From: Salinarchaeum sp. Harcht-Bsk1
GTDB taxonomy: Archaea > Halobacteriota > Halobacteria > Halobacteriales > Salinarchaeaceae
Assembly: GCF_000403645.1 (NCBI RefSeq)
Contig: NC_021313.1
Coordinates: forward strand, 1,321,014 to 1,385,013
Length of the DNA: 64,000 nt
Direction of reading: 5' to 3'
Both the position numbers and the translations under genes were made by a program. The notes beneath the pieces are model-generated. The model was given only the letters and a program-made list of their open reading frames with translations. It was not told where the DNA came from and searched no databases. Below, piece after piece: positions 1 to 64,000 of this stretch (positions within the stretch are counted from its first letter, which is position 1; every line of letters starts with the position of its first letter).

Positions 1-2
1 AG

Positions 3-65
3 GCCGGCGCCGAGTTCTGGAACGCACCGGATCCGAGCGAGCGCGCCGCGGTGACCGACGACTGA
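3..65 (+). CDS. C-terminal end of a gene that begins before the window
   Basis: An open frame runs from the window edge to a TGA at 63-65 and encodes about 20 residues with haloarchaeal character (ends PSERAAVTDD). The family cannot be told from this fragment. The next gene starts 72 bp downstream on the same strand. Confidence 0.5.
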   Translation, partial: AGAEFWNAPDPSERAAVTDD

Positions 66-137
66 GACGACGGTGACGCGCGAGCGCTCAGTTCGCTCAC
101 CGCTGGCTCTTTACTCCGCGACGCCGTACGCCTCGCC

Positions 138-692
138 GTGACCGTCACGCCCGAGGACCAGGGAGTCCGCATCCGTCCCGTCGAGCGGGCGGACCTGCTC
201 GCCGTCCACCGGATCGAGCGGGCGGCGTTCTCCACGCCCTGGCCCTTCGAGGCGTTCGAGCGGTTCGTGGACGCGCCGGGCTTTCTCGTCGCCGTCGAGG
301 AGCCCGAGGGCGCGGTAGCAGCCAGCGCCGAGGGCGGCGAGGCGACGGGCGTCGGGGACGGGGCGGCCGACCGTGAGGGCGTGATCGGCGACGGCGGCGT
401 GATCGGCTACGTCGTCGCGGAGGTGACGCCGAACCACGGCCGCGCCTTCGGGCACGTCAAGGACCTCGCCGTCCACCCGGAGCACCGGCGCCGCGGGATC
501 GCGAGCACGCTCCTCGAGCGCGCGCTCGTCACGCTCGCCGGCGAGGGCGCGACCTCCGTGAAACTCGAAGTCCGGGAGGACAACGAGGCCGCTCAGGCCC
601 TCTATCGCGAGTTCGGGTTCGCGCCGATGCGCCGCCGCGCTGGCTACTACGAGGACGGCACGGACGCGCTCGTGATGGCCCGGGAGCTGTAG
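138..692 (+). CDS. rimI: RimI-type GNAT N-acetyltransferase
   Basis: This 184-residue protein of the GNAT fold transfers acetyl from acetyl-CoA to protein N-termini or ribosomal protein. The start is GTG at 138. The N-terminal part (IRPVERADLLAVHRIERAAF) matches the usual beginning of RimI/Ard1 proteins. The acetyl-CoA loop is visible near residues 115-125 as HPEHRRRGIAS (Q/RxxGxG/A type), followed by the EVREDNEAAQALYREFGF motif that defines RimI. An acidic low-complexity insertion of about 30 residues (near residues 57-85) separates strands of the fold and is typical of halophilic versions. In archaea one such enzyme usually serves as the general N-alpha acetyltransferase, so the substrate could be broader than ribosomal S18. 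Confidence 0.85.
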   Translation: MTVTPEDQGVRIRPVERADLLAVHRIERAAFSTPWPFEAFERFVDAPGFLVAVEEPEGAVAASAEGGEATGVGDGAADREGVIGDGGVIGYVVAEVTPNHGRAFGHVKDLAVHPEHRRRGIASTLLERALVTLAGEGATSVKLEVREDNEAAQALYREFGFAPMRRRAGYYEDGTDALVMAREL

Positions 693-764
693 CCCGCTCC
701 TGGCTGGACCGAGTGACCGCCCCGGAGCTGTAGCCTTTTCACCGCTGGACTCGGACGACCTGAC

Positions 765-1250
765 ATGGCCTACGCCTGCCCGGTCTGTGAGACCCTCGCG
801 CCGGACGGCGAGCACCTCGCACACCACCTAGCGATCGTCGCAATGACCCGGGGCGGCGACCACGAACGCTGGCTCGACGACCACGCCGCTGGCTGGCGCG
901 AGGAGGGACCCGAGGCACTCGCCGCGACAGCGACGGAGTACGCCGAGACCGTCGAGCACGAACTCGCCGACGAGAGCGCGGGCGAGCACCCCGACGTCGG
1001 ACACGATCACGGTCAGACCGGCGGAGCGGGCCACGCGGATAGGGTGAGCCAGATCGGCGGCGCGGAACCCCCGGCCGCAGACAACGAGGAGACGGCTGCC
1101 GTCCTGGCCGAGGCACGGGAGATCACCCAGCGGATGCTCGGCGAGGACGAGGCGTCCGGAAGCGAGAAGCCCAACGGCGAGACGTCGGGCAACGAGGAAA
1201 ACGACGACGAGCGAGGCGAGGGTCCGGCGGAAACCGACACCGACGAGTAG
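765..1250 (+). CDS. DUF5810-type haloarchaeal protein with N-terminal Cys pair
   Basis: This is a conserved haloarchaeal protein of unknown function, 161 residues. It opens with a CPVC motif (residues 5-8) followed by a HLAHHLAI segment, so a small zinc-binding or redox site is plausible. The rest is acidic, and the last 60 residues are low-complexity Glu/Asp/Gly/Asn that look disordered. It lies 21 bp before the DUF5809 gene. These two families occur side by side in many haloarchaea as I recall, which suggests joint function. No catalytic motif is visible. Confidence 0.75.
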   Translation: MAYACPVCETLAPDGEHLAHHLAIVAMTRGGDHERWLDDHAAGWREEGPEALAATATEYAETVEHELADESAGEHPDVGHDHGQTGGAGHADRVSQIGGAEPPAADNEETAAVLAEAREITQRMLGEDEASGSEKPNGETSGNEENDDERGEGPAETDTDE

Positions 1251-1271
1251 CACGACCTGCCAGCCTCGCGC

Positions 1272-1685
1272 ATGGAGACGATCGGACGGCTCACGCCGAC
1301 GGACCCCGAGGACGCCCGGGCGGCCTACGAGGAACTGGCGACGCCGGCCTCCGTCGTGACCAAGGAGGTCGCCCGAGCGCTCGACGTCGAGGACATCCAG
1401 GAGCGCGTGTCGCCGGAGGTGATCGTGACCGCTCGGGACGCGATCTTCGCCTCGACGCTCGCGGTGACGGTGGGCACGCGCGAGGAGTTCGAAGCGTGGC
1501 GCGATGAGTTCGACGGCGAGGTGTTCGAGGCGGGGAACGAGAACGTGGACAGCGTCGTCTGGCACGCTTTCGACGGCGAGGGCGTCGCAGCGACGTTCCA
1601 CGAGGAGCGCGACGCGGCCGTGGCGACGCTGCGCCGGCAGGCGTTCAACCGGCTCTATCGCGACCTGTTCTATCCCGAGGCGTGA
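1272..1685 (+). CDS. DUF5809-type haloarchaeal protein
   Basis: This acidic protein of 137 residues matches my memory of DUF5809 (opens METIGRLTPTDPEDARAAYE). It is mostly predicted helix with a central beta region (ASTLAVTVGT), and has no signal peptide or membrane segment. It follows the DUF5810 gene after 21 bp on the same strand and probably shares its transcript. It converges with the histidine kinase gene, leaving only 3 bp between the stops. Function unknown. Confidence 0.7.
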   Translation: METIGRLTPTDPEDARAAYEELATPASVVTKEVARALDVEDIQERVSPEVIVTARDAIFASTLAVTVGTREEFEAWRDEFDGEVFEAGNENVDSVVWHAFDGEGVAATFHEERDAAVATLRRQAFNRLYRDLFYPEA

Positions 1686-1688
1686 CGG

Positions 1689-2756
1689 TCAGGTCGCGGT
1701 GGGCATCACGATCGAGGCGATCGTCCCGCTCGGCTGGTTCGACGCGAACCGGAGTTCCCCGTCGGACTGCATCGCGATCCAGTAGACGAGCCAGAGCCCC
1801 AGCCCGGTGCCGTGTTCGAGGGTGGTCTCGGCGGGATTGAACAGGACGTCGGTTTCCACGGCGGGGATGCCCTCGCCGTCGTCGGCGACCTCGATCGCGA
1901 CGCCACCGGCGACCTCGCGACACGAGACGGTGATCTCGACGTCGGCGCCGTTGTGGACGGCGGCGTTCTCGAGGAGTTCGTCGACGGCGAGCGGGAGGGC
2001 GACGTGAGCGACCGCCAGCGGTGGATCGGTACACTCGATCGTGGGCGTCGCATCCGGGTACTCGGTCTCGAACGCTTCGACGCGCTCGGCGAGGAACCGG
2101 GGGAGATCGAACTCCTCGGTCGCGTCCTGCTCCCAGACGTCGGAGATTTGCTGGGCCTCACGGCTCGTCTCGAGGAGGTGTTCGAGGTGCTCCCGCGCGA
2201 TCCGGACGTCCTCCGCGCTGGCGCCCGCCCCGTCGGAGCCGTCCTCGAGGTGACCGAGGACGATCGTGACCTCGTTCCGGAGGTTGTGTCGGAGGACGCG
2301 CTGGTTGACCGTGAGTAGCTTGGTGAGTGCCTGGTTGCGGTCGAAGGCCTCCCGGAACTCGACGGCGTACACGTTCGCTTGACCGCCGACAGCGGCACCG
2401 AGGACGCCGGCGAAGATGACGACGAACTGGGCGTCCTCGACGTGCCCCTGCTCGTAGTGCCAGATGAGGACGATGGCGTTCGCCAGCAGGACGAAGGCCA
2501 CGACGAACACGGCGGTGTTGCGGAGGGCGTCGACGGCACCGGCCCGCGAGAGCGAGCGATCCGGCAGTTCGTAGCCCGTGTACAGGACGGTCGTGGAGAG
2601 CGTGAACAGGATCAGCCCCTCGAGACCGGTGCCCAGCCCCTCGCCTTCGGTGAGGAGGTGACCGATCGCGACCGCCACCCCGGCGATGCCGAGCGCGTAG
2701 AAGCCCCAGCCAGGCGGGACCGCAGGCAGACGGGACGACCGCCGGTCCCCATTCAT
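1689..2756 (-). CDS. Membrane-bound sensor histidine kinase
   Basis: A sensor kinase of about 355 residues. Four hydrophobic segments fill the first 130 residues. They are followed by a HisKA-like helix with HNLRNEVT (H-box) and an HATPase_c domain with N-box ELLENAAVHN, G1-box DDGEGIP and G2-box GTGLGLWLV. The order membrane domain, H-box, ATPase is that of haloarchaeal membrane sensors lacking PAS domains. The ATG at 2756 begins MNGDRRSS just before the first membrane helix. A longer reading from 2837 would add 27 residues of poor coding character. No response regulator is adjacent, so the partner is elsewhere, as is common in haloarchaea. The signal is unknown. Confidence 0.85.
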   Translation of the reverse strand: MNGDRRSSRLPAVPPGWGFYALGIAGVAVAIGHLLTEGEGLGTGLEGLILFTLSTTVLYTGYELPDRSLSRAGAVDALRNTAVFVVAFVLLANAIVLIWHYEQGHVEDAQFVVIFAGVLGAAVGGQANVYAVEFREAFDRNQALTKLLTVNQRVLRHNLRNEVTIVLGHLEDGSDGAGASAEDVRIAREHLEHLLETSREAQQISDVWEQDATEEFDLPRFLAERVEAFETEYPDATPTIECTDPPLAVAHVALPLAVDELLENAAVHNGADVEITVSCREVAGGVAIEVADDGEGIPAVETDVLFNPAETTLEHGTGLGLWLVYWIAMQSDGELRFASNQPSGTIASIVMPTAT

Positions 2757-3080
2757 TACTGCAGGTCGCAACCCCAGCACCTTCAACGTTCTACCCGAAA
2801 TCCCCGGCACGCCGCCAGTGGCCGATGTAGGAAACATTGTCCGGTAGCTGGCGTGTCACTCCGGGGCAGGCGACTGGCGCTCTGCCCCGCCCGCGGGTAC
2901 TGTCGGTCCCGGAGACGACCGATCCGACACAGGTACCGGCAAGCGTGTCCAGTTGTGGGGAGCCCCGTCACCGTTCGCCCGTACGAGCGGCCCTATAGGT
3001 TCGGGAGCGCTCGCACGCTGTATGAGCGATACGTCTCGAAGCGGCGGCTGGCCCGCCAGGCGTTCGGGCTGGGGGGCAGC

Positions 3081-4829
3081 ATGAATTCGGTCGAGCAGTA
3101 CAAGCAGAACAAGCACCCACTCGACGTGATCGAGGACGTCAAGGAGTACGCCGAGAAGGGCCTCTCCTTCGAGGAGATCGAGGAGCGCGCCGGCGGCGGC
3201 GAGTGGGAGCGCCTCAAGTGGGCCGGCATGTACAGTCACGGGGTCCAGGACGGCTACTTCATGATGCGAACGAAGGTCCCCGGCGGCAAGCTCACGCCCG
3301 AGCAGGCCGAGGTCGTCGGCGAGGTCGCCGACGAGTACGCGACCGCGCCGGAGAAGTACGGCGGCGAGCACCAGAACGAACACTGGGGCGACGCCTACCT
3401 CGACATCACGACCCGACAGGACACCCAGTCACACTGGATCGAGGTCGAAGACGTCCCCGAGATCTGGGAGAAGTACGAGGAGGTCGGGCTGACGACGATC
3501 CAGGGCTGTGGGGACTCCGCCCGGAACGTGCTGGGCTGTCCCGCTGCCGGGCTCGACGACCACGAGTGCTTCGATGCCCAGCCGGTCATCGACGCTGTCT
3601 CCGAGTACTTCACGGAGAATCGCGAGTACGCGAACCTCCCGCGGAAGTACAAGATGACGATCACCGGCTGCCGGGAGGACTGCGCGCAGTCCCAGATCAA
3701 CGACGTCGGGCTGACGCCGGCGCGCAAGGAGATCGAGACCGACGGCGCAGGCCAGAGCACCGAGGAGATCTACGGCTTCCACGCCAAGGTCGGCGGCGGG
3801 CTCTCCGACGGCCCGCGAATGGCGTCCCCGCTCGACGTGTTCGTCCGCCCGGAGGACGCCGTCGAGTTCTGCCGCGCCGTCGCGCAGACGTTCAAGGAGA
3901 TCGGCGACCGCAACAACCGCGGCGTGTGCCGGATGCGCTACCTCGTCGAGCAGCTCGGCCCCGAGACATTCGAGGAGGCAATCCGCGACCGCTGCGAGGT
4001 CGACCTCCGCTCGCGTGGCACCGATCTCACCGAGGGGTACAAGGGCGACCACGTCGGCGTCCACGAGCAGAAGCAGGACGGCCTGAACTACGTCGGCTTC
4101 AACGTCATCACCGGCCGGATGGGCGGCGAGGAGTTCGCCGAAGTGGCCCGCGCCGCGAAGCAGTATGGCACCGAGGACGCCTCGATTCGCCTCGCGACCG
4201 ACCAGAACTTCCTGATCACGCACATCCCGGACGAGAACCTCGACGACCTGCTCGCCGAGGACTTCGCCCAGGAGTACAAGCCCGACCCCGGCCCCTTCGA
4301 GCGCGGCGCGGTCGGCTGCACCGGCTCGGAGTTCTGCAACTACGGCATCATCGAGACGAAGAAGCGCGTCAAGCGCTGGGCCCGCGAACTCGACGAGCGG
4401 ATCGACACGCCCGACGACCTCGAGGTCGTCCGGATGCACATGTCGGGCTGCTCGGCGTCCTGTGCCCAGCCCCAGATCGCGGACATCGGCTTCCGCGGCG
4501 AGACGGTCAAGATGACCGGCGAGAGCGAGTCGGACGCACCGCAGTCGCCCGAAGCCGAGAACGAAGAGAGCGACATGGTCGAGGGGATGGACTTCGGCCT
4601 CGGCGGCGCGCTCGGCAGCGACAACGAGTTCCTCGACTGGGTCGAGACCGCCGTCCCCGCAGACGCCGTGATTCCGGCGCTGGAGGAACTGTTCGCCGCC
4701 TTCGCTCGCGAACACGAGGAGGGCGAGCGCTTTTACGAGTGGTGCCGCCGGACGGACAACGAGCGGCTCCGACGCGTCATGCAGGGCGCGGACGCACCGG
4801 TTGCCAAAGGGGTGGCCGGGGATGACTAA
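3081..4829 (+). CDS. Sirohaem/4Fe-4S nitrite or sulfite reductase (NirA/SiR family)
   Basis: This 582-residue assimilatory reductase performs a six-electron reduction of nitrite to ammonia or sulfite to sulfide. The C-terminal half has the signature of the coupled sirohaem/[4Fe-4S] centre: C-X5-C at residues 413 and 419 and C-X3-C at 457 and 461. Both halves show the duplicated ferrodoxin-like/haemoprotein repeat of the family (TGCREDCAQSQ in the first half, SGCSASCAQPQ in the second). ATG at 3081 starts MNSVEQYKQNKHP; upstream codons in the same frame do not look coding. The stop overlaps the start of the FrhB-like gene by 8 bp, so electrons may come from that partner rather than from free ferredoxin. 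Nitrite and sulfite cannot be separated from sequence alone. Confidence 0.88.
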   Translation: MNSVEQYKQNKHPLDVIEDVKEYAEKGLSFEEIEERAGGGEWERLKWAGMYSHGVQDGYFMMRTKVPGGKLTPEQAEVVGEVADEYATAPEKYGGEHQNEHWGDAYLDITTRQDTQSHWIEVEDVPEIWEKYEEVGLTTIQGCGDSARNVLGCPAAGLDDHECFDAQPVIDAVSEYFTENREYANLPRKYKMTITGCREDCAQSQINDVGLTPARKEIETDGAGQSTEEIYGFHAKVGGGLSDGPRMASPLDVFVRPEDAVEFCRAVAQTFKEIGDRNNRGVCRMRYLVEQLGPETFEEAIRDRCEVDLRSRGTDLTEGYKGDHVGVHEQKQDGLNYVGFNVITGRMGGEEFAEVARAAKQYGTEDASIRLATDQNFLITHIPDENLDDLLAEDFAQEYKPDPGPFERGAVGCTGSEFCNYGIIETKKRVKRWARELDERIDTPDDLEVVRMHMSGCSASCAQPQIADIGFRGETVKMTGESESDAPQSPEAENEESDMVEGMDFGLGGALGSDNEFLDWVETAVPADAVIPALEELFAAFAREHEEGERFYEWCRRTDNERLRRVMQGADAPVAKGVAGDD

Positions 4830-6669
4830 CGAGGCAACCGAGGAGGCGAAGCCGACGACGGGCGCCTCGGAAAGAGCGAGCGGTGAGCGGAGCGAGCCGC
4901 GAGCCGAGCAATCAGAAGCACCTGCAGACGCCGCGCCAGAGATCGCAGAGCACCCTAACGAGGAGACCGAGCAGCTCTGTCATCCAGCGGTCCCCGAGGT
5001 CGGTGAGAACGATGACGGCCACTCCGTCCCGCGCGCCGAGGGCATCCGCACGCACCGCCCCGCCAGCGAGCACGGCACGATCCCGGCCGAACAGATCGGT
5101 CCGGCGGATCCGGACGGTCCGGTGCCCGCCGCGCCCGAAGACGATCACAGCCACGACCACGGGCACGATCACGGCGACGACGGCAGCGAGGGCAGGTGCG
5201 GCTGTGGCGATACCTGTGGCTGCTCGGACGATACCGGCGGACAGCCGGCCGTGGCCGCCGATGGAGGCGCCACCCCATCCAACGTCACGCCCGACGGTCA
5301 GCTCGACCTCGGCGAGATGACCGAGCCCGCGGAGGGCGTCAGCCAGGACATCGAGCACGAAGATCCCCCCGACGAGCGCGTCGGCCTCCCCGATGGCGTC
5401 GACCTCGACACCCCCGGCTACGAGATCCGCGACCGGATGAACGACATCGAGACGCCCGACGAGAAGACGTGGTTCATGGAGCTCGACGAGGCCGTCATCG
5501 ACGAGGACCGCTGCATCCAGTGTGGGACCTGCGTCGCCGCCTGTCCCTCCGACTCCATCGGGATCGGCGATGACGACCTCCCCGAGCTCGTGAAGATGTG
5601 CACCGGCTGCTCGCTGTGCTGGGACTTCTGTCCCCGCGGCGGCCTGCGCTACGAACGCCAGTGGAAGCTCACCGGTGGGGATGACAACGTGAAGGGCGCC
5701 GGCGACCCGATCACCGAGTTCTCCGCGACGGTCCAGGAGGACTGGCGCGAGAACGCCGAGACGGCGGAGCCGTCTCGAGCTCTCGCTCACGACGTTCGCG
5801 AGAACGCCCAGGACGGCGGGGTCGTCACGTCCGTCCTGATTCACCTGCTGGAAGCGGGAGAAATCCACGGCGCACTCGTCGCTACTGAGTCCGAGGAAGC
5901 GCCCTGGAAGGCCGAGGCCTTTCTCGCGACGACGCCCGAGGAGTTGATCGCGAACGCGGGCAGCTTCTACAACCAGACGATGGCGCTGGGCAACGTCGAT
6001 TTCGGCCAGTGGGAGCACAAGCTCCCCGACGTCGACCCCGAGGACCTCTCGCTGGCGCTCGTCGGCACGCCCTGCGAGATCGAGGGCATCCGCGCGCTGC
6101 AGGACTTCGAGTGGGACTACGCCGCCCACGAGACCGGCGTCCGGGCGATCGACTACACGATCGCGCTAATGTGCACGAAGAACTTCAACTACGAGCGGCT
6201 CCTCGGCGAGCTGGTCGAGGAGGAACGCGGGATTCCGATCGAGTCGATCGGCAAGCTCGACGTCCTCCACGGCGACCTGATGGTCTGGGACACCGACGGC
6301 GAGATGGTGCTCCAGGAGGAGATCGAGCACTTCCACGACGCCGCGCTGAAGGGCTGTGACGAGTGCGCGGACTTCACCGGCTTCACCGCCGACCTCACCG
6401 TCGGCTCCGTCGGCTCCTCGGATGAGTACTCCAGCGTCATCGTCCGGACCGAGCAGGGAATGAAGGCCTGGAACCTGACGAAGGACGATCTGGACTTCCA
6501 CGACCTCGAGGACCGCTCCGCGATCGGCAAGCTCCAGGGCTGGGACAAGAAGCAGGCCTTCGAGTCGCTCGAACGCGAGTTCGACCCGGACGCCCCGCGC
6601 TTCATCGACTACACCGACCACGCCGAGCACTACGGGACGGAGCTGAACCCCCACGACGCGGGGCACTGA
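4822..6669 (+). CDS. F420-dehydrogenase beta-subunit (FrhB)-like protein with two 4Fe-4S ferredoxin motifs
   Basis: A 615-residue iron-sulfur flavoprotein-like subunit of the FrhB/FpoF family, predicted to move electrons between reduced F420 and a partner. Residues 1-200 are an acidic extension with a His/Cys cluster (about residues 107-137, HSHDHGHDH then CGCGDTCGC). Two ferredoxin clusters follow: Cys 231/234/237/241 and 260/263/266/270. The rest is the FrhB N- and C-domain, with LVGTPCEIEGIRAL, LMCTKNFNY and CDECADFTGFTADLTVGSVG as family landmarks. The ATG at 4822 overlaps the reductase gene by 8 bp, implying one transcript and probably one complex. This pairing resembles a split version of methanogen F420-dependent sulfite reductase, where an FrhB module and a sirohaem reductase are fused. 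Confidence 0.85.
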   Translation: MTNEATEEAKPTTGASERASGERSEPRAEQSEAPADAAPEIAEHPNEETEQLCHPAVPEVGENDDGHSVPRAEGIRTHRPASEHGTIPAEQIGPADPDGPVPAAPEDDHSHDHGHDHGDDGSEGRCGCGDTCGCSDDTGGQPAVAADGGATPSNVTPDGQLDLGEMTEPAEGVSQDIEHEDPPDERVGLPDGVDLDTPGYEIRDRMNDIETPDEKTWFMELDEAVIDEDRCIQCGTCVAACPSDSIGIGDDDLPELVKMCTGCSLCWDFCPRGGLRYERQWKLTGGDDNVKGAGDPITEFSATVQEDWRENAETAEPSRALAHDVRENAQDGGVVTSVLIHLLEAGEIHGALVATESEEAPWKAEAFLATTPEELIANAGSFYNQTMALGNVDFGQWEHKLPDVDPEDLSLALVGTPCEIEGIRALQDFEWDYAAHETGVRAIDYTIALMCTKNFNYERLLGELVEEERGIPIESIGKLDVLHGDLMVWDTDGEMVLQEEIEHFHDAALKGCDECADFTGFTADLTVGSVGSSDEYSSVIVRTEQGMKAWNLTKDDLDFHDLEDRSAIGKLQGWDKKQAFESLEREFDPDAPRFIDYTDHAEHYGTELNPHDAGH

Positions 6670-6815
6670 GCGGGCGGCCCGGAGCGACCGGCGGGATCCG
6701 GTCCGCCTGAAGGGCGTCCGGAGAGAGCAGCTGCGCGATTCCCCCACCAATTGGGGCCACGTGCCGGCCTTAACGATGCATTCTTGCCGCGACGGCTCTG
6801 AAGGCTCGAAAAGTC

Positions 6816-8363
6816 ATGAGCGGGACAATCGATGACGTGCTCGTCGTCGGGGGCGGCGACATCGGGCTGTTGACGGCGCTGGGAATTCAGAAGCAGCTGC
6901 CCGCCGTCGACGTCCGGGTCGTGGACGACTTCGGGACCGAGGTGCCACAGGTCGGCAAGAGCACCTACCTCGACATCCAGAACATCCTCCACGGACAGCT
7001 AGAGATCGAGGAACCGGAGTTCATCGACGAGGTCAAGCCGATCTGGAAGGCGTCGGTCTTCTTCCGGGACTGGTGTGACACCGACGCGTTCCACTACCCC
7101 TTCGACGTCTCAGACACGTTCAAGCAGCCCGACACCCGCAACTCCTCCGAGCATCTCGTCTACTACTACGACAACCTCTACGACAGCGATGACCACCTGA
7201 CCCGCTGTGAGCAGATCGTCAGCCAGGGCAAGTCCCCGTGGTACCACGAGCAGAACGGCGACCTGAGCAAGTACACCAAGTGCGCCTACCACCTCAACAC
7301 CGCGCGGTTCAACGGCTACCTCCGGAAGCTCTGCCGGCAGCGCGGCGTCGAACTCGTGAACGACGAGATCACCGACGTCGAGACGACCGGCTCGCACGTC
7401 GACGCCGTCCACAGCGGGAGCGACTCCTACGACGCCGACCTGTTCGTCGACGCGACGGGGTTCAACCGGATCCTCCGGAGCGAGCAGGACGAGGCCGAGT
7501 TCCGCGACTTCGAGTTCCCGCTCGACTCGGCGTTCAACGTCCGGATCGACCGCTCGCTCGACGACGTGATCCCCGCGACCGTCGTCGAGTCGGGCGACTA
7601 CGGCTGGTTCTGGCACATCGACACCTACGACAACCGCGACCTCGGCTACGTCTTCGCTTCCGAGTACGTCGACGACGAGGACGCTCTCGAGGAGTTCCGC
7701 GAGTACGTCGACGAGGTGGCGACCGCCGACGCCGACCCGGATCCCGTCGGCGACGTCGACGACGTCGACAAGTACGAGTTCACCTCGGGGTACTACGAGC
7801 GAGCGTGGGTCGACAACTGCCTCGCGATCGGGAACGCCGAGGGGTTCGTCGAGCCGCTGCAGTCGACGGCGCTCACCGCGAACGCGTCGCTGGCGATGCA
7901 GTTCGCGAAGCTTCTCTCCGCCCACGGCCGGATCGCCGACGACGACGTTCGGATGGCGTACAACCGCGCCGCCGAGCGCACGTGGGAGACCATCTACGAC
8001 TTCATCGCGGTCCACTACAAGTACTCCTACGACGACACGGAGTTCTGGCGCGAGATGGCGACGCGGGAGTACAGCCCCCGACTCGACCGGATCGCCGAGG
8101 AGTTCGACCGCTACGGCTACGACTGGCAGGTCGAGCGCGCCAACGAGGACGGCCTCCAGGAGCTCTCCGTGTTCACAGTGCCGGACTTCTACGCAATGAT
8201 GCGGCCGCTCGGTGCGAGCTCCGTGTTCTACGACACCAACGACTTCACCGTGAGCAACGACCTCGTGCGCGAACTCGAGCAGTACTACCGCCGGATCCGC
8301 ACCCAGGTCCAGCAACAGCACCTCACCGTCCGCGAGTTCTACGAGGGCGTCCTGAACGCCTGA
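6816..8363 (+). CDS. FAD-dependent tryptophan-halogenase-like monooxygenase
   Basis: This 515-residue flavoprotein resembles flavin-dependent halogenases. An N-terminal dinucleotide fold (VLVVGGGDIGLLTALGIQ, residues 8-25) is followed by GKSTYLDIQ, at the place where halogenases have their GE(A/S)T segment. The block GYGWFWHI-like (DYGWFWHIDTYDNRDLGY near residue 265) parallels the WxWxIP signature. A further GNAEGFVEPLQSTAL motif is the second flavin-contact region (GDAAGFIDPLFSSG in relatives). Whether it halogenates is open, because IP of the signature is replaced by ID; it may be a dehydrogenase or hydroxylase. A free flavin reductase would be needed and is not adjacent. It stands alone downstream of the reductase pair, 146 bp away. 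Confidence 0.75.
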   Translation: MSGTIDDVLVVGGGDIGLLTALGIQKQLPAVDVRVVDDFGTEVPQVGKSTYLDIQNILHGQLEIEEPEFIDEVKPIWKASVFFRDWCDTDAFHYPFDVSDTFKQPDTRNSSEHLVYYYDNLYDSDDHLTRCEQIVSQGKSPWYHEQNGDLSKYTKCAYHLNTARFNGYLRKLCRQRGVELVNDEITDVETTGSHVDAVHSGSDSYDADLFVDATGFNRILRSEQDEAEFRDFEFPLDSAFNVRIDRSLDDVIPATVVESGDYGWFWHIDTYDNRDLGYVFASEYVDDEDALEEFREYVDEVATADADPDPVGDVDDVDKYEFTSGYYERAWVDNCLAIGNAEGFVEPLQSTALTANASLAMQFAKLLSAHGRIADDDVRMAYNRAAERTWETIYDFIAVHYKYSYDDTEFWREMATREYSPRLDRIAEEFDRYGYDWQVERANEDGLQELSVFTVPDFYAMMRPLGASSVFYDTNDFTVSNDLVRELEQYYRRIRTQVQQQHLTVREFYEGVLNA

Positions 8364-8510
8364 GCACGCGAACGGCTAGCCCGACCACGCTCCATCCGCC
8401 CAGTTCGCAGAAATCGCCAGCAGACGGGCTGTCGCGGCCATCGCGCCGTCTGGCGGGCGCCGACATAAGCGACACCTTACAAAGACTGGGCGAGCGGAAC
8501 TGGTGATTCG

Positions 8511-9407
8511 ATGACCAGTTCGACACCGTTCGACGACTACCTGGCCGCCGGGGAGTCCTCGGAACTCGTCGGCTCGGGGACGCTGTTCCAGGAGCCCGCG
8601 TGGACGCCAGCGTCGATCTGCGTCACCGACCGGCGGATCCTGTTCGTCCCGACCGACGGCGGCTTCGTCGACGTGCCCCGCGGACAGGTACTCTCGATCC
8701 GAAGCCGGCCGCGAAGCCGCCGGACAAGGGCGGAGATCGCCTCGCTCGGCCTGCTGGCGACCGGCGTCGCGCTCGCCGGGCTGGCCGGCGCCGCGGTGCT
8801 CGCTGGCGCCGGGACCCTCCTGGTGCCAGTCCTCGCGTTGCTGGGCACGATCGGGACGCTCGCGACGGCCGCGCTCGTGACCCGCGGCGGCGGGCTCTCG
8901 GAATCGGACGCCACGGGTGCACTCGATCGAATCGACGAGGTGCTCCAGCGAGGCGACGAGGCGCTAGAACGGTTCGACGTACCGCCGGCGTTCTCCCTCG
9001 ATGGTGAGCAGCGGGAGCGCCTGACGGGGTTCGTCGACGAGCGACCGGTGCTCCAGTGGGCTGCAGCGGGCCTCGGCACGATCGGGGCCGGCGGCCTCGC
9101 CGCCCTCGGTGCCTGGACCGCACTCCTCCTCGCCGCGGGCGTGACGATCGGCGTCGGCGCCGGTGCCGTCGGCCTCGACAGGCACCGCGACCTCCAGCGA
9201 GGAGACCGGGCGCGCCGCCGCGAACGCGTCGTGGGGCTCCAGTTGCTCGACGGTCGCACGGTCCGGTTCCGGATCGACGCCGAGGCCACGATCGATCGCG
9301 AGTTGAGCCGACTGACCGCCCGCCCCGCCGCTTCGCGCCTGCCCTCGGCCGACGTCGTCCACGCCGAGGATCGCAGCGCCGAGCAGAGCGCGTCGACGGG
9401 GCCATAG
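8511..9407 (+). CDS. Hypothetical membrane protein with N-terminal PH-like segment
   Basis: A 298-residue protein. Residues 20-75 (LFQEPAWTPASICVTDRRILFVP...VPRGQVLSI) resemble the start of bacterial PH-like/YdbT domains, where TxxRI is typical. Two strongly hydrophobic Ala/Gly/Leu stretches follow, near residues 78-125 and 185-220, each long enough for two helices. The C-terminal part repeats a beta-rich element (RERVVGLQLLDGRTVRFRID) that could complete the PH-like domain. No enzyme motif is seen. ATG at 8511 follows a GC-rich spacer from the halogenase gene. Function unknown; a membrane-organising or lipid-contact role is only a guess. Confidence 0.65.
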   Translation: MTSSTPFDDYLAAGESSELVGSGTLFQEPAWTPASICVTDRRILFVPTDGGFVDVPRGQVLSIRSRPRSRRTRAEIASLGLLATGVALAGLAGAAVLAGAGTLLVPVLALLGTIGTLATAALVTRGGGLSESDATGALDRIDEVLQRGDEALERFDVPPAFSLDGEQRERLTGFVDERPVLQWAAAGLGTIGAGGLAALGAWTALLLAAGVTIGVGAGAVGLDRHRDLQRGDRARRRERVVGLQLLDGRTVRFRIDAEATIDRELSRLTARPAASRLPSADVVHAEDRSAEQSASTGP

Positions 9408-9452
9408 CAGGCTGCGATCGCGACTCGCCACCACACCAGTACCGCCGAATTC

Positions 9453-9872
9453 GTGCGGGAGGGCCCCGTTTGGACGAGGTTGTCAGATCTCCGGTTTCAG
9501 TCGTGTGCCACCGATCGGGGTGCGGTGCTCGCCCACGGGATCGCATGGGCGGTTCGGAGCGGACCGCAAGCGATTTCTCCAGTGCGGGAATGCACTCGGA
9601 GCCTATTGGGCGACGACGATCCGTGGGACGAGCTGTTGGTCGAGCGGGGCTTCCACGACGTCGAGACGGCGACGTTCGACGTCGAGCGCGACTGGGCGAC
9701 CGACCAGATCGTGGACTACGTGTTCTCCCTGTCGTTCGCGTCGCCGGAGCAGTTCGGTGCCGACGCGGAAGCGTTCGAGTGCGACCTTCGCGACAGGCTC
9801 GACGAGGGCTGTGACGGCGGTGGTTCGTTCGAGCAGTCTGCGACTATCACCGTCCACTCGGGGCGTGCATGA
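9453..9872 (+). pseudogene. C-terminal remnant of a class I SAM-dependent methyltransferase
   Basis: The last 85 residues (GFHDVETATFDVERDWATDQIVDYVFSLSF then ADAEAFECDLRDRL) read like the tail of small-molecule class I methyltransferases. There the phrase W-(T/A)-D-(E/Q)-I-V-(D/G)-Y-(V/L)-x-S-x-S-F and a final EAFExDLR are usual. The Rossmann SAM-binding part is missing; the first 50 residues of the frame (from GTG at 9453) do not look like it. I read this as a gene decayed by loss of its 5' two thirds. A short standalone protein is less likely. Confidence 0.5.
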
Positions 9873-10016
9873 ACGGATGGGCGGAGAAATTCCGCAGGAA
9901 GCGGCACGGTAAGTTTTCCATAGCGGCCCCGACGAACAGCGGCGGACGGAACTCTCCCGTCGTTACCGACGACCCCGGGCCGCCTAACAATGCCACCGAG
10001 CGCCGAACGCCCGGGC

Positions 10017-10181
10017 ATGGCAACAGAGTTCGACTGCCATCAGGACGCAGGGTTCGAGTGTGACTTCCACATCGTCGACGAGAACGAGGACGAACTCGTG
10101 GACTTCGTGCAGATCCACGGCCGGAGCGCCCACGACACGACCGTCGAGGAGAGCGACATCCGCGAGATGCTCCACACCTGA
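10017..10181 (+). CDS. DUF1059-family small protein
   Basis: This 54-residue protein matches DUF1059: a C-x4-G-x2-C pattern (CHQDAGFEC) followed by a DFHIVDENEDELVDFVQIHGRSAHDT region, the conserved HA/G-x3-H part of the family. Two Cys and two His could bind one metal ion. ATG at 10017 gives MATEFDC; an in-frame ATG nine codons earlier is less likely. Function unknown. Such small proteins are usually stand-alone in haloarchaea, as here. Confidence 0.75.
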   Translation: MATEFDCHQDAGFECDFHIVDENEDELVDFVQIHGRSAHDTTVEESDIREMLHT

Positions 10182-10264
10182 AGGAATCGGCCGGCGACGG
10201 AGTGCTGGAGCGACGCCGTGGCGGATCCTTCGACCCTGAAACCTGAATCCGGCGCGAACGACGC

Positions 10265-10453
10265 TCAGCCCAGAACCTCGTACAGCGTGAGCGTCCCGAA
10301 CGCGAGCGAGACGACACCGAGCACGCGCGCCAGCCAGATCTCGGGGTACTCCGGCGAGATGCTCTCCCCGGGCGTGAGCAGCGCGTAGCCGAGCCGACCG
10401 ATCATTGCCGGGATCTGCGGGAGGATCACCGCCACGACCCCGTAGGTGACCAT
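10265..10453 (-). CDS. Small membrane protein, two predicted helices
   Basis: A 62-residue protein with hydrophobic stretches at residues 3-25 (TYGVVAVILPQIPAMIGRLGYAL) and 42-60 (ARVLGVVSLAFGTLTLYEVL), separated by a short acidic loop. It resembles small integral membrane proteins found widely in haloarchaea. The function is not recognised. It is convergent with the DUF1059 gene (84 bp between stops). Confidence 0.6.
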   Translation of the reverse strand: MVTYGVVAVILPQIPAMIGRLGYALLTPGESISPEYPEIWLARVLGVVSLAFGTLTLYEVLG

Positions 10454-10833
10454 ACCGACGGCGTAGAGGAGCTACTGGGTCTCCGATTGCACGAAATCGC
10501 GGATAGATCGTCGCGAAATTAAAGCTCCGCCTCGGCGCTCTCGAGCCTACCGCTCCGGCGGCGGCAACACAATCAGCGGCACCGGCGCGCCCGTCGGATT
10601 CTTCCATGGTGCCGATCCATCGTTTCCAACAGCAGGAGAGCGAACGCATTCGGACCTAGGCTCTTTAGAGGCACCAAAGTCGATGGGTTCTCCGTCAGTT
10701 TCGGCCAAAGAACCCCCAGAATGCTCTTCGAGGTCGGCATGCACTGTGTTCCCTCGTGGCGCTCGTTTTTCGACGAAGCCGTCACAGGCGGCGGGGAGAA
10801 CCCGTCGTCTTTGGATCCGAGGGCCGTGCGGGG
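10454..10833. other. Intergenic stretch without a supported gene
   Basis: This 380-bp stretch lies between the small membrane protein and the 3' end of the permease gene. Open frames on both strands have the Arg/Pro/Ser-rich composition of non-coding GC-rich DNA and none matches a family. The promoter of the 10265-10453 gene must lie in the first part. I see nothing else in it. Confidence 0.5.
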
Positions 10834-13257
10834 TCACTCACCCAGGTTCGTCGCCTTTGCCCCCTTGCCGACCCATTTCCCGACCAGTCGTTTGACGGCC
10901 GACTGGACCGGGCGATGTTTCCGTACCATTACGACCTCCCCTTCGAACTCGGCGCCCACAGTCTCGGGGACTTCACCGAATAACACGCGGCGAAGGATGC
11001 CCTCGCCCGCCGCACCGACGATGATCGAGTCGAAGTCGCCGTTGCGCGCGTATTCGAGGATTCCCTCCGAGATGTCCTCGCCCGCTTCGACGGTGATGTC
11101 GACGTCGATGTCGGACTCGGCGAGTGCTGCCTGCCTCTGCTCGAGGAACGACTGCGCGCTCTCGACGTCGCGGTCGGTCGCCACGTGGAACAGTGTGACC
11201 TCGCTACCAGCCTCCACGTACGCGGCGGCGACCATCTCGGCGAGATCGGAGTTCGATCCCCCCGCAGTCGGAACGAGGACGCGCCTCGAGTCCGTCGTCC
11301 CGTCCGTCTTGAGCACGGCGACGTCACACTCGGCGTTCTCGACGACCGTGTCGATGTTGGACCCCAGCGCGTAATCGGACATCCGTTTGCGCTGACCACG
11401 CCATCCGAGCAACACGAGGTCGCTGTCACGCTGATAGGCGACGTTGTTGATGCTTTTGGCGATGTCGTGGCCGATGGTCACGGTCTGGTGAACCGGGACG
11501 TCCTCGGGCGCGTACTGCATCGCTTCGTCGAGCAACTCCCGCTGTTCGTCGGCGTACCGACTCCCCTCCGACAGCGGCGTCTGATCAGGGACGGTCGCAA
11601 CGCTCGTTAGCAGGACTTCGCCATCCTGGCGTCGAGCGATAGCACTACCCGCACGAATCAGCTGTTCGGCGTGGTCGGGGTTCGCAATCGGAACGAGAAC
11701 CTGATACCCACGTTCTTCGGGAGACCGTTCTTCCGCGATAAGGCGGGTCTCCTCTTTTGCTTCGGTCTCACGGACGCGACTCCGGGAGTAGAGGAAGAAG
11801 ATTCCGACCCCGACGAGAATCCAGGCGATTGCCCCGTACCACGCGAGCGGACTGTAGTTGAACAGGTAGACTGCAAGCGCGAGTTTGGTCAGAATGCCGA
11901 TGATGGGGACGTACGGGAAGAACGGCATCACGTAACCGTAGTCGATTTGATCGCCCCACTCACGGCGGATCACGATGGCAGCGTAGTTGACCTGCAAGAA
12001 CAGCAGGAGGAACATGACGTCAGTCGCGGCAGCGACTGCCTCGATGGGAAGTGCGACCGCCATGAAGACGATGAGCGCGCCGGAAAGAGCCGTCGCGATG
12101 TGTGGCGTCTTCTTCTCGGGATGGACCGCACTGAACGCGTCCGGAAGGACGTGGTCACGCCCCATGGCGAAGGAGACGCGTGTCGAGGAGTACGTCGTGG
12201 CGTTGAGCGCAGAGAGCGTCGAGAAGATACCCGCGACCAGAATGACGAGCGTCCCGTAGGGCATAATCTGACCGGCCGCCCGGGCGAGCCCCAGTTCGCC
12301 GAGGTGGCCGAGAATCTCCCAGACCGCCGCGTCCGCGATGTCGTCAGGAACCGGTGGCAGGTTCGTCGCACCGTGACCCCCCGAGGCCGCACCCTCCTGT
12401 GCGAGCGAGAATAGTTCCGGCGTGACAGAGACGGCGCCGATGAGAACGATCGCTACCAGCATGTAGATGGTGACCACCACGGACATCGAGTAGAACACTG
12501 CCTTCGGAACCGCTTTCTTGGGATTGACGACTTCCTCGCCGGACTGCACGATGATCTCGTAGCCCTCGAATGCGATGAAGGTCAGCCCCATGGCGATGAA
12601 GACCCCGCCGAAGTCACGGGGGAGGAAGGGGCGGAACCGCTCGGTGGATTGCCCCGGATTCCCCAAAATGTACCCGAACCCGAAGGCGATAAGAACGACG
12701 ATCACCGTGACCTTGACCATCGTCACGATGTTCCCGGCGAGGCCGGTCTCCTTCGCGCCACGGTAGTTGATGTACGCGAACAGTGCGCCAGCAAACACTG
12801 CGAATAGCTTCTCGGGGCCGAACGTGATGAACAGGAGATCAATCGGCTGGAAGAGCTGGATTCCGAAGTAGTCCGTCAACAGGAGATGCACGAACGCACC
12901 GAAGCCGAGCACGTACAGTGAACCTGCGACAGCGTGGGCGAACCACGACATCCAGCCAGCGAGGAACGCCTGAGACCGTCCCAGGGCTTCCCGTACCCAG
13001 AGATAGCCGCCACCCGCTTCCGGGATGGCGGACCCGAGCTCCGCGTACACCATCCCGGTGAAAATGGTGATGAAGCCGTTGAACGCGAAGGCCATCACGA
13101 GACCGGGACCGGCCTGACCGGCTGCAAGACCGGTCAAGACGAATATCCCAGCGCCAATCATCGCGCCGATGCCGATCATCGTGATGTCGAACACCGATAG
13201 GTCCCGAGCAAGCTCGTCGTCGTGGCTATGGCCCGGGAGTCCTTCACCGTCACTCAC
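10834..13257 (-). CDS. APC-family amino-acid permease fused to two universal stress (USP) domains
   Basis: This 807-residue transporter resides in the cytoplasmic membrane. Residues 20-470 hold about 12 hydrophobic segments, starting with the APC signature MIGIGAMIGAGIFVLTGLAAG in the first helix. From about residue 500 two cytoplasmic USP domains follow. The first spans about 505-640 (YQVLVPIANPDHAEQ...DLVLLGWRGQR...ECDVAVLKTD). The second spans about 645-790 (RRVLVPTAGGSNS...DSIIVGAAGEG...VVMVRKH, the latter like the G-x2-G-x9-G ATP loop of USPs). APC-USP fusions are common in haloarchaea and import amino acids or other cationic substrates. The start overlaps a small membrane gene by 4 bp, so the two are co-translated. 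The substrate is not predictable. Confidence 0.9.
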   Translation of the reverse strand: MSDGEGLPGHSHDDELARDLSVFDITMIGIGAMIGAGIFVLTGLAAGQAGPGLVMAFAFNGFITIFTGMVYAELGSAIPEAGGGYLWVREALGRSQAFLAGWMSWFAHAVAGSLYVLGFGAFVHLLLTDYFGIQLFQPIDLLFITFGPEKLFAVFAGALFAYINYRGAKETGLAGNIVTMVKVTVIVVLIAFGFGYILGNPGQSTERFRPFLPRDFGGVFIAMGLTFIAFEGYEIIVQSGEEVVNPKKAVPKAVFYSMSVVVTIYMLVAIVLIGAVSVTPELFSLAQEGAASGGHGATNLPPVPDDIADAAVWEILGHLGELGLARAAGQIMPYGTLVILVAGIFSTLSALNATTYSSTRVSFAMGRDHVLPDAFSAVHPEKKTPHIATALSGALIVFMAVALPIEAVAAATDVMFLLLFLQVNYAAIVIRREWGDQIDYGYVMPFFPYVPIIGILTKLALAVYLFNYSPLAWYGAIAWILVGVGIFFLYSRSRVRETEAKEETRLIAEERSPEERGYQVLVPIANPDHAEQLIRAGSAIARRQDGEVLLTSVATVPDQTPLSEGSRYADEQRELLDEAMQYAPEDVPVHQTVTIGHDIAKSINNVAYQRDSDLVLLGWRGQRKRMSDYALGSNIDTVVENAECDVAVLKTDGTTDSRRVLVPTAGGSNSDLAEMVAAAYVEAGSEVTLFHVATDRDVESAQSFLEQRQAALAESDIDVDITVEAGEDISEGILEYARNGDFDSIIVGAAGEGILRRVLFGEVPETVGAEFEGEVVMVRKHRPVQSAVKRLVGKWVGKGAKATNLGE

Positions 13258-13412
13258 GAGGAATCACCGCCGTCTCGTCCTTGGAGCGGCCCCTTATTGT
13301 ACTCCCCTTCTGCGATCTTATCCACGACGTATTTCCCGTGAATGACTGCGACCTGGAGCCAAACCCACGCAAGTAGCGTGAGGATCGCTCCGATGGTCAG
13401 CGTGGATACCAT
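13254..13412 (-). CDS. Small single-helix membrane protein upstream of the permease
   Basis: A 52-residue protein beginning MVSTLTIGA with one membrane helix (residues 3-24) and a charged tail ending in GRDGGDSS. It overlaps the permease start by 4 bp, so it is probably a small accessory subunit. An ATG at 13439 in the same frame would add nine residues, but it falls inside an ATTAAA element. That element lies about 28 nt before 13412, the spacing of a haloarchaeal box A to a leaderless start, so I prefer 13412. Confidence 0.6.
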   Translation of the reverse strand: MVSTLTIGAILTLLAWVWLQVAVIHGKYVVDKIAEGEYNKGPLQGRDGGDSS

Positions 13413-13437
13413 GTGCACTGATTCTCCTGACACATTC

Positions 13438-13443
13438 ATTAAA
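13438..13443 (-). promoter_or_regulatory. Box A (TATA-like) for the permease operon
   Basis: The minus strand reads TTTAAT, centred about 28 nt before the ATG at 13412. This is the position expected for box A of a leaderless or nearly leaderless haloarchaeal transcript. No other TATA-like element is closer. Confidence 0.45.
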
Positions 13444-13767
13444 TCTGGTGTCTATCATTGCCAAACTCACTACACGATCCTGTTTGACAGTACGTACCTT
13501 CGACCGGACGAGGACGTTCCGGATCTACCGAGTCCATCGGACCTCACGGGACGTTCCTTCTGCTCCACCATTCCTCGGTACACGAGGTAGTACAACTCTC
13601 CCCGACTGGAATACTCAGATCAAGCCCCCGTCGAGCAAGCGAAACAGACGCCGTCGGCCGTCTTCCTCGGACCACTCGGGCTACCCGGCCACCGAATCGC
13701 GGCCGGATGCCGGATTCGAACGCGACGAAAAGGCTTTCCCGGGGTGACTGCCTACCGAAGGACAACA
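13444..13767. other. Divergent intergenic region, permease operon / srp54
   Basis: A 324-bp region containing the divergent promoters. It has a short inverted repeat at 13572-13586 (CCTCG, 5-nt loop, CGAGG). Just before srp54 a GAAAAGGCTTT stretch lies 35-45 nt ahead of the start. The short frames here have non-coding composition. Confidence 0.4.
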
Positions 13768-15183
13768 ATGGTACTCGACGATCTGGGGAGTTCCCTGCGG
13801 TCTACCCTCGACAATCTCCGGGGCAAGGGCCGGATCTCCGAGGAGGACGTCGACGAGGTCGTCCGGGAGATCCAGCGCTCGCTGCTCCAGGGCGACGTCG
13901 ACGTCGCGCTCGTCCAGGAGCTATCGGACTCGATCAAGGAGCGGTCGCTGGAGGAGGAGCCGCCGGCCGGCACCTCCGCTCGCGAGCACGTGCTGCGCAT
14001 CGTCTACGAGGAACTGGTGGGCCTCGTCGGCGAATCCACCGACCTCCCGCTGGAGGACCAGACGATCCTGCTGGCCGGCCTCCAGGGGTCGGGGAAGACG
14101 ACGAGCGCCGCGAAGATGGCCTGGTGGTTCCAGACGAAGGGGCTCCAGCCCGCAGTCATCCAGACCGACACCTTCCGGCCCGGCGCCTACGACCAGGGGA
14201 AGGAGATGGCCTCCCGCGCGGAGGTCGACTTCTACGGCGACCCCGACGGCGACGACCCGGTCAAGATCGCCCGCGACGGCCTCGAAGAGACCGCTGATGC
14301 GGACGTCCACATCGTCGACACCGCCGGTCGCCACGCGCTCGAGGACGACCTGATCGCCGAGATCGAGGAGATCGAGGCGGCCGTCGATCCCGACCGCTCG
14401 CTGCTCGTGCTCGACGCGGCGATCGGACAGGGCGCGAAGGACCAGGCCAGGCAGTTCGACGAGTCGATCGGCATCGACGGCGTCGTGATCACGAAGCTCG
14501 ACGGGACCGCGAAAGGTGGCGGTGCGCTAGCGGCCGTCGACCAGACCGACTCCTCGATCGCCTTCCTCGGGACCGGCGAGGGCGTGAAGGACGTCGAGCG
14601 CTTCGAGCCCGACGGCTTCATCTCCCGGCTGCTCGGGATGGGCGACCTCAAGCAGCTCGCCGAGCGCGTCGAGCGCGCGATGGAGGAGACCGGGCTCGAG
14701 GAGGACGACGACTGGGACCCCGAGGACATGCTCGAGGGGCAGTTCACCCTCCGGGACATGCAAAAGCAGATGGAGGCGATGAACAAGATGGGGCCGCTCG
14801 ACCAGGTGATGGACATGATCCCCGGGATGGGCGGCGGGATGATGGACCAGCTTCCCGACGACGCGATGGGCGTCACCGAGGAGCGGATGCGCGAGTTCGA
14901 AGTCATCATGGACTCGATGACCGACGGCGAACTCGAGAACCCCCGGAGCGTCGGGCAGAGCCGCACCGAGCGCATCGCGCGGGGCTCGGGGACGAGCGAG
15001 GAGCGAGTCCGCGAACTGCTCCAGCAACACAAGATGATGGAGCAGACCATCAAGCAGTTCCAGGGCATGGGCGACGCCGACATGCAGCGGATGATGAAGC
15101 AGATGGAGGGCGGTGGCGGCCCCGGCGGCGGGATGGGCGGCATGGGCGGCGGTGGCCCTGGCGGCAACCCGTTCGGGGACTGA
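13768..15183 (+). CDS. srp54: Signal recognition particle GTPase SRP54
   Basis: A 471-residue SRP54 (Ffh) that binds 7S RNA and signal sequences and delivers ribosomes to the membrane with FtsY. Residues 1-90 are the helical N domain. The G domain carries the P-loop GLQGSGKTT near residue 104, [10 protein letters not shown] (G2 region), DTAGR (G3) and [11 protein letters not shown] (G4). From about residue 300 the Met-rich M domain follows (repeated MEEM/MQKQME/MGG stretches, and [12 protein letters not shown] in the RNA-binding helix region), ending in a Gly-rich tail. ATG at 13768 begins [21 protein letters not shown], the family start; an upstream in-frame ATG at 13744 is not needed. Single-gene unit. 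Confidence 0.96.
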
Positions 15184-15352
15184 GTAGGACCCTTCGGGGC
15201 AGAGTGGCGCGGGTGCTTCGTCGCGCAGCGTTTTTCGCGGCCGATCGCCCTTCGCAGCGCAGTTACGGCTTCCGCAGGCACCGACGAGCGGTAGCGACGG
15301 CCTACCGCAGCGCCCGGAACGGTGAAATGCCCTGCCCTCACATGGGAGGCAT

Positions 15353-16303
15353 ATGCGGCGTCGAGACCTCCTCGTCGGCACTGGCGGACTCGCCCTGTCG
15401 GCGCTCGCGGGCTGTCTGGGAAGCGCACGCGAAACGCTCGCCGAGCGACCGCCGGAGAACGCCGTCGTCGACGACCTCCGGACCGCCATCGGCGAAGCGA
15501 ACACCGTCGCGTTGCAGCTGGCGACCGCCAGAGAGGACGCGGCGACGCCCGCGGACGTGTCCTTCGACCGCGAGGCGCTGGAATCCGGCCTCGCGACGAG
15601 CCGGCAGGCCCTGGACGAGGCGGCCCAGCGCGAGGCCGCCGACGACTACGAGGCCGAGATTCCGGCAGCCCGGAGCTACGTCGACGTCGTCGCCGGGCTG
15701 CTCACCGGATCGGCGTCGCTCGCCGACGCAGCGGGCGAACTCCAGCGCGTGGAATCGAGCATCGCCAACGGCGACTACCAGGCCGCCGGGCAGACCCTGA
15801 ACTCGATCCAGCCGGTCGTCGGCGACGCCCGATCCACCGTCACGGACGCCGAGTCGACGGCGAACGCCATCGACCCCGCGGTGCTCGATCCCTACGGTGC
15901 GAAGATGGGCGAGTTGACCGACGGCCTCACCACGGTGCAGAACATCGCCGTCGGCGCCGACGAGTTGACCGGCGGCTACGACGCGATACTCACCGGCCGC
16001 GGTCACCTCGAGTCGGGCCAGGTGGCCGTCCAGCAGGGGAACTTCGCCACCGCGGAGTCGGAGTTCCAGGCCGCCAAATCCGCCTTCCAGACCGCCACCG
16101 GGCACTTCCAGACCGCTCGTCAGGAGACGGACGGTGAACTCCAGTCCCAGATCGACACCGCACTCTGTCGCTCGCAGGCGCTCACGAACGCCGCAGCCCA
16201 CTTCGAGGCCTCCGCGGTGGCCGCCCAGTCCGGCGACCTGGCGACCGCTCGCGACGAGCGGAACGCGGGCGAGGCCGACATCTCGGCCGCCGGCAACTGC
16301 TGA
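15353..16303 (+). CDS. Tat-exported lipoprotein, helical, function unknown
   Basis: A 316-residue protein with a Tat signal peptide (RRRD-LL near the N-terminus), a hydrophobic stretch and a lipobox LAGC with Cys 21. It should be exported folded and lipid-anchored on the outer face of the cell membrane, the usual haloarchaeal arrangement. The mature part is helical with many Ala/Gln/Glu/Asp and repeated patterns such as GHLESGQVAVQQGNFATAESEFQAA, suggesting a helical bundle. No binding motif is seen. It lies 169 bp after srp54 and is probably separately transcribed. Confidence 0.7.
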   Translation: MRRRDLLVGTGGLALSALAGCLGSARETLAERPPENAVVDDLRTAIGEANTVALQLATAREDAATPADVSFDREALESGLATSRQALDEAAQREAADDYEAEIPAARSYVDVVAGLLTGSASLADAAGELQRVESSIANGDYQAAGQTLNSIQPVVGDARSTVTDAESTANAIDPAVLDPYGAKMGELTDGLTTVQNIAVGADELTGGYDAILTGRGHLESGQVAVQQGNFATAESEFQAAKSAFQTATGHFQTARQETDGELQSQIDTALCRSQALTNAAAHFEASAVAAQSGDLATARDERNAGEADISAAGNC

Positions 16304-16432
16304 GGCGGTTCACTGGCAGGCGTCGCGGTGTTCAGTTCTCGCCGACTATCAAGAGGGGAGCAGCGTCGCTCGCTACCGTGCTCGATCGAGCAAACGGACG
16401 GATCGAACGGGTGCGAGGCGATCGGCCGGTAC

Positions 16433-17809
16433 TCACTCTTCGTCGTCGCCACCGAACGGCCGATCCTCCGGCGGGCGTTCCGCCGGGCCGACCGATCCGT
16501 CGCCGCCGGCGTCGTCCGGTGGGTCGGCCGCGTCCTCGTCGGTTCCGAACACCGCCTCGGGAGCGTCGTCCGCGTCGGTCGCGTCGGCGTCGTCGGACTC
16601 ATCGGCACTCGAATCGCTGGCAGCGTCGGCGGGAACAGCGTCCGCACCGCCGCTGGCGAATCCTGGGCCATCCCCCGCGTCGGGACCCCCACCGAACCCG
16701 CCGTCGCCGGGCGGGGTCGCTTCGGCCCCCGGGACGTCCTCGTCGCCCATCCCGAACGCCTCGAGGAAGGACGGCCCGCTGTCGTCGGATTGGGTCTGGG
16801 GCCACGCGACGCGGTTCCAGTCGCCGTCTTTGCTGTAGTAGTAGACGACCTCGCCGCTGATCACCGCGAAGACGTTCCGGCGGTCGTCGTAGACGACCCG
16901 CTGGTTCGTGTCGATCGCGACGTCGACGACGTCCTTCAGCGAGTCGAGCGCGACGTACTCGCTGCCGACGCCCATCGGGAGGTTGCCGTCGGAGATCCAG
17001 TCGTCGTAGCGCTGGCGGTGGACCTCCTGCTGTAGCCAGTCGATGTCCGCTTCGACGCGGTACGTCGCTGCTGCCGCGGCGCCGCCGACGGCGAGGAGCC
17101 CGAGCACGACGAACAGCGCAACCGTGCCCCAGTCGACAGGGGCGGTGCGCTCGACGGTGACGGTCCGGCTCCGGGCCGCGCTATCGCTCGGGTCGCCGTC
17201 GATCCAGTACGCACGGTTCGTGACCGTCAGCGGCCCCGTCGCGCTCAGCGTGCCCTCGTAGGTATCCGTCTCGTAGCGTGCGTCCGCGACGATCCGCGTC
17301 TGGACCGTCCCGACGCCCGCGAACTGCTCCTGGAGGTCGCGGCGCTGGGCCTGCAGCCGCTCGACGTCGATTGCGGCGGTCGAGATCGCCGTGCCGTTGG
17401 TCGCCGTCTGCTCCTCGGCGGCCAGCGCGCGGGTCTCTTCCCAGACGACGTCGCCGTTTCGAACGACCCGCAACTGGAGACGCGCGTCGTGGACCACCGT
17501 CGATCCCGGCGGCGCGTCGGTCCGCACCGCCACGTCGAGCGTCGGCGACGCGTTCAGGAGGTACGCCGGATGGTCCTGCAGCGTCGTTCCCTGCTCCCAC
17601 GGCGAGTCCGCCGACTGCACCACTGCCGAGTGACTCACTTCCGTCTCGATCGTCTGACTGTCCGCCGGCTGGCGGACGGTTTCCGACGCCGGCGTGACGA
17701 CCGTCCAGATCGCGAGGACGAGGAGCACCGCCCCCAGGATCGCCAGCGCCAGCGCGATGCGCCGGCCGTGTTCGGCCAGCGCCAGGCGCACCCGTGGGTT
17801 CTCGATCAC
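16433..17809 (-). CDS. DUF5305-type haloarchaeal membrane protein
   Basis: A 458-residue protein. An N-terminal membrane helix (about residues 17-40) is followed by an extracytoplasmic beta-rich domain of 200 residues (with LQLRVVRNGDVVWEE and TLSATGPLTVTNRAYWI). A second helix (about 243-263) leads to a cytoplasmic part containing YVALDSLKDVVDVAIDTNQRVVYD, which is the DUF5305 hallmark as I remember it. The last 120 residues are Asp/Ala/Gly-rich and disordered. DUF5305 genes are often next to signal-peptidase-like genes in haloarchaea; here none is present. Function unknown. Confidence 0.75.
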   Translation of the reverse strand: MIENPRVRLALAEHGRRIALALAILGAVLLVLAIWTVVTPASETVRQPADSQTIETEVSHSAVVQSADSPWEQGTTLQDHPAYLLNASPTLDVAVRTDAPPGSTVVHDARLQLRVVRNGDVVWEETRALAAEEQTATNGTAISTAAIDVERLQAQRRDLQEQFAGVGTVQTRIVADARYETDTYEGTLSATGPLTVTNRAYWIDGDPSDSAARSRTVTVERTAPVDWGTVALFVVLGLLAVGGAAAAATYRVEADIDWLQQEVHRQRYDDWISDGNLPMGVGSEYVALDSLKDVVDVAIDTNQRVVYDDRRNVFAVISGEVVYYYSKDGDWNRVAWPQTQSDDSGPSFLEAFGMGDEDVPGAEATPPGDGGFGGGPDAGDGPGFASGGADAVPADAASDSSADESDDADATDADDAPEAVFGTDEDAADPPDDAGGDGSVGPAERPPEDRPFGGDDEE

Positions 17810-17903
17810 GGGCGCACCTCCGGGGCCAACGGCTGGTCGACCCCACCACGAACTCCCACCATACGCCCTCAGTAACGGTACGTACTGTTAAGTCCATTGG
17901 CAG

Positions 17904-17921
17904 GTCTGACGGGCGTCAGAC
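17904..17921. promoter_or_regulatory. Perfect inverted repeat between DUF5305 gene and tRNA-Val
   Basis: Two 8-bp arms, GTCTGACG and CGTCAGAC, are separated by GG. They lie 95 bp upstream of the DUF5305 start and 110 bp before the tRNA. It could be an operator or a hairpin. No run of T follows strongly enough to call a terminator. Confidence 0.35.
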
Positions 17922-17998
17922 GGCCGTTTGTGGCTGTTTGACACGGTTGGCTTCGGTGTCGGTGGGCATGGAATAGAGTGGTGATGCGGGACAAAGTA

Positions 17999-18008
17999 AC
18001 CCTTAAGG
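17999..18008 (+). promoter_or_regulatory. Box A of the tRNA-Val gene
   Basis: The CCCTTAAGGC element lies 26-35 nt before the tRNA 5' end at 18034, the position expected for the TATA-like box of haloarchaeal tRNA genes. Confidence 0.5.
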
Positions 18009-18033
18009 CTGGCACTCGGGTAGGTCGGGATAC

Positions 18034-18108
18034 GGGTTGGTGGTCTAGCCCGGTTATGACAGCTCCTTCACACGGAGCGGGTCGGCGGTTCGAATCCGCC
18101 CCAACCCA
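18034..18108 (+). tRNA. tRNA-Val (anticodon CAC)
   Basis: A 75-nt gene with acceptor stem GGGTTGG/CCAACCC (18034-18040 with 18101-18107) and discriminator A at 18108. The anticodon stem is GCTCC/GGAGC with the 7-nt loop TTCACAC, giving anticodon CAC at 18069-18071 (valine, GTG codons). The T stem GGCGG/CCGCC encloses the TTCGAAT loop. CCA is not encoded. There is no intron. The last 14 bases are repeated at 53419-53432, marking the gene as an integration site. Confidence 0.95.
18095..18108 (+). repeat. attL: 14-bp core at the 3' end of tRNA-Val
   Basis: The 3' half of the T stem, the acceptor strand and the discriminator base of tRNA-Val (TCCGCCCCAACCCA) are identical to 53419-53432 in the same orientation. 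The flanking bases on both sides differ. This is the usual overlap left by tyrosine-recombinase integration into a tRNA gene, with the tRNA kept whole at one end. Confidence 0.75.
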
Positions 18109-18512
18109 TTCGAGGTCCGAACGGTGAGTAACCGATCGGGATCTTGCTCCTCAGGCCCTCTAGGCCGGGGAATTCCGGTTTCGGAGTCTTCGGAATACCG
18201 ACCGGAGCCGGTGTAACCCATTCACCCTGTGAGCGCGGCCCGACGCCGTCTGGGACTCGCCATATTGGAAATCGTGAATTGCAATAAAGGTACCGTCGGT
18301 TGATTGGTTGAATGGAATCTACGTGAATCCGTGTATAGGAACCGAGCCCCAATGTCCAGAAGACATATTATCAGATTGATTCAATAGTCGCGGCTGCATC
18401 TCGATATACAAAGTCACTCTTCGCGACTGGAGTCGAGACGGTCAACGAGGGACTAGCTGCCAGCAGGTACGCTTTTCAATACTGCGGGAAAATACATCAG
18501 TTATCACTAACC
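18109..18512. other. Left end of the island, no gene supported
   Basis: These 404 bp run from the tRNA to the mcrB start. The only long frame, on the minus strand, overlaps the tRNA and is the usual false ORF over a tRNA gene. The stretch is AT-richer from about 18270 onward and holds CTTTTCAATA about 35 nt before the mcrB start, a weak box A candidate. Confidence 0.45.
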
Positions 18513-19745
18513 ATGGATGAGGGCTATTCACTTGAGGACGTCCAGGAAAAACTCGAGATCCTCCATGAAGTCCCGAACCGGGTCGTTCAAGCAGTCGAAA
18601 ACGCGGCCAATCAAGAGGTTCTCGAGTTTCTCGTTCGTGACCAAAAGCTAGATATCCACCACGAGGGGGAGCGAGGGGTCGGTCCGATCCGACGGGCAGT
18701 ACTCGAGTCCGACAAAGCCACTCCCTCGCTGAAACGCGACGTGATCACCCGCGGAGACGATACTCCCCCTGAAGTACTGGTCCCGGACGACGTCCTGCGC
18801 AACGCGAAGACTGCGCTTCGAACTGGGAAGCCCGTGGTCCTATACGGCCCGACCGGGACCGGTAAGACCACGTTCGCCAAGCAACTCGCACTCAATCACT
18901 GCACCGGCTATTCTCTCCACACCGCGACCCCGTCATGGACGGCGAAGGACATCATCGGGGGCATCGGTCCCCAGCTCACGGGTTCTTCAGGCCGACGTTC
19001 ATTGAACTATCACACTGAACTCGGCGCAGTTTCGGACGGTGTCAAGCGCGCTCGTGATTTCGATATTTCCTATGCCGTCATCCTCGACGAGATCACCCGA
19101 GCAGACATCTCGCAAATCTTCGGTCCGCTCTATACTGCCATCGAAAACCGGAATCAGACGTTGATCGAGACTGATGATGGCGAACCGATCGAACTCGACG
19201 AGGACGTCTCCATCATCTGCACGATGAACATGTCGGACCGGACCGTCAACGAACTCGACAACGCAATCACTCGTCGGTTCGCGATGGTCGAACTCGACGA
19301 GTACGAGGACGACGACCGAGAGTCACTCTTCACGGGATGGATCGAGGAAGAGCTCGGAGACATCCCGCTTGTCGATTCTGGGGATTTGCTCGATCTGTTC
19401 GAGGCCGATTACCAGGGCATCAATCACGGGAGCGAGCAAGCGTCTCGGGGCAGAATCATGCGGTTCGGGCCGATGCACTACCGAGACGTGACGGTGTTCC
19501 TCCGCGAGGCGCTCCAAGACGAGGAGCTCTACATGGACGAACCCGAGGAAGCAGTCGGACAAGCCTTTCAGACGTTTATCGTTCCACGTCTGCTCAACTC
19601 CGCCGCATTCCCTCAGATCGAGCAGATCGAACAACACTACCGATACCTCGATAAGGAGTTCGACGACTTCGACCTCTCACCGGCCGTTGAGCTGGCGGGT
19701 CGAGAGCTCGAAGCCGAGCAGCGCCAGATGGGCTCGTACGAGTGA
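18513..19745 (+). CDS. mcrB: McrB-like AAA+ GTPase/ATPase of a modification-dependent restriction system
   Basis: A 410-residue AAA+ motor. Walker A GPTGTGKTT is near residue 112, Walker B AVILDEITRAD near 188, and the McrB-family signature MNMSDRTVNELDNAITRRF follows near residue 236. McrB forms rings that translocate DNA and activate McrC for cleavage at modified sites. The N-terminal 90 residues have no recognised modified-base reader domain; they are short and charged, so target choice may lie elsewhere. The stop overlaps the mcrC start by one base, fixing a two-gene operon. It is the first gene after the left attachment site. Confidence 0.87.
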   Translation: MDEGYSLEDVQEKLEILHEVPNRVVQAVENAANQEVLEFLVRDQKLDIHHEGERGVGPIRRAVLESDKATPSLKRDVITRGDDTPPEVLVPDDVLRNAKTALRTGKPVVLYGPTGTGKTTFAKQLALNHCTGYSLHTATPSWTAKDIIGGIGPQLTGSSGRRSLNYHTELGAVSDGVKRARDFDISYAVILDEITRADISQIFGPLYTAIENRNQTLIETDDGEPIELDEDVSIICTMNMSDRTVNELDNAITRRFAMVELDEYEDDDRESLFTGWIEEELGDIPLVDSGDLLDLFEADYQGINHGSEQASRGRIMRFGPMHYRDVTVFLREALQDEELYMDEPEEAVGQAFQTFIVPRLLNSAAFPQIEQIEQHYRYLDKEFDDFDLSPAVELAGRELEAEQRQMGSYE

Positions 19746-21520
19746 TGAGCGCCTCCGATCCGGACGTAACGTATCAGTACGAACCGGGCACGTTTAGCGT
19801 GCCTGAGCGTGGATCCGCGCGCATCGAGGGCTGTCCCCCGTCTATCGGCGAGCAACTTCGGCGGGCTTCCTTCGAACAGGAAGCTGCGAACGTCTTCGTC
19901 AAGTCCCAGGCTTCGCTCGACGATAGCGACGAGGAGTACCGCGTGGTGCGCGTACGGATCGACGGCCCCACTGCCCATATAGATGTCAGGGACAACGTCG
20001 GGATCATCAGCTTTACACCCAGATCGAAGCTTCGGATCGAACCCAAGATCGATTGGGACCACATCTTCGACATGCTTCTCGCGGTTCACGGCCGCAAACG
20101 CTCCGTCGAATATCACGGGATTCCGCTTTCGGACGTCCAATCGGAGGATGTGGACCTCGAAGACGTGTTCCTGATCCTGGCGATCAACTACCTCGACGCG
20201 CTCGAGGCAGTCCACCGTAACGGGTTCGTCCGAGAGTTAGTGACTCGGCGGGCCGATCTCGATCAACCGAGAGGCGTTATCGACATCGAGCAGTCACTCG
20301 TCAATCAAGCGGAAGGGCGAGCTCAGCAGAACTGTCTGTTGAAAGAAGTCGAGTACGATAATGCGGCCAACTCGCTTCTTTTGTACGCTGGCAAGCACCT
20401 ACTTCGCCTGTTCAGAGAGTATGAGGAGAAGTACTCGCAGGGCATGTACTACACCATCTTTTCGAAGGTACATCAGGAAGTCAGGAACCTCGAGAGCCTT
20501 GACGTAACGTGTGACCGTCGTCGCATCCCGGAGTACAGGAACTTCTCACTTCACGACCTCCCGAAACAGCGTCACTACTACGAGCAAGCAGTGGACGTGT
20601 CGAAAGCCATCACTGCGTCGTCTCTCGGCACTCCTTCGGTGGAAGGTGGCTGGGAGCTGACCGTCGATTACGTGCTCAACATGGAGTCGCTCTTCGAGCA
20701 GTACTCTCAAGTCGCGATCGAGGAGGAGCTGGAAGCAGTGAGAGAGTCCGATCGGTTGGGCCACACCAAGAACGTAAGTGCGGTACGGTCTCCGACGCTC
20801 AAACCTTTCGAGGACGAAGGGCAAATCTACCACCAGCCGGATCACGCCGTCGAGGAAGGAGAGGACACACTCGCGGTTCTCGACTCGAAATACTACAGCG
20901 AGGACAAGGACCCAGTGAAGAGCGGCGGATCTAGGTCCCGTTTGTTCAGTTACGCGTATCTCCTCGACACTCGGCACATGGGATTTCTGACGCCACTCAA
21001 CGAGTCGATGGTACGAACGGTCAAACAAACGGGGGCTGAGCTGCAGGTGATTTCACCCAGCGGATCCGGATTTTCGCTCGAAGCGTATCATAAGAGCGTA
21101 CGAGAGTACCTTCAGCACGTCCTCGAAGGGACCTATCCGACACTATCAGTATTTCGTGCTGTTGAAGACCACGCCCTGTGCCTCGAGCAGCACGACGCTG
21201 AGGATCTCGATCGCGTCGTCGAAGCCGGTGGACCGTTTGACTTCAGCAATGTCCCCGAATTCTCTCTTCGAGTCGTAAACGCAGCCGCAGATACGCTCTC
21301 TAATCGACACCGATCGCGTTCGGATCTCGAACAGCAAGGCAAATGGACCCGACGGCGGATCGAAACGCAATGCAATGCCAGGGAAGCCGAATCGACCACC
21401 TGTGTCCCGGTGTTCCGTCGTGAAGACGGGGAGGAGCACATCTACCTCTACTTCATCGAACGTGATGAAAACGACGTGCCAACAGCGGTGACGGTCGAAG
21501 GCGGATTCCGGCTCCTCTAG
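19745..21520 (+). CDS. mcrC: McrC-like PD-(D/E)XK nuclease subunit
   Basis: A 591-residue partner of McrB. The N-terminal third contains VGIISFTPRSKLRIEPKI, which is McrC-like (the family has a GxI.xxxxxxxxIxPKI strand pair). The nuclease site is in the middle: HQPDHAV followed by LAVLDSKYY (D near residue 380, then Lys two residues later), i.e. the P-D...D-x-K pattern. About 150 residues after the nuclease core are unusual in length and may add DNA or partner contacts. A GTG at 19742 is also in frame, but ATG at 19745 directly overlaps the mcrB stop. It converges with the 21517 gene, overlapping it by 4 bp. Confidence 0.85.
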   Translation: MSASDPDVTYQYEPGTFSVPERGSARIEGCPPSIGEQLRRASFEQEAANVFVKSQASLDDSDEEYRVVRVRIDGPTAHIDVRDNVGIISFTPRSKLRIEPKIDWDHIFDMLLAVHGRKRSVEYHGIPLSDVQSEDVDLEDVFLILAINYLDALEAVHRNGFVRELVTRRADLDQPRGVIDIEQSLVNQAEGRAQQNCLLKEVEYDNAANSLLLYAGKHLLRLFREYEEKYSQGMYYTIFSKVHQEVRNLESLDVTCDRRRIPEYRNFSLHDLPKQRHYYEQAVDVSKAITASSLGTPSVEGGWELTVDYVLNMESLFEQYSQVAIEEELEAVRESDRLGHTKNVSAVRSPTLKPFEDEGQIYHQPDHAVEEGEDTLAVLDSKYYSEDKDPVKSGGSRSRLFSYAYLLDTRHMGFLTPLNESMVRTVKQTGAELQVISPSGSGFSLEAYHKSVREYLQHVLEGTYPTLSVFRAVEDHALCLEQHDAEDLDRVVEAGGPFDFSNVPEFSLRVVNAAADTLSNRHRSRSDLEQQGKWTRRRIETQCNAREAESTTCVPVFRREDGEEHIYLYFIERDENDVPTAVTVEGGFRLL

Positions 21521-21909
21521 AAGGGCGCAGTCAACCAATCGCTGCTCTCCCGATCGATCTGGGGTCCGAAAATCCGACTCAGACGATACAGTTCGTCACC
21601 GACTTGCAGCTCGTAGTCTCTCTGCCTGCGTTGGAATGACCCCTCAACGGCGAACTGGATTGTCGGGAGGCTCGATCGGTTTTCGAGACTGTTCGCTCGC
21701 CGGTCCATACTCGAACGGAGGTCGCTTACGGCTTCATCTTCTCCGAATACGTCGCTCAGACCGACCACGCAGAGTTCATCGGGGAGATCATTCTCCTCGA
21801 GGCGTTCCTCGAACTCTTCGACGGGGACACGATGATCGAACAGATCGATCGCATCCTCGAGGACGATGTTGTACTTGCCGGGGAGTTTTCCTTTCTCGAC
21901 CATGGTCAT
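21517..21909 (-). CDS. Small protein co-translated with the DUF499 ATPase
   Basis: A 130-residue acidic protein (MTMVEKGKLPGKYNIVLEDAIDLFDH). The start overlaps the end of the large ATPase gene by 4 bp (ATGA type); MVEKG at 21903 is an alternative start. It shows alternating beta/alpha patterns (YNIVLEDAI, ELCVVGLSDVF) but no known motif. Position and overlap suggest a subunit or adaptor of the ATPase. I do not recognise the family. Confidence 0.65.
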   Translation of the reverse strand: MTMVEKGKLPGKYNIVLEDAIDLFDHRVPVEEFEERLEENDLPDELCVVGLSDVFGEDEAVSDLRSSMDRRANSLENRSSLPTIQFAVEGSFQRRQRDYELQVGDELYRLSRIFGPQIDRESSDWLTAPF

Positions 21910-24900
21910 TCGAAGTTGATCTCCACCGAGATATTCGACGCATCGGACGGCATCTCCTCGAAGAGTTCCCGGACCTTCGTAAAGTCCTCCCCCGACGCAA
22001 TCGTCAATTTGGTCATCGTCTCTTGGATCCTCGCGGTCCCCTGGAGCGGGCCTGGAATTCCTCGTTTGTCCATCAGAGTGAATCTGACTTCGCCGAAGGT
22101 CACCTCACCCGAATCTTCCTCCTGTCGCCACTTGCGTCGGAGTTCCGCCGGATCGTCCCCATCAAACTGGAAACGCCAGCCGCCACTCGGAATGCGGAAC
22201 TGATAGCCCTTCGACCACCGGGTCGGATCACCTGAGCCGTCGGTTCCGATCACGTACTCCGGATCCTCGCCTCGACCAAGGTTCCGGAGGAGGAACGTCT
22301 GGACAGCGTCATCCGACACCGTCGAATCGAACCGGTCGGCTACGCTACCGACAGTGAATTCTTCCCCGCCATCAAGGTCGTCGAGGTAGTCCAGAATCTC
22401 GTCGCCTACGTCGTCGGATACGTCCGGAACGAGGACGAGGTCAGTCGGATCCCGATCGCCCAGCGAATCGTAGTACCGCCTCTCGACGTCGATGACGTAA
22501 TCGTCGACGAGGAAATCGGTCACGGCCTCGCGGAACGCTTGCTCAGTCTGACTACCGGGGAGGTAGATGGTCCCGTCGGACCGGATCTCTTCGAGAATGC
22601 GGTACGTGTTCGCTCGACCCTGCTCTTCGAGCTGGGCTCGAATCCGATCTCGCACCTCGGCGACTCCGATCCGCTCTGCTTCAGAGATATCCCGGATCGT
22701 CGCGTCGGACTGGGCTTTGCTTACGATATCCGTTCCGCTGTAGAGGACGTACTGGTCGTCCTTGCCGACGCGGCCGACCGCCGTCATGACGGTGTCGTGG
22801 CCATCTCCCTCCAGCCAGATCTCGGTATCCTCGAGCAGCTCGAGTTCAAAGTTCCCTACGTCGATGGAGTCGGAACCACTGCCGAATCGCCTCCGGAGTT
22901 CCTGTTCGACGTCTTCGACAGTCCACTGCTCGACGTCGCGTTCGTGGAGAATCGTCGTATCCAACGAACTGCCTTTGAGTGACTCCGAGAAGCCGTTGGA
23001 CCCGTGCGTGACGACCGGCTTGTCCTCCAGAGTCTGAACCGTCGCCTCCAGGACGTCACTCGGACCGCCCGGAATCGGATAGGTCGGCTGACGGAGGAAC
23101 TGCTCGTAGATGTCCTCAATGCTCGCCTCGCCACGACGATCCAACAGGTCATCGACGATTTCCCAAACGTGCTGCTGGAGATCGATCCCTTCCGCTGCGA
23201 CGTTCTCCGTGAGATCTGCGGCGTTGAGGGGGTCTCCCTCAGAAACGAACACGTCGAGATCCATTTCTGCCGCCAGATCGAACTCGTTCAGCAGATCGTC
23301 CCCGTCAATGATCTCACCGTACGCGAGCTCGACACGATCCTGGAGTTCCCGTCGCTCGTCCTCGCGCTGGCGTTTGACTGACGACCGAATCTCGTCGTCG
23401 AGTGATTCGTCCTTGAGAACGCGCTCGGCACCCTCGATGTAGCGGGCCTTCTCGATGAAACCGGTCCCGGATTCGATCTCCTTGTCCCCACTCGGCTGGA
23501 CGAAAACGAGGGTATTGCGCCACTCCCGGCCGGGGCTCCTGTCGGCGTTCTTGATTACCTTCTCGACGTCGTCCCGAGTCCAGTCACTGGCGCTGACAAC
23601 GACCTTGACGTCCCGGTTGTCGGGGACGTCTTTGAGATCGCTTCCAGTGAATCCGACTGGATACGCGTTGTCACCGAAGACGGTCTGGACAGTCTGCGCA
23701 ATCTGTTCGAGTGCGAGCTGCTCGTCGACGTCACTGGCCTTGTTCTGGATGAGCGCGTTAGGGTTCTGGCGATCCCGGATCGCGTACTTCCCGTTCAGCT
23801 TGTGGAGATACCACGCCACGCCGTAGAGCTGCTCCAAATTGAGGACGATGTCGGAGACGAGGTCGTTCGTCTCGTAGGTCCCCATCACGATCTCGGCCTT
23901 GCTCGCTCCCTCTCCCTCGTCGGGCTTCAGGCTGTAGAGGAGAATCGTGTTGAGAATCCGTCTGCCGTAGGGAATCTCGTCGGGGTCGACCCGGTTTCTT
24001 ATGTCGTCCACGCAGACGCCTGGGCGGTCAATGTTGATCCGCGTCAGTTCGTCGTCGAACAGAACAGCGTCGATATCGCCGTGGGTGACGAGATCCGTCT
24101 CTTCGATGAGCTTCGCGGCATCGGGGTCGTCCGGGTCAGCCTCGGGATCGGCAGCAGTGGTCAGAATCTTCGAGAAGAGGTAGATCATCCCGCGAGTGTT
24201 CTGGTTCCCCTCGTCCGCGTAGTATCGCGTCTCCAAGGCCTGGAGGAGGACGGGGTGGAACGGATAGGAGTCGCGCATATCGTCCGCGAGGTCCGTCGGG
24301 AGTTCCGAGTCCGGAACGTGGTCGTTGCCAGCGTAAGCTTCTACGTACCCGTCGACGATGTCCGCGACGGCTGCTTCGTCGACCTCGTCGATGAGCCGGT
24401 GGCGAATGACCTCCTGCTTGCTCACCTTGCTGCTCATGTTGACCTCGGAGGCGTTCTCGCGGTCGAGGATCCGGTGAACGTCCGAGCCCTTGCGGAGAAC
24501 CGAGACGATCGCGAACACGCCGCTATCGTCGAGATCTGCGGTCTCGAGGAGGGCCTGCAGGAATCCACGGTTTCGCTTCTTACGGTCACCGCTCAGCGGC
24601 TCGAACCAGTCCTCAAGCTCGTCCATCAGGTACGCGACCGTCCGGCCATCGACGGCCTCCTGGATGACGTCCATCTCGGGATACGGTTCGAGATCGCTCT
24701 CGCTCGGTTCGTAGTCGAGAACGTCGAAGAAGGGCTCCCAGAGAAATTCGGGCTGGCTCTGTTGGAGGGAGACGGTGATGGCTTCGGACTCCTCGGAAGC
24801 CGGTAGCGCATCGCTGAATCCATCGATGTGCTGGTCGCCGAATGCTCCGGCTCCATCAGGATCGGCAAAGCAGTGGTACATCGCGACCATCTGGTGGGAC

Positions 24901-25166
24901 TTCCCGCTCCCGTACGGCCCGTAGAGAATGTGCGTTCCGTAGTTCGCGTCTCCGCGAAGGGTGTCTCGAAGATCGACGAAGCCCTCCCGGAGTCCCTGCG
25001 TCATGAGCGTCCGGTCGAAGAACGTCGTCGCGTCAGATTCGAACTCCTCGTCGTCCTCGACGTTGTAGAGTTTGACCTGCCCGTCGATCTCCCCCTCCTC
25101 GCGGAGTTCACGGCTGATGGTCACCGTGTCCGCGATCGTTCGTGACAGCGGTTCCGTGCTGGCCAT
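21906..25166 (-). CDS. DUF499 (COG1483) AAA+ ATPase of a methylase-linked defence system
   Basis: A 1086-residue ATPase. Walker A GPYGSGKSHQM lies near residue 82 and a Walker B-like VAYLMDELEDW near 172. It is followed by the long regulatory and C-terminal regions usual for the DUF499/PglY/BrxC group, and ends in a beta-rich domain (FTLMDKRGIPGPLQG...TKLTIASGEDF). Family members sit beside DUF1156 (COG1743) DNA methylases and SNF2 helicases in archaeal defence islands. Here the methylase is at 28389 and the helicase at 36449, with a GmrSD-like gene between. It resembles the two BrxC genes at 54.5-62.8 kb in size and P-loop (YGSGKSH), but I cannot measure identity. Its role would be energising recognition or exclusion, not nucleolysis; no nuclease motif is seen. 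Confidence 0.83.
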   Translation of the reverse strand: MASTEPLSRTIADTVTISRELREEGEIDGQVKLYNVEDDEEFESDATTFFDRTLMTQGLREGFVDLRDTLRGDANYGTHILYGPYGSGKSHQMVAMYHCFADPDGAGAFGDQHIDGFSDALPASEESEAITVSLQQSQPEFLWEPFFDVLDYEPSESDLEPYPEMDVIQEAVDGRTVAYLMDELEDWFEPLSGDRKKRNRGFLQALLETADLDDSGVFAIVSVLRKGSDVHRILDRENASEVNMSSKVSKQEVIRHRLIDEVDEAAVADIVDGYVEAYAGNDHVPDSELPTDLADDMRDSYPFHPVLLQALETRYYADEGNQNTRGMIYLFSKILTTAADPEADPDDPDAAKLIEETDLVTHGDIDAVLFDDELTRINIDRPGVCVDDIRNRVDPDEIPYGRRILNTILLYSLKPDEGEGASKAEIVMGTYETNDLVSDIVLNLEQLYGVAWYLHKLNGKYAIRDRQNPNALIQNKASDVDEQLALEQIAQTVQTVFGDNAYPVGFTGSDLKDVPDNRDVKVVVSASDWTRDDVEKVIKNADRSPGREWRNTLVFVQPSGDKEIESGTGFIEKARYIEGAERVLKDESLDDEIRSSVKRQREDERRELQDRVELAYGEIIDGDDLLNEFDLAAEMDLDVFVSEGDPLNAADLTENVAAEGIDLQQHVWEIVDDLLDRRGEASIEDIYEQFLRQPTYPIPGGPSDVLEATVQTLEDKPVVTHGSNGFSESLKGSSLDTTILHERDVEQWTVEDVEQELRRRFGSGSDSIDVGNFELELLEDTEIWLEGDGHDTVMTAVGRVGKDDQYVLYSGTDIVSKAQSDATIRDISEAERIGVAEVRDRIRAQLEEQGRANTYRILEEIRSDGTIYLPGSQTEQAFREAVTDFLVDDYVIDVERRYYDSLGDRDPTDLVLVPDVSDDVGDEILDYLDDLDGGEEFTVGSVADRFDSTVSDDAVQTFLLRNLGRGEDPEYVIGTDGSGDPTRWSKGYQFRIPSGGWRFQFDGDDPAELRRKWRQEEDSGEVTFGEVRFTLMDKRGIPGPLQGTARIQETMTKLTIASGEDFTKVRELFEEMPSDASNISVEINFE

Positions 25167-25248
25167 TGCGTATGCCGATGACGGTGGGTAACTCGCTTAA
25201 GTACTGTGGTAGATGAGACCGCTTCGAGAAATGTCCCAAGGCAGGGCT

Positions 25249-27366
25249 TCAGTCGGATACTGCTGCTCTTGCTTCGTCCGTCGCGTACCAAGTACGCTTC
25301 TCCCGATCCGCTAAGCCGACTCTCGCGAGCCTAGACAGGATCGACCCAACTTCGTTCCGTTCGTCGTTCGAATCGGGGTTCTCGAAAGACGAATCCGCCC
25401 TTTCGCAAGCCTTTCGATGGATGTACCGCCTGGCGCCTCCACTTGAGGCATCACACAGAGCGTGAAGAACGGTGTTTTCTCTACTGGAGAGTTCAGAGAT
25501 TGCATTTTCCGGCTCGTCAATGTCGCCGAAGCGAGTGCTCGGTGCATCCCAGAATTCCATGACGAACTGGATCAGAATCTCCTCTCGATCCTGGATGTTA
25601 TCGATAGACCAATCCTCGTAGTCGCGGATGTCCTTCTGCACCCAGAGAGTTGACTCCTCATACCCCTCAGTCCGCTTCGTCTCAAAGTCATCGTTGCCCC
25701 ACTCGGAGTTCCAAGATTTGCTTGCTAGTGTGAGGTTCCCAAGTCGGTGCTTGTATGCATTGTATCGCTGTTCGAGGTTGGGATAGGATCCTGTATCCTC
25801 AAAGGGGATCTCGTCGACCGTCTGAGGCCAGATGTGTTCCACAGTATACTCCTCGCCCATTGCCTCGTCGAGTGTGATTGATCCCTCTTCCTTCTCCTCA
25901 CGAGCTCGATACTCGTTGTAGAAGTAGAAGAGGTAGCGGAGATCCTGTGAGGATACACTCGTGTACAGATCAGACCGAGAAAGCGTTCGTGTGAACTGGT
26001 CGTCATCCTGGTAGTTATTCATCACGTCGACAATCCCATTGATCCAAGCTTCGGCATCACTCCCTTGTTCAGTGTCTCTCGCGAGGGTCTGAAGGGATGA
26101 CCGGCCTGTGTAAGTCGGATGATTGCCAATCGCGTAAACGCGGAAGATGTAGGTCTCAATAACATCTAAAAGGTCCTCCTGTTCCGCTTGGTCAAGATCG
26201 GGCCACGCCTTGAGCAAGATCGGATAAAATTTCGTCGCGTGCCGAAGTTTGTGGATTCGGTGGACGAGATTGGCAATATCGCCATCGCCCGTCTGGGAGA
26301 GTACGTCGGCGAGATTGTCGAAGCCCGCCTCGAGTCCTTCAGTGTACTCTCTGATGTATGCTAGACAGGCCTCCGGGTCCTCCTCTCGCAACGAGCGTAT
26401 GCGCGCCTTGAGGAGATCCAGAAACGTCGGGGTCTGGTGATCCTGTCGTTCGGTCCAATCGAAGAAGGTAATGAAGTGGTATCGTTGGATCGCGTCGTCA
26501 CTGATATCGTCGACGTAAGGGGAGTCGAGAATCTTCTGATGGTCGTCATACATCTCCCCGAAGGCTTGACGAATAGAGTCGATCGTCGCCTGGCCTTCCG
26601 ATTCGTCGTCAGCAGCTAAGTAGGCCATCCGCATCAGGAACGACTTCGTCTTGTCGAACGTCGAGAGGGCCCTGCCTCGGTCGTTGACGCTGTCGAAAAT
26701 GAGCGTTGCCTTCTCCGGATTACCCGCTTCGACAACGTAGACCATCAACTCGAGGTCGAGGATCGTCTCCCAAATCCGATTGAGTTGGTTGGCGACGTCG
26801 AGTGGTTCGAGATCGGGTCGATTACGAAGCTCGGCAATCTTCTCGTCGAAGAACGACTTTGCGTCTACGAGCTTCCGTTGTGACGGTCGTTCCGGGTCGC
26901 GCTGGTATCGGCCGTCGACAATACGTTCGAGAAACTCGCTGTCATCCTCGTCAAGGAGCTTCAAGAAGTAGACGTTATCCTCCTCGATGAACTGCTGACG
27001 CATATCCGCGACCTCTTCGAGGATCTGGTCCTCGTGCTCGGTCTCAGGTGCGATTTCTCGAAGCGCCTCAGTCATCGACTTGACCAGTAGTGTCAGGGAC
27101 GTCAATCGCTGCTGGCCGTCGATGAGCAAGTTCACATCCTTCTCGGTGTCACTCCCGTATCCGTCTCGATGTGCCGTCACCGTCCGCTGTGTCTCTTGAA
27201 TAATGACCGTCCCGAAGTAGTGTTGCTTCCCTTCCGGAAGCGTCGAGAGATCCGTCCAGAGATCATCCCATTCGGGCTCCGTCCAAGAGTAGTATCGCTG
27301 GTACTGGGGGACGTGGAATACGCCAGCAGTAGTTAATTCCTCAAGCGACTTCTTGCCAGATTCCAT
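25249..27366 (-). CDS. GmrSD-like DUF262/DUF1524 protein (type IV restriction)
   Basis: A 705-residue protein combining both halves of GmrSD. N-terminal DUF262 has VPQYQRYYSWTEPEWDDLW and the signature DGQQRLTSLTLL near residue 90, a ParB-like/NTP-using site. C-terminal DUF1524 has an HNH-type motif EHIWPQ near residue 495 followed by RLGNLTLASKSWNSEWGN. GmrSD-type enzymes cut glucosylated or otherwise modified phage DNA using NTP. The last 80 residues (SSGGARRYIHRKACERADSSF) resemble a winged helix. It lies 82 bp from the DUF499 gene on the same strand, so it may be part of the same transcript or an independent system. Confidence 0.83.
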   Translation of the reverse strand: MESGKKSLEELTTAGVFHVPQYQRYYSWTEPEWDDLWTDLSTLPEGKQHYFGTVIIQETQRTVTAHRDGYGSDTEKDVNLLIDGQQRLTSLTLLVKSMTEALREIAPETEHEDQILEEVADMRQQFIEEDNVYFLKLLDEDDSEFLERIVDGRYQRDPERPSQRKLVDAKSFFDEKIAELRNRPDLEPLDVANQLNRIWETILDLELMVYVVEAGNPEKATLIFDSVNDRGRALSTFDKTKSFLMRMAYLAADDESEGQATIDSIRQAFGEMYDDHQKILDSPYVDDISDDAIQRYHFITFFDWTERQDHQTPTFLDLLKARIRSLREEDPEACLAYIREYTEGLEAGFDNLADVLSQTGDGDIANLVHRIHKLRHATKFYPILLKAWPDLDQAEQEDLLDVIETYIFRVYAIGNHPTYTGRSSLQTLARDTEQGSDAEAWINGIVDVMNNYQDDDQFTRTLSRSDLYTSVSSQDLRYLFYFYNEYRAREEKEEGSITLDEAMGEEYTVEHIWPQTVDEIPFEDTGSYPNLEQRYNAYKHRLGNLTLASKSWNSEWGNDDFETKRTEGYEESTLWVQKDIRDYEDWSIDNIQDREEILIQFVMEFWDAPSTRFGDIDEPENAISELSSRENTVLHALCDASSGGARRYIHRKACERADSSFENPDSNDERNEVGSILSRLARVGLADREKRTWYATDEARAAVSD

Positions 27367-27499
27367 GGTCGACTGCTGTATCCGCCACCCCTAAAGATCC
27401 ACTGGCGACCAATGTCCGAATTCGACTGCTGTTCCCATTCAAATGACGACGAATACCCCAGAATTCCGAGTCCGTTTCAGGCGTCCATGCACCTCTGTT

Positions 27500-28276
27500 T
27501 CAGCGGGTACCGGCTGACCCACCATCGCTTTGAACAGAATCCTCGTTCTCCGCTGGAGGATTCTCCCAGAGGTCTTTCACGACCAATTCTACAACGCCGA
27601 TGTTTACGTCCTCCTCGAGAAGGTACCGCGAGAGGTCTCGAGCCATCTCCTCGTCACCCCACTCCTCTTTCGTCGGATTATAGAGATTCACCAGGAAATT
27701 CCCCGCCACCTGTTTCATGTTCTCTTGCATGTACTCCACGTTGTCGACGACCTTGTCAATCGATTCTTTGTACTCAGCCTTTGACCCGTCGTAGATGATT
27801 TTGGTGGCGAGTTTGTTGGAGTGCATTGCTGGCTCGTCAGTGATCCGAACCATTCGAGTGACGATATTTCGCTCTTCGAGGGCAACGGCCGAGCTGGAAA
27901 TACTCGAAGCAAATCCGAGGTTGAGACCAGGTGGCCGCAGACACTCTGGGTCTTCTGATACGTCGAACTTGACTATCGTCATCCAGCGATTCTTCAGACT
28001 TGCCTTCGCTCGCTCCGATAACGTTGGTTCATCACGCCAATTGAGGCCGTCGAACATCTCCGGCTCCTCAAGTGATCCTCGATCCCCCAGATCAACAGGG
28101 GCCCGTACCTTGATCGAATAGATCGTCAACGTAACTGATTGGCCGGAATACGTCTCTAGCTCCCATTCCTTTCCTGCGAATTGCTCATTCAGCTCGTCCT
28201 CAACCTCAGCTTGTGTATCCACGTGAGACGACATCTTCGCAAGGAGCCGCAGGGGAGCAGTCCAGAGACCAGCCAT
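27500..28276 (-). CDS. Unrecognised protein between GmrSD-like gene and DNA methylase
   Basis: A protein of about 258 residues from ATG at 28276 (MAGLWTAPL); ATG at 28303 is an alternative. The frame stays open further upstream, but that would overlap the divergent methylase. A central beta region (VTLTIYSIKVRAPVD, WMTIVKFDVSED) and a helical C-terminal half (YKESIDKVVDNVEYMQENMKQVAGNFLVNLYNP) are visible. There is no known motif, signal peptide or membrane segment. Divergent from the methylase with a gap of about 110 bp, it shares a control region with it. It may be the equivalent of the small third subunits seen in methylase/DUF499 systems. Confidence 0.55.
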   Translation of the reverse strand: MAGLWTAPLRLLAKMSSHVDTQAEVEDELNEQFAGKEWELETYSGQSVTLTIYSIKVRAPVDLGDRGSLEEPEMFDGLNWRDEPTLSERAKASLKNRWMTIVKFDVSEDPECLRPPGLNLGFASSISSSAVALEERNIVTRMVRITDEPAMHSNKLATKIIYDGSKAEYKESIDKVVDNVEYMQENMKQVAGNFLVNLYNPTKEEWGDEEMARDLSRYLLEEDVNIGVVELVVKDLWENPPAENEDSVQSDGGSAGTR

Positions 28277-28388
28277 ACGTCCATTCCGAATGACGAGGCC
28301 CATAGTTCTATGTGAGGAGCGATGGTGGATCGCCCCCGACAGCGGAAAGCTATACAACGCTCCCGCCGACAGGGGTGAGCATACGTCT

Positions 28389-31058
28389 ATGTCTCAGGAA
28401 ATCAGCGAGTCGGATGAAGACGATCGGCCAACCCTCCCTATTGAGAAAGGGTATCCCATTGAGCAAGTGAACGAAATTGTTAGCAGAGAAAATCAATCTA
28501 AACGGTACTATCGCCCACTTTACACCATGCACAAATGGTGGGCCCGACGTCTCGGGTCTGTATTCCGGACAATTTCACTCTATACACTCCTCGACGATCC
28601 ACAGTCAATTTCCATCCACAACCCGGGCAGTGACAACCAGAAACTCGGCGATTTTTTGGATGACGGAGAGTCAATTGAAAATCTAGTAGATAATGTTGAT
28701 TTGGGTGATCCCGATTCGCTCTGGCAACTCTATAGCAAGGACGTCAGAGTAGAGGATAAACGAGTTCTGGACCCGTTTATGGGAGGAGGTACCTCGCTAA
28801 TTGAGGCTTCACGGTTCGGTGCATCTGTCGTTGGCAACGACTTGAACCCAGTCGCATGGTTTGTGACTAAGAAAGAGTTAGAAGCCGGTCAGACAGACAT
28901 TTCAGAGCTAGAAGAAGCGTTCAGTAGAGTCGAGGAGCAAGTGAAGAAGGAACTCACTGAACACTACAGCACAGAGTGTCCGAACTGTGAGCGTACGGCT
29001 GACGTGATGTACTATCTCTGGGTGACGGAGTTGGATTGTACTTCTTGTTCCGAAACCGTCTCTCTCTTCAAAGATTACAGAGTGGCAAAGGGCAGATACG
29101 GTGATAAAGACAAGTACAATGTACTCTGCCCAGATTGTGAGTCGATTTTTCACGTAGAGGATTGGCGAAGCGAGTGCGAATGTGACTGTGGGAACAACTT
29201 CGTGCCCGCTGAAGGGCCGGCAAGCGGTGCAGAATACTCCTGCACGAGTTGCGGTCAACAGTACGGCGTTATGGATGCTGGCCGTGAGCAGGGTGGCTAT
29301 GGATCCCGAATGTATGCCATCGAGTACTATTGTCCCCACTGCGACGAAGAAGGGCGTGACCGGGCAGTGTATAAAGGGTATAAGCAGGCCGAAGAGGTCG
29401 ATATTGAGAAATACGAAGCAGCAGTTCGGGAGTGGGAAGATGCCGATGATTTGAGGGAGTTTGTTCCTTCGCAGGACGTCCCTCTAGGAATTCTAACCGA
29501 TAGCACAGCGTTCGAGGGAAGCATTGGTGGAGGACATAATCTACTCGGACACGGCTACGAACAGTGGACGGACATATTCGACGAGCGGCAGCTTCTCTGT
29601 CTGTCAAAACTGCTGGAGGCAATCGATGATGTCGAGAACCAGAATGCTAAGGAGTATCTGTTGTTGGCGCTCTCAGACTCGTTGATGTTTAATAATACAT
29701 TCACGATATATAATCTCCAAGGCCACAAGGTCGAGGGGATCTTTAAGACAAACTCATTCAAGCCCCAGAAGGAGTTTGTTGAAAATAACGTATGGGGTAC
29801 AGAATTCGGCCGGGGAACATTCGTCAAAAGTTGGAAAAAGGTCCTCGCCGGTGTTGAATGGGCAGCTGCCCCTGTGGAGCGATATATCGAAGATGGATCC
29901 ACTCAGAAGACCCCACCCTTCAACAAGGCTGTAGGGGATGACCATGAGGTACACTGTGGGGATGCCCGCCAGTTGGAATACGAGGACGAGTTTGATGCTG
30001 TTCTGACAGATCCCCCATATTACAATAACGTGATCTATTCAGAGTTGTCCAATTTCTTCTACGTATGGCTCCGGATCGTCCTGCAAGATGAGTACGAGCC
30101 GTTCGAAACTGAGACGACTCCACGGGCAGAGAGTATCGTTGCCAATCCTGCCGAAGGGAAGGACGAAACCGACTTCGAGGAAGAACTTCATCAGTCATTC
30201 TCGAAGATTCATCAAGCACTCAAGCAGGACGGAGTTCTCGCCTTTACCTACCATCATAGCGACGCTGAATCGTGGGGAGAGCTCCTCGAAGCACTCTGTG
30301 AGGTTGGCTTCGAAGTAACTGCCACATATCCGGTGACCGCAGATACAAATCGAGCAACCTACAAACTCACCGAGGGAGAATCTGTAGACTTTGACATTAT
30401 CATCGTTGCTCGGCCTGCACAAGACAGGGAGCCAATCTCATGGAATAGTCTCCGGCGCAATATCTACCGTACGGCGCAAAAGACACGAACCCGCCTTGAA
30501 GAAAATCGCAATCTCTCTCGGGGTGACATTGGTGTCGTCGAGATGGGACGGTGTTTCCACGAGTATTCGAAGCACCACGGCGAGGTTAAACGCGCCGGCG
30601 AGCCCATGAGCGCCAAAGATGTCGTCGACGAGATCTACGGCGTCATTCAACACGGCGCCGACGTCGGTGAGATCGACGTGTTTGTTGACCTATTGGAAAC
30701 TCCGAACGCGACCTACGACGACCTCAACAAGCTCACACGAGGGACCGACGCCACGCCCGAGCGCATGGAAGACATGCGCCTCTATCGAATGGAGGATGGT
30801 TTCACGCTCGGGACCTGGGACGACGAGAAGCGCATCGCATACATCCAGTCACGCGTCGACAGTGGTGACGAGCTCACGGACCTCGATAGAGCGCAGTTCC
30901 TCCGATGGCGATGGGAGCAGGGCAAGTCCGTCACCGAGTACCTCGAGCAGTGGGAGATCACCGACGATCTCAGAGAACTGTGTGAAGGACTGGCCGACGC
31001 AACCGGCGACGAGACCTATCGGAACATTCTGGAATCGCGGCTGGGTGACTACCAATGA
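28389..31058 (+). CDS. DUF1156 (COG1743) DNA methyltransferase with zinc-ribbon insert
   Basis: An 889-residue predicted DNA amino-methyltransferase. The N-terminal DUF1156 motif (RYYRPLYTMHKWWARRLGSVFR) leads to the SAM-binding motif DPFMGGGTSLIEASRFGA near residue 129. Then comes a Cys-rich region with several CxxC pairs (about residues 197-320), and the catalytic motif TDPPYYNNVIYSELSNFFYVWLR near residue 540. The order SAM motif, insert, DPPY fits the alpha-like arrangement. ATG at 28389 (MSQEISESDED) is preferred; codons upstream are non-coding in character. It should mark host DNA as self for the DUF499/SNF2 system. Third-position GC rises clearly after about 30540, so the last 170 codons look different from the first 700. 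Confidence 0.87.
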   Translation: MSQEISESDEDDRPTLPIEKGYPIEQVNEIVSRENQSKRYYRPLYTMHKWWARRLGSVFRTISLYTLLDDPQSISIHNPGSDNQKLGDFLDDGESIENLVDNVDLGDPDSLWQLYSKDVRVEDKRVLDPFMGGGTSLIEASRFGASVVGNDLNPVAWFVTKKELEAGQTDISELEEAFSRVEEQVKKELTEHYSTECPNCERTADVMYYLWVTELDCTSCSETVSLFKDYRVAKGRYGDKDKYNVLCPDCESIFHVEDWRSECECDCGNNFVPAEGPASGAEYSCTSCGQQYGVMDAGREQGGYGSRMYAIEYYCPHCDEEGRDRAVYKGYKQAEEVDIEKYEAAVREWEDADDLREFVPSQDVPLGILTDSTAFEGSIGGGHNLLGHGYEQWTDIFDERQLLCLSKLLEAIDDVENQNAKEYLLLALSDSLMFNNTFTIYNLQGHKVEGIFKTNSFKPQKEFVENNVWGTEFGRGTFVKSWKKVLAGVEWAAAPVERYIEDGSTQKTPPFNKAVGDDHEVHCGDARQLEYEDEFDAVLTDPPYYNNVIYSELSNFFYVWLRIVLQDEYEPFETETTPRAESIVANPAEGKDETDFEEELHQSFSKIHQALKQDGVLAFTYHHSDAESWGELLEALCEVGFEVTATYPVTADTNRATYKLTEGESVDFDIIIVARPAQDREPISWNSLRRNIYRTAQKTRTRLEENRNLSRGDIGVVEMGRCFHEYSKHHGEVKRAGEPMSAKDVVDEIYGVIQHGADVGEIDVFVDLLETPNATYDDLNKLTRGTDATPERMEDMRLYRMEDGFTLGTWDDEKRIAYIQSRVDSGDELTDLDRAQFLRWRWEQGKSVTEYLEQWEITDDLRELCEGLADATGDETYRNILESRLGDYQ

Positions 31059-32764
31059 CCCATATGCAGCTTTCCGAACTCCACGTAGAGAATTTCAAAT
31101 CAATCGAGGAGACCCATATCGACTCGGTTGACGATCTTTCCGTGCTCGTTGGGAAAAACGACGCCGGGAAATCATCTGTCTTGGAGGCGGTGAAGATGTT
31201 TTTGGAAGAGAAAGGAAAACCGGAACGCGACCAATTTCACATGGAATGTGATGACGACATCGTCATCACGGCGTTCTTCGAGGACGTTCCTGCCGAGCTT
31301 GCAGATTGTCTGAACGACTCAATCGAACTCACCAACGGCAGACTCAAAATTAGCCGGCGGTGGGAATACCCGGAAGACTCGCGAAGCATGGCCGATACAT
31401 ATCTCGGCCCCGACGAGGAACAATTGGGCGCTGGCACTCTTGTCGGAGACCATGAATCAGATGGGAAGAGGGACACGAGGCAGTATCTCTGGAAGTTGCT
31501 CCCGGACCCGATTTACATTCCAGCTGAGCGCAACATTGCGGAGGAAACCAAATTCAAATCGGATACGTTGATCGACCAGCTGCTCACGCCACTACTGGAA
31601 GAGAATGACGACATCCGATCGAAAAGGAACGAACTGGAAAGCGAGCTGAACGACGGGGTTGATGGATTACAGACCGATATCGAGGATCGACTCACAGATC
31701 ACGTAGACTCGATCAGCCAACTCGAACTCGTAACTGGCGACATCAACCTTGGAAAGGCGTTTTCACCCTCGATTCAGGTAACAGACGAATTCTCAGAAAT
31801 ATCTGTGCCAATTGCGGAACGAGGGTCTGGAGTTGGGAGTTTGCTTGTGCTATCACTCGTTGAAACATACCGAGAACGCCAAGTCGGAGAAGGGTACGTG
31901 ATGCTGTTCGAAGAGCCAGGAAACTGGCTGCATCCTGAGGCGAAACGGCGGATGCTGGGAGCTCTCAAACGGATTTCTGAAAATGGTGGCCAGGTGATGC
32001 TGTCCACCCACTCACCGATTTTCATTGACCGGAGGGGCCATGGAGATGTGTTCCTCGTACAACGGCACGAGGGGAAGACCTCGGTCCGAGAGATTGAGGA
32101 GAATTACCTGACCATCGTCGAGGAATTAGGTGCTAGAAACAGTGATATCCTCCAGAGCGATTTCGTAGTTTACGTTGAGGGGATCACAGACGTTCAGATG
32201 GTTGAGATTGTTGCGGATAACTACCTCAACGAAACCGAGAGGGCCAGAATTACTATCCAACACTTAGGAGGTGGAGGGAATATTCAACAGTGTAGCCTTT
32301 CGGACCTGTCAGAGATTAATCGGACCTTCGGATTTTTGCTCGATAGCGATAAATCGGATCCCGAAGACACTGAGAAAGACTATATCGACGATTTACGCGA
32401 AGAGAACGAAAGTATCGAACCTGAGGTCGTGATCGAGGTACTCGAAAAACGCGAGATTGAGAACTACTTTACCCCAGAGGGAGTGAACGAAGCCCTCAGA
32501 CTCGAAGTCGACTCAGATTTCATTGGCGACTTTGAGGACATCCCGGATAAATTGGGTGCCGAAGTACGGCGTCACCATGCCGGTGAATCAGTTCCACCGC
32601 AAGCAGATCGTACGTGTGACGAATGTGGCCGCATTGAACACCCAGGCAAGGGATATCACAAATCAAAGGGGAAGGATGTTGTTGCAGCAATGTACGATCA
32701 AGGGCAATGCATCGAACCAGTCGAAGATTTCTTTGACGAGGTCAAGCGGATTATCGATGCTTGA
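31055..32764 (+). CDS. OLD-family ATPase with TOPRIM nuclease domain
   Basis: A 569-residue protein. An ABC/SMC-like ATPase N-terminal part has Walker A VGKNDAGKSSVLEA near residue 32, an ABC-type signature ERGSGVGSLLVLS near 258 and Walker B YVMLFEEPGNWLHPEA near 280. A C-terminal TOPRIM domain has VYVEGITDVQMVEIV near residue 372 (the Glu-G site) and LLDSDKSDPED (the DxD site). OLD proteins are DNA nucleases used in antiphage defence, alone or with a UvrD-like helicase (as in Gabija). ATGA overlap with the methylase gene ties it to that operon, yet its DNA is AT-richer than the 3' end of the methylase. The C-terminal 60 residues contain a Cys pair (CDECGRIEH). Confidence 0.83.
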   Translation: MTHMQLSELHVENFKSIEETHIDSVDDLSVLVGKNDAGKSSVLEAVKMFLEEKGKPERDQFHMECDDDIVITAFFEDVPAELADCLNDSIELTNGRLKISRRWEYPEDSRSMADTYLGPDEEQLGAGTLVGDHESDGKRDTRQYLWKLLPDPIYIPAERNIAEETKFKSDTLIDQLLTPLLEENDDIRSKRNELESELNDGVDGLQTDIEDRLTDHVDSISQLELVTGDINLGKAFSPSIQVTDEFSEISVPIAERGSGVGSLLVLSLVETYRERQVGEGYVMLFEEPGNWLHPEAKRRMLGALKRISENGGQVMLSTHSPIFIDRRGHGDVFLVQRHEGKTSVREIEENYLTIVEELGARNSDILQSDFVVYVEGITDVQMVEIVADNYLNETERARITIQHLGGGGNIQQCSLSDLSEINRTFGFLLDSDKSDPEDTEKDYIDDLREENESIEPEVVIEVLEKREIENYFTPEGVNEALRLEVDSDFIGDFEDIPDKLGAEVRRHHAGESVPPQADRTCDECGRIEHPGKGYHKSKGKDVVAAMYDQGQCIEPVEDFFDEVKRIIDA

Positions 32765-32767
32765 CCG

Positions 32768-33094
32768 CTAAATTGGCGCCGTAAACCAGTTAATCAGGAT
32801 ATTCGTTGCAGACCAGCAGAAGCCAAATGCGATGAGGATACCGACTGTTTTCGCTCGAAGTTCCGAGGCAGCGACCGACGCACCGAGCGTTCCCATAATT
32901 ACGTCGAGTATCAATGCAACCTCATTCGTCGGGAAAAACGCCATCATGAATGTATAGAAGGTGCGAGCAAAGATCTCGCTTGACTGATCGACAGAATCGG
33001 AATTCAACAGAAGGAGGAGATAGAGCAGCATTAGGAGACTTCCTGCTGCCGCAACACCCGCAATAAACGCATCCCCGGCGGTTTCAATACTCAT
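32768..33094 (-). CDS. Small three-helix membrane protein
   Basis: A 108-residue protein with three to four hydrophobic segments (about residues 9-30, 52-72 and 82-105). It converges with the OLD gene, with 3 bp between stops. A TTTAAT element on the minus strand lies 24 nt before its ATG, indicating its own leaderless transcript. The family is not recognised. It begins a block of unrecognised, AT-rich genes that include several membrane proteins, as in abortive-infection systems with membrane effectors. Confidence 0.6.
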   Translation of the reverse strand: MSIETAGDAFIAGVAAAGSLLMLLYLLLLLNSDSVDQSSEIFARTFYTFMMAFFPTNEVALILDVIMGTLGASVAASELRAKTVGILIAFGFCWSATNILINWFTAPI

Positions 33095-33115
33095 GTTGGA
33101 CCTTTGTGATAGAGG

Positions 33116-33121
33116 ATTAAA
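33116..33121 (-). promoter_or_regulatory. Box A for the 108-residue membrane gene
   Basis: The minus strand reads TTTAAT inside an AT-rich run (33116-33126), 22-27 nt before the ATG at 33094. This spacing fits a leaderless haloarchaeal mRNA and supports the chosen start. Confidence 0.5.
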
Positions 33122-33177
33122 AATTTGATCTCGAGGAGCAGTAAAATGAGAAGTGCCTAGATGGTGTAATGCCTATA

Positions 33178-33387
33178 TTAGCTTGGGTCCTTCTCGGATA
33201 GCAGAATCAGACTACTGAGGATCGCGATGGCCACAGAGAGAAAGATCAAGAAGTCACCCATCGATCGCGTGGCGACCGCTGTGATCGAGGCAGCAGATCC
33301 CACCGTCGTGGATAGGACCGTCGCCAGCTCGAGAGGTGACCAACGTTGGATAGTGTAGCCACTATCGTCCGAGGGGTTACCTGACAT
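33178..33387 (-). CDS. Small two-helix membrane protein
   Basis: A 69-residue protein with a polar N-terminus (MSGNPSDDSGYTIQRW) and two hydrophobic stretches (about residues 20-38 and 46-63), ending in charged residues. It lies between the 108-residue membrane gene and the 564-residue gene on the same strand. It could be an immunity or effector subunit of the neighbours. No homologue recognised. Confidence 0.5.
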   Translation of the reverse strand: MSGNPSDDSGYTIQRWSPLELATVLSTTVGSAASITAVATRSMGDFLIFLSVAIAILSSLILLSEKDPS

Positions 33388-33405
33388 CGTGGATATTCGC
33401 TCATT

Positions 33406-33419
33406 CCCCGAAACCGGGG
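33406..33419 (-). terminator. Short GC hairpin between the 564-residue gene and the 69-residue gene
   Basis: CCCCG, AAAC loop and CGGGG form a 5-bp stem about 95 bp after the stop of the 33513 gene in its direction of transcription. It may end that transcript or sit in the leader of the next gene. Haloarchaeal terminators depend more on T-runs, so this is tentative. Confidence 0.3.
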
Positions 33420-33512
33420 CGGTGAACGCCTCCTAAGAGTACAGTCATCCGAGAGTATTATAAACGATTACCCACACAGATTGCCGGTTCTGGAAATGCG
33501 GCATCAATTCCC

Positions 33513-35207
33513 TCAGTTCTCGATAGATTCGATGAATCCTGTAAGAGGACCTTCCAGGATCGCGAGGTCCAGGACCGCGAGTAAACAGAGGATCAGCATG
33601 AGTGTGAATAGGACGTAGTAAATCCACAGATCGATCTTGAATTGATGCTTCATGTTTTCACTACCGTCGGCGTCCTTGATTTCTGAAAAAGTATTCTCGT
33701 CAATCCGGTTTTCGTACATGGAATAGTACTGGTTGCGACCGTCCTCGACGGCTTGGAACTGCTGACTCAAGCTGTAGGTTGTCCGGAGACCAAGAAGGAC
33801 GTAAACACCAACAGGCACCAACGACACAATCAGTGCAGTTTGAATCGCTGTAACACCCGATACCTGAGAGAGTATTCCCGCCCACGTGATCGCCACGTAA
33901 GCTACCATTCGAAACAAATCTCGATTCAGGTTATTGGCCAGGCCCCTCCGAATGTCGGAAAGCTCCCTGTGAGTATTTAGAACGTATTCCGTGACATCCT
34001 GTTGTACTTCAACAAATTCCTCAATGCTATCTCGGATGTAAAACTCGAAATTCGATTTGACACTCTCACCGATATCCTCAATTTCGGTGAACATTCCTGA
34101 TATCGACGTCGAATACAAGGTGGCAATGTTCCTAAATACAGAGATTCGATCCGTCGATCGTGACCGGTATATCCAGTTGAAAAGATCGACGAAGTTCTCC
34201 ACGGTCTCTTTATCAATATCCGTTAAACTGTCCCCACCCTCCTCTACAAGAACCAATCCATCGTCGTCGTTCAGAACAAGATTCGACTCGATGACCCGGC
34301 GCCCGTTGATGCGAACTTGCCACCCACTTTCTGTCATCCGGCTGACGTTCGATACACCTAAAATTCCAGAAATTATCCGGTGCGGTTGTAAAGAGGATTG
34401 AATTTGCTCTGCGAAATCAGAGCGTTCAGAGGCATCGAGTTTCGTATAATCCGGCGGGAGATACTGATCCTCAAAGCGATCAATTGCACATTCTCGCCTA
34501 ATTCGCTGTAACTGATCTTCGACGTACGATTCTCTCTGTAAGAACGAATGGAAGTCGTTTTCACCGAGTCGGTCGGGAGGGAAGTACCCCACTTCGGGGC
34601 CTGAAATTGCTTGGACGAGATCTCGAATGACAAACAGCCGCTTCCCTCCAGAACAGTAATAGTACTCTTTCAATTCATCGAAGGATAACCCGTTGACACT
34701 GTCGACAACCTCAGACTTCTCAAAATGGTAACTAACGCAACAATCTAGGTCGAGTTGATTCTGAAGATATTCGTCAACGCTCGCCCCGTCGATTACATAC
34801 TGAAAATTCGAATCGACCTCGCCTGATTCTAAAAGCGCAGAAATACACTCCACTAGATGATCTTTCGATGAGAGAGTATCGTTACGTACCGATCGAAAAG
34901 CGGACTTCGATCGTTCCTGGCCAAATAGACGGTCAATCTCCGCCTCATTGTCTGATCTCCGCTCAATTGTTACGTCACCGGAAATCTCCCAGAGAATTCG
35001 GTAAACGAACGCAGATGCTTGATGTTCGAGTTCAATAATCAGATTGCGCCCGTCGAACAATTCACGAATATCCTCAACGGTCTCGAAAATTGACTCAACA
35101 TCCTCAGAAGAGAGATCGTCCTCAATCCTCAGGCGTCGACCTACAACCTCTATTTCCCAATCTGCCTCAAGGCGATCAATATATCTCTCAAAGTCCGATA
35201 TCATCAA
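33513..35207 (-). CDS. Unrecognised 564-residue protein with C-terminal membrane domain
   Basis: The first 420 residues are soluble and acidic/mixed, with no known motif (FERYIDRLEADWEIEVVGRRL; NLIIELEHQASAFVYRILWEIS; EYYYCSGGKRLFVIRDLVQAI). Residues about 430-475 form two membrane helices (VAYVAITWAGILSQV and TALIVSLVPVGVYVLLGL) and a third lies near 525-550 (WIYYVLFTLMLILCLLAVLDLAIL). The region just before the membrane part is a long helix (EFVEVQQDVTEYVLNTHRELSDIRRGL), as in CorA-like or effector architectures where a soluble sensor drives a membrane pore; that is inference. The start overlaps the 35204 gene by 4 bp, so the two are made together. The DNA is AT-rich compared with its surroundings. 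Confidence 0.7.
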   Translation of the reverse strand: MMISDFERYIDRLEADWEIEVVGRRLRIEDDLSSEDVESIFETVEDIRELFDGRNLIIELEHQASAFVYRILWEISGDVTIERRSDNEAEIDRLFGQERSKSAFRSVRNDTLSSKDHLVECISALLESGEVDSNFQYVIDGASVDEYLQNQLDLDCCVSYHFEKSEVVDSVNGLSFDELKEYYYCSGGKRLFVIRDLVQAISGPEVGYFPPDRLGENDFHSFLQRESYVEDQLQRIRRECAIDRFEDQYLPPDYTKLDASERSDFAEQIQSSLQPHRIISGILGVSNVSRMTESGWQVRINGRRVIESNLVLNDDDGLVLVEEGGDSLTDIDKETVENFVDLFNWIYRSRSTDRISVFRNIATLYSTSISGMFTEIEDIGESVKSNFEFYIRDSIEEFVEVQQDVTEYVLNTHRELSDIRRGLANNLNRDLFRMVAYVAITWAGILSQVSGVTAIQTALIVSLVPVGVYVLLGLRTTYSLSQQFQAVEDGRNQYYSMYENRIDENTFSEIKDADGSENMKHQFKIDLWIYYVLFTLMLILCLLAVLDLAILEGPLTGFIESIEN

Positions 35208-36214
35208 CTATCAAGTACTTCGGTATCAAGTTCTGTTCCGCGTATCGTCACACGTACATCATCTTCGCTCTCTTCTTTTTCAACCCTGTCTTCCGCCGTT
35301 GAGGGGAATTTGACCCGAATCTCCTTGTCCACCTCGTACTTTACTGTACTTGGAAGGTTCTCAGTATCGATTGCCAGCGCATCTGGATTCTCCACTCCCA
35401 AGCGGTCTCCTAGTTCTTCTCGGGTAACCTGCCGTCCAACGATATCACTGGCAACGGCCGTCACCTCATCGATCCCCACGATCCCTGAATCTGATTGTTC
35501 TTTCAGCTCTCTAAAGCGCGAGGTATCTGCTCCGTCGGCGCTTTGGCCAGTGTGTTCCTTCTTCAACTCGCTCACTACTTCGAATACGTTCTTTGCTTGC
35601 TCGAGAGATCCTTCTTCGACCTCACACTGGAGAAATTCATGGAAGTAGTCTGAAACAGACCCAGACTGATAGAATTTTACATCTCCCGGAAGCCGATAGC
35701 CCTCGGCTTGAACGATCGGATAAATTAAACCCTTCTGAAGTTCGTTTGGCTCTGGGAAAATATCTTCCAAGTCTAACTCTTCAATCCCTCTATCGTCTGC
35801 GAGTCTTAGCCGTTCTTCCTCGACTAGATCCAGTTTGAGGACTGAGACAATCTCATGTTCCTCGTTATCAAGAAGTGGCTCTCCCTCAACTGTTGCCTGG
35901 ATAATAAATAATACGCCATCATTTGCCCGGGGATGAATCTGAGAATTCAACTCCTCTGCCAGCGCTTTTCCAGCTGCTTCAAATTCGTCTGGAGAGGAGT
36001 TGAAATCTGTCGTCCTTGCGGTTTCCAACCATTCCTCTGCCTCTGTATCCGAGGTCACGAAATCTCCACGGGTGACGTCGGAGATATCCGCCTTCACTAC
36101 AACTTGCTCGATATACCGTTCAAACAGCTCCAGATCTTCGTCAATATCTCCGCCTACAGATTCCTTCCATTGGTTTGCATTGTCAAGGCTAGGAGAGACC
36201 GGAGAATAGGTCAT
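35204..36214 (-). CDS. Unrecognised 336-residue acidic protein, partner of the membrane protein
   Basis: From ATG at 36214 (MTYSPVSPSLDNANQW) this is a soluble acidic protein. Its middle part (GVLFIIQATVEGEPLLDNEEHEIVSVLKLDLVEEERL) faintly recalls the NdpA/nucleoid-associated or DUF4868 (KwaB-like) fold, where a strand pair ending in LKL is conserved. I do not claim membership. A longer frame begins with TTG at 36259 and ATG at 36235. However, a TTTAAA box at 36237-36242 lies 25 nt before 36214, the exact spacing of a leaderless haloarchaeal start, which decides the start. It overlaps the 564-residue membrane gene by 4 bp. If the KwaB resemblance is real, the pair would be a soluble sensor plus membrane effector. 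Confidence 0.65.
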   Translation of the reverse strand: MTYSPVSPSLDNANQWKESVGGDIDEDLELFERYIEQVVVKADISDVTRGDFVTSDTEAEEWLETARTTDFNSSPDEFEAAGKALAEELNSQIHPRANDGVLFIIQATVEGEPLLDNEEHEIVSVLKLDLVEEERLRLADDRGIEELDLEDIFPEPNELQKGLIYPIVQAEGYRLPGDVKFYQSGSVSDYFHEFLQCEVEEGSLEQAKNVFEVVSELKKEHTGQSADGADTSRFRELKEQSDSGIVGIDEVTAVASDIVGRQVTREELGDRLGVENPDALAIDTENLPSTVKYEVDKEIRVKFPSTAEDRVEKEESEDDVRVTIRGTELDTEVLDS

Positions 36215-36236
36215 CGAATGTATTTCCGAATTCATG

Positions 36237-36242
36237 TTTAAA
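36237..36242 (-). promoter_or_regulatory. Box A (TTTAAA) of the two-gene 33513/35204 operon
   Basis: A perfect palindromic TTTAAA is centred 25 nt upstream of the ATG at 36214. It overlaps the codons that a longer reading of the gene would need, so it both marks the promoter and sets the start. Confidence 0.6.
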
Positions 36243-36448
36243 TGGAGCAACAAACGCAATTACCATTAGCGTTTCCCCCAAACCAGTTCTCTAAAGTGAT
36301 TTCCAAAGGGATTAATTGGCACTCATCAGTTCAGAGATAGTAATTCGCTGTGCGAAGTACAACTATCAAAGTCCCTCAAGAGGTCCAGGATTAGAACGTT
36401 ATAACGAGGTCCGGAGATACAAGTGACCTCCCTCTAATTTGCCTTTAG

Positions 36449-38209
36449 ATGAAGGAGAGAAACCTCGTGGAGGTGGCCTTCAACCACGAGGAGGCTGACC
36501 GGCCGGTGGAGAGAGATAGGGCTTCAGGTAAGCTCAAAAACCATCGAATTTCTATAGAGGCCAACCGACTAAAAGCCGGCAAGCCCGACACAGAGCTCCG
36601 CTCCCTCTCCCACCTCGATCAAGAAGCTGTCAAGCTCCTCGAGCACCAGGTCGACGCGGCTCATCGCGCCCTCTTCGAGATGGATGGCAAGGCGCTCCTC
36701 GCCGACGAAGTGGGCCTCGGGAAGACAATCGAGGTCGGGATGATCCTCGCAGAGATGCACCACCGAGGGACTGACGAAGCAGTGCTCATCCTCACGCCGG
36801 CCCAGCTCGCTCAGCAGTGGCAGGCCGAACTCCTCGAGAAGTTTGGCCTGGAGTTCGTCTGCAACTACGACGACGAGTTCGAGGGGTTCGGCGTGCACGA
36901 CCGGATCATCGCCAGCATCGACACCGCCAAGAGCGATCGCCACCGATCGACGGTCCTCGCCCGGGACTGGGATGTCCTCGTCCTCGACGAGGCCCACTAC
37001 GTTAAAAACGAGGAGACGGATCGCTACGATCTCGTCGACAGGCTCTCCTACGACTACGCGTTCTTCCTCACGGCGACGCCGATCCAAAACGACGTCACCG
37101 ACCTCTACAACGTCGTCTCGCTCCTCCGACCCGGGCTCTTCGGAACGCGGGAGGCCTTCCACAACTACTTCGTCGAGAACGGTCAGGACACGCTGGTCAA
37201 TCGCGACGACCTCCAGCAACGGCTCCGCAACGTCATGATCCGCAACCGGCGCGAGGAGACGGATATCGACTTCACGGAGCGGAACGTCACGACGACAACC
37301 TTCGAGCCCTCTCCCACCGAGCGCGACCTCTACGAAGCTGTAACGAACTACGTCCGGGGTGCATATCGCGAAAGTCAAGGACAGAAGCTCGTCCTGATGA
37401 CGCTCCAGAAGGAAGTCGTCAGCAGTCCAGCCGCCCTCAGGGGCACGATCGAGAAGCGCCTCGACGACGATGAAGACGAACCACCGGCCCACTCCGACGA
37501 GCTCGAATACATTCTCGAGTGTGCCGACGCCGTCGAGACGCCAACCAAGCTTAAGCATCTCCGGGAAATCACCGAAGAAGCCGCAGAACGAGTCAAGAAA
37601 GGGCGAGTGGTTGTTTTTACTCAGTTCCGGGCCACCCAGTCCTTGATCCTGGAAACGCTCCGAGAGGAAGGCTACACTGTTCACGCATTCCACGGTGGAC
37701 ACTCCAGCGACGAGAAGGAAGCAATCGTCGAGCGGTTCGAGGACGAGGGGGGCGTGCTCGTCTCGACGGACGCCATGAACGAGGGGCGAAACCTCCAGTT
37801 TTGTAATGTGATGGTGAACTACGATCTCCCCTGGAACCCGATGAAGGTCGAACAGCGGATCGGCCGCATCCACCGCATCGGCCAGGACCGCGAGGTCTAC
37901 GTCTTCAACGTCGCTCTGGAGGATACCATCGAGGAGTACGTCTTGGAAAAGCTCTATCACAAGATCGATCTCTTCCAACAATCCGTCGGCGAGCTCAGCG
38001 AGATCCTCACCCGGCTCGAGGAGACCGGCCGAAACTTCGAGGACGAAGTCTTCGAGCGCCTCGTCGACGCCGACTCCGACATCGAGCTCGAGAACGACTT
38101 CGACGCAATGGCCGTTGATCTCCAGGAACAACGCGAACTCGCTGACAAGGTGAGCGACTTCAACACCGGCGTCTTCGAGGGCTTCGATCTGGGGGCAGAC
38201 GATGACTGA
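36449..38209 (+). CDS. SNF2-family helicase/translocase of the methylase-DUF499 system
   Basis: A 586-residue superfamily 2 translocase. Motif I DEVGLGKTIE is near residue 86, motif II VLVLDEAHYVKN near 178, and motif III FLTATPIQND near 203. The second RecA domain has VVVFTQFRATQS, GVLVSTDAMNEGRNLQFC (motif V) and VEQRIGRIHRIGQDR (motif VI). It belongs to the RapA/HepA-like group used as DrmD in DISARM and as companion of DUF1156 methylases. It likely moves along DNA rather than unwinding it. Together with the methylase (28389) and the DUF499 ATPase (21906) it makes a complete predicted system, interrupted here by the 31-36 kb genes. The stop overlaps the next gene by 8 bp. Confidence 0.87.
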   Translation: MKERNLVEVAFNHEEADRPVERDRASGKLKNHRISIEANRLKAGKPDTELRSLSHLDQEAVKLLEHQVDAAHRALFEMDGKALLADEVGLGKTIEVGMILAEMHHRGTDEAVLILTPAQLAQQWQAELLEKFGLEFVCNYDDEFEGFGVHDRIIASIDTAKSDRHRSTVLARDWDVLVLDEAHYVKNEETDRYDLVDRLSYDYAFFLTATPIQNDVTDLYNVVSLLRPGLFGTREAFHNYFVENGQDTLVNRDDLQQRLRNVMIRNRREETDIDFTERNVTTTTFEPSPTERDLYEAVTNYVRGAYRESQGQKLVLMTLQKEVVSSPAALRGTIEKRLDDDEDEPPAHSDELEYILECADAVETPTKLKHLREITEEAAERVKKGRVVVFTQFRATQSLILETLREEGYTVHAFHGGHSSDEKEAIVERFEDEGGVLVSTDAMNEGRNLQFCNVMVNYDLPWNPMKVEQRIGRIHRIGQDREVYVFNVALEDTIEEYVLEKLYHKIDLFQQSVGELSEILTRLEETGRNFEDEVFERLVDADSDIELENDFDAMAVDLQEQRELADKVSDFNTGVFEGFDLGADDD

Positions 38210-39368
38210 CGCGGCTCTGCCGGTAACCGAACGCGCAGTCGAGCAGTTCGTCGAGGAATATCTCACATCGATCGGCGGGGAGATCCAGAAGCGGGACCGA
38301 ACGTGGTCAGTTACGTTGCCCGATGCTGCGCCGACGGAGCTCGACATCGAGGGGACCGACCTGGTCGTGGCGAGTGATCCCGAAGAGGTTCCGGATGGCG
38401 CCCTCGCTATCGCCCCCGATAGCGATTTCGTGAACCGCCTGCTCGAAGAAGCCGGGAAGCTGGCACCCGTCGGTTCGTTCTCGCTGACTGCCGGCACCTT
38501 CGACCTGCAGAATCGACTTCCTTCATGGATCACCGGTGGCCCCGCGCAGGTACTCGAGACCTCGTTTTCTCCGTACTACGATCGGCGCGCCCTCTGTGTA
38601 CTGTTCGATGTCGGGATCGAGACCGTGAGCCAGTTCCAATCCGAAGAGCTCAGAGCGGTTGCTGTCGACGCGAAGAACGCTGAGCCGTTGCCGCGTCTGG
38701 CAGAGACGTATCTGGAGGTCACCGGGGCTGATTCCCCGCCGCTCGAAGAAGGGAAAGAGCTGGACGCTCAAGCCCTTGAGACCACGCTGGATGCTGCGAA
38801 GGAGCAGATCGAGCAAGAAATCGCTCCCACTGTCGAAGAAATCCGAGAACGGGCGACTCGAGCAGCGGACGTGGAACTAGAAGAGTACCGAGAAGTTGTT
38901 CGACAGCGCCGGCAGGAACTCGACGACGAGATTGACCGACTAGACGAACGGATCGCCGAGATTAGTAAGGAAATCGATTCCGCGGACGAGCAACACGATC
39001 GGGTCGAGGCACTCAGGACGCGAAAACAGCTTCGTGCAGATCGTGAGGAACTCGCTGCCGAACGCGACGAGCTCGTCGAGAAGATCGAAGCCGGGTTCCC
39101 AGAGCAGCGACGGGAAATCCGCGATCGGCACGCGCTAACCGTCCGCGTTCAACCGTCCATCCTGACGACGGTGACCTACGAAAGAGGCGATATCGAATAC
39201 CAACTGGAAATCGACGGGGCGAGAACGACCGTTACCTGTCCATATGCCGTCGGAATTGGGGTCATGGAGGCGCCCACTTGCTCCCGCTGTGGACGGACGT
39301 TAGACGGGGAGAGCGCATTGACAATCGAGGACGGTGAAGTCGTCGGGAACTCCTGTTGTGAGAGGTGA
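38202..39368 (+). CDS. Coiled-coil protein with C-terminal zinc ribbon, partner of the SNF2 helicase
   Basis: A 388-residue protein. Residues 200-310 are a long charged coiled coil (EEIRERATRAADVELEEYREV through DEIDRLDERIAEISKEI to AERDELVEKI). Residues 345-388 carry CSRCGRTL and a final CCER, four Cys that could hold zinc. It begins 8 bp before the end of the helicase gene, so the two are co-translated; the coiled coil may couple the motor to DNA or to the ATPase. I do not know a family name. The N-terminal 190 residues are mixed alpha/beta with no motif. Confidence 0.65.
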   Translation: MTDAALPVTERAVEQFVEEYLTSIGGEIQKRDRTWSVTLPDAAPTELDIEGTDLVVASDPEEVPDGALAIAPDSDFVNRLLEEAGKLAPVGSFSLTAGTFDLQNRLPSWITGGPAQVLETSFSPYYDRRALCVLFDVGIETVSQFQSEELRAVAVDAKNAEPLPRLAETYLEVTGADSPPLEEGKELDAQALETTLDAAKEQIEQEIAPTVEEIRERATRAADVELEEYREVVRQRRQELDDEIDRLDERIAEISKEIDSADEQHDRVEALRTRKQLRADREELAAERDELVEKIEAGFPEQRREIRDRHALTVRVQPSILTTVTYERGDIEYQLEIDGARTTVTCPYAVGIGVMEAPTCSRCGRTLDGESALTIEDGEVVGNSCCER

Positions 39369-39370
39369 AG

Positions 39371-40072
39371 CTATCGCCCGATCCGGTACACGAGCATCGC
39401 CGGATCGGAAGATAGTATTCCGGATGCCAGGGCATCCACGACTGCATCCGCTCCAGATACAGCGAACGCACAGACCGGTGCCGGGTGCTGATATCCGACG
39501 TCCGAAAGCGTCACTTCAGTATCGGATGCGAGCGAACTAGACCCAACGTCGATCGTCGGCGTCCCGGAGTCCCTGATGGCCTCGAGAAAAGTAGGCGTCC
39601 GAGCGAGGACGATACCTCCCTCCTGGAGGAAGGACATCTCTTCGGAAAGGATCTGCCTCGTTCGACCCGCGAGATTCTCCTCCAGGGGCGACGACTCGAA
39701 ATCGCTCGAAGCGAATGGCGAAATGAGTGAATTGCCCACAATGTCAGCGATTTGTTCTTCAGTTGCTGGTGCGGCCTTTCCTCGAAAGAACTCCAGTGAG
39801 GCAGATTCACTGACTGGTACCTCAGAACCTCCGTTCACGAGTTCCGCAAATGAAGCGGGAATATGTAGATCGCCTAATCGAGGTTCTGTTGGAGCTGCAC
39901 CCAGCGTAGCCTGCGTTTGTGCCTCGAAGAGTTGCGACCCTTCTACCTTCTCGGCCGATGCTTTGGCGACGAGTAAGGAAGGATCGAGAAGTACGTCGAT
40001 CGGAGGCTGAAGAATGCCCTCCAGTTCGGACCGAAGTTGGCCGGTTCCGTCGCTCATCTCGTTCGGTTCCAT
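39371..40072 (-). CDS. Hypothetical 233-residue protein (possible PIN-like fold)
   Basis: It converges with the zinc-ribbon gene, 2 bp between stops. IDVLLDPSLLVA, DLHIPASFAELV and GIVLARTPTFLEAIRDSGTPTIDVG give the order acidic strand, helix, strand, helix seen in PIN-type nucleases, but the full set of acidic residues is not clear. No membrane segment. It may be an unrelated cargo gene between the helicase pair and the first internal integrase. Confidence 0.5.
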   Translation of the reverse strand: MEPNEMSDGTGQLRSELEGILQPPIDVLLDPSLLVAKASAEKVEGSQLFEAQTQATLGAAPTEPRLGDLHIPASFAELVNGGSEVPVSESASLEFFRGKAAPATEEQIADIVGNSLISPFASSDFESSPLEENLAGRTRQILSEEMSFLQEGGIVLARTPTFLEAIRDSGTPTIDVGSSSLASDTEVTLSDVGYQHPAPVCAFAVSGADAVVDALASGILSSDPAMLVYRIGR

Positions 40073-40299
40073 GTGGGGCGTCAGTAAACACCTAGGGATA
40101 CGTCACATTGATACTGTGCAAGGAGGGGTTGAATCGCGAAACTTCCGGCATTTCGATTGTCGGTGCCGGAAACCGGCTCTTCTCGGTTACAGAGACTGCT
40201 CTACAGTAGAAGATCCGATACAGCGGACAGAGGAATTCCGCACGTTTTCGAGACGCCGTGCGACAACGAAGTCAGGGGATCCTCAAAGGGCAGATGGGC

Positions 40300-41370
40300 A
40301 TGTCTCAAGACGCCCTCGAACCGATCGAACCGGAGCGAGCGATTGAACTGTACCTCGAGGATCGAAGCGACGAGCTCAGGACCGCAACGCAACGCGCCCA
40401 TCGGTCTGCACTCGGCATCTTCGAAGAGTGGGCAGCGGAATACGGCCTCACCAACCTCAACGACCTCAGTGGGCGCGACCTCATCGCGTTCAAGAACTGG
40501 CGAAAGAAGGAGACGGACATCTCGACGGTCACGCTCAACGGGGCCCTCGGGATTCTCAAGCGGTTCTTCCGCTTTTGTGAGATCATCGAAGCCGTCGAGC
40601 CTGACTTCCACGAGCGCGTTCCGTTGCCCAACGTCCCACCGGACGCGGAAGTCAAGGACGACGCCCCGGAGGACGAGGCCGTCGAAGCGATTCGGTCGTA
40701 CTACCAGCAATTCGAGTATGCGTCGCGCCGCCACACCCAGTTCGAACTGATTGCTGAAATAGGCGTGAGGCTCGGCACAGCCATCGCGATCGATCTCGAC
40801 GACATTCAGTGGGATCGGGAAGCCATACAGATCAGACATCGACCCATGGAGTCCGAGGGAGAGACGCCCCTGAAGAACGGGGCCGGTGGAGAGCGAATCG
40901 TCAACCTCTCGCCGTCGTTCACCGGACTACTGGAGGATTACGTCCAGCACAATCGCCACGACGTCGAAGACGACGTTGGTCGCGAGCCACTGTTCACGAC
41001 GTCAAAAGGCCGGGCGTCGACGACCACGATCCGGAGGGACTTCTATAAACTCACGCGACCCTGCGAGTACTCGAACGACTGTCCGCACGATCGCGACATC
41101 AGCGATTGTGAGGCGACGGCTCCCGTACAGGCGACGACTTGTCCGTCCTCGTTCACCACCCATCCGCTCCGAAAGTGGTCGATCATGCAGCAACTGAACG
41201 ACGGCGTTCCCAAGGAAATCCTCAGTGACAGGGTGGACGTCTCCGTTCCGATCCTCGACAAGCACTACGACCAGCGGAGCGAAGAGCGGAAATCACAGCG
41301 GCGACGGGAGGTCCTCGAGTCCAACCACAGGCAATATCACATGACGGACGGTGGTAGTAGGGAAGAATAG
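40300..41370 (+). CDS. Tyrosine recombinase/integrase (internal copy 1)
   Basis: A 356-residue integrase. The N-terminal SAM-like core-binding domain (TATQRAHRSALGIFEEW...NDLSGRDLIAFKNWRK) is followed by the catalytic domain, with Arg in EIGVRLGTAIAIDLDD, His-x-x-Arg in THPLRKW and Tyr in ILDKHYDQR. A Cys-rich insert (CEYSNDCPHDRDISDCEA then CPSS) precedes HxxR and is shared with the integrase at 49652, so it may bind zinc. ATG at 40300 (MSQDALEPIEPERA) is preferred. The two internal integrases are clear paralogues (same motifs, same insert, same ends) and bracket the AddAB-like genes. It directly faces addA (60 bp between stops). Confidence 0.88.
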   Translation: MSQDALEPIEPERAIELYLEDRSDELRTATQRAHRSALGIFEEWAAEYGLTNLNDLSGRDLIAFKNWRKKETDISTVTLNGALGILKRFFRFCEIIEAVEPDFHERVPLPNVPPDAEVKDDAPEDEAVEAIRSYYQQFEYASRRHTQFELIAEIGVRLGTAIAIDLDDIQWDREAIQIRHRPMESEGETPLKNGAGGERIVNLSPSFTGLLEDYVQHNRHDVEDDVGREPLFTTSKGRASTTTIRRDFYKLTRPCEYSNDCPHDRDISDCEATAPVQATTCPSSFTTHPLRKWSIMQQLNDGVPKEILSDRVDVSVPILDKHYDQRSEERKSQRRREVLESNHRQYHMTDGGSREE

Positions 41371-41430
41371 GCCAGTTACAGGTCCTAAGTTTCGTGGACC
41401 GATGAAACACGCGTCGCCCCACCGATTCGG

Positions 41431-44400
41431 CTATTCATTTTCGCGACGCTCGGCGACAGTCGATGCGATCCGCGCATCCAGTTCTTCGGTCAGACTCTCG
41501 AGGTCCTCGGGTATCCAGTGGAACCGTTCCGGGTGATCCGAGGTCGTGAAGAGTAACGTCGCCTCTACCTCTCGCTCGGGATCGGCCTGGTGAAGCGCGA
41601 CCGCGTACGCTCGCATCTGCCAGGCATGGTGCTCCGCCTTCTCCTGAATTCGAGCCCGGTCCTCTACAGCGCTCGTCTTGTAGTCGACGACGTGGAACGC
41701 ATCCTCGGTGACCACCAGCCGGTCGATGTCCTTATAGACCTCGCCCGATTCGAGCGTTGCCCGCACGGGCTTCTCGTCCACTGCGGTCCCCTGGATCCCT
41801 TCGACGAACTCGACAGCTGTCCGGACGTGTGCCTGCAGCTCGGAGATGTCCGAATCCTCGATTCTCACGAACTCGTCGTCCTCGGTTGCGAACTGCTCGG
41901 CCATCCGCCGAATCGTCATCTCGTCTTCTGGAGTCACACCAAGCTCAACCGCTTTGTGGACGACGTCGCCAAAGACGTTCCGCGGCATCGAGCCTGCCCC
42001 GCCATCGCCCACCGGTCCCTCGTAATCCGGCGGCGTGTAGCTGACGTAGCGCCCCGTGTGATCCATCGTGACGTCGCCGGGGGCGCCATCCTCGATCAAC
42101 GAGCCAAGGTACGAGGCCGGTATCGAATACTCCGGGTCCAACCCCGACGTTTCGACGTCGAGAGTCAGCTCCGGTGACTCCTCCGATCCAGATTGCTGTA
42201 GTTCGGTTCCCTCCAAAGGAAGTCGGACCGTCGCTCGCCCCATCCCGTTCCGAAGCGCCGTCGCCTCCCCTTTCGCCGCCAGATTGGCGATAGCATCGTC
42301 GTCGAAGAGCACCGGCCCGATTAGGTCGTGCCAGTTCGAGGGGTCCGCTTCATCACCAGTGTCGAGTGATTCGATCCCATCGCCGTCACACCCGACCGTC
42401 CCGACAAGCCGCAGGTGATCCCGAGCCCGCGTCATCGCAACGTAGAGAATCCGCTTCTCCTCGGCCACTGCCTCGCGCTTGCGCTGGAACTCCAGGCGCC
42501 GCTTGAGTGTCGTGTTGGCTTCCTCGAACGCGTCACCAACTGAGAGCCCCTTGATCCCCAACAGCGTCGTCCGCTCGCTTGATACAAGATCCTCAACCGT
42601 CTCGAACTCCGCGATGCCCTCGCCATGGCTCGCTTTGAGATTGAAATCCTTCGAGATCCCCGGCACGAACACCGCCGGGAACTCCCGCCCCTTCGCGTCG
42701 TGGATCGTCATGATCCGGACGCCGTCGGCGTCCTCCGGCACCGTCGCCTCACCCTCCCGCGTGGAGAGTTCGACCTCCCGCTCGATTCGCTCGACGAGCG
42801 CCGGCAGCGTTTGCAGGCCGTCCTCGCTCCAGCCACGGAGCCGCGAGCGGAACTTCTCGACGTTCGCGACGGCCTGCTGACCTCGCTCGCCGACGGCCAG
42901 GCTCGCGAGGAAGCCGGTGTCCTCGATGATCCGGCCCAGCAGAGAGTCCCACGACTCGACGACGGTCGTCGGTCCGTCGGCCCCAGCCAGCCCCCGCCAG
43001 CGCTCGATGGCCTCACGAGCGGCGGAGAGTTCCTCGTGATCGGTTCTCTCCAGCGCAGCCCAGAGCTCCCCGCTGCCGACCTCCTTGCGGTCTACGTCCT
43101 CCCAGAGCCCGACGACCGTCGGATCGTCGAAGCCGAAAAGCGGCGAGCGCAACACGCCGAACAGCGCGAGGTCGTCGTCCGGATCCTGGAGAACGCTGAA
43201 GAGATTCCGCAGTGCCACGATCTCGGGGCTGTCGTAGAAGCCGATGCCGGAGGCGACGGTGTAGGGCACGTTCAGCGATGCAAGTGCCCGCTCGTATGTC
43301 TCGAGGTGCGTCCGCTTGCGGAGCAAGATCGCGACGTCGGACGGGTCGAGATCAGTCGGCCTGTCGTCTACCTCGCCGTCTTCCTCTTGCTCGTATCGTT
43401 GGGTATCCCCGTCGAGCAGCGATGCCACCTCACCGGCGAGCGCCCTGGCGTCGAGTTCGACGGAATCGTCCGGTAAATCCCGGAGCGGATGCTCCGCATC
43501 GAGCACCCCTTCTCTCACTTCTTCCTCCTCGGGCACCGCTACGAACGTCGTCTCTGTGCCGACGCCGTCGTGATCCGATCGATCGGGCTGGAGCGCCTGG
43601 GGATCGGGCTCGAACTCCGTCGCGTCGCCGTCGATCCCGGGCGGTGCGTCTCTGTGGATCTCGGGGACGCTCCCGAACACCTCATCGAAGAGCCCGTTGA
43701 TCGGCTCGAGGACCGACGGAAGCGACCGGAAGTTCACCGACAGATCTCGCTCGCCAGCGTTCTCGTACACCGAGTCCAGCGGGGGCGTTCCGGCCCGCTC
43801 GTTTGCCCCGGCAAGTCGCATCCGCTCCGCCCGGTACTGCGTGACGTCGGCGCCCCGGAAGCGGAAGATGCTCTGCTTCTCGTCACCGACGACGAAGACG
43901 TTCAGCCGATCGTATTCGTCATCGAGAGAGGTGAGCAACTCGACCAGTTCCCACTGGCGCGGATCGGTGTCCTGGACCTCGTCGAGCATGACGTGGTCGA
44001 ACGTCTCGCGGAGGTCCTCGCGAACGTCCGGAGACGACTGTAACAGCTCGATGGCGCCGTCGATGAGGTCGGCGAAGTCCAGGACGTTCTCCCGGCGCTT
44101 GCGCTCCTCGTAGGCGTCGTGCAGGTCTTGGAAGAGCGAGGCGAGCGCGACGTAATACTCGCCAGCGTTCCGGTCGACGCCGAGCCGATCCGGGATCGCC
44201 CACTCTTCGACGGAGAAGGCGTCGACGAGCTCCGTCGTGGCTGCTTCGTAGCGGTTCCCGTTCGCGCCGGCCCAATCGCCGTGTCGATCGTAGGCCCAGC
44301 TGTCCCAGCCGCCGTTGTAGGGCGTGCCGTCCGCTGTGAGGGCCTCACAGATCGCTGCAGCGGCGTCATGGATCTCCACGTCTCCAGGGCATCCACAGGG

Positions 44401-45188
44401 AGCCCGGGGCGCTCGTCGCCGCCGTACGTCTCGACGGCCTCCGCGACGTTCCTCGCGATTCCGATGCGGTTCTGGCCAGCATCCTCCTCGGCAGCCACCT
44501 GCTGCAGGTCGCCGAGCGCGTTCTGGACTGACGTCCGGCCCAACCGATCCCGCGCATCGTCGGGATCGATCGGTGAGTATCGCTTCTGGACGAATTCGAG
44601 ATACTCCGCAGCGTCTCGGTCGGCCCACTCGTCGGCCCACTGGCGGGCGTCGTGGTGCTCGGCCAGCAGATCGCCGAGGAGCTCATCAAGCCGGTCCCGA
44701 TAGTAGAGCTCGGTGAGGCGCTCGATGCGGGGATCCTCGAGGTTCTCCTCGACGAACCGCTCGACGGTCTCGAGCTGATGCCCTCTGGCGGCCGTCTCCT
44801 CGATCACGTCGAAGCCCACGGGGACGTCGGCCTCCAGGGCGTACTCACGAAGCAGTCGCGAGCAGAAGCCGTGGATCGTGTGGACGTAGGCCTCCGGGAG
44901 CGCGTCGTGGTACTCGCGCCACCGGTCGTACTCCTCGCCATCGAGGCCGGAGAGCCGGTCACCCACCGACGACCGCACCCGCTCCTCGAGCTCCGTTGCA
45001 CCGCTCTCCGTGAAGGTGATTGCGGCGATAGAGTGGGGGTCGGCGTCGGTCTGCTCCAGCAGCTTCAGATACCGCATCGCGAACGTCGTCGTCTTCCCGC
45101 TCCCGGCGCCGGCCGTAACGGCGTAGTTCCGGTCGTGGGCGAGGGCGGCGAGCTGCTGGGGCTCCTCCAGGTCCTCGAAGTCGACCAT
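41431..45188 (-). pseudogene. AddA/RecB-like helicase-nuclease gene, frameshifted near 44380
   Basis: Two overlapping frames encode one protein of about 1250 residues. Frame one (45188 to about 44380) holds the start MVDFEDLEEPQQ and Walker A VTAGAGSGKTTT. Frame two (about 44380 to 41431) holds DEVQDTDPRQW (motif II), VGDEKQSIFRFRGAD, MTIHDAKGREFPAVFVPG, YVAMTRARDHLRL and a C-terminal nuclease with HVVDYKTSA (D-x-K). In frame one LPVDALE runs straight into non-coding composition, while frame two resumes with VEIHDAAAAICEAL; a single missing base around 44376-44383 would explain it. Either the gene is inactive or the assembly has an error. It is an UvrD-type helicase with PD-(D/E)XK nuclease for DNA ends, overlapping its addB partner. 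Confidence 0.75.
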
Positions 45189-48100
45189 CAGTTACCACCT
45201 CCGGCGCCGTAGGCGTCCAAATCGAGCTCCGCGTCCCGGGCTCGCTCGGAGACGTAGTGCTCGCCTTCGTCGATCTCGTCGAGTTGGTCCTGTCGGAGGT
45301 GATGGCGCACGTCGCAGGAATTCCGGAACGTGCAATCCTCGCAATCGGCGTGGTCCGCGCTCAACAAGGTCGTGTGGAACGCGCCGTCGTCGATGGCCGA
45401 CGCGATCCGACCGAGCCGCGACGAGGTCACATCGCGAATGAACCGTCGGTGCTGCTCGACGTCGTCGAACGGGAGCCGCCAGGTCTGGCCCGTCGGCGTG
45501 ACGAGCGGGAGCCCGTCGTCTGACCCGACGGCCGCTTTCGAGGTTACCTGCCCGGCAGTCGGATCGACGTCGGTCGGTGATTTGAGCCCATAGTAGGAGC
45601 CACCGATGGCCTCGTGGGGAATGCCAGTCGCGTCCTCAAGAATCTCCTCGAGGGCGAGGCCGTAAAGGGGAAGCTGGAGCTTCGTCCCGTCGGTGACGTC
45701 GGCCCTGGCCGGAGTATTCCCGGTCTTGTAGTCTCGAACGTAGATCCCGCGGACCCCGTCGGGAAGATGGGGCGACGCCCCATCGGGAACGACGTCGATG
45801 CGGTCGGCGATCCCCGACACGTCGACAGGCCCGTCGGGTGTCTCGACGGTCACCGGCTCCTCGGCCAGCAGCTCGACGTCGTCAAGATAGTCGATGCCGA
45901 TCGCCCCCTCGAAATAGGTCGGGCGTGCATGGGCGCCGTCGGCCGACTCGAGTTCGGCATCGAGGAAGCGGACGAAGAGCCCATCAGCCCCGTCGTGTGA
46001 TGGGCCGTAATAGGGGTTCTCCGAGGGGGACCCCAGTCCCGCGAGGATCCGGGTGACGGTCCGCCGGGCGAAGGGCGTCTCGATCGATCCCAATTCGTCG
46101 ACGCGGGCAAGCGATTTCGAGAGTAGCTCTGACTCGAGGTGTTCTCGATCAAACTCGGAGAGGGCGACCGGGGAATGGGCCTCTTCGCGGAGCTCGCGAT
46201 AGAAGTCCGCGAGGACCTCGTGGATGAAGATTCCTCGGTCGGCCCGACTGACGTCGTTCTCCTCGCCGTAGTCCTCGTCGAACCCCAGGACGTTGTTAGC
46301 GAGGTAGAGGAACGGACAGCGGGCGTAGTTCTCCAGGGCACTCGGGCTGTAGGGCTCCCGTCGCCAACTCGGGTAGATCTCCTCGAGTAGCTCGCCGATA
46401 TGCCCGTCGTGAGCCGTGTGATGGGGCTGGGCCCGTCGCCAGGCAGTCGTGAGGCCCCTCTCAGCGAAGGTCCGTCCGTCGTCGGTGAGCCCGTCGGCCC
46501 CGTCGAGGGCTGCGACGGGCTCGTCGACGGAGTCGAACGACTGGGGACCGGCCCACTTGGCGTACCGCCGCTGGACGTCTTCGCTCGTCACCGACGGGGC
46601 TCCGTCGGGAGCGCCGTCGGTTGGCCAGACGGATCGGCCGGCCTCATCTCCGTCGGACGGCCCGTCGACGTACCGTCGGAGTTCGGTGACGACGGGCGCC
46701 GGAACGTGCTCGACGCCATCGACGGAGTGCCGTGGGGTGGATAGCACCACCTGGCCGGAGCCCGTGAGCAACGTTCCGAGAATGTACCGGGCCCGTCGGC
46801 CGGTATGGGCCCGACTGAACTCCTCGTCGGCGTCGTTAACGGCGCCGAAGAAGGCCATCGTGTCCTGTTCCGTCGGGAAGTAGCCCGACGTCAGCCCGAG
46901 CACGAAGGTGTGCTCGAAGGAGGCCATCTCGGCTTCCGCCATCGGGAGCACCCGGACGTAGCCGTCGCGCTGGCTCGGTCCGCCGACCAGTTCGGCGCGT
47001 AACGCCCGTCGGCCCCGACCGACGGGCTCCTCGTCGGAGACTTTCGGAGCGATGGCCTCGAGGGAGTCGAGCACCCCTTCGACCGACTCCCAGGCCGACC
47101 GCTCGTAGGCGGGTCGATGGGAGCCCGTCGCCGTCGACGGCGATCCGTGCTCCTCGACGGCTTCGCCGACGGTGAGGTCTTCCAGGAGGTCCCCGAGCTC
47201 CTTCACGTAGCCCGCCAGGGACGCGCCGTCGGGATCCACCCGGTCGCGGAGGTCTTCGATCCCGACGGCCGTCGTCGCGGCCTCGTCGTCCTCGAGCGCG
47301 TCGAGCAGGGCCTCGATTGAGTCCCCGTCAGCCGACTCCTTCGCCCGACGGACCGCGGCCGGGTCGACGCCGAACGCCTCCAGCGAGACGAGTGCGTTCG
47401 AACAGAGCGATCTGAGTGGAGTTACGCCGGATTCCCCGTCGGCGAGATCCAGGAGCCCCTCGACGGCGTCACCGACGAGGGTCTGCTCGATCCCGATGTC
47501 GTTCGTGAACGTGAACGGGACGTCGTAGCCCCCGAGCGTCTCGGCGAGGATCCCCCGGTACGTCGTCCGGTCAGTGACGACGACGCCGACGTCGGACGGG
47601 TCGACGTCGTTCCGGGCGAGCAGCCCGCGAATCCGACGGGCGATCGTCCGTACTTCCTCGCGCTCCGTCGACGGTTCGAGCCACTCGATGCCTACCTCCG
47701 ACGGGGCGTACGACCGCGGATCGCGGGAGGCGACGTGGAGGCTCCGAACGGCGTCCAGCCGTCGGTCGTCGACGGACTCGGGGGGCTTGTAATCGAGCTG
47801 GAAGCCGATCGCCTGGTAGACCGTGAGCTCCTGTTGGACGCCGAAGTCGAGTCCATTCCCACCCATCGAGTCGTGGACGAGCGACAGGACGGCGACCGTC
47901 GGGAGGTTCCGACCAATTCGGGCGATGGTCTCCCGTTCGGCTGGGGCGAGTCGGGTCAGTCCATCGAGGACGACGGCGTCGACGGAAGCCGGGACGGCGT
48001 CGAGTAATTGGTCGCCGTCGAGCAACGCCAGATACTGCTCGGAATTGACCGTCTTCCAGTCGGGATGAAGCTCCTCACGGAGCGATTGATATTCGGCATA

Positions 48101-48688
48101 CAGCTCTGGGATTATGGCGGCCTGGGACTCGAGTGTCCCGTCGCCGTCAGTGATCTCCGTCGAGCGAAAGGAGGCGAAAAGGTCGGGATCCAGGGCGTCG
48201 TCCCCGACGGCGCCGGCCGACCGAAGCGCCTGTTCCATTTCGTCTGGCGTCGCGTACCCCGCGTACTCGAGAAGCGAGAAGAGCCCCTGGACCTGGTCGA
48301 CGAGGGCGTTCGTGGGCTGCTCGATCGCTCCAAAGGGGCCATCGCCGCCATCGAATCGCTCGATAGCGGCTTCTACAAGGCGGAGTCGCTCGGGCTTGCT
48401 GAGCGTCGTGTCCGCCAGCGACCCCGTTGCTCGCTCGTAGCAACCGCTGACGAACCGGTCGAGCGTCGTCGCAGTGAAGCGGAGCGGATTGCGGTCCTCG
48501 GCCCAACGCCGTTCGAGCTCGTCTGCGCGGTCGGTACTCTGGGTGAGGCAGAGGACAGCGTCGGGTGCGTCGTCGGCCTCCGCGTCGGCCCAGTGGAAGG
48601 CCCTCCGGGTGGCGGCGTCGGGATCTGGGCCCGCGAGGAGGGAGGCGGCCTCGGTCACGACATGGTTACGTCGAGCCACCCATATCAA
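45188..48688 (-). CDS. AddB-like inactivated helicase / PD-(D/E)XK nuclease
   Basis: A partner of the AddA-like gene, about 1166 residues. The nuclease domain has YARCPFLYLANNVLGF, GIFIHEVLADFY and YVRDYKTGNTPA (D-x-K), then LQLPLYGLAL. The Fe-S cluster of AddB-type nucleases is complete: Cys in YARCPF plus CEDC-TFRNSC near the end. The N-terminal half has the helicase fold (LIWVARR, VVLDGLTRLAPAERE) but no active Walker A. The frame is open to ATG at 48868, but those 60 residues are Arg/Cys-rich and cover three palindromes (48729-48834). I therefore prefer TTG at 48688 or GTG at 48679. Together AddAB process double-strand breaks or degrade foreign linear DNA. Confidence 0.78.
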   Translation of the reverse strand: MIWVARRNHVVTEAASLLAGPDPDAATRRAFHWADAEADDAPDAVLCLTQSTDRADELERRWAEDRNPLRFTATTLDRFVSGCYERATGSLADTTLSKPERLRLVEAAIERFDGGDGPFGAIEQPTNALVDQVQGLFSLLEYAGYATPDEMEQALRSAGAVGDDALDPDLFASFRSTEITDGDGTLESQAAIIPELYAEYQSLREELHPDWKTVNSEQYLALLDGDQLLDAVPASVDAVVLDGLTRLAPAERETIARIGRNLPTVAVLSLVHDSMGGNGLDFGVQQELTVYQAIGFQLDYKPPESVDDRRLDAVRSLHVASRDPRSYAPSEVGIEWLEPSTEREEVRTIARRIRGLLARNDVDPSDVGVVVTDRTTYRGILAETLGGYDVPFTFTNDIGIEQTLVGDAVEGLLDLADGESGVTPLRSLCSNALVSLEAFGVDPAAVRRAKESADGDSIEALLDALEDDEAATTAVGIEDLRDRVDPDGASLAGYVKELGDLLEDLTVGEAVEEHGSPSTATGSHRPAYERSAWESVEGVLDSLEAIAPKVSDEEPVGRGRRALRAELVGGPSQRDGYVRVLPMAEAEMASFEHTFVLGLTSGYFPTEQDTMAFFGAVNDADEEFSRAHTGRRARYILGTLLTGSGQVVLSTPRHSVDGVEHVPAPVVTELRRYVDGPSDGDEAGRSVWPTDGAPDGAPSVTSEDVQRRYAKWAGPQSFDSVDEPVAALDGADGLTDDGRTFAERGLTTAWRRAQPHHTAHDGHIGELLEEIYPSWRREPYSPSALENYARCPFLYLANNVLGFDEDYGEENDVSRADRGIFIHEVLADFYRELREEAHSPVALSEFDREHLESELLSKSLARVDELGSIETPFARRTVTRILAGLGSPSENPYYGPSHDGADGLFVRFLDAELESADGAHARPTYFEGAIGIDYLDDVELLAEEPVTVETPDGPVDVSGIADRIDVVPDGASPHLPDGVRGIYVRDYKTGNTPARADVTDGTKLQLPLYGLALEEILEDATGIPHEAIGGSYYGLKSPTDVDPTAGQVTSKAAVGSDDGLPLVTPTGQTWRLPFDDVEQHRRFIRDVTSSRLGRIASAIDDGAFHTTLLSADHADCEDCTFRNSCDVRHHLRQDQLDEIDEGEHYVSERARDAELDLDAYGAGGGN

Positions 48689-48728
48689 TCTGCTTGGCCC
48701 CAGCTTGTTCGGGGGATCCAAATCTGGC

Positions 48729-48749
48729 AATTCGCTTGAGTAGCGAATT
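48729..48749. promoter_or_regulatory. Perfect inverted repeat upstream of addB
   Basis: Arms AATTCGCT and AGCGAATT (8 bp) with a 5-nt spacer lie about 40 bp upstream of the preferred addB start. A candidate operator or hairpin in the leader. Confidence 0.45.
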
Positions 48750-48753
48750 CCGG

Positions 48754-48770
48754 TGTAACAGTCCGTTACA
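48754..48770. promoter_or_regulatory. TGTAAC-N5-GTTACA palindrome (operator-like, site 1)
   Basis: A perfect 6-bp dyad with 5-nt spacer, followed by GC. A second, closely related dyad lies 65 bp away at 48820-48834. Both end in GTTACAGC, so they look like two sites for one dimeric regulator of addB. Confidence 0.5.
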
Positions 48771-48819
48771 GCACCAGTCTCGGAGTTGGCGGCTGATCGG
48801 TCGCCATCCAATCCGTGAC

Positions 48820-48834
48820 GTAACAGAGTGTTAC
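48820..48834. promoter_or_regulatory. GTAACA-N3-TGTTAC palindrome (operator-like, site 2)
   Basis: A perfect 6-bp dyad with 3-nt spacer, centred 65 bp from the similar dyad at 48754-48770, which is about six helical turns. The pair suggests cooperative binding on one DNA face. Confidence 0.5.
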
Positions 48835-49016
48835 AGCGCCTCTCGCGATCAAATGTGCCCGGCCTCATCGGGCCCGGCGGATTTGCGATTAGTCGGCCGG
48901 CAGAAACGGATGCCGGTGATATGGATCGGACTCTGCGACGGCTGGCCTCGATCCTTCTCCCGTGAGCGTCCAGGCCTATCCAACCGGCACCGCGGAGGTC
49001 GAAACGCCGAATTCCC

Positions 49017-49028
49017 CCAATTAATTGG
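49017..49028. repeat. 12-bp palindrome CCAATTAATTGG
   Basis: A perfect palindrome 13 bp before a second one (49042-49055). It is about 380 bp upstream of the RHH gene. A candidate binding site for the RHH protein or the integrase. Confidence 0.45.
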
Positions 49029-49041
49029 CCAGCTATAGGCG

Positions 49042-49055
49042 AATTCGGCCGAATT
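49042..49055. repeat. 14-bp palindrome AATTCGGCCGAATT
   Basis: A perfect 14-bp palindrome in the same AT-rich region, whose AATTCG arms match those of the inverted repeat at 48729-48749. It could be part of one regulator-binding array. Confidence 0.45.
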
Positions 49056-49369
49056 GGGAAATCTACTCTAAATTTTCACCTGGCAATATGCGCCCGAGAG
49101 CACCCAGTATAATTTTCGGCGCTTTGTCTGAGAACCCAACATTGTTCCATTCAATACCTGGCCGCTCCAAAGGCCAAATTCCCCATTATCGCCTTTATTC
49201 CATTCTGCACATCCGGGTGCTCGAAATGGACCGGGGGCGATCGGATGACTTCCGGTCGCCTTTACGAATTTTCCAAATGAAGGCAGCAAAGGTGAAAGAA
49301 TACTACAATTGAATTCCTAAATCCGGGCAACCCCATTGTCCATCCACGCCTTTCCCTATTTTTCGCCTT

Positions 49370-49379
49370 TTTATTTAAG
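49370..49379 (+). promoter_or_regulatory. Box A of the RHH-integrase operon
   Basis: The TTTATTTAAGG-like run places TTTAAG at 49374-49379, about 29 nt before the ATG at 49406. This fits a short-leader haloarchaeal transcript covering both the RHH and integrase genes. Confidence 0.55.
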
Positions 49380-49405
49380 GCTGGAACTTCTGGGAGTGAC
49401 TGACG

Positions 49406-49642
49406 ATGGGCGAGGAATCAACGGCCTACGCGACGCGGGTTTCCCGCGAGCGAGCCAGGGCGATCGAAGCAGCACGCGAACAGATGGGAGTTACACAATC
49501 GGAGTTCGTCGAAAGGGCACTCCGCTACTACCTGGAGAAGAACCCGAAGGACATCCCCGCGTTGCGTACGGAGTCCAAGAACAACCGTCCGATCGGAGGG
49601 ACCGACCCCTACGATCCAACGCAGGAGAGCTTCGGCGACTGA
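49406..49642 (+). CDS. Ribbon-helix-helix (CopG-like) regulator
   Basis: A 78-residue protein. TAYATRVSRERARAIEAAREQMGVTQSEFVERALRYYLEKNP has the strand-helix-helix pattern of RHH DNA-binding dimers, with a polar disordered tail. It ends 9 bp before the integrase gene, so the pair is one operon. It probably represses its own promoter or the divergent addB, where palindromes are abundant; it might also act as a recombination directionality factor. Confidence 0.78.
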   Translation: MGEESTAYATRVSRERARAIEAAREQMGVTQSEFVERALRYYLEKNPKDIPALRTESKNNRPIGGTDPYDPTQESFGD

Positions 49643-49651
49643 GAGGATGAC

Positions 49652-50731
49652 ATGACGATGGACACACTCGATCCGATCTCACCGCAGGACGCGCTGGACT
49701 GGTACCTCGAGCACCGGGAGGACGACCTTCGGACTGCGACGCTCCGGAAGTACGAGTCGGCATTGAGCATCTTCGTCGACTGGACCGACGAGGCCGACAT
49801 CGACGACATGAACGACGTGAAGGGCCGTCAGCTCATGCAGTTCAAGACGTGGCGGAAGCAGGAGGCCGGTCTGGCGACGGTGTCCCTCAACGGAAACCTC
49901 GCGATCCTGCAGCGCTTCCTCCGCTTCTGTGAGAACATCGACGCGGTGCCCGAGGGGCTCGCCGAGCGCGTGCCCATGCCCAACGTACCCGAGGCGGAAG
50001 AGGTCAACTACGAGGTGCCGTCCGACGAGGAGGTCGAAGGGATCAAATCGTACTCCCGGCAGTTCGATCGAGCCTCCCGGCGGCACCTCGAATTCGAGCT
50101 CATCGCGGAGGTCGGGATGCGGCTGGGCGCCGTTCGGGGCATGGACTTGGAGGACTTCGACCCAGAGGAGAAGACGATCTACATTCGCGATCGGCCGGAG
50201 GGGACCGACGAGTATGGAACGCCGCTCAAGAACGACGCCAAGGGCGAGCGGATCGTCAACGTCTCGCCGGAACTGCGAAATCTCATCGTCGCCTACATCG
50301 ACCATCGTCGGATCGACGTGACCGACCAGTACGGCAGGGAGCCGCTGTTTACGACCTCCGATGGCAGGCCGACGAAAGCAACTATTCGGCGGGACTTCTA
50401 CAAGATGAGTCGCCCCTGCGTTTACTCGAACGAGTGCCCGCACGATCGGGACATCGATGACTGCGATGCGGCGACGAACTCCAAGGCCGCAGAGTGCCCG
50501 TCACGGTTCAGCACGCATCCGCTGCGGAAATGGGCCATCATGAACCAGCTCGACGAGGGGATTTCGAAGGAACTCCTGAGCGATCGCGTCGACGTCTCCG
50601 TTCCCGTGCTGGACAAACACTACGACCACCGGACAGAGGAACAGAAATCGCGGCGGAGGCTGGAGGTTCTAGAGGAGAATATGCAGCAGTACGCGGTGAC
50701 GGATGGCGGCCAAACAGTCGATAAGGAATGA
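49652..50731 (+). CDS. Tyrosine recombinase/integrase (internal copy 2)
   Basis: A 359-residue integrase closely similar to the one at 40300. The core-binding domain has TATLRKYESALSIFVDW and KTWRKQEAGLATVSLNGNL. The catalytic site shows Arg in EVGMRLGAVRGMDLED, HPLRKW and LDKHYDHR (Tyr nucleophile). The same Cys-rich insert is present (CVYSNECPHDRDIDDCDA, then ECPSRF). Downstream, Ala/Thr-rich tails also match. Operon with the RHH gene (9-bp gap). With copy 1 it brackets the AddAB-like genes. Confidence 0.9.
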   Translation: MTMDTLDPISPQDALDWYLEHREDDLRTATLRKYESALSIFVDWTDEADIDDMNDVKGRQLMQFKTWRKQEAGLATVSLNGNLAILQRFLRFCENIDAVPEGLAERVPMPNVPEAEEVNYEVPSDEEVEGIKSYSRQFDRASRRHLEFELIAEVGMRLGAVRGMDLEDFDPEEKTIYIRDRPEGTDEYGTPLKNDAKGERIVNVSPELRNLIVAYIDHRRIDVTDQYGREPLFTTSDGRPTKATIRRDFYKMSRPCVYSNECPHDRDIDDCDAATNSKAAECPSRFSTHPLRKWAIMNQLDEGISKELLSDRVDVSVPVLDKHYDHRTEEQKSRRRLEVLEENMQQYAVTDGGQTVDKE

Positions 50732-50786
50732 GGAAAGTCCTCATATCCGGAGCCGGCTCAGCACCGGCACCTATCTCATTTGCTAT

Positions 50787-51116
50787 TCAGACATACAGGG
50801 AAGAGATGATGACCACTCCCGCAACTGGTAGTGACGAATAGGTAAGAAGCGCGAGTCCATAGAATTCGCTCGGTAGAGACTCATCTACGGCGTAGAAGCA
50901 TATTGCAATCATCCCTGCGATAAAGGCGATGTTGGCGTACCACACCAACCACTCGGGAGGGAGAGTCTTCTGATTCACGTGAACATTTATCGCTATTGCG
51001 TTTGCGAATATCGACGGCCGGCTCACATACCGCTTCTCTACGAGAAAGCCCACTACAATGAGGCCGAACACCGACAGGTTCTGTACTAATAGCGGTGGGA
51101 GATGGTCTAGTAGCAC
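50787..51116 (-). CDS. Small membrane protein, three predicted helices
   Basis: A 109-residue protein with hydrophobic segments at about residues 5-27, 60-80 and 86-108. No family recognised. It is convergent with internal integrase 2 (55 bp between stops) and divergent from the 34-codon ORF across a CTAG-rich control region. Possibly an immunity or effector cargo gene. Confidence 0.5.
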   Translation of the reverse strand: MLLDHLPPLLVQNLSVFGLIVVGFLVEKRYVSRPSIFANAIAINVHVNQKTLPPEWLVWYANIAFIAGMIAICFYAVDESLPSEFYGLALLTYSSLPVAGVVIISSLYV

Positions 51117-51164
51117 AAGGACGGTGGCACCACCATCCCGGATAAAGATTACCCCAAAACGATC

Positions 51165-51248
51165 CTAGTCCAGCTAGAAGATTCCTTTCTAGCAATGATT
51201 TCCCTCGCTAGCGAGCACTAGGCTTATGACTACAGAGTAGCTTTCTAG
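51165..51248. promoter_or_regulatory. CTAG-rich control region with nested inverted repeats
   Basis: Six CTAG tetramers occur within 84 bp (51165, 51174, 51189, 51208, 51218, 51245), although CTAG is generally scarce in haloarchaeal DNA. They lie in two dyads: GCTAGAA with TTCTAGC (51173-51193) and the perfect palindrome CTCGCTAGCGAG (51204-51215). The word TTTCTAGC occurs at 51186-51193 and 51242-51249. A CTTATG box near 51223 lies about 28 nt before the 34-codon ORF. It is likely the autoregulatory site of the neighbouring small gene, or a methylation-sensitive switch. Confidence 0.5.
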
Positions 51249-51252
51249 CGAT

Positions 51253-51357
51253 ATGAGCCTCGAAGAGACCGTCGATTACCTCGCCGAAGAGCTCGACATC
51301 GAACGGAGCGAGCACGTGCGTGAGGTTGGCGAATCCGTTGCGGAGCTTCGCGACTAG
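51253..51357 (+). CDS. 34-codon ORF, possible antitoxin of the Fic/Doc-like protein
   Basis: It encodes MSLEETVDYLAEELDIERS and continues to ELRD. The product is acidic and wholly helical in character (two amphipathic helices), like short antitoxins. Its stop is directly next to the stop of the Fic/Doc-like gene on the other strand (51358), so the genes are tail-to-tail. A TATA-like element and the CTAG-rich dyads precede it. It could also be a truncated regulator gene. Confidence 0.5.
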   Translation: MSLEETVDYLAEELDIERSEHVREVGESVAELRD

Positions 51358-52242
51358 TCAGAAGAGTTCTCTGAAGTCTCTGTCGACGCCAGTATCTAGA
51401 TACTCCACGAATTCCTCTTTCGTCGGTCCAGATTGCGTGATGAGATCTGACCGATCTGCCCGTTTGAGAAGTTCTGTGATCAAATCGACACAGTGCTCCT
51501 CGTGTATCTTCGCGTATTTTCTCAGAGCCTCTCTCGGATACATGTCCAGCTCGTAGTCAGAGAGCCGAATCCGAATGCCGCCCTTTCGTTCGACGAGATC
51601 CACGTCGAGCTCGGCGAGATGTTTGAATCGGACGTTGTTCCGCCTGACAGTAATGATGCGCTTTGACTCGACAATGTAGGGGTCGATCCACTCCTTCCAC
51701 GTTTCGTCGTCAACGTGCGTGCTGGGCATCTTGAAAGAGGGATCGACGGTCTCGATGCAGAGCTGGGCGAGTGCAATGCCGGTCCGGTGGTTGGCGTTCG
51801 GGAGCGAATGCCTGAGAACGAGGTTTGAGAGCAACTCTCCCGCAACAGTCGGGAGCACCTCACCCCAGGAAACGTTCTGGAGGGCCTCGTGAATTTGCTC
51901 CGGTTCGAACTCCTTGTAGAGGCGAAACTCGTCTTCCTCGCGTACGTCGACGGCTGCTTCCAGGAGTTCGATGAGCCGAAAGGCGACGATCTGCGTCGGT
52001 CGGGGTTGCCCTGCAATTTGGTCTTCCACGAAGTCAGAATCGTACTCGAGATCGCTCGCAGTCTTGGCCGAATGAGTTCCCTCGAAGAGGAGATAGACCG
52101 GCGTCTCGAAGGGATACCCGAGGCTCTTCGTGGGACCATCTGCGTCGCTTCGATAGTCGTCAAGATCTGCAGGAGATTCACCACAATATGCGAGTGAGAA
52201 TGTATCGTCGCAGGGATGGTGGTAGTGTACGAGACGATCCAT
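51358..52242 (-). CDS. Fic/Doc-like protein
   Basis: A 294-residue protein. The segment LRHSLPNANHRTGIALAQL has the shape of the Fic/Doc active loop (H-x-F/L-x-x-(G/A)-N-x-R-x-G), with the catalytic-type His at its start. The loop varies from the standard HPFxxGNGR, and the second Gly is His. Fic enzymes transfer AMP or another nucleotide to proteins; Doc transfers phosphate. The N-terminal part (HYHPCDDTFSLAYC and DLDDYRSDADGPTK) and the C-terminal helical part are not recognised. It could be a toxin held by the tail-to-tail 34-codon gene. Confidence 0.6.
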   Translation of the reverse strand: MDRLVHYHHPCDDTFSLAYCGESPADLDDYRSDADGPTKSLGYPFETPVYLLFEGTHSAKTASDLEYDSDFVEDQIAGQPRPTQIVAFRLIELLEAAVDVREEDEFRLYKEFEPEQIHEALQNVSWGEVLPTVAGELLSNLVLRHSLPNANHRTGIALAQLCIETVDPSFKMPSTHVDDETWKEWIDPYIVESKRIITVRRNNVRFKHLAELDVDLVERKGGIRIRLSDYELDMYPREALRKYAKIHEEHCVDLITELLKRADRSDLITQSGPTKEEFVEYLDTGVDRDFRELF

Positions 52243-52337
52243 CGGTCAGTTGCGACCTCGTGGTGCCACGTAGAAAGCAGCAGCGGTGACAAAACCGCTG
52301 AACTGCTGTTAGGTTACTGATTCATCCAGAGATCACA

Positions 52338-53339
52338 TCACATTTCTTCGAGATGCGCCCGCCGCTGCTCGACCTTCACCTCCTCTGAACGCTTGTCGTA
52401 GTGCTGCTCCAGCGTCTTCCTGCTGACGTTCATCCGCTCACTCACCACGTCGACCGGCACGTCCTCGGAGAGGTAGTGCGTGATGCTGCCGCGCCTGATC
52501 GAGTGGGGACTGACTGCGCCGCCACAACGAGCGCCTTTGATGTCCGCCTTGCAATCCTCACACGGGTCGTCGAAGAAGCACGGGGCCGTGACGTCGTACA
52601 CGAGCCGGCGCATCGTGGCCCGCGACATGCGGCCGCGTCGCGTCGTCAGCAGCGGCCGTCGGCCGTGATCGTCCTCGATCGGAATCCGAATGTCGTCGAT
52701 GTAGTCCCCGAACAGCTTCGCGAGGTCAGAGGAGATTGCAATCAGCCGCTCGCCGCCTTCCCCGTTCTTCAGCTCGGTCCCCTCATCGGGCCGATGCTGC
52801 AGTTCCAGGTGTCCGTTCTTGAAGTCGATATCCTCGATATCTATCGACTTCGCCGAGCCGATGCGGATGCCGGTGTTCCAGAGCAGCGCCATGACGACGT
52901 GCCTGTCCGAGGCGTACTCGTACGTCGAGAGGTACTCGAGGATCTCCTCGGCTCGTTCGGTGTCCAGCGTCTCGTCGCGCTTGCGATCCTCCCGGCTGAC
53001 GCTCGGGACCATCACCTTGTCGTAGAGGTTCTCGGGGACCGCTTCGACGCTCCCGGCCCACTTGAAGAAGACGCGCATCGTCGACATATGGATCCGCATG
53101 GTGATCTTCTTCATATCGCTCTTCTCCTGGAGCCAGAGCCGGTAGGTCTGCACGTCGCGGCCGGAGATCTCGTTGAGGTTGTCGACGTCGTTCTCCTCGC
53201 ACCACTCCATGAAGTGGTTCGTCTTGTAGCGATGCGCCTGCACGGTGGCGTCGGAGCAGTGGGTCTCCTTGTGGTCGAGGAACAGTTGCTGCGCGGTGCG
53301 CGGTTCGATCGGTTCGAGGTCGTCGTTTCGGGTTGCCAT
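52338..53339 (-). CDS. Tyrosine recombinase/integrase at the right end of the island
   Basis: A 333-residue recombinase. The core-binding domain has CSDATVQAHRYKTNHFMEWCEENDV. Catalytic residues are Arg in NTGIRIGSAKSIDIEDI, SPHSIRRG (H-x-x-R) and LEQHYDKR (Tyr). A shorter Cys cluster (CFFDDPCEDCKADIKGARCGG) precedes H-x-x-R, as in the other two. Its start is 80 bp from the 14-bp attR repeat, reading inward. This position makes it the likely enzyme for tRNA-Val integration. It is more divergent than the two internal integrases. Confidence 0.9.
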   Translation of the reverse strand: MATRNDDLEPIEPRTAQQLFLDHKETHCSDATVQAHRYKTNHFMEWCEENDVDNLNEISGRDVQTYRLWLQEKSDMKKITMRIHMSTMRVFFKWAGSVEAVPENLYDKVMVPSVSREDRKRDETLDTERAEEILEYLSTYEYASDRHVVMALLWNTGIRIGSAKSIDIEDIDFKNGHLELQHRPDEGTELKNGEGGERLIAISSDLAKLFGDYIDDIRIPIEDDHGRRPLLTTRRGRMSRATMRRLVYDVTAPCFFDDPCEDCKADIKGARCGGAVSPHSIRRGSITHYLSEDVPVDVVSERMNVSRKTLEQHYDKRSEEVKVEQRRAHLEEM

Positions 53340-53418
53340 GGTGTCTCATGGAGCCCCGTTAGACGCCGTGAACCGCTCGATTTCGGGGCCGAAGGGTGAA
53401 GACGAGGGGCATACTGAG

Positions 53419-53432
53419 TCCGCCCCAACCCA
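53419..53432 (+). repeat. attR: 14-bp copy of the tRNA-Val 3' end
   Basis: TCCGCCCCAACCCA is identical to the last 14 bases of tRNA-Val (18095-18108), same orientation. The preceding and following bases differ. It lies between the integrase gene and a hairpin typical of a tRNA 3' flank, supporting an integration boundary. Confidence 0.72.
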
Positions 53433-53521
53433 CTGCTTCTGCGAGGTATTCCGGAACGGAGTGAGCGAATACTCGAAGCGGCTCCGCCGCTTCGGTGAAC
53501 GGACGTGAGGAGCGAAGCAGT
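53432..53521 (+). terminator. Displaced 3' flank of tRNA-Val with long hairpins
   Basis: Outer arms ACTGCTTC (53432-53439) and GAAGCAGT (53514-53521) enclose an inner hairpin with GAAGCGG/CCGCTTC. Such paired blocks follow many haloarchaeal tRNA genes. Nothing similar follows the actual tRNA at 18109, as expected if the island was inserted between the tRNA and this element. Confidence 0.5.
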
Positions 53522-53765
53522 TCCCGGGTGGATTCGACCCATCACCCAAAAATGAGCACGGTCGACTGCGGGAGTGGCGAAGATAGTATGGTTTCGAATG
53601 ACCGCTTCTGACGGACTCGTTGTGAGTCTGAACGGATCCAGATCCAGAGGATGACGAACAGTAAAGTGGATCGACAGGCATCGGGGTTCCATGGAGGTCC
53701 ATCCGGATGGCGGTTCACCACTACTGCCCTCCTCTTCTCGCCAGATCTCAGCCGGTGACGTGACG

Positions 53766-54524
53766 ATGGATCTGACGATGTGCGGTCTACTCGTCGATCG
53801 CACGGAGGAGCTCGCGCGACTCTATCGGGAACACGGTAGCTGGAATCAGGTCAAGCAGGTCTGGTTCGACGAATGGCGCTCGAATCGTAGCACACGCGGG
53901 AGCGCTCAGAAGATTTTCCGCGTACTGACGTCTCGTTTGCAGAATCCGCCGGGGAGTCTCCCCGCACCGAGTGAGCTTCCCGACGTGCTCGATGCCTGTG
54001 CAACTACACGTGACAAAGCGCAGGTCGTCTACCTCTATCTCGTCGCCGACGATCCCCTCGTTCGCTACGTCGTCGAAGCGTACAGCCGCTATCTCACGGA
54101 AGACGTCACGAATTCTCTCGACTTCTCGAATTCCACACTGACCGAGGTTCTCGATCGACTCGAGTACGAGGATGGATCCAGTTTCGATTACGCAGATTCG
54201 ACGACGGTACGTTGGTGTGAAGGGTTCCGCTCCGTGATGCGGGAGATCGGTGTCCTCGAAGATCAACAGGCCGTCACTGGCTCTTCCCCATCCACTGGCG
54301 ACGTGCCGCTCCTCGTTGCGATGGGATACTCCTACGAGGAAGGCGGGGACGATTGGCTGGAATGCCCGATCGGGCTCTGCTATCTGTTTCAAGCGGGTAG
54401 CCGATGGGAGGAACAGTTCGACAGAGTCGGAGCGACAGACGACTGGGAGTTCGTCGAGTTACACGGATCGCTCGAGCTTCGACCCGTCGACGGAACGTAC
54501 GATTGGGTTGGGGGTGGTGACTGA
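53766..54524 (+). CDS. brxA: BrxA-like (DUF1819) BREX protein
   Basis: A 252-residue protein. LARLYREHGSWNQVKQVWFDEWRSNRSTRGSAQKIFRVLTSRLQN matches the DUF1819 pattern (LY...xxWxxVxxxxxxxNxxxxRTxxSAxRIxRxLxxRL). Next comes QVVYLYLVADDPLVRYVVEAYSRY, and WCEGFRSVMREIGVLE is the family's end motif. In known structures BrxA is a helical DNA-binding protein with HTH-like parts. ATG at 53766 is preferred over 53691, which lacks coding character. It overlaps brxC by one base (ATG at 54524), starting the BREX operon. Confidence 0.75.
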   Translation: MDLTMCGLLVDRTEELARLYREHGSWNQVKQVWFDEWRSNRSTRGSAQKIFRVLTSRLQNPPGSLPAPSELPDVLDACATTRDKAQVVYLYLVADDPLVRYVVEAYSRYLTEDVTNSLDFSNSTLTEVLDRLEYEDGSSFDYADSTTVRWCEGFRSVMREIGVLEDQQAVTGSSPSTGDVPLLVAMGYSYEEGGDDWLECPIGLCYLFQAGSRWEEQFDRVGATDDWEFVELHGSLELRPVDGTYDWVGGGD

Positions 54525-57500
54525 TGGTTGATTCGACCTGGTTTTCGGACCTCCCCGATGAGTTCGAAGAGTCGGTGCGGATCGATCGACAGGATCGATC
54601 GGAGGAGTCATTCAGACACCGCACGCAGGCGATCGAATCGTACCACGTCACTTCGGATTCCCAAGCGTTCCTCGAAGACGTCGTCGAGCGGACGCTCGAC
54701 GAAGCGGAGGACATGCGCACCGGGTCGAACTACTGGCTCTACGGCTACTACGGAAGCGGAAAGAGCCACCTGCTGACAGTGCTCGAGGGGCTGATGGATT
54801 CTTCCTGGGTAGCTGGCCAGTACGAGGAGGTCTGGTCAGACCTCGTTCCAGCTGCTGCCGAGGGAAGGAATCTCGAGACGCTCCGTGAACGGTGGGAAGA
54901 CGTACACGCGGACTATCACGTGATTCCGGTTTCAGTGAACCTCCTCAAGTACCAGGGACAGAAGAAACGCAGCTTCAGCGAGATCGTGCTGCGCCACGCC
55001 CACCAACACCCGACACTCACTGGCGTGGATAACGGGATTTCCACCGGGTTGTCGGCGCAGCTCGGCGTCGCCTATTTCGAAGATTGGTATCGAACGACCC
55101 CAGCCTGGGACGACCGCCAAGCGCTCGCTGCCGACGTTGTTGAGGAGGTCGTCCCCGACACCCCTCGTTACGACTGGCCTGAGGAGCAACTTTGGAAGGA
55201 CATCCAGCAATACAGTGCGCTCTCTGACGTCGTGCTCCCAGCACTCTTCGAAGGAGTGCAGGGAACAAGGGACGGCTATACGGACCTTCAGCCGTCCGAC
55301 ATCGATCCGAACGAGGTGGTGAGCCGGCTCGAATCGCTACGGCAAGAACGCGAGGAGACGATGGGAACGCCGGTCAAGCTCGTACTGCTGCTTGACGAGG
55401 TGAGTCTCTTCATCGGCACCGACTTTGAGCGGTTGACCGAACTCCAGACGCTCGCCGAAAACGTCGACGACATCGGTGACGGGAACATCCAACTCGTGGC
55501 GACGGCCCAGGCGAAGATCGAGGACGTCCAACCGAAGTTCGCCGCCCACGGTGCCGACTTCAGCATCGTCAAAGACCGGTTCCCCCACCGATACCAGCTG
55601 CCGAGCAAACACGTCGGCGACATCGCCAAAAGACGGCTGTTCGCCAAGTCCGAAACCGGGGAGGCAAGCGTTAGACAGGTCCTCGACGAAGCGGACGTGA
55701 AGCCCGGCGAATCGCTCGTCTACAACGATATCAGGCAGAATACGAAACCGCCCCTGGACGAGATCGACGAGGAGGCACTCGTCGAGTATTACCCGTTCCT
55801 CCCATATCACGCCCCACTGTTCCTGGAGATCCTGTTCAACCTCCGACGAGAGGCGAACGACCCGGCCAAATCCATCTTCTCGGGAACGGCGCGGGCAATC
55901 CTCGCACTCATGCACGGATTGCTCGAAGAGTGGATCGAAGAAGGAGAGGACGATACGATCGTCACCCTCGTCGATTTCTTCGACCTGATCGAGCCCGAGC
56001 TTCGCGAGATTCTCTCCTCGGATATGCGAGTGATCGAAGGGAGCAACCCGTCGCCGGACGCAGAAGACGGTTCACACGCCGCTTCCACCGGCGAGATTGC
56101 CACCAGTATCGTTGCAGAAGTAAACGACACGGAGAGAGAGATCCGGGAATTCGACCTGAAAGTCGCAAAAGCCGTCCTGTTGCTCCGACAGGTAAACGAG
56201 ATCGTTCCGCTGAACGAGGGGAACATCGCGGTAGCTGTGATGTCCGACCTGAACGGACGGTCCTGGATCAGCACCACTAATCGGGTCGAGGACTCGCTGG
56301 ATCGGCTCGAGAAGTACATCCGGCCAACGGAGGATGGAAGCAGTCCCAGATATCGATTCGCCACCCAGGAAGAGCGGCTGATCTACCACGATGCCGAGGA
56401 AAACGAGGCGAACCCGAACTGGGACGAGATCGTCGAGGCGCTCGACGAGCACCTCTGGGCGGACATCGCCCGAGAGCTTTCGCTGCCGGATTCGGCTCCG
56501 TATAAAGAGTCCGGAGCAGAGTATCCGGTCTCGTACCACTTCGAAGTGGATGGAGTGGCGTTTTCGACGTCGCAGACTGCGGATGGTGGATTGGACGTCG
56601 ATATCGCCATCCACGGGATCCGCCCGGACGTGACAACCGACCAGGATGATCCAGACGTCCTGCATTGGGAGATCGATTCGGACGGCCTCCAGGATCTCCG
56701 CGAGAGCATCGTCGACTGGTGGGCACTGCGAAACGCGATAGCGTCCCATGACGTCCCGCCAGCCGTAGAACAGGACCTCGACCGACGGAGTGCGTCGGTC
56801 CGAAGTAAGCTCGTCAGTGCGATGTCGGGCGGATCGTACTCCGTCAACGATCGAACGGATATTTCAGGGCTCAGTACGGCGGTACAGGAAACGGTCGACG
56901 TATCGTATCCAGACGATTTCCACCCGATGCTCCTCCAGGTCGACGAGAGCCGGTTGCGAGAGCTTCGGGAACTGGACAGCGATGCGGTGCTTCCTCAGTG
57001 GGCCGAAGCGATCCAGGTACCCACCGCCGATCACGGTGGTGACGACCGAAACCAGACGATTCGACGGAACGTGATGTCGTTGACCGGGCGGCAGTTGCAC
57101 GGGCGAGACGAAGGGCTCACGCTCGAGACGATTCTCGACGGGATCGTCGAGAAGAAGCCGTTCTATAGCGACGCCCGGCCGGCGCTGTGTGCGATCATCT
57201 GGGGCCTCTGCAGGCGAGGGCGACTCGTCGCTGTCGACGAAGCCGGTAACACCCTCGACGACGAGGCAGTGCTCGATATCGACACAACTGCCACCACTCG
57301 ACTCCAACTTCTGTCCAGCGATCAACTCGGCAACCTCCTCGAAACTGGCGGATTCAAGGAGACGACTGACACCGTCGCCGAGGGGCTGATTAATCTTCAG
57401 GAGGAAAATCGTCGGATTCACTCGACGCTCCGGGGACTCCACGAGGACGTTACGCTGATTGCTGAAACCGATGTGCGCGCCGACGAGGTCGGAGCATTAC

Positions 57501-58318
57501 TCGACGCGTTCGCCGACGAACTCGCCGAGCGGATGGAGGACACGAAGGGACGCATCGCCGTCGTGAAATCACAGAGCGGCGACCTCGAGGGCGTGATCGA
57601 AGGCACGAACGAGGTTGGAGAGTGGCTCAGCGACGTTACCGACGTGTGGAACCGGCGGCTGTCGCAACTCCAGCAGCTCGACGCCGTCCTGACGATCGGG
57701 GATCGCGACTTCGAGTGGATCGACGACGATGCCCAACGGGCGATCGAGACGCGATCGGAGTCTGTAGCGAGCTACGACGGCGAATGGTGGACTGCCGAGG
57801 GGTGGAAAACGTTCTCGGAGCAGTTGGTTCCGGATCTCGCACCCGAACTCGGTCGGGCATGGCAGGAGTTCGTCGACCAAGGAGATATCGATGCACTCGT
57901 CGAACGGATCGACGACAATCCGTGGATTCTCCCAGCCACTTCCCTGCCGACGGGCGTCCATGCCTCCTTCGAGCGAACCTACATCACGCCGATGCGCCAG
58001 TTCGTACGCTGGTTCGAGACGCTCGACGAAGCACTCACGACGCTTCCGAGCGATTCCGACGCTGGAGCGTACGTCGAAATCGCCGACGACACAATGGCGC
58101 TGGAACCGATGGCCGACGCATTCGACGACGGACCAGAGGATCTCGCGGCGAAACTCGACGGTCTATCGGCGATCGTCGGTGAGCGAACGCCGGACGACGT
58201 CGATCAGATCGGCATCGTGCCCTCGGATCGAGACAAGCTCCAGCGGAGACTGGAACGACTCGCCGAGGACGGTGACCTCGACGTCGAGGACAGCGGCCAA
58301 GGGGTGATCATTCGATGA
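54524..58318 (+). CDS. brxC: BrxC/PglY-type AAA+ ATPase (first copy)
   Basis: A 1264-residue ATPase of BREX. Walker A YGYYGSGKSHLL is near residue 73 and Walker B VLLLDEVSLFIG near 287; the sensor region LVATAQAKIEDV lies near residue 325. HAPLFLEILFNLRREANDP marks the end of the motor part, and long helical regions follow. The N-terminal block (HRTQAIESYHVTSDSQAFLEDVVERTL) is like PglY. It couples ATP to phage DNA recognition or blocking without cutting. It overlaps brxA by one base and the brxB gene by 4 bp. Type 5 BREX is defined by two such ATPases; the second is at 58935. Confidence 0.88.
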   Translation: MVDSTWFSDLPDEFEESVRIDRQDRSEESFRHRTQAIESYHVTSDSQAFLEDVVERTLDEAEDMRTGSNYWLYGYYGSGKSHLLTVLEGLMDSSWVAGQYEEVWSDLVPAAAEGRNLETLRERWEDVHADYHVIPVSVNLLKYQGQKKRSFSEIVLRHAHQHPTLTGVDNGISTGLSAQLGVAYFEDWYRTTPAWDDRQALAADVVEEVVPDTPRYDWPEEQLWKDIQQYSALSDVVLPALFEGVQGTRDGYTDLQPSDIDPNEVVSRLESLRQEREETMGTPVKLVLLLDEVSLFIGTDFERLTELQTLAENVDDIGDGNIQLVATAQAKIEDVQPKFAAHGADFSIVKDRFPHRYQLPSKHVGDIAKRRLFAKSETGEASVRQVLDEADVKPGESLVYNDIRQNTKPPLDEIDEEALVEYYPFLPYHAPLFLEILFNLRREANDPAKSIFSGTARAILALMHGLLEEWIEEGEDDTIVTLVDFFDLIEPELREILSSDMRVIEGSNPSPDAEDGSHAASTGEIATSIVAEVNDTEREIREFDLKVAKAVLLLRQVNEIVPLNEGNIAVAVMSDLNGRSWISTTNRVEDSLDRLEKYIRPTEDGSSPRYRFATQEERLIYHDAEENEANPNWDEIVEALDEHLWADIARELSLPDSAPYKESGAEYPVSYHFEVDGVAFSTSQTADGGLDVDIAIHGIRPDVTTDQDDPDVLHWEIDSDGLQDLRESIVDWWALRNAIASHDVPPAVEQDLDRRSASVRSKLVSAMSGGSYSVNDRTDISGLSTAVQETVDVSYPDDFHPMLLQVDESRLRELRELDSDAVLPQWAEAIQVPTADHGGDDRNQTIRRNVMSLTGRQLHGRDEGLTLETILDGIVEKKPFYSDARPALCAIIWGLCRRGRLVAVDEAGNTLDDEAVLDIDTTATTRLQLLSSDQLGNLLETGGFKETTDTVAEGLINLQEENRRIHSTLRGLHEDVTLIAETDVRADEVGALLDAFADELAERMEDTKGRIAVVKSQSGDLEGVIEGTNEVGEWLSDVTDVWNRRLSQLQQLDAVLTIGDRDFEWIDDDAQRAIETRSESVASYDGEWWTAEGWKTFSEQLVPDLAPELGRAWQEFVDQGDIDALVERIDDNPWILPATSLPTGVHASFERTYITPMRQFVRWFETLDEALTTLPSDSDAGAYVEIADDTMALEPMADAFDDGPEDLAAKLDGLSAIVGERTPDDVDQIGIVPSDRDKLQRRLERLAEDGDLDVEDSGQGVIIR

Positions 58319-58938
58319 GCGACAGCAGTTCCTCGCCGTTGCGAGCGTTCAAGGACCGGCTCTGTACGTTCGCCGAGGGGCAGCACGGGATCCGGAATCC
58401 GTTCGTGATCGTTGCCGTCGATCCCCCGGTCGAACACCGCACGACGAAGCGGCTCGAAGAGTGGGCAACTGGCGGATCAGAAGCGCCCGCGATTCCCGAC
58501 GAGGTCACCGTCCAGCCGATCTGGCTCGACGAGTTGCTCCCCCGCACCGACGTATACAACCTGCTCGTCGACCTCGGCGAGTCACTGACCGAGCTCGAGG
58601 GCGACGCTTCTGCGGGCGAGCGAATCACGGAGACGATGCAGGATCAACTCGCCACCGAACTCGTCGAGGAAATGATCGAGGAAGAGCTATCAGAGGAGCA
58701 GCTCACGAGTCAGCAACACGTGGTACTCTTGCTCAATCTCGGGAGCCTCTACCCGTTCACGCGAGCGTCGGAACTCCTCGACGAACTCGATCGCCGGAAC
58801 GTGAAATCCACCATCGGAATTCCGTTCCCGGGCGACGTCATCGGCGGGAAGCTCAGTTTCTTCGGAGGAGACTCCCGTCACTACTACCCGGCGCATCAGA
58901 TCGATCGGCCGATCACGGAGGTGCATCTCCAGCAATGA
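58315..58938 (+). CDS. brxB: BrxB-like (DUF1788) BREX protein
   Basis: A 207-residue protein. VVLLLNLGSLYPFTRASELLDELDRR and IGIPFPGDVIGGKLSFFGGDSRHYYPAHQI match DUF1788, whose C-terminal half reads LxxxGSLYPFxRxSxLLxxL...PG...LxF......YYRA. Its biochemical role is unknown, but it is needed for defence in type 1 BREX. It overlaps both flanking ATPase genes by 4 bp (ATGA), so the four genes are tightly co-translated. It sits between the two brxC copies, unlike type 1 where brxB precedes a single brxC. Confidence 0.82.
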   Translation: MSDSSSSPLRAFKDRLCTFAEGQHGIRNPFVIVAVDPPVEHRTTKRLEEWATGGSEAPAIPDEVTVQPIWLDELLPRTDVYNLLVDLGESLTELEGDASAGERITETMQDQLATELVEEMIEEELSEEQLTSQQHVVLLLNLGSLYPFTRASELLDELDRRNVKSTIGIPFPGDVIGGKLSFFGGDSRHYYPAHQIDRPITEVHLQQ

Positions 58939-61900
58939 CGATCGCCGATCTCTTCGAACGCGACCCTACGAGACAGCTCGAGGAAGTCCAGAAGATCAAC
59001 GCCAGCGAGCAGGCGGAGACTGACGTCGCGGAGTTCCACCAGACGGAGAGCGCAGAGCAAGTCCTCAGCGAACTCGGCGATACGATCGAGACCCATCCCG
59101 GTGAAGCGGCACGGTTCCTGTACATTCACGCGACGTTCGGATCGGGGAAGACGCACCTGTTGAAACTCGTCGGACTCCTCACGGACGATCAGTCCGATTA
59201 CGCGTACCTGGGTGACCGTCTCGCCGATCAGTGGGGCGGATTCCACGCGCTGCAGCAATCAATCGGTGCGTCACACGTGGATCGGCTCGTCCCCGTGTTC
59301 CTGAATCTCTTGGACCGTGACGCCTCCAAGGAACCCCCGCTACCGTTCCTAATCTTCGAGGCGATCGGCCGGGAGCTTGGGTATCCCACGGATCCGAACT
59401 GGCTGCTCGAGTGGGCCTGGACCGTCGATATGGAGTACGACGGCGTCTGGGAAGCGCTCCAGGCCGGCGAGCACGATAGGCAGACCTTCGAGGACGTTCT
59501 CGAGGAGCGCGCCTCGTTACGGAAATGGCTATACGAAGCGGTGCCGGCATTGGCGGAAACGGACGGCACTGACCTCGATTCAGTTGCCGGCGTGAAGGAC
59601 TCGATCGAGCGAGCGGTAGCCGAGGTCGATCCGGAGTCGTTCGATCCCGACGAACTGGTCTCACGCGTCCAAACCGCCACCGAGGCATTGAACGACGACG
59701 GTTCGCGGACCGAGTTGCTCCTCGGGCTCGACGAAGTTGCGCTGTTCGTCGGTGACAGCAGCCATCGATACAGGGAGTTCGAGGAGACGATGGAGGCCCT
59801 GCAGCGTGGGCCGAATCCGGTGGTCGTCTCGACCGGACAGTACTCGCTCCCGATCACGCGAGAGAGTCTCATCGGAGAACCGCCAACCGATCACTGGACG
59901 TACAAGCAAGTCGAGCTCGAGGGCGCGGACACCGAGATCATCGTCCGGAAACGATGGCTCCGGAAGTCCGAAGACGGAGGAGACAGCGTCGAAACGCTGC
60001 TGTCTGATCTCTCCGACTTGTCCCTCGACACGTACTCGTCAGTGGCGAGCATGGACCCCGATCCGATCGAGTCCTACCCGTTCCGCGAGTACGACCTGAC
60101 CTTGCTTCGGGCGGTGATGCAGGAGCTGATCACGCAGGGCCGTTCGACGGACCGGGAGTACATCCAGGGGCGTGCGCTGCTCGTGCTGGTCAGATCGCTG
60201 TTCACGACGTTCGACTGGGCTTCCCGGGAACCCGGGGCGCTCGTCACGTGGGACGTCCTGTTCGATTTGCTGGTCGAGGAGACCACCTACCTCCCGCTGT
60301 GGGTCCAGGAGATGATCGACAACACCCTGGTTCCCACTTTCGACGGGGACGAGGATGCCTGGGAAGTCAGACTCGCGAAGGCCCTCTACCTGCTGAATCA
60401 GACGCCAGCGGTTCCGGCGACGCCCGAGAACCTCGGCCGGCTGCTGGTCGACGACGTCACGGCCGACGTCGAGGCGGTCGTCGAACGTGCCGAGTCGGGA
60501 CTCCAGACGCTCGTCGACAAACAGAAGGTCCTGACCGAGACGAACGACGAGGGCGACGAGGTCTACACGCTCGTCTCAGAAGAACAGGAGAGCGTTCTCA
60601 GCCGGGCACAGGACAAAGCTGCACAGATCTCCCCACACCAGCTATCTGCGTGGCTGGAAACCCGGCTCCGAGAGAACGACTCGTTCCTCCGGAGAGAGGG
60701 CACCCGCCACGAGACCGACGTCGGCGACGAGCGACTGGTTCCGCTCCGATACGAGTACTCGATCCTCGAGCCCGTGGACAGAGCGCCGTCGCCGGAGTAC
60801 GACGCGATCCAGGTTCGCGTCCTCGCCGACGAGGGCGAGACCGTCTCCGACCAGGTCTCGACGTGGCGGGACGTGAACGACGGGCGCGACGGAGGCGAGC
60901 ACGTCCTCGTCACGATGGACGTCGCCAGCACGATGCTCGAGCGGATTCAGAACGTCATCGGGATGGGACAGGTCCTCGACGAGGAGACCGAGTCCCACGA
61001 GGAGCTCGAGCGGGAGCACCGCACCGACAAGCGCCGTCTCGAGGCGGACGTGACCGAGGTGCTGGAGGAGGCCACCGTCCACACGATCGAAGGCGAGCGA
61101 GGGCAACGTGATAGCGTCCTCGAAACCGTCGTCGCGGAGCAGGTGGAGGAGGTCTTCGGCTCGTCTCGCCGGACGCTCTCCAGGCCACTTGCTGAGGTCG
61201 ACGATGCGAAAGCGATGGCGTCCTTCTTCCGAGGGAGCGGCGAGTGGCCACTATCGAACGCGGACGCCGCGACCCTCGGCGTGGATACTGCCAATGGGGC
61301 CGTCGCCGAGACCGGCTGGTGTGCGGAATTCATCGAGAACTACGAGGGCCAACAGGCTGTGGACGTCGAGACGCTCCTCCAGCAGACCAGAACCGCTAAC
61401 GGTGCCTATCGCGGATCGCCGCGGGAATCGATCGCCGCCCTGCTGATCACGCTCGCGACCTCGAACGAGGACGTCGTCCTCAAGCAGGATACGGACCAAT
61501 TGAGCGATCCAGCTGCCATCGGCCGCCAGGTGAGGACGAAAGGGGGATTGACGTCCCTGACGGTTCGCTTCGAGCCGATTATCCCGCCCAAAAAGGTCCG
61601 AGAGTTCGTCACGACCGTCCAGGGATCGGGACCGGACGGCGACGGGCCCGACGAGTGGCTGCACGAACTCGCTGGGTGGGCCGACGCGAACAGCGCCTCG
61701 ATCAAGCGCACTCTCAAGGACGTTTCTCGGGAGTTCGACGCGTCGATGGATACGTTCGAATCGCTGATCGAGCCCGCGCTCACCGGTGGAGAACTCTCGA
61801 TGTCCGCCTTCGGGAGCGAGTCGCTACTCGACGACGCGATCGAGGAGGCCGAGACCTTCGCGACAGCGCGGGAACTCTTCGAATCGGACGAGGGCGAGAC

Positions 61901-62765
61901 GCCGCTCTGGGAACAGTTCACCGAGGAGTTGGAGGTGATGACGTCGCTGTACCCAGACTCGTCGACCACCGACAGCATGCAAGCGACGGCAGCGAGCGAG
62001 ACCGTCCCGAGCGTCTCCACCGTCGAGTCGCGCCTCGATGAGGCGAGATCTCATCGCGTCGAAGCGGTCGCAGCACAGTTCCGGCGGATCACCGGCACGA
62101 CCACTGACGCAGCTACTCCAGCCGGTGCCTGTAACGAACTGATGGAGTGGCTGGGGTCGAACGAGGAGCGCGTTCGGAGCATCCTCGAAGCTGCAGCGGA
62201 CGAATTCGAGGCGGCCACGCTGGCCGATCTCGAGACGCTCTTCGAAGCGGTCTGGGAGGGAAAAGCAGTGACGGAAGCTACAATCGTCGACGCGACCGCG
62301 GTTCAGCAGGTGGAAACCTACGAACGGCTGCGTCAATTGCTCGACGACGCGGACGGTCAGAGCCTCTGGTCGCAGTTACAGGATGCCGGTGACCACCTGC
62401 GGTCGGACCATCCTGATTCGCCGACGACGGACGCCGTCGAGACCGCACTCGACTCCTCCCGACCGCCGACCGAGCGACGCGTTCGCCAGCTCCTCGAGCG
62501 TGCCGAGGATCCCAGACCGCCTCGTCCGGATGACGACGACTGGGCAGCGCTGCTCCGGATCACCGAGGAGCTCCGGCAGAATCACCCGGCCGCGGAGATC
62601 ACTGACGAGGTGACTGCGGCCGTCGACGGTAACGAGCGGCCTGACGCGGAGCGCGTCACGGAACTGCTGGAAGGGGCTCGGCCGGTTCTGGAGCGGATTA
62701 ACCGTGTCACAGAGCGCCTCGACGAGCTCGAAGATGGAAGTATCGTGCTTATCGAGGACCGGTAA
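58935..62765 (+). CDS. brxC: BrxC/PglY-type AAA+ ATPase (second copy)
   Basis: A 1276-residue second ATPase. Walker A ATFGSGKTHLLKL is near residue 65, Walker B LLLGLDEVALFVG near 260, and VVVSTGQYSLPIT in the sensor position near 298. The N-terminus (MTIADLFERDPTRQLEEVQKINASEQ) fits BrxC better than PglY. The C-terminal 450 residues are helical with three similar repeats (WEQF/LWSQL-xx-L...YPDSSTTD / HPDSPTTD / HPAAEITD; near residues 995, 1150 and 1215), an internal repeat worth noting. It overlaps brxB by 4 bp. With the first copy it may form a hetero-oligomer. Confidence 0.87.
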   Translation: MTIADLFERDPTRQLEEVQKINASEQAETDVAEFHQTESAEQVLSELGDTIETHPGEAARFLYIHATFGSGKTHLLKLVGLLTDDQSDYAYLGDRLADQWGGFHALQQSIGASHVDRLVPVFLNLLDRDASKEPPLPFLIFEAIGRELGYPTDPNWLLEWAWTVDMEYDGVWEALQAGEHDRQTFEDVLEERASLRKWLYEAVPALAETDGTDLDSVAGVKDSIERAVAEVDPESFDPDELVSRVQTATEALNDDGSRTELLLGLDEVALFVGDSSHRYREFEETMEALQRGPNPVVVSTGQYSLPITRESLIGEPPTDHWTYKQVELEGADTEIIVRKRWLRKSEDGGDSVETLLSDLSDLSLDTYSSVASMDPDPIESYPFREYDLTLLRAVMQELITQGRSTDREYIQGRALLVLVRSLFTTFDWASREPGALVTWDVLFDLLVEETTYLPLWVQEMIDNTLVPTFDGDEDAWEVRLAKALYLLNQTPAVPATPENLGRLLVDDVTADVEAVVERAESGLQTLVDKQKVLTETNDEGDEVYTLVSEEQESVLSRAQDKAAQISPHQLSAWLETRLRENDSFLRREGTRHETDVGDERLVPLRYEYSILEPVDRAPSPEYDAIQVRVLADEGETVSDQVSTWRDVNDGRDGGEHVLVTMDVASTMLERIQNVIGMGQVLDEETESHEELEREHRTDKRRLEADVTEVLEEATVHTIEGERGQRDSVLETVVAEQVEEVFGSSRRTLSRPLAEVDDAKAMASFFRGSGEWPLSNADAATLGVDTANGAVAETGWCAEFIENYEGQQAVDVETLLQQTRTANGAYRGSPRESIAALLITLATSNEDVVLKQDTDQLSDPAAIGRQVRTKGGLTSLTVRFEPIIPPKKVREFVTTVQGSGPDGDGPDEWLHELAGWADANSASIKRTLKDVSREFDASMDTFESLIEPALTGGELSMSAFGSESLLDDAIEEAETFATARELFESDEGETPLWEQFTEELEVMTSLYPDSSTTDSMQATAASETVPSVSTVESRLDEARSHRVEAVAAQFRRITGTTTDAATPAGACNELMEWLGSNEERVRSILEAAADEFEAATLADLETLFEAVWEGKAVTEATIVDATAVQQVETYERLRQLLDDADGQSLWSQLQDAGDHLRSDHPDSPTTDAVETALDSSRPPTERRVRQLLERAEDPRPPRPDDDDWAALLRITEELRQNHPAAEITDEVTAAVDGNERPDAERVTELLEGARPVLERINRVTERLDELEDGSIVLIEDR

Positions 62766-62983
62766 CCCAAGGTTCGTTGATTCGGGAAGTGGCTAGGGCA
62801 GTCAGCAACGGCCGAGCATGCGAGGCCGTGTTCGACGCGGCAATTTCGAGAGCGGGGCGGAATTCGAACGAGCCATACAAGAGAAGGTATCTGTCGCGTG
62901 GGACGGAACACGAGTGCCCATCGGCTAGGAGCGTCGGGGACGACGTGAGACACCCGATGGCGAGTGCGTTGCCACCCCGACCG

Positions 62984-63316
62984 CTATGTAACAGCGATGA
63001 GAAAGTTTTTCAGGATATCACAGCCGATCAATACTTTGTGATCCATCCCGCTCCGGTCCCCGATATCCACCTTGGTGTCGAACCGTTTGCCCGCCAGTTC
63101 GATTGAGGTTTGGACGGTATCGCGTTTTTCACTGCCGAGAGCGGAATAGACCTCGCGTTGGCCGAGACGTTCGGCGCCCCCGATCTCTACGATGAGATCG
63201 TAATGAATCGACGTGCTTTCAGATCCACTGTCACACTTTGCCATGACCTCTTTCGTGGCGTAGTCACCGTGGAGTTTGACTTCAGTTAGATGCTCGATCA
63301 CAGGCCGGTCATTCAT
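62984..63316 (-). CDS. Retropepsin-like (RimB/COG4067-type) aspartic protease, minimal form
   Basis: A 110-residue protein. EVMAKCDSGSESTSIHYDLIVEIG parallels the KAKIDTGARTSALH motif of the RimB/COG4067 group, with catalytic-type Asp 29 in D-S-G. RSGMDHKVLIGCDILKNFLI matches the family's LLGR-x-x-L end. It would work as a dimer, like retropepsins. It is encoded on the opposite strand between brxC2 and pglX, breaking the BREX operon. An AT-rich block at 63341-63367 provides its promoter. I know of no standard BREX member of this kind, so it is an accessory gene or a passenger. AAA+ or Lon-type proteases are known in BREX (BrxL), aspartic ones are not, as far as I recall. Confidence 0.65.
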   Translation of the reverse strand: MNDRPVIEHLTEVKLHGDYATKEVMAKCDSGSESTSIHYDLIVEIGGAERLGQREVYSALGSEKRDTVQTSIELAGKRFDTKVDIGDRSGMDHKVLIGCDILKNFLIAVT

Positions 63317-63398
63317 GGAGACAAGCAGCCAGTTTCCCGGTAATGCAAAATATTTTTGTGTTATATTTCAAGTCTCCCAATCTGTATCTTCTCGTCGG

Positions 63399-63650
63399 TC
63401 ATCGCTGGATCACGGCGTAGACCGTGAGTAGATGCTCGTCCGAGTGGCTTTCTGTCGAACACGCGTTACCTCGGTGGCGCGTCCCATCACGATTTCTGGT
63501 GATCGTCACGCACCTGTCGAAGTGCAACCGATCGATGCACCGGTTTCGATCGTCGTGCAGCCAGTATGAGACACCGGACGCGGGAAGCGTATCTCCGCCC
63601 CGTGGTTCGACTTGTGTCTTCTTGCCAATCTTCAAGTGGTCCCTGCGCAT
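63399..63650 (-). CDS. Possible 83-residue protein divergent from pglX
   Basis: ATG at 63650 (MRRDHLKIGKKTQV) opens a frame of 83 residues that ends 82 bp before the protease gene. It is His/Arg/Cys-rich rather than acidic (SHSDEHLLTVYAVIQR at the end), which is odd for a halophile. The larger frame upstream is a shadow of pglX. It may be a real small gene or non-coding DNA between the divergent promoters. Confidence 0.3.
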   Translation of the reverse strand: MRRDHLKIGKKTQVEPRGGDTLPASGVSYWLHDDRNRCIDRLHFDRCVTITRNRDGTRHRGNACSTESHSDEHLLTVYAVIQR

Positions 63651-63674
63651 TTTCGGTCCTATTCCGAGTTTCCA

Positions 63675-64000
63675 ATGGCAAGCGATTCTCTCTCCCACCA
63701 CAAGGCCCAACTCGACAAGGAAGAGCGCGAGCACCTCGAGGACGTCGTCGCCGACATGCGAGAGCGCGTCGAGGACAACGTCCGCTTCCAGCTCACCCAG
63801 CACGGACTCGGCGACGAGCCAGAGGATCGCTCGGCCCTCGACGAGGAGGCCGAGCAACTCGTCGAGGCGATCGAACTCGAGGCCGTCGACGGCAACACCT
63901 GGGGAGAGGCCTTCGAGCAGTACGTCACCGGCGTCGGCTACACCATCGTCAACCGCCTCGCCGCCCTGCGCTGCATGGAGGTCCGGGACTTCGTCGACGA
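63675..64000 (+). CDS. pglX: PglX BREX adenine methyltransferase, N-terminal part, runs off the window
   Basis: The first 108 codons are present. The segment GEAFEQYVTGVGYTIVNRLAALRCMEVRDFVDE matches the PglX beginning, where an A-Y-T-x-x-N-R-L-x-A-L-R-x-M-E block is highly conserved. The catalytic NPPY motif would be beyond the end. PglX methylates host adenines in a non-palindromic site to label self DNA. ATG at 63675 (MASDSLSHHKAQ) lies 24 bp from the divergent small ORF. It follows two BrxC genes and the protease gene. A pglZ and a helicase gene should follow in a type 5 locus. Confidence 0.85.
   Translation, partial: MASDSLSHHKAQLDKEEREHLEDVVADMRERVEDNVRFQLTQHGLGDEPEDRSALDEEAEQLVEAIELEAVDGNTWGEAFEQYVTGVGYTIVNRLAALRCMEVRDFVD

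Follow-up and report, generated by a model that had tools for sequence, protein, structure and literature searches.

Gene organization at the locus

The genes under study lie in a 64,000-nucleotide stretch of Salinarchaeum sp. Harcht-Bsk1 DNA (the whole of which is called the window here), and the host genome is a single contig of 3,255,260 bp. Two overlapping open reading frames occur on the forward strand, one running from an ATG at 3081 to a TAA ending at 4829 and the other from an ATG at 4822 to a TGA ending at 6669. These frames are designated alpha and beta, and their features are as follows.

3081..4829, + strand: alpha (582 aa), NirA/assimilatory-type sirohaem [4Fe-4S] reductase, predicted sulfite reductase, aFsr-alpha
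3645..3653, + strand: Lys189-Tyr-Lys191 (K-x-K) of alpha, sulfite-type anion-binding pair by alignment
4317..4463, + strand: predicted ligands of the sirohaem-coupled [4Fe-4S] cluster of alpha, CX5C...CX3C (C413, C419, C457 and C461), by alignment
4822..4829, + strand: alpha/beta overlap, exactly 8 bp in the sequence, ATGACTAA
4822..6669, + strand: beta (615 aa), two-cluster ferredoxin domain and predicted FrhB F420H2-oxidase domain, aFsr-beta
5145..5232, + strand: DDHSHDHGHDHGDDGSEGRCGCGDTCGC, a stretch rich in His and Cys within beta's N-terminal extension, which is poorly conserved
5488..5634, + strand: Fer4 dicluster of beta with 8 cysteines (residues 231-270), two predicted [4Fe-4S] clusters by alignment
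5755..5805, + strand: 51-bp (17-aa) in-frame insertion between the ferredoxin and FrhB domains of beta
5778..6504, + strand: FrhB domain of beta, with the FAD helix QDGG, the cluster cysteines C418, C451, C512 and C515, and the F420-loop GSVGS

A first-pass annotation of this DNA had described a sirohaem reductase gene overlapping by 8 bp an FrhB-like gene with two ferredoxin clusters, and the reading frames, Pfam domains and sequence confirmed this arrangement. Because an overlap of 8 or 11 bp recurs in 20 of 20 orthologous alpha/beta loci, ATG 4822 was accepted as the start of beta. The pair is flanked by a divergent histidine kinase gene (2837-1689) and, downstream of beta, by an FAD tryptophan-halogenase-like gene (6816-8363), neither of which is a nitrogen or sulfur gene.

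Conservation of the gene pair across haloarchaea

A total of 244 haloarchaeal genomes were searched for the FrhB family and for alpha. The FrhB family was detected in 71 genomes (about 91 genes) and alpha matches were detected in 214, the latter resolving into four clades (A-D). Clade A, to which the window's alpha belongs, is present in 64 genomes with 73-84% identity to that protein, and each of these genomes has an FrhB gene on the same strand no more than about 1.2 kb away. Clade B, about 41-53% identical to the window's alpha, has its own FrhB partner in 23/23 matches tested, and a 24th case was seen in genome G002. Clades C (45-49% identity) and D (41-44%) are without an FrhB partner. 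All 71 FrhB genomes carry a clade A or clade B reductase, and just three FrhB genes are unpaired (in G106, in G243 and a broken copy in G192), each in a genome that has clade A.

The co-conservation that the first-pass annotation had suggested examining across haloarchaea was thus borne out, and an FrhB-like subunit unlinked from the reductase, the finding that it had set against its own proposal, was sought in the 64 clade A genomes and not found. Alpha and beta form a conserved unit; the Pfam E values (4.5e-53 and 1.4e-32) and the adjacency in 64/64 genomes exclude a chance origin of the gene-pair signal. A maximum-likelihood tree recovered each clade and the A+B | C+D split at SH-aLRT 98-100 (by a quick method, with long branches flagged), and since the tree separates A+B from C+D, the FrhB partnership falls on one side of one branch. 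The clade A protein is the sole NirA-type reductase found in the window's genome, where neither clade C nor clade D was found, and the same is true of 12 of the 64 clade A genomes, the window's included. The clade A neighbourhoods offer no clue to function, as their conserved neighbours resemble housekeeping genes.

Features of the alpha and beta subunits

Pfam analysis of alpha identified two NIR_SIR and NIR_SIR_ferr repeats and no Fer4 or inserted ferredoxin domain. Its best PDB and NCBIfam matches are ferredoxin-nitrite reductases, the PDB comparison giving 4e-81 for spinach nitrite reductase and 2e-63 for Mycobacterium tuberculosis NirA. Residues were compared in an alignment of 66 sequences (21 from clade A, 19 from B, 19 from C and 7 from D), in which cysteines 413, 419, 457 and 461 are invariant throughout. 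The spacing of these cysteines agrees with CX5CXnCX3C, the assimilatory motif (PMC10229431). Residues R63, R148, K189 and K191 are kept in 21/21 clade A sequences and make up a sulfite-type active site. The predicted protein is of the duplicated NirA/assimilatory type of sirohaem reductase.

In beta, Pfam placed a Fer4 dicluster ahead of FrhB_FdhB_N (PF04422) and FrhB_FdhB_C (PF04432). All 8 ferredoxin-type cysteines are present in 21/21 clade A and 19/19 clade B members, and the four FrhB-cluster cysteines are invariant in the 21 clade A sequences and likewise kept in clade B. C132 and C134 of beta occur in 18/21 and 19/21 clade A members, respectively, and are absent from clade B. The 51-bp insertion is private to the Harcht-Bsk1 genome: it corresponds to a gap in three relatives in the DNA alignment, and its 17 residues are absent from every other clade A member aligned. 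A dispersed element was considered and rejected, as the core of the insertion is single-copy in the genome. The nearest named relative in the scan was Salinarchaeum laminariae, with a beta core 93% identical.

Substrate preference

Clade D provided a point of comparison for the substrate. A molybdopterin nitrate-reductase-like gene, identified from its cysteine motif and its surroundings, adjoins clade D in 7/7 loci read, and clade D was therefore taken to be of the NasD type. At the anion-binding site all seven clade D sequences have K-x-N (K-F-N), in contrast to the K-x-K of clades A (21/21), B (19/19) and C (19/19), 59/59 together. The corresponding residues are K-W-N in plant nitrite reductase and K-Y-K in M. 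tuberculosis NirA. Before clade D supplied this contrast, K-x-K had looked uninformative. The Tyr51/Cys153 pair of alpha, which we take to be the counterpart of the covalent Tyr-Cys pair in the M. tuberculosis sulfite reductase NirA, is kept in clades A (21/21) and B, and clade D has Phe in place of Tyr51. No molybdenum nitrate reductase was found near the 20 clade A loci read, and a separate clade D enzyme is present in 47 of the 64 clade A genomes.

The same Lys/Asn exchange distinguishes Fsr from plant nitrite reductase, the Lys form still reducing nitrite, and methanogen Fsr with K-x-K reduces nitrite in vivo in Methanococcales (PMC13381448). Since a K-x-K enzyme can also reduce nitrite, the motif does not rule nitrite out. 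The first-pass annotation had named nitrite or sulfite; the K-x-K versus K-x-N contrast with clade D and the absence of nitrate reductase linkage narrow this towards sulfite. Sulfite appears to be the likelier and better-supported substrate of clade A, with nitrite possibly serving as a side or condition-dependent substrate.

Clade C is probably an unlinked K-x-K sulfite reductase. It was at one stage considered a nitrite reductase without FrhB (45-49% identity), an assignment that was rejected because its loci lack a nitrate reductase and clade D is the NasA-linked clade. Clade C occurs in 28 of 64 genomes with clade A versus 140 of 180 without it (odds ratio 0.22, p 1.4e-6, kinship uncorrected), so the two tend to replace each other, a pattern that also speaks for sulfite as the clade A substrate.

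Electron donor and proposed mechanism

When the beta profile was compared with solved structures, the best matches were an F420-linked CO dehydrogenase component (8RIU), Fsr, a formylmethanofuran dehydrogenase component (8RJA) and FrhB, the Fsr-N match scoring 150 bits. A fold search placed the same F420 enzymes on top and the non-F420 relative HCAR lower; because the AlphaFold model of beta is poor (mean pLDDT 53, from 39 close sequences), these fold matches are taken as support for the sequence results. The FAD helix, the GSVGS loop and the Tyr of the FAD loop are all kept in beta. A 'KGK' turn of FrhB is proposed to lie in contact with F420 (PMC3591093). The turn's second Lys is retained in 13/21 clade A sequences and replaced by Asp in the window's beta, and the turn is lost in clade B. 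CofD was detected in 243/244 haloarchaeal genomes, the window's included, and an F420:NADP reductase scored 212 bits, above the cut-off, in the window's genome. Because the closest solved relatives of beta use F420 and the genome has both CofD and F420:NADP reductase, F420H2 is the likely donor to the pair. Reduced F420, the donor put forward in the first-pass annotation, is accordingly the best supported by homology to the nearest relatives of beta in sequence and fold.

Taken together, the two genes probably specify an F420H2-dependent sulfite reductase of the assimilatory type (aFsr). In the scheme that homology suggests, a hydride from reduced F420 would pass to the FAD of beta's FrhB domain, from which single electrons would travel through the FrhB [4Fe-4S] cluster to the two [4Fe-4S] clusters of the N-terminal ferredoxin domain. 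Fsr spans the distance to its reductase with two additional clusters, which sit in an inserted domain (PMC10229431). As alpha is without this insert, the ferredoxin domain of beta most likely docks directly on alpha, in a complex where it would occupy the site that free ferredoxin uses in NirA-type enzymes. Electrons would then reach the [4Fe-4S]-sirohaem centre of alpha, where sulfite would take up six electrons to give sulfide.

Relation to known systems

The idea of the pairing is not new, and the window holds a further member. Susanti and Mukhopadhyay predicted the pair in 2012 as the putative 'aFsr alpha/beta', described from Halogeometricum, Halorhabdus, Halalkalicoccus and Haloterrigena (PMC3448663); aFsr was still termed putative in 2022 (PMC9295563), and our literature search found no experiment on the haloarchaeal pair. 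The window's genes share with aFsr the duplicated sirohaem alpha, the Fsr-N-homologous beta with two N-terminal [4Fe-4S] sites, the adjacency of the two genes and the proposed F420H2-dependent sulfite reduction (PMC3448663). The differences are a private 17-aa insertion in beta and an Asp for one Lys of the F420 turn, and nothing essential differs. What is new here is the linkage survey of 244 genomes, the A+B versus C+D split and the contrast between K-x-K and the K-x-N of clade D.

Like the pair, the methanogen enzyme Fsr (coenzyme F420-dependent sulfite reductase; 7NP8, 7NPA) uses a ferredoxin domain and an FrhB module to feed a sirohaem-[4Fe-4S] reductase. Fsr, however, is one chain rather than two reading frames with an 8-bp overlap, and the reductase part of that chain consists of one repeat into which a two-cluster ferredoxin domain is inserted, whereas alpha has two repeats and no insert. 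The pair does not belong to Fsr (group I or II), because it has two chains instead of one and a duplicated reductase without the insert. The NasD-type haloarchaeal assimilatory nitrite reductase (clade D) belongs to the same reductase superfamily as alpha (about 42% identity) and is nitrate reductase-linked and without FrhB, with K-x-N and Phe for Tyr51; alpha shows none of these features. FrhB, FpoF and FGltS subunits resemble beta in their FrhB domain, FAD helix and four cluster cysteines, and differ in serving a hydrogenase, a membrane complex or a glutamate synthase rather than a sirohaem reductase. As known for its family, M. tuberculosis NirA receives electrons from soluble ferredoxin and is not known to have an FrhB partner. 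Its structure (1ZJ8) is that of a two-repeat reductase with a K-Y-K anion pair, as in alpha.

A single F420-dependent reaction has been reported in halophiles (PMC8305020), and the alpha/beta pair is a concrete candidate for a role of F420 in haloarchaea. Because clade A is the only NirA-type reductase found in 12/64 genomes, a deletion and assay would be clean there. If the proposed function is true, F420H2-driven sulfite reduction would have been invented twice, separately, in archaea.

Alternative interpretations

Reduction of both anions is common among sirohaem enzymes, and the same complex could have nitrite as its physiological substrate, functioning as an F420H2-dependent nitrite reductase in nitrogen assimilation or nitrite detoxification. 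The best PDB and NCBIfam matches of alpha and the nitrite reduction by K-x-K Fsr in Methanococcales are consistent with this reading, which we nevertheless consider improbable: the nitrate-reductase-linked K-x-N enzymes form a separate, well-supported clade that most clade A genomes (47/64) already own, no nitrate reductase was found around any of the 20 clade A loci read, and the reductases of sister clade B carry a fused rhodanese. A different donor has a similarly low standing. HCAR has the FrhB fold and does not depend on F420, and beta might likewise be an adaptor passing electrons from ferredoxin (as in HCAR) or NAD(P)H to alpha. The loss of the F420-contacting Lys in the window and in roughly one third of clade A, together with that of the whole turn in clade B, would fit such a role, as would the small amounts of F420 reported in halophiles (PMC8305020). 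It remains unlikely, as the closest relatives of beta, whether judged by sequence or by fold, all belong to the F420 enzymes, the other FAD and F420 pocket residues are conserved, and both F420 biosynthesis and F420:NADP reductase are present.

According to the first-pass annotation, the same modules are fused in methanogens as Fsr. This equivalence did not hold for alpha, which is of the duplicated NirA type and differs from the Fsr domain with its one repeat and ferredoxin insert. A true division of methanogen Fsr into two genes within the haloarchaea would account for the alike domain logic and for the 150-bit match of beta to Fsr-N. Alpha, however, matches plant nitrite reductase at 277 bits over the full length of that protein, and M. 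tuberculosis NirA over full length too, versus 37 bits over 200 residues for Fsr, and aFsr-beta has been grouped with FpoF/FqoF and FGltS(I) rather than Fsr-N (PMC3448663). A split is thus extremely improbable and was ruled out on domain architecture; the predicted F420H2-dependent sulfite reductase runs parallel to Fsr.

Source of sulfite and the clade B fusion

ATP sulfurylase was not found in the window's genome and is present in only 6/244 haloarchaeal genomes, a scarcity for which it was dropped as a marker of sulfate assimilation. The sole PF01507 protein in the window's genome is a weak, divergent match of a generally present kind, also present in two genomes without a NirA-type match. 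Because ATP sulfurylase is lacking and the PF01507 protein is divergent, there is no evident route by which sulfate would supply sulfite, and the assimilation proposed in the first-pass annotation is unproven. External sulfite, thiosulfate or sulfonates are a possible source. We tentatively entertain, at somewhat less than even chances, that the pair serves sulfite detoxification or the use of such outside sulfur instead of sulfate assimilation. The scarcity of ATP sulfurylase, the protection of methanogens from sulfite by Fsr (PMC10229431) and the fusion of clade B to rhodanese argue for this purpose, against which a sulfate route via CysN or the divergent PF01507 protein could still operate.

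In clade B a double rhodanese is fused to the reductase, a fusion noted earlier (PMC11237513); its fixed FrhB partner was not found described in our literature search. The double rhodanese points to thiosulfate as the sulfite source of this clade. A broader reading, in which clades A and B are monophyletic F420H2-driven sulfite reductases of aerobic haloarchaea that arose independently of Fsr, with rhodanese feeding in clade B and a second metal centre, is rather unlikely to hold in all its parts. Under this combined reading, the rhodanese of clade B would release sulfite from thiosulfate straight onto an F420H2-powered reductase, and C153, C197 and C201 would hold the second metal centre. These three cysteines lie in the vestigial half of the reductase and are nearly all-or-none in their occurrence.

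Cysteine motifs and an insertion in the reductase pair

Three cysteines of alpha, the predicted sulfite reductase, fall in its vestigial half:

window 3537-3539, alpha C153
window 3669-3671, alpha C197
window 3681-3683, alpha C201

Residues 153, 197 and 201 vary in a nearly all-or-none manner across the reductase family, being either CCC or all replaced together, which makes the three cysteines look like joint ligands of a metal or cluster. M. tuberculosis NirA differs in having no cysteine at the positions matching alpha 197 and 201. Two stretches of beta, the ferredoxin-FrhB partner gene, also stand out:

window 5145-5232, His/Cys-rich stretch of the N-terminal extension
window 5748-5806, insertion with flanks

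The N-terminal extension of beta in clade A, to which the window's pair belongs, is poorly conserved. Most members share a cysteine-rich motif there, either CxCGxxCGC or C-x4-CxCG; in the window's beta a His-rich run comes before it. The 51-bp insertion is in-frame, absent from all relatives, bordered by direct repeats CGCGAGAACGCC and contains a strong hairpin (GAGACGGC-GGA-GCCGTCTC, z -2.7). Because its core is single-copy in the genome, a dispersed element was ruled out. Directly 3' of the alpha-beta operon lies a gene for an FAD-dependent tryptophan-halogenase-family protein (window 6816-8363).

Related genes in other haloarchaea

In the sister clade B, a double rhodanese, verified by Pfam at three loci, is fused to the N-terminus of the sirohaem reductase as one protein, with its own ferredoxin-FrhB gene directly 3' (19 loci):

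L084:7235-10915; L087; L093; 16 more among L085-L102, fusion and FrhB gene

The fusion itself has been described (PMC11237513), while its FrhB partner seems to be undescribed so far. Three FrhB-family genes lack an adjoining sirohaem reductase in genomes that also hold the full pair:

G106:C7:50013 (L103), unpaired
G243:C1:435700, unpaired
G192:C1:1163624-1164030, unpaired, looks frame-shifted

Halorubrum laminariae carries beta twice on one scaffold, 41 kb apart (L184, L185), and Haladaptatus salinisoli has a plasmid copy (L169); these duplicate and plasmid copies are signs of horizontal spread.

Four reductases that probably belong to the FrhB-unlinked clade C show a match interrupted at residue ~320 within a single open frame, which suggests an in-frame insertion between their two halves:

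G061:C11:65433-67106
G125:C1:785213-786895
G174:C3:106843-108528
G099:C18:8269-9897

Sirohaem reductases with the sulfite-type lysine pair K-x-K occur in most haloarchaea, despite the near absence of ATP sulfurylase (PF01747; 6 of 244 genomes).

What the first reader, a model, noticed from the sequence alone, without database searches (positions are those of the whole stretch)
32768..36242. Candidate new membrane-linked defence module inside the methylase system
Two genes overlapping by 4 bp encode a soluble acidic protein (35204-36214) and a 564-residue protein with a large soluble part and three C-terminal membrane helices. Two tiny membrane proteins lie beside them. The block is AT-rich, has its own box A promoters, and splits the methylase from the helicase. 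Soluble sensor plus membrane effector is the layout of several abortive systems (Kiwa and others), yet I recognise no family.
Basis: partly seen in the sequence, partly recalled or inferred. Interest (0 to 1): 0.75.

Follow-up and report, generated by a model that had tools for sequence, protein, structure and literature searches.

The report
Archaeal NA37–membrane two-gene defence module
Two neighbouring genes in a salt-loving archaeon make a DNA-binding-type protein and a membrane-anchored partner that always travel together among antiviral genes, and they look like a distant archaeal branch of an E. coli anti-phage gene pair that was reported only recently and whose mechanism has not been published in the papers I could read.

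Summary
The pair is real. B (35204-36235, -, 343 aa) and A (33513-35204, -, 563 aa, C-terminal membrane helices) are adjacent, in the same order, in all 14 places where both could be read whole (13 haloarchaeal loci and one euryarchaeon of another class), with identities down to about 16%. Their pairwise identities correlate at r = 0.96 (Mantel P = 0.0001). Nine of the 14 loci hold strong PADLOC models (type I RM, BREX, Hma-like and others); cross-hits to defence genes occur in 7/14 pair loci versus 0/40 spaced control regions.

An E. coli prophage pair has the same plan (NA37 plus membrane protein), and RefSeq calls it "nucleoid-associated anti-phage protein" and "anti-phage protein". Archaeal B matches that NA37 clearly. 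Archaeal A matches the bacterial partner weakly but collinearly (0/397 decoys). A 2026 paper reports an E. coli defence system with a YejK domain.

So this is probably the archaeal branch of that system. Best mechanism: membrane-tethered DNA binding, working like Kiwa; KwaB homology was tested and not found. The two small membrane ORFs do not belong.

The parts
35204..36235 (-). Gene B, 343 aa, divergent NA37/YejK nucleoid-associated family protein, acidic and soluble
   Evidence: Pfam NA37 in 11/11 members (window copy 20.4-20.7 bits, just under the 24.6 cut-off; relatives up to 40 bits). Start set by relatives.
33513..35204 (-). Gene A, 563 aa, soluble head plus linker helix plus membrane region; starts at the ATG overlapping B's stop (TGATG)
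   Evidence: No Pfam, NCBIfam or PDB match.
34215..35204 (-). A residues 1-330: soluble alpha/beta head, the fastest-diverging part (56-64% identical to close relatives)
   Evidence: AlphaFold mean pLDDT 80 for the whole protein, mostly 80-93 in this part; region identities.
33867..34214 (-). A residues 331-446: conserved linker with [DE]RxxVxRNxxTLY motif and long helix entering the membrane (386-446 is 95-97% identical to close relatives)
   Evidence: region aligned to the bacterial partner.
33516..33866 (-). A residues 447-563: membrane region; with the end of the long helix about three membrane helices (about 432-447, 454-472, 527-549)
33178..33387 (-). 69-aa ORF, one hydrophobic segment: NOT part of the module
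   Evidence: No relative next to any other A-B pair.
32768..33094 (-). 108-aa ORF, up to three hydrophobic segments: NOT part of the module
   Evidence: Relatives only in genomes without A/B.
36449..38209 (+). Neighbour: SNF2 helicase (DrmD/BrxH/HmaA-like), divergent from B
   Evidence: PADLOC, Pfam.
28290..32764 (+). Neighbours: HmaB-like adenine methylase (28290-31058) and OLD-type ATPase-TOPRIM (31055-32764)
   Evidence: PADLOC.

Best explanation
A and B form a two-gene antiviral module, a haloarchaeal branch of the NA37-plus-membrane-protein system found in E. coli prophages (probability about 0.85 that it is an antiviral module, about 0.75 that it is the same system as the E. coli pair). 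Most likely mechanism (about 0.45): A sits in the cell membrane by its C-terminal helices with its large head in the cytoplasm. The head recognises something that varies with the virus at or near the membrane. The conserved long helix passes this to, or holds, the NA37 protein B, which binds the incoming or early viral DNA and blocks its transcription or replication, or keeps it at the membrane. It would thus work like Kiwa (membrane sensor plus DNA-binding partner). Shown here: the pair, its conservation, its context, B's family, its relation to the bacterial B. Weakly shown: relation of A to the bacterial partner. Inferred: membrane topology, DNA binding by B, the A-B complex, recognition by the head, and the antiviral effect in archaea.
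For: B immediately upstream of A in all 14 loci where both are complete, down to 16% identity; co-inheritance r = 0.96, P = 0.0001. Patchy spread: 12 of 394 genomes of the order, absent from the sampled same-genus and same-family genomes, present on two plasmids. Defence neighbours, 7/14 against 0/40 control regions, P = 2e-5; between brxC and pglX of a BREX locus (L042); alone between two tyrosine recombinases (L023). B = NA37, matches the E. coli protein (21.9 bits, 0/448 decoys; hhalign 8e-5 over 208 columns; 0/398 decoys). A versus bacterial partner: hhalign 0.004, 150 columns in order through linker and membrane region, 0/397 decoys. RefSeq names for the E. coli pair. PMC13092281: validated system with a YejK domain. 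Conservation: B 86-88%, long helix 95-97%, head 56-64% identical to close relatives. Kiwa mechanism as summarised in PMC12904381.
Against: No experiment on the archaeal pair. I could not confirm that the E. coli pair in RefSeq is the very system tested in PMC13092281 (supplement not readable). The A-to-bacterial-A match is weak; the best window-15 decoy scored 31.7 against 32.3. The heads do not match. No nuclease or other catalytic motif was recognised, and B's DNA binding is taken from its family. B's own model is poor (pLDDT 49). Two of 14 loci (L057, L061) have no strong defence neighbour, and L023, L025, L043 only ambiguous ones.
Confidence: 0.45

Rival explanations
1. Abortive infection: B senses viral DNA or altered nucleoid state, and A is the effector whose membrane helices open or depolarise the membrane and kill or stall the cell.
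For: Soluble plus membrane-helix layout; long conserved helix running into the membrane; several known systems are built so (own knowledge).
Against: The membrane helices are not more conserved than the head across the family (mean identity 0.31 and 0.28 against 0.46 for the long helix) and show no invariant charged residues. The head, not B, varies most.
Confidence: 0.25
2. Accessory or regulator of the neighbouring restriction, BREX or Hma-like systems rather than an independent defence module.
For: It sits inside the Hma-like and BREX loci in several genomes.
Against: Neighbour systems differ from locus to locus, the pair stands alone between recombinases in L023 and on a plasmid, and the bacterial pair stands alone in prophages. 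The window's own BREX locus lacks it.
Confidence: 0.1
3. Not antiviral: a nucleoid-to-membrane tether or a stability or transfer function of mobile elements (as NdpA2 regulates transfer of ICE PAPI-1, PMC8565334), which rides along in defence islands.
For: NA37 proteins occur on many bacterial plasmids; NdpA2 controls ICE transfer.
Against: Most plasmid NA37 proteins are close to YejK, and the one I looked at has no partner gene in the same direction behind it; the bacterial pair is named anti-phage.
Confidence: 0.12

Closest known systems
E. coli NA37 + membrane protein anti-phage pair (WP_000355468 'nucleoid-associated anti-phage protein' and WP_000150292 'anti-phage protein'); probably the YejK-domain system of DefensePredictor (PMC13092281)
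   Same: Two genes, NA37 first and membrane protein second, mobile; B homologous; linker and membrane part of A collinear with a shared [DE]R..V.R motif.
   Different: A is 563-586 aa against about 375-415; the heads do not match; E. coli B carries an extra N-terminal zinc-ribbon-like CxxC...CxxC part; archaeal sets lie mostly in defence islands, E. coli ones between holin and antiterminator genes of prophages.
Kiwa (KwaA-KwaB)
   Same: Membrane protein plus soluble DNA-associated partner in two genes.
   Different: KwaB (PF16162) does not match B or A in profile comparison; A is far larger than the KwaA-like neighbours seen in haloarchaea. KwaB itself exists in other haloarchaea.
YejK/NdpA (NA37) nucleoid-associated proteins
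   Same: B's family, matched over most of its length.
   Different: YejK has no such partner beside it in E. coli K-12; B always has partner A except in L048 and a broken copy in L049.
PADLOC candidate PDC-M63 (B component)
   Same: Weak match of A's linker region to PDC-M63B, best E = 0.001, matched by 3 of 9 members; two genes in an E. coli prophage.
   Different: Relation not proven; deletion of PDC-M63AB gave no phenotype in E. coli NILS69 (PMC12409345).

Membership tests
NA37/YejK family (B) | Match to Pfam NA37 at the curated cut-off over most of the length | tested here: met
   Relatives at 33.9-40 bits against 24.6; the window copy itself 20.4-20.7, just below.
NA37/YejK family (B) | DNA binding | not testable with these tools
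   Inferred from the family only.
E. coli NA37 + membrane protein anti-phage system | NA37 gene directly followed by a gene for a protein with a C-terminal membrane part | tested here: met
   All 14 archaeal loci and five bacterial ones.
E. coli NA37 + membrane protein anti-phage system | Homology of the NA37 components | tested here: met
E. coli NA37 + membrane protein anti-phage system | Homology of the membrane components | tested here: inconclusive
   hhalign 0.004 over 150 collinear columns, 0/397 decoys, but marginal score and no match in the heads; no match to the single E. coli sequence.
E. coli NA37 + membrane protein anti-phage system | Protection against viruses | not testable with these tools
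   Needs an infection experiment; published only for an E. coli system with a YejK domain.
Kiwa | KwaB (PF16162) homologue | tested here: not met
   No Pfam KwaB match and hhalign probabilities of 0.1%.
Kiwa | Membrane protein plus DNA-binding partner that stop infection at the membrane | not testable with these tools
   Layout agrees; function unknown.
PDC-M63 | PDC-M63B homologue | tested here: inconclusive
   Best E = 0.001; a family search in haloarchaea found nothing anywhere, controls included.

The most novel reading that the evidence does not exclude
A family of membrane receptors with fast-changing heads, present in bacteria and archaea, that place a nucleoid-type protein on viral DNA as it enters or starts to work, so that the genome is silenced by packaging rather than cut.
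Probability: 0.3. Interest if true: 0.8.

Novelty: new variant of a known kind. Interest (0 to 1): 0.57.

Why it matters
It links an archaeal gene pair that the family libraries used here do not recognise as a set to a recently reported E. coli anti-phage system, and gives a diverse protein set for finding which parts matter. The comparison singles out a constant core (B, the [DE]RxxVxR linker, the long helix) and a variable head, which makes a receptor model directly testable. Defence by a nucleoid-type DNA-binding protein without recognised nuclease motifs would add to the small group of DNA-binding, non-cutting defences such as Kiwa.

Tried and rejected
KwaB homology of B or A: no support. 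GHKL ATPase fold for A's head: all top PDB fold hits are Hsp90/MutL/GyrB types, but E is 0.03-0.5, TM-scores are low, and by eye I see no N-box or DxGxG/GxGLG motifs in the alignment; not accepted. Viral fold library: nothing significant. B's fold: model too poor, search meaningless. Relatives in viral contigs and phages: none. Small membrane ORFs as partners: rejected. PDC-M63 identity: could not be settled. The third gene of about 240 aa behind A in L022 and L041 is accessory, absent from the window and the other loci. The control for defence context uses regularly spaced 20-kb regions of the same genomes and a reference set taken from the pair loci themselves (own hits excluded), so it is a modest control.

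Full report
What is there. In the window, B (35204-36235, -) and A (33513-35204, -) form a tight pair: B's stop and A's ATG share a base (TGATG). Relatives show that B starts at 36235. A is 563 aa, B 343 aa. The block has 47% G+C in a genome whose other sampled stretches have 63-68%.

Is it a unit. A was found in 12 of 394 genomes of the order and B in 11 of 294 of the class. B lies directly before A in every locus where both are complete: 13 haloarchaeal loci (window included) and G515, a euryarchaeon of another class. Identity falls to about 16% for A, so pairing has been kept over long divergence. Pairwise identities of A and B correlate at 0.96, Mantel P = 0.0001. Between close relatives dN/dS is about 0.05-0.12 (the larger distances are near saturation). 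The sampled genomes of the same genus and family lack it, and it occurs on two plasmids: it moves.

Where it lies. PADLOC models mark the neighbours as type I restriction (L041, L024, L045), a BREX operon with the pair between brxC and pglX (L042), Hma-like methylase and helicase with DUF262 (window, L022), type IIG enzyme and DrmD-like helicase (L026), Hhe and HEC-05 (L028), HEC-05 and a type II enzyme (L044). L023, L043 and L025 are ambiguous; L057 and L061 show no strong defence neighbour. As a control, defence proteins from other loci hit 7 of 14 pair loci and none of 40 spaced 20-kb regions of the same genomes (P = 2e-5). In L023 the pair is alone between two opposed tyrosine recombinases, so two genes seem enough to be a unit. 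The window's own BREX locus lacks the pair at the place where L042 has it.

What the proteins are. B matches Pfam NA37 in all 11 members scanned; three proteins of the family pass the curated cut-off (40, 34.9 and 33.9 bits), and the window copy falls just short. A matches nothing in Pfam, NCBIfam or PDB sequences. AlphaFold gives A a good model (pLDDT 80): an alpha/beta head (1-330), a helical linker, a 60-residue helix into the membrane and further membrane helices. No fold match is significant. B could not be modelled well.

The bacterial counterpart. A full-text search led to PMC13092281, which reports 42 validated E. coli systems, one with a YejK nucleoid-associated domain, new to defence. 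A search with YejK found a divergent NA37 gene in an E. coli prophage plasmid, between holin and antiterminator Q genes, followed by a membrane-protein gene. In intact copies some RefSeq records now name the two 'nucleoid-associated anti-phage protein' and 'anti-phage protein'; the pair is in 106 of 5426 E. coli genomes. Klebsiella, Paraglaciecola, Methylobacter (beside a helicase and an AAA ATPase) and Pseudomonas carry diverged pairs. I could not read the paper's supplement, so that the RefSeq pair is the tested system is likely, not shown.

Are they related. Archaeal B profile against E. coli B: 21.9 bits, 0 of 448 decoys. Profile against profile: 8e-5 over 208 columns, through the SDYF..FLGC motif, 0 of 398 decoys. 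Archaeal A against bacterial A: E = 0.004 over 150 columns, in order from a shared [DE]RxxVxR motif through the long helix and membrane part; 0 of 397 layout-preserving decoys, though two came close. The heads show no match. With the same gene order, homology of the whole pair is the better reading, but for A it is not proven.

How it may work. Between close relatives the head of A is 56-64% identical, the long helix 95-97% and B 86-88%; over the family the long helix is again the best conserved. A variable head and constant B and helix fit a receptor whose target varies and whose output does not. NA37 proteins are nucleoid-associated, so B's likely partner is DNA. No nuclease motif was recognised. 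The best reading is a membrane-held DNA-binding defence, like Kiwa in layout; PMC12904381 describes KwaB as binding, not cutting, injected DNA. Kinship with KwaB was tested and not found. The abortive reading is the main rival.

Verdict. It is a new, archaeal, strongly diverged variant of a recently reported kind. The text of PMC13092281 names three systems with Halobacteria homologues, taken from the other 31 systems and not from the group with the YejK system; whether its figure shows archaeal homologues of the YejK system I could not see.

Noticed in passing
window 41431-45188 (-): The AddA/UvrD-like helicase reads as two overlapping frames (43902-45188 and 41431-44640), which suggests a frameshift or sequencing error near 44.2-44.6 kb.
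   Followed up: no
window 62765-63671, L042:8836-12239: The window holds its own BREX operon (53.7 kb onward). Between the second brxC and pglX it has about 0.9 kb of other sequence where genome G244 carries an A-B pair.
   Followed up: partly
L023:7182-12924: The A-B pair is the only cargo between two opposed tyrosine recombinases (51% identical to each other); a 20-nt inverted repeat (85%) lies outside them. It may be a small mobile unit.
   Followed up: partly
L022:11810-12532, L041:11804-12532: A third gene (about 240 aa, hydrophobic N-terminus) follows A in these two loci (81% identical) though the surrounding defence systems differ; absent elsewhere.
   Followed up: partly
window 33513-35204: All top PDB fold hits of A are GHKL ATPases at non-significant E-values, although I see no GHKL motif in the sequence.
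   Followed up: partly
L113:6981-8188; E. coli JB2 (H73): In E. coli MS 69-1 the membrane partner gene is annotated as two pieces in different frames, and in strain JB2 the pair is interrupted by an IS5-type element; intact copies exist in other strains.
   Followed up: no
L048:9469-10578, L049:9977-10762: A lone divergent B gene (G174) and a truncated B (G115) without A.
   Followed up: no
window 40258-41370 and 49652-50731: Two related tyrosine recombinase genes bracket the helicase/nuclease block 41431-48868.
   Followed up: no
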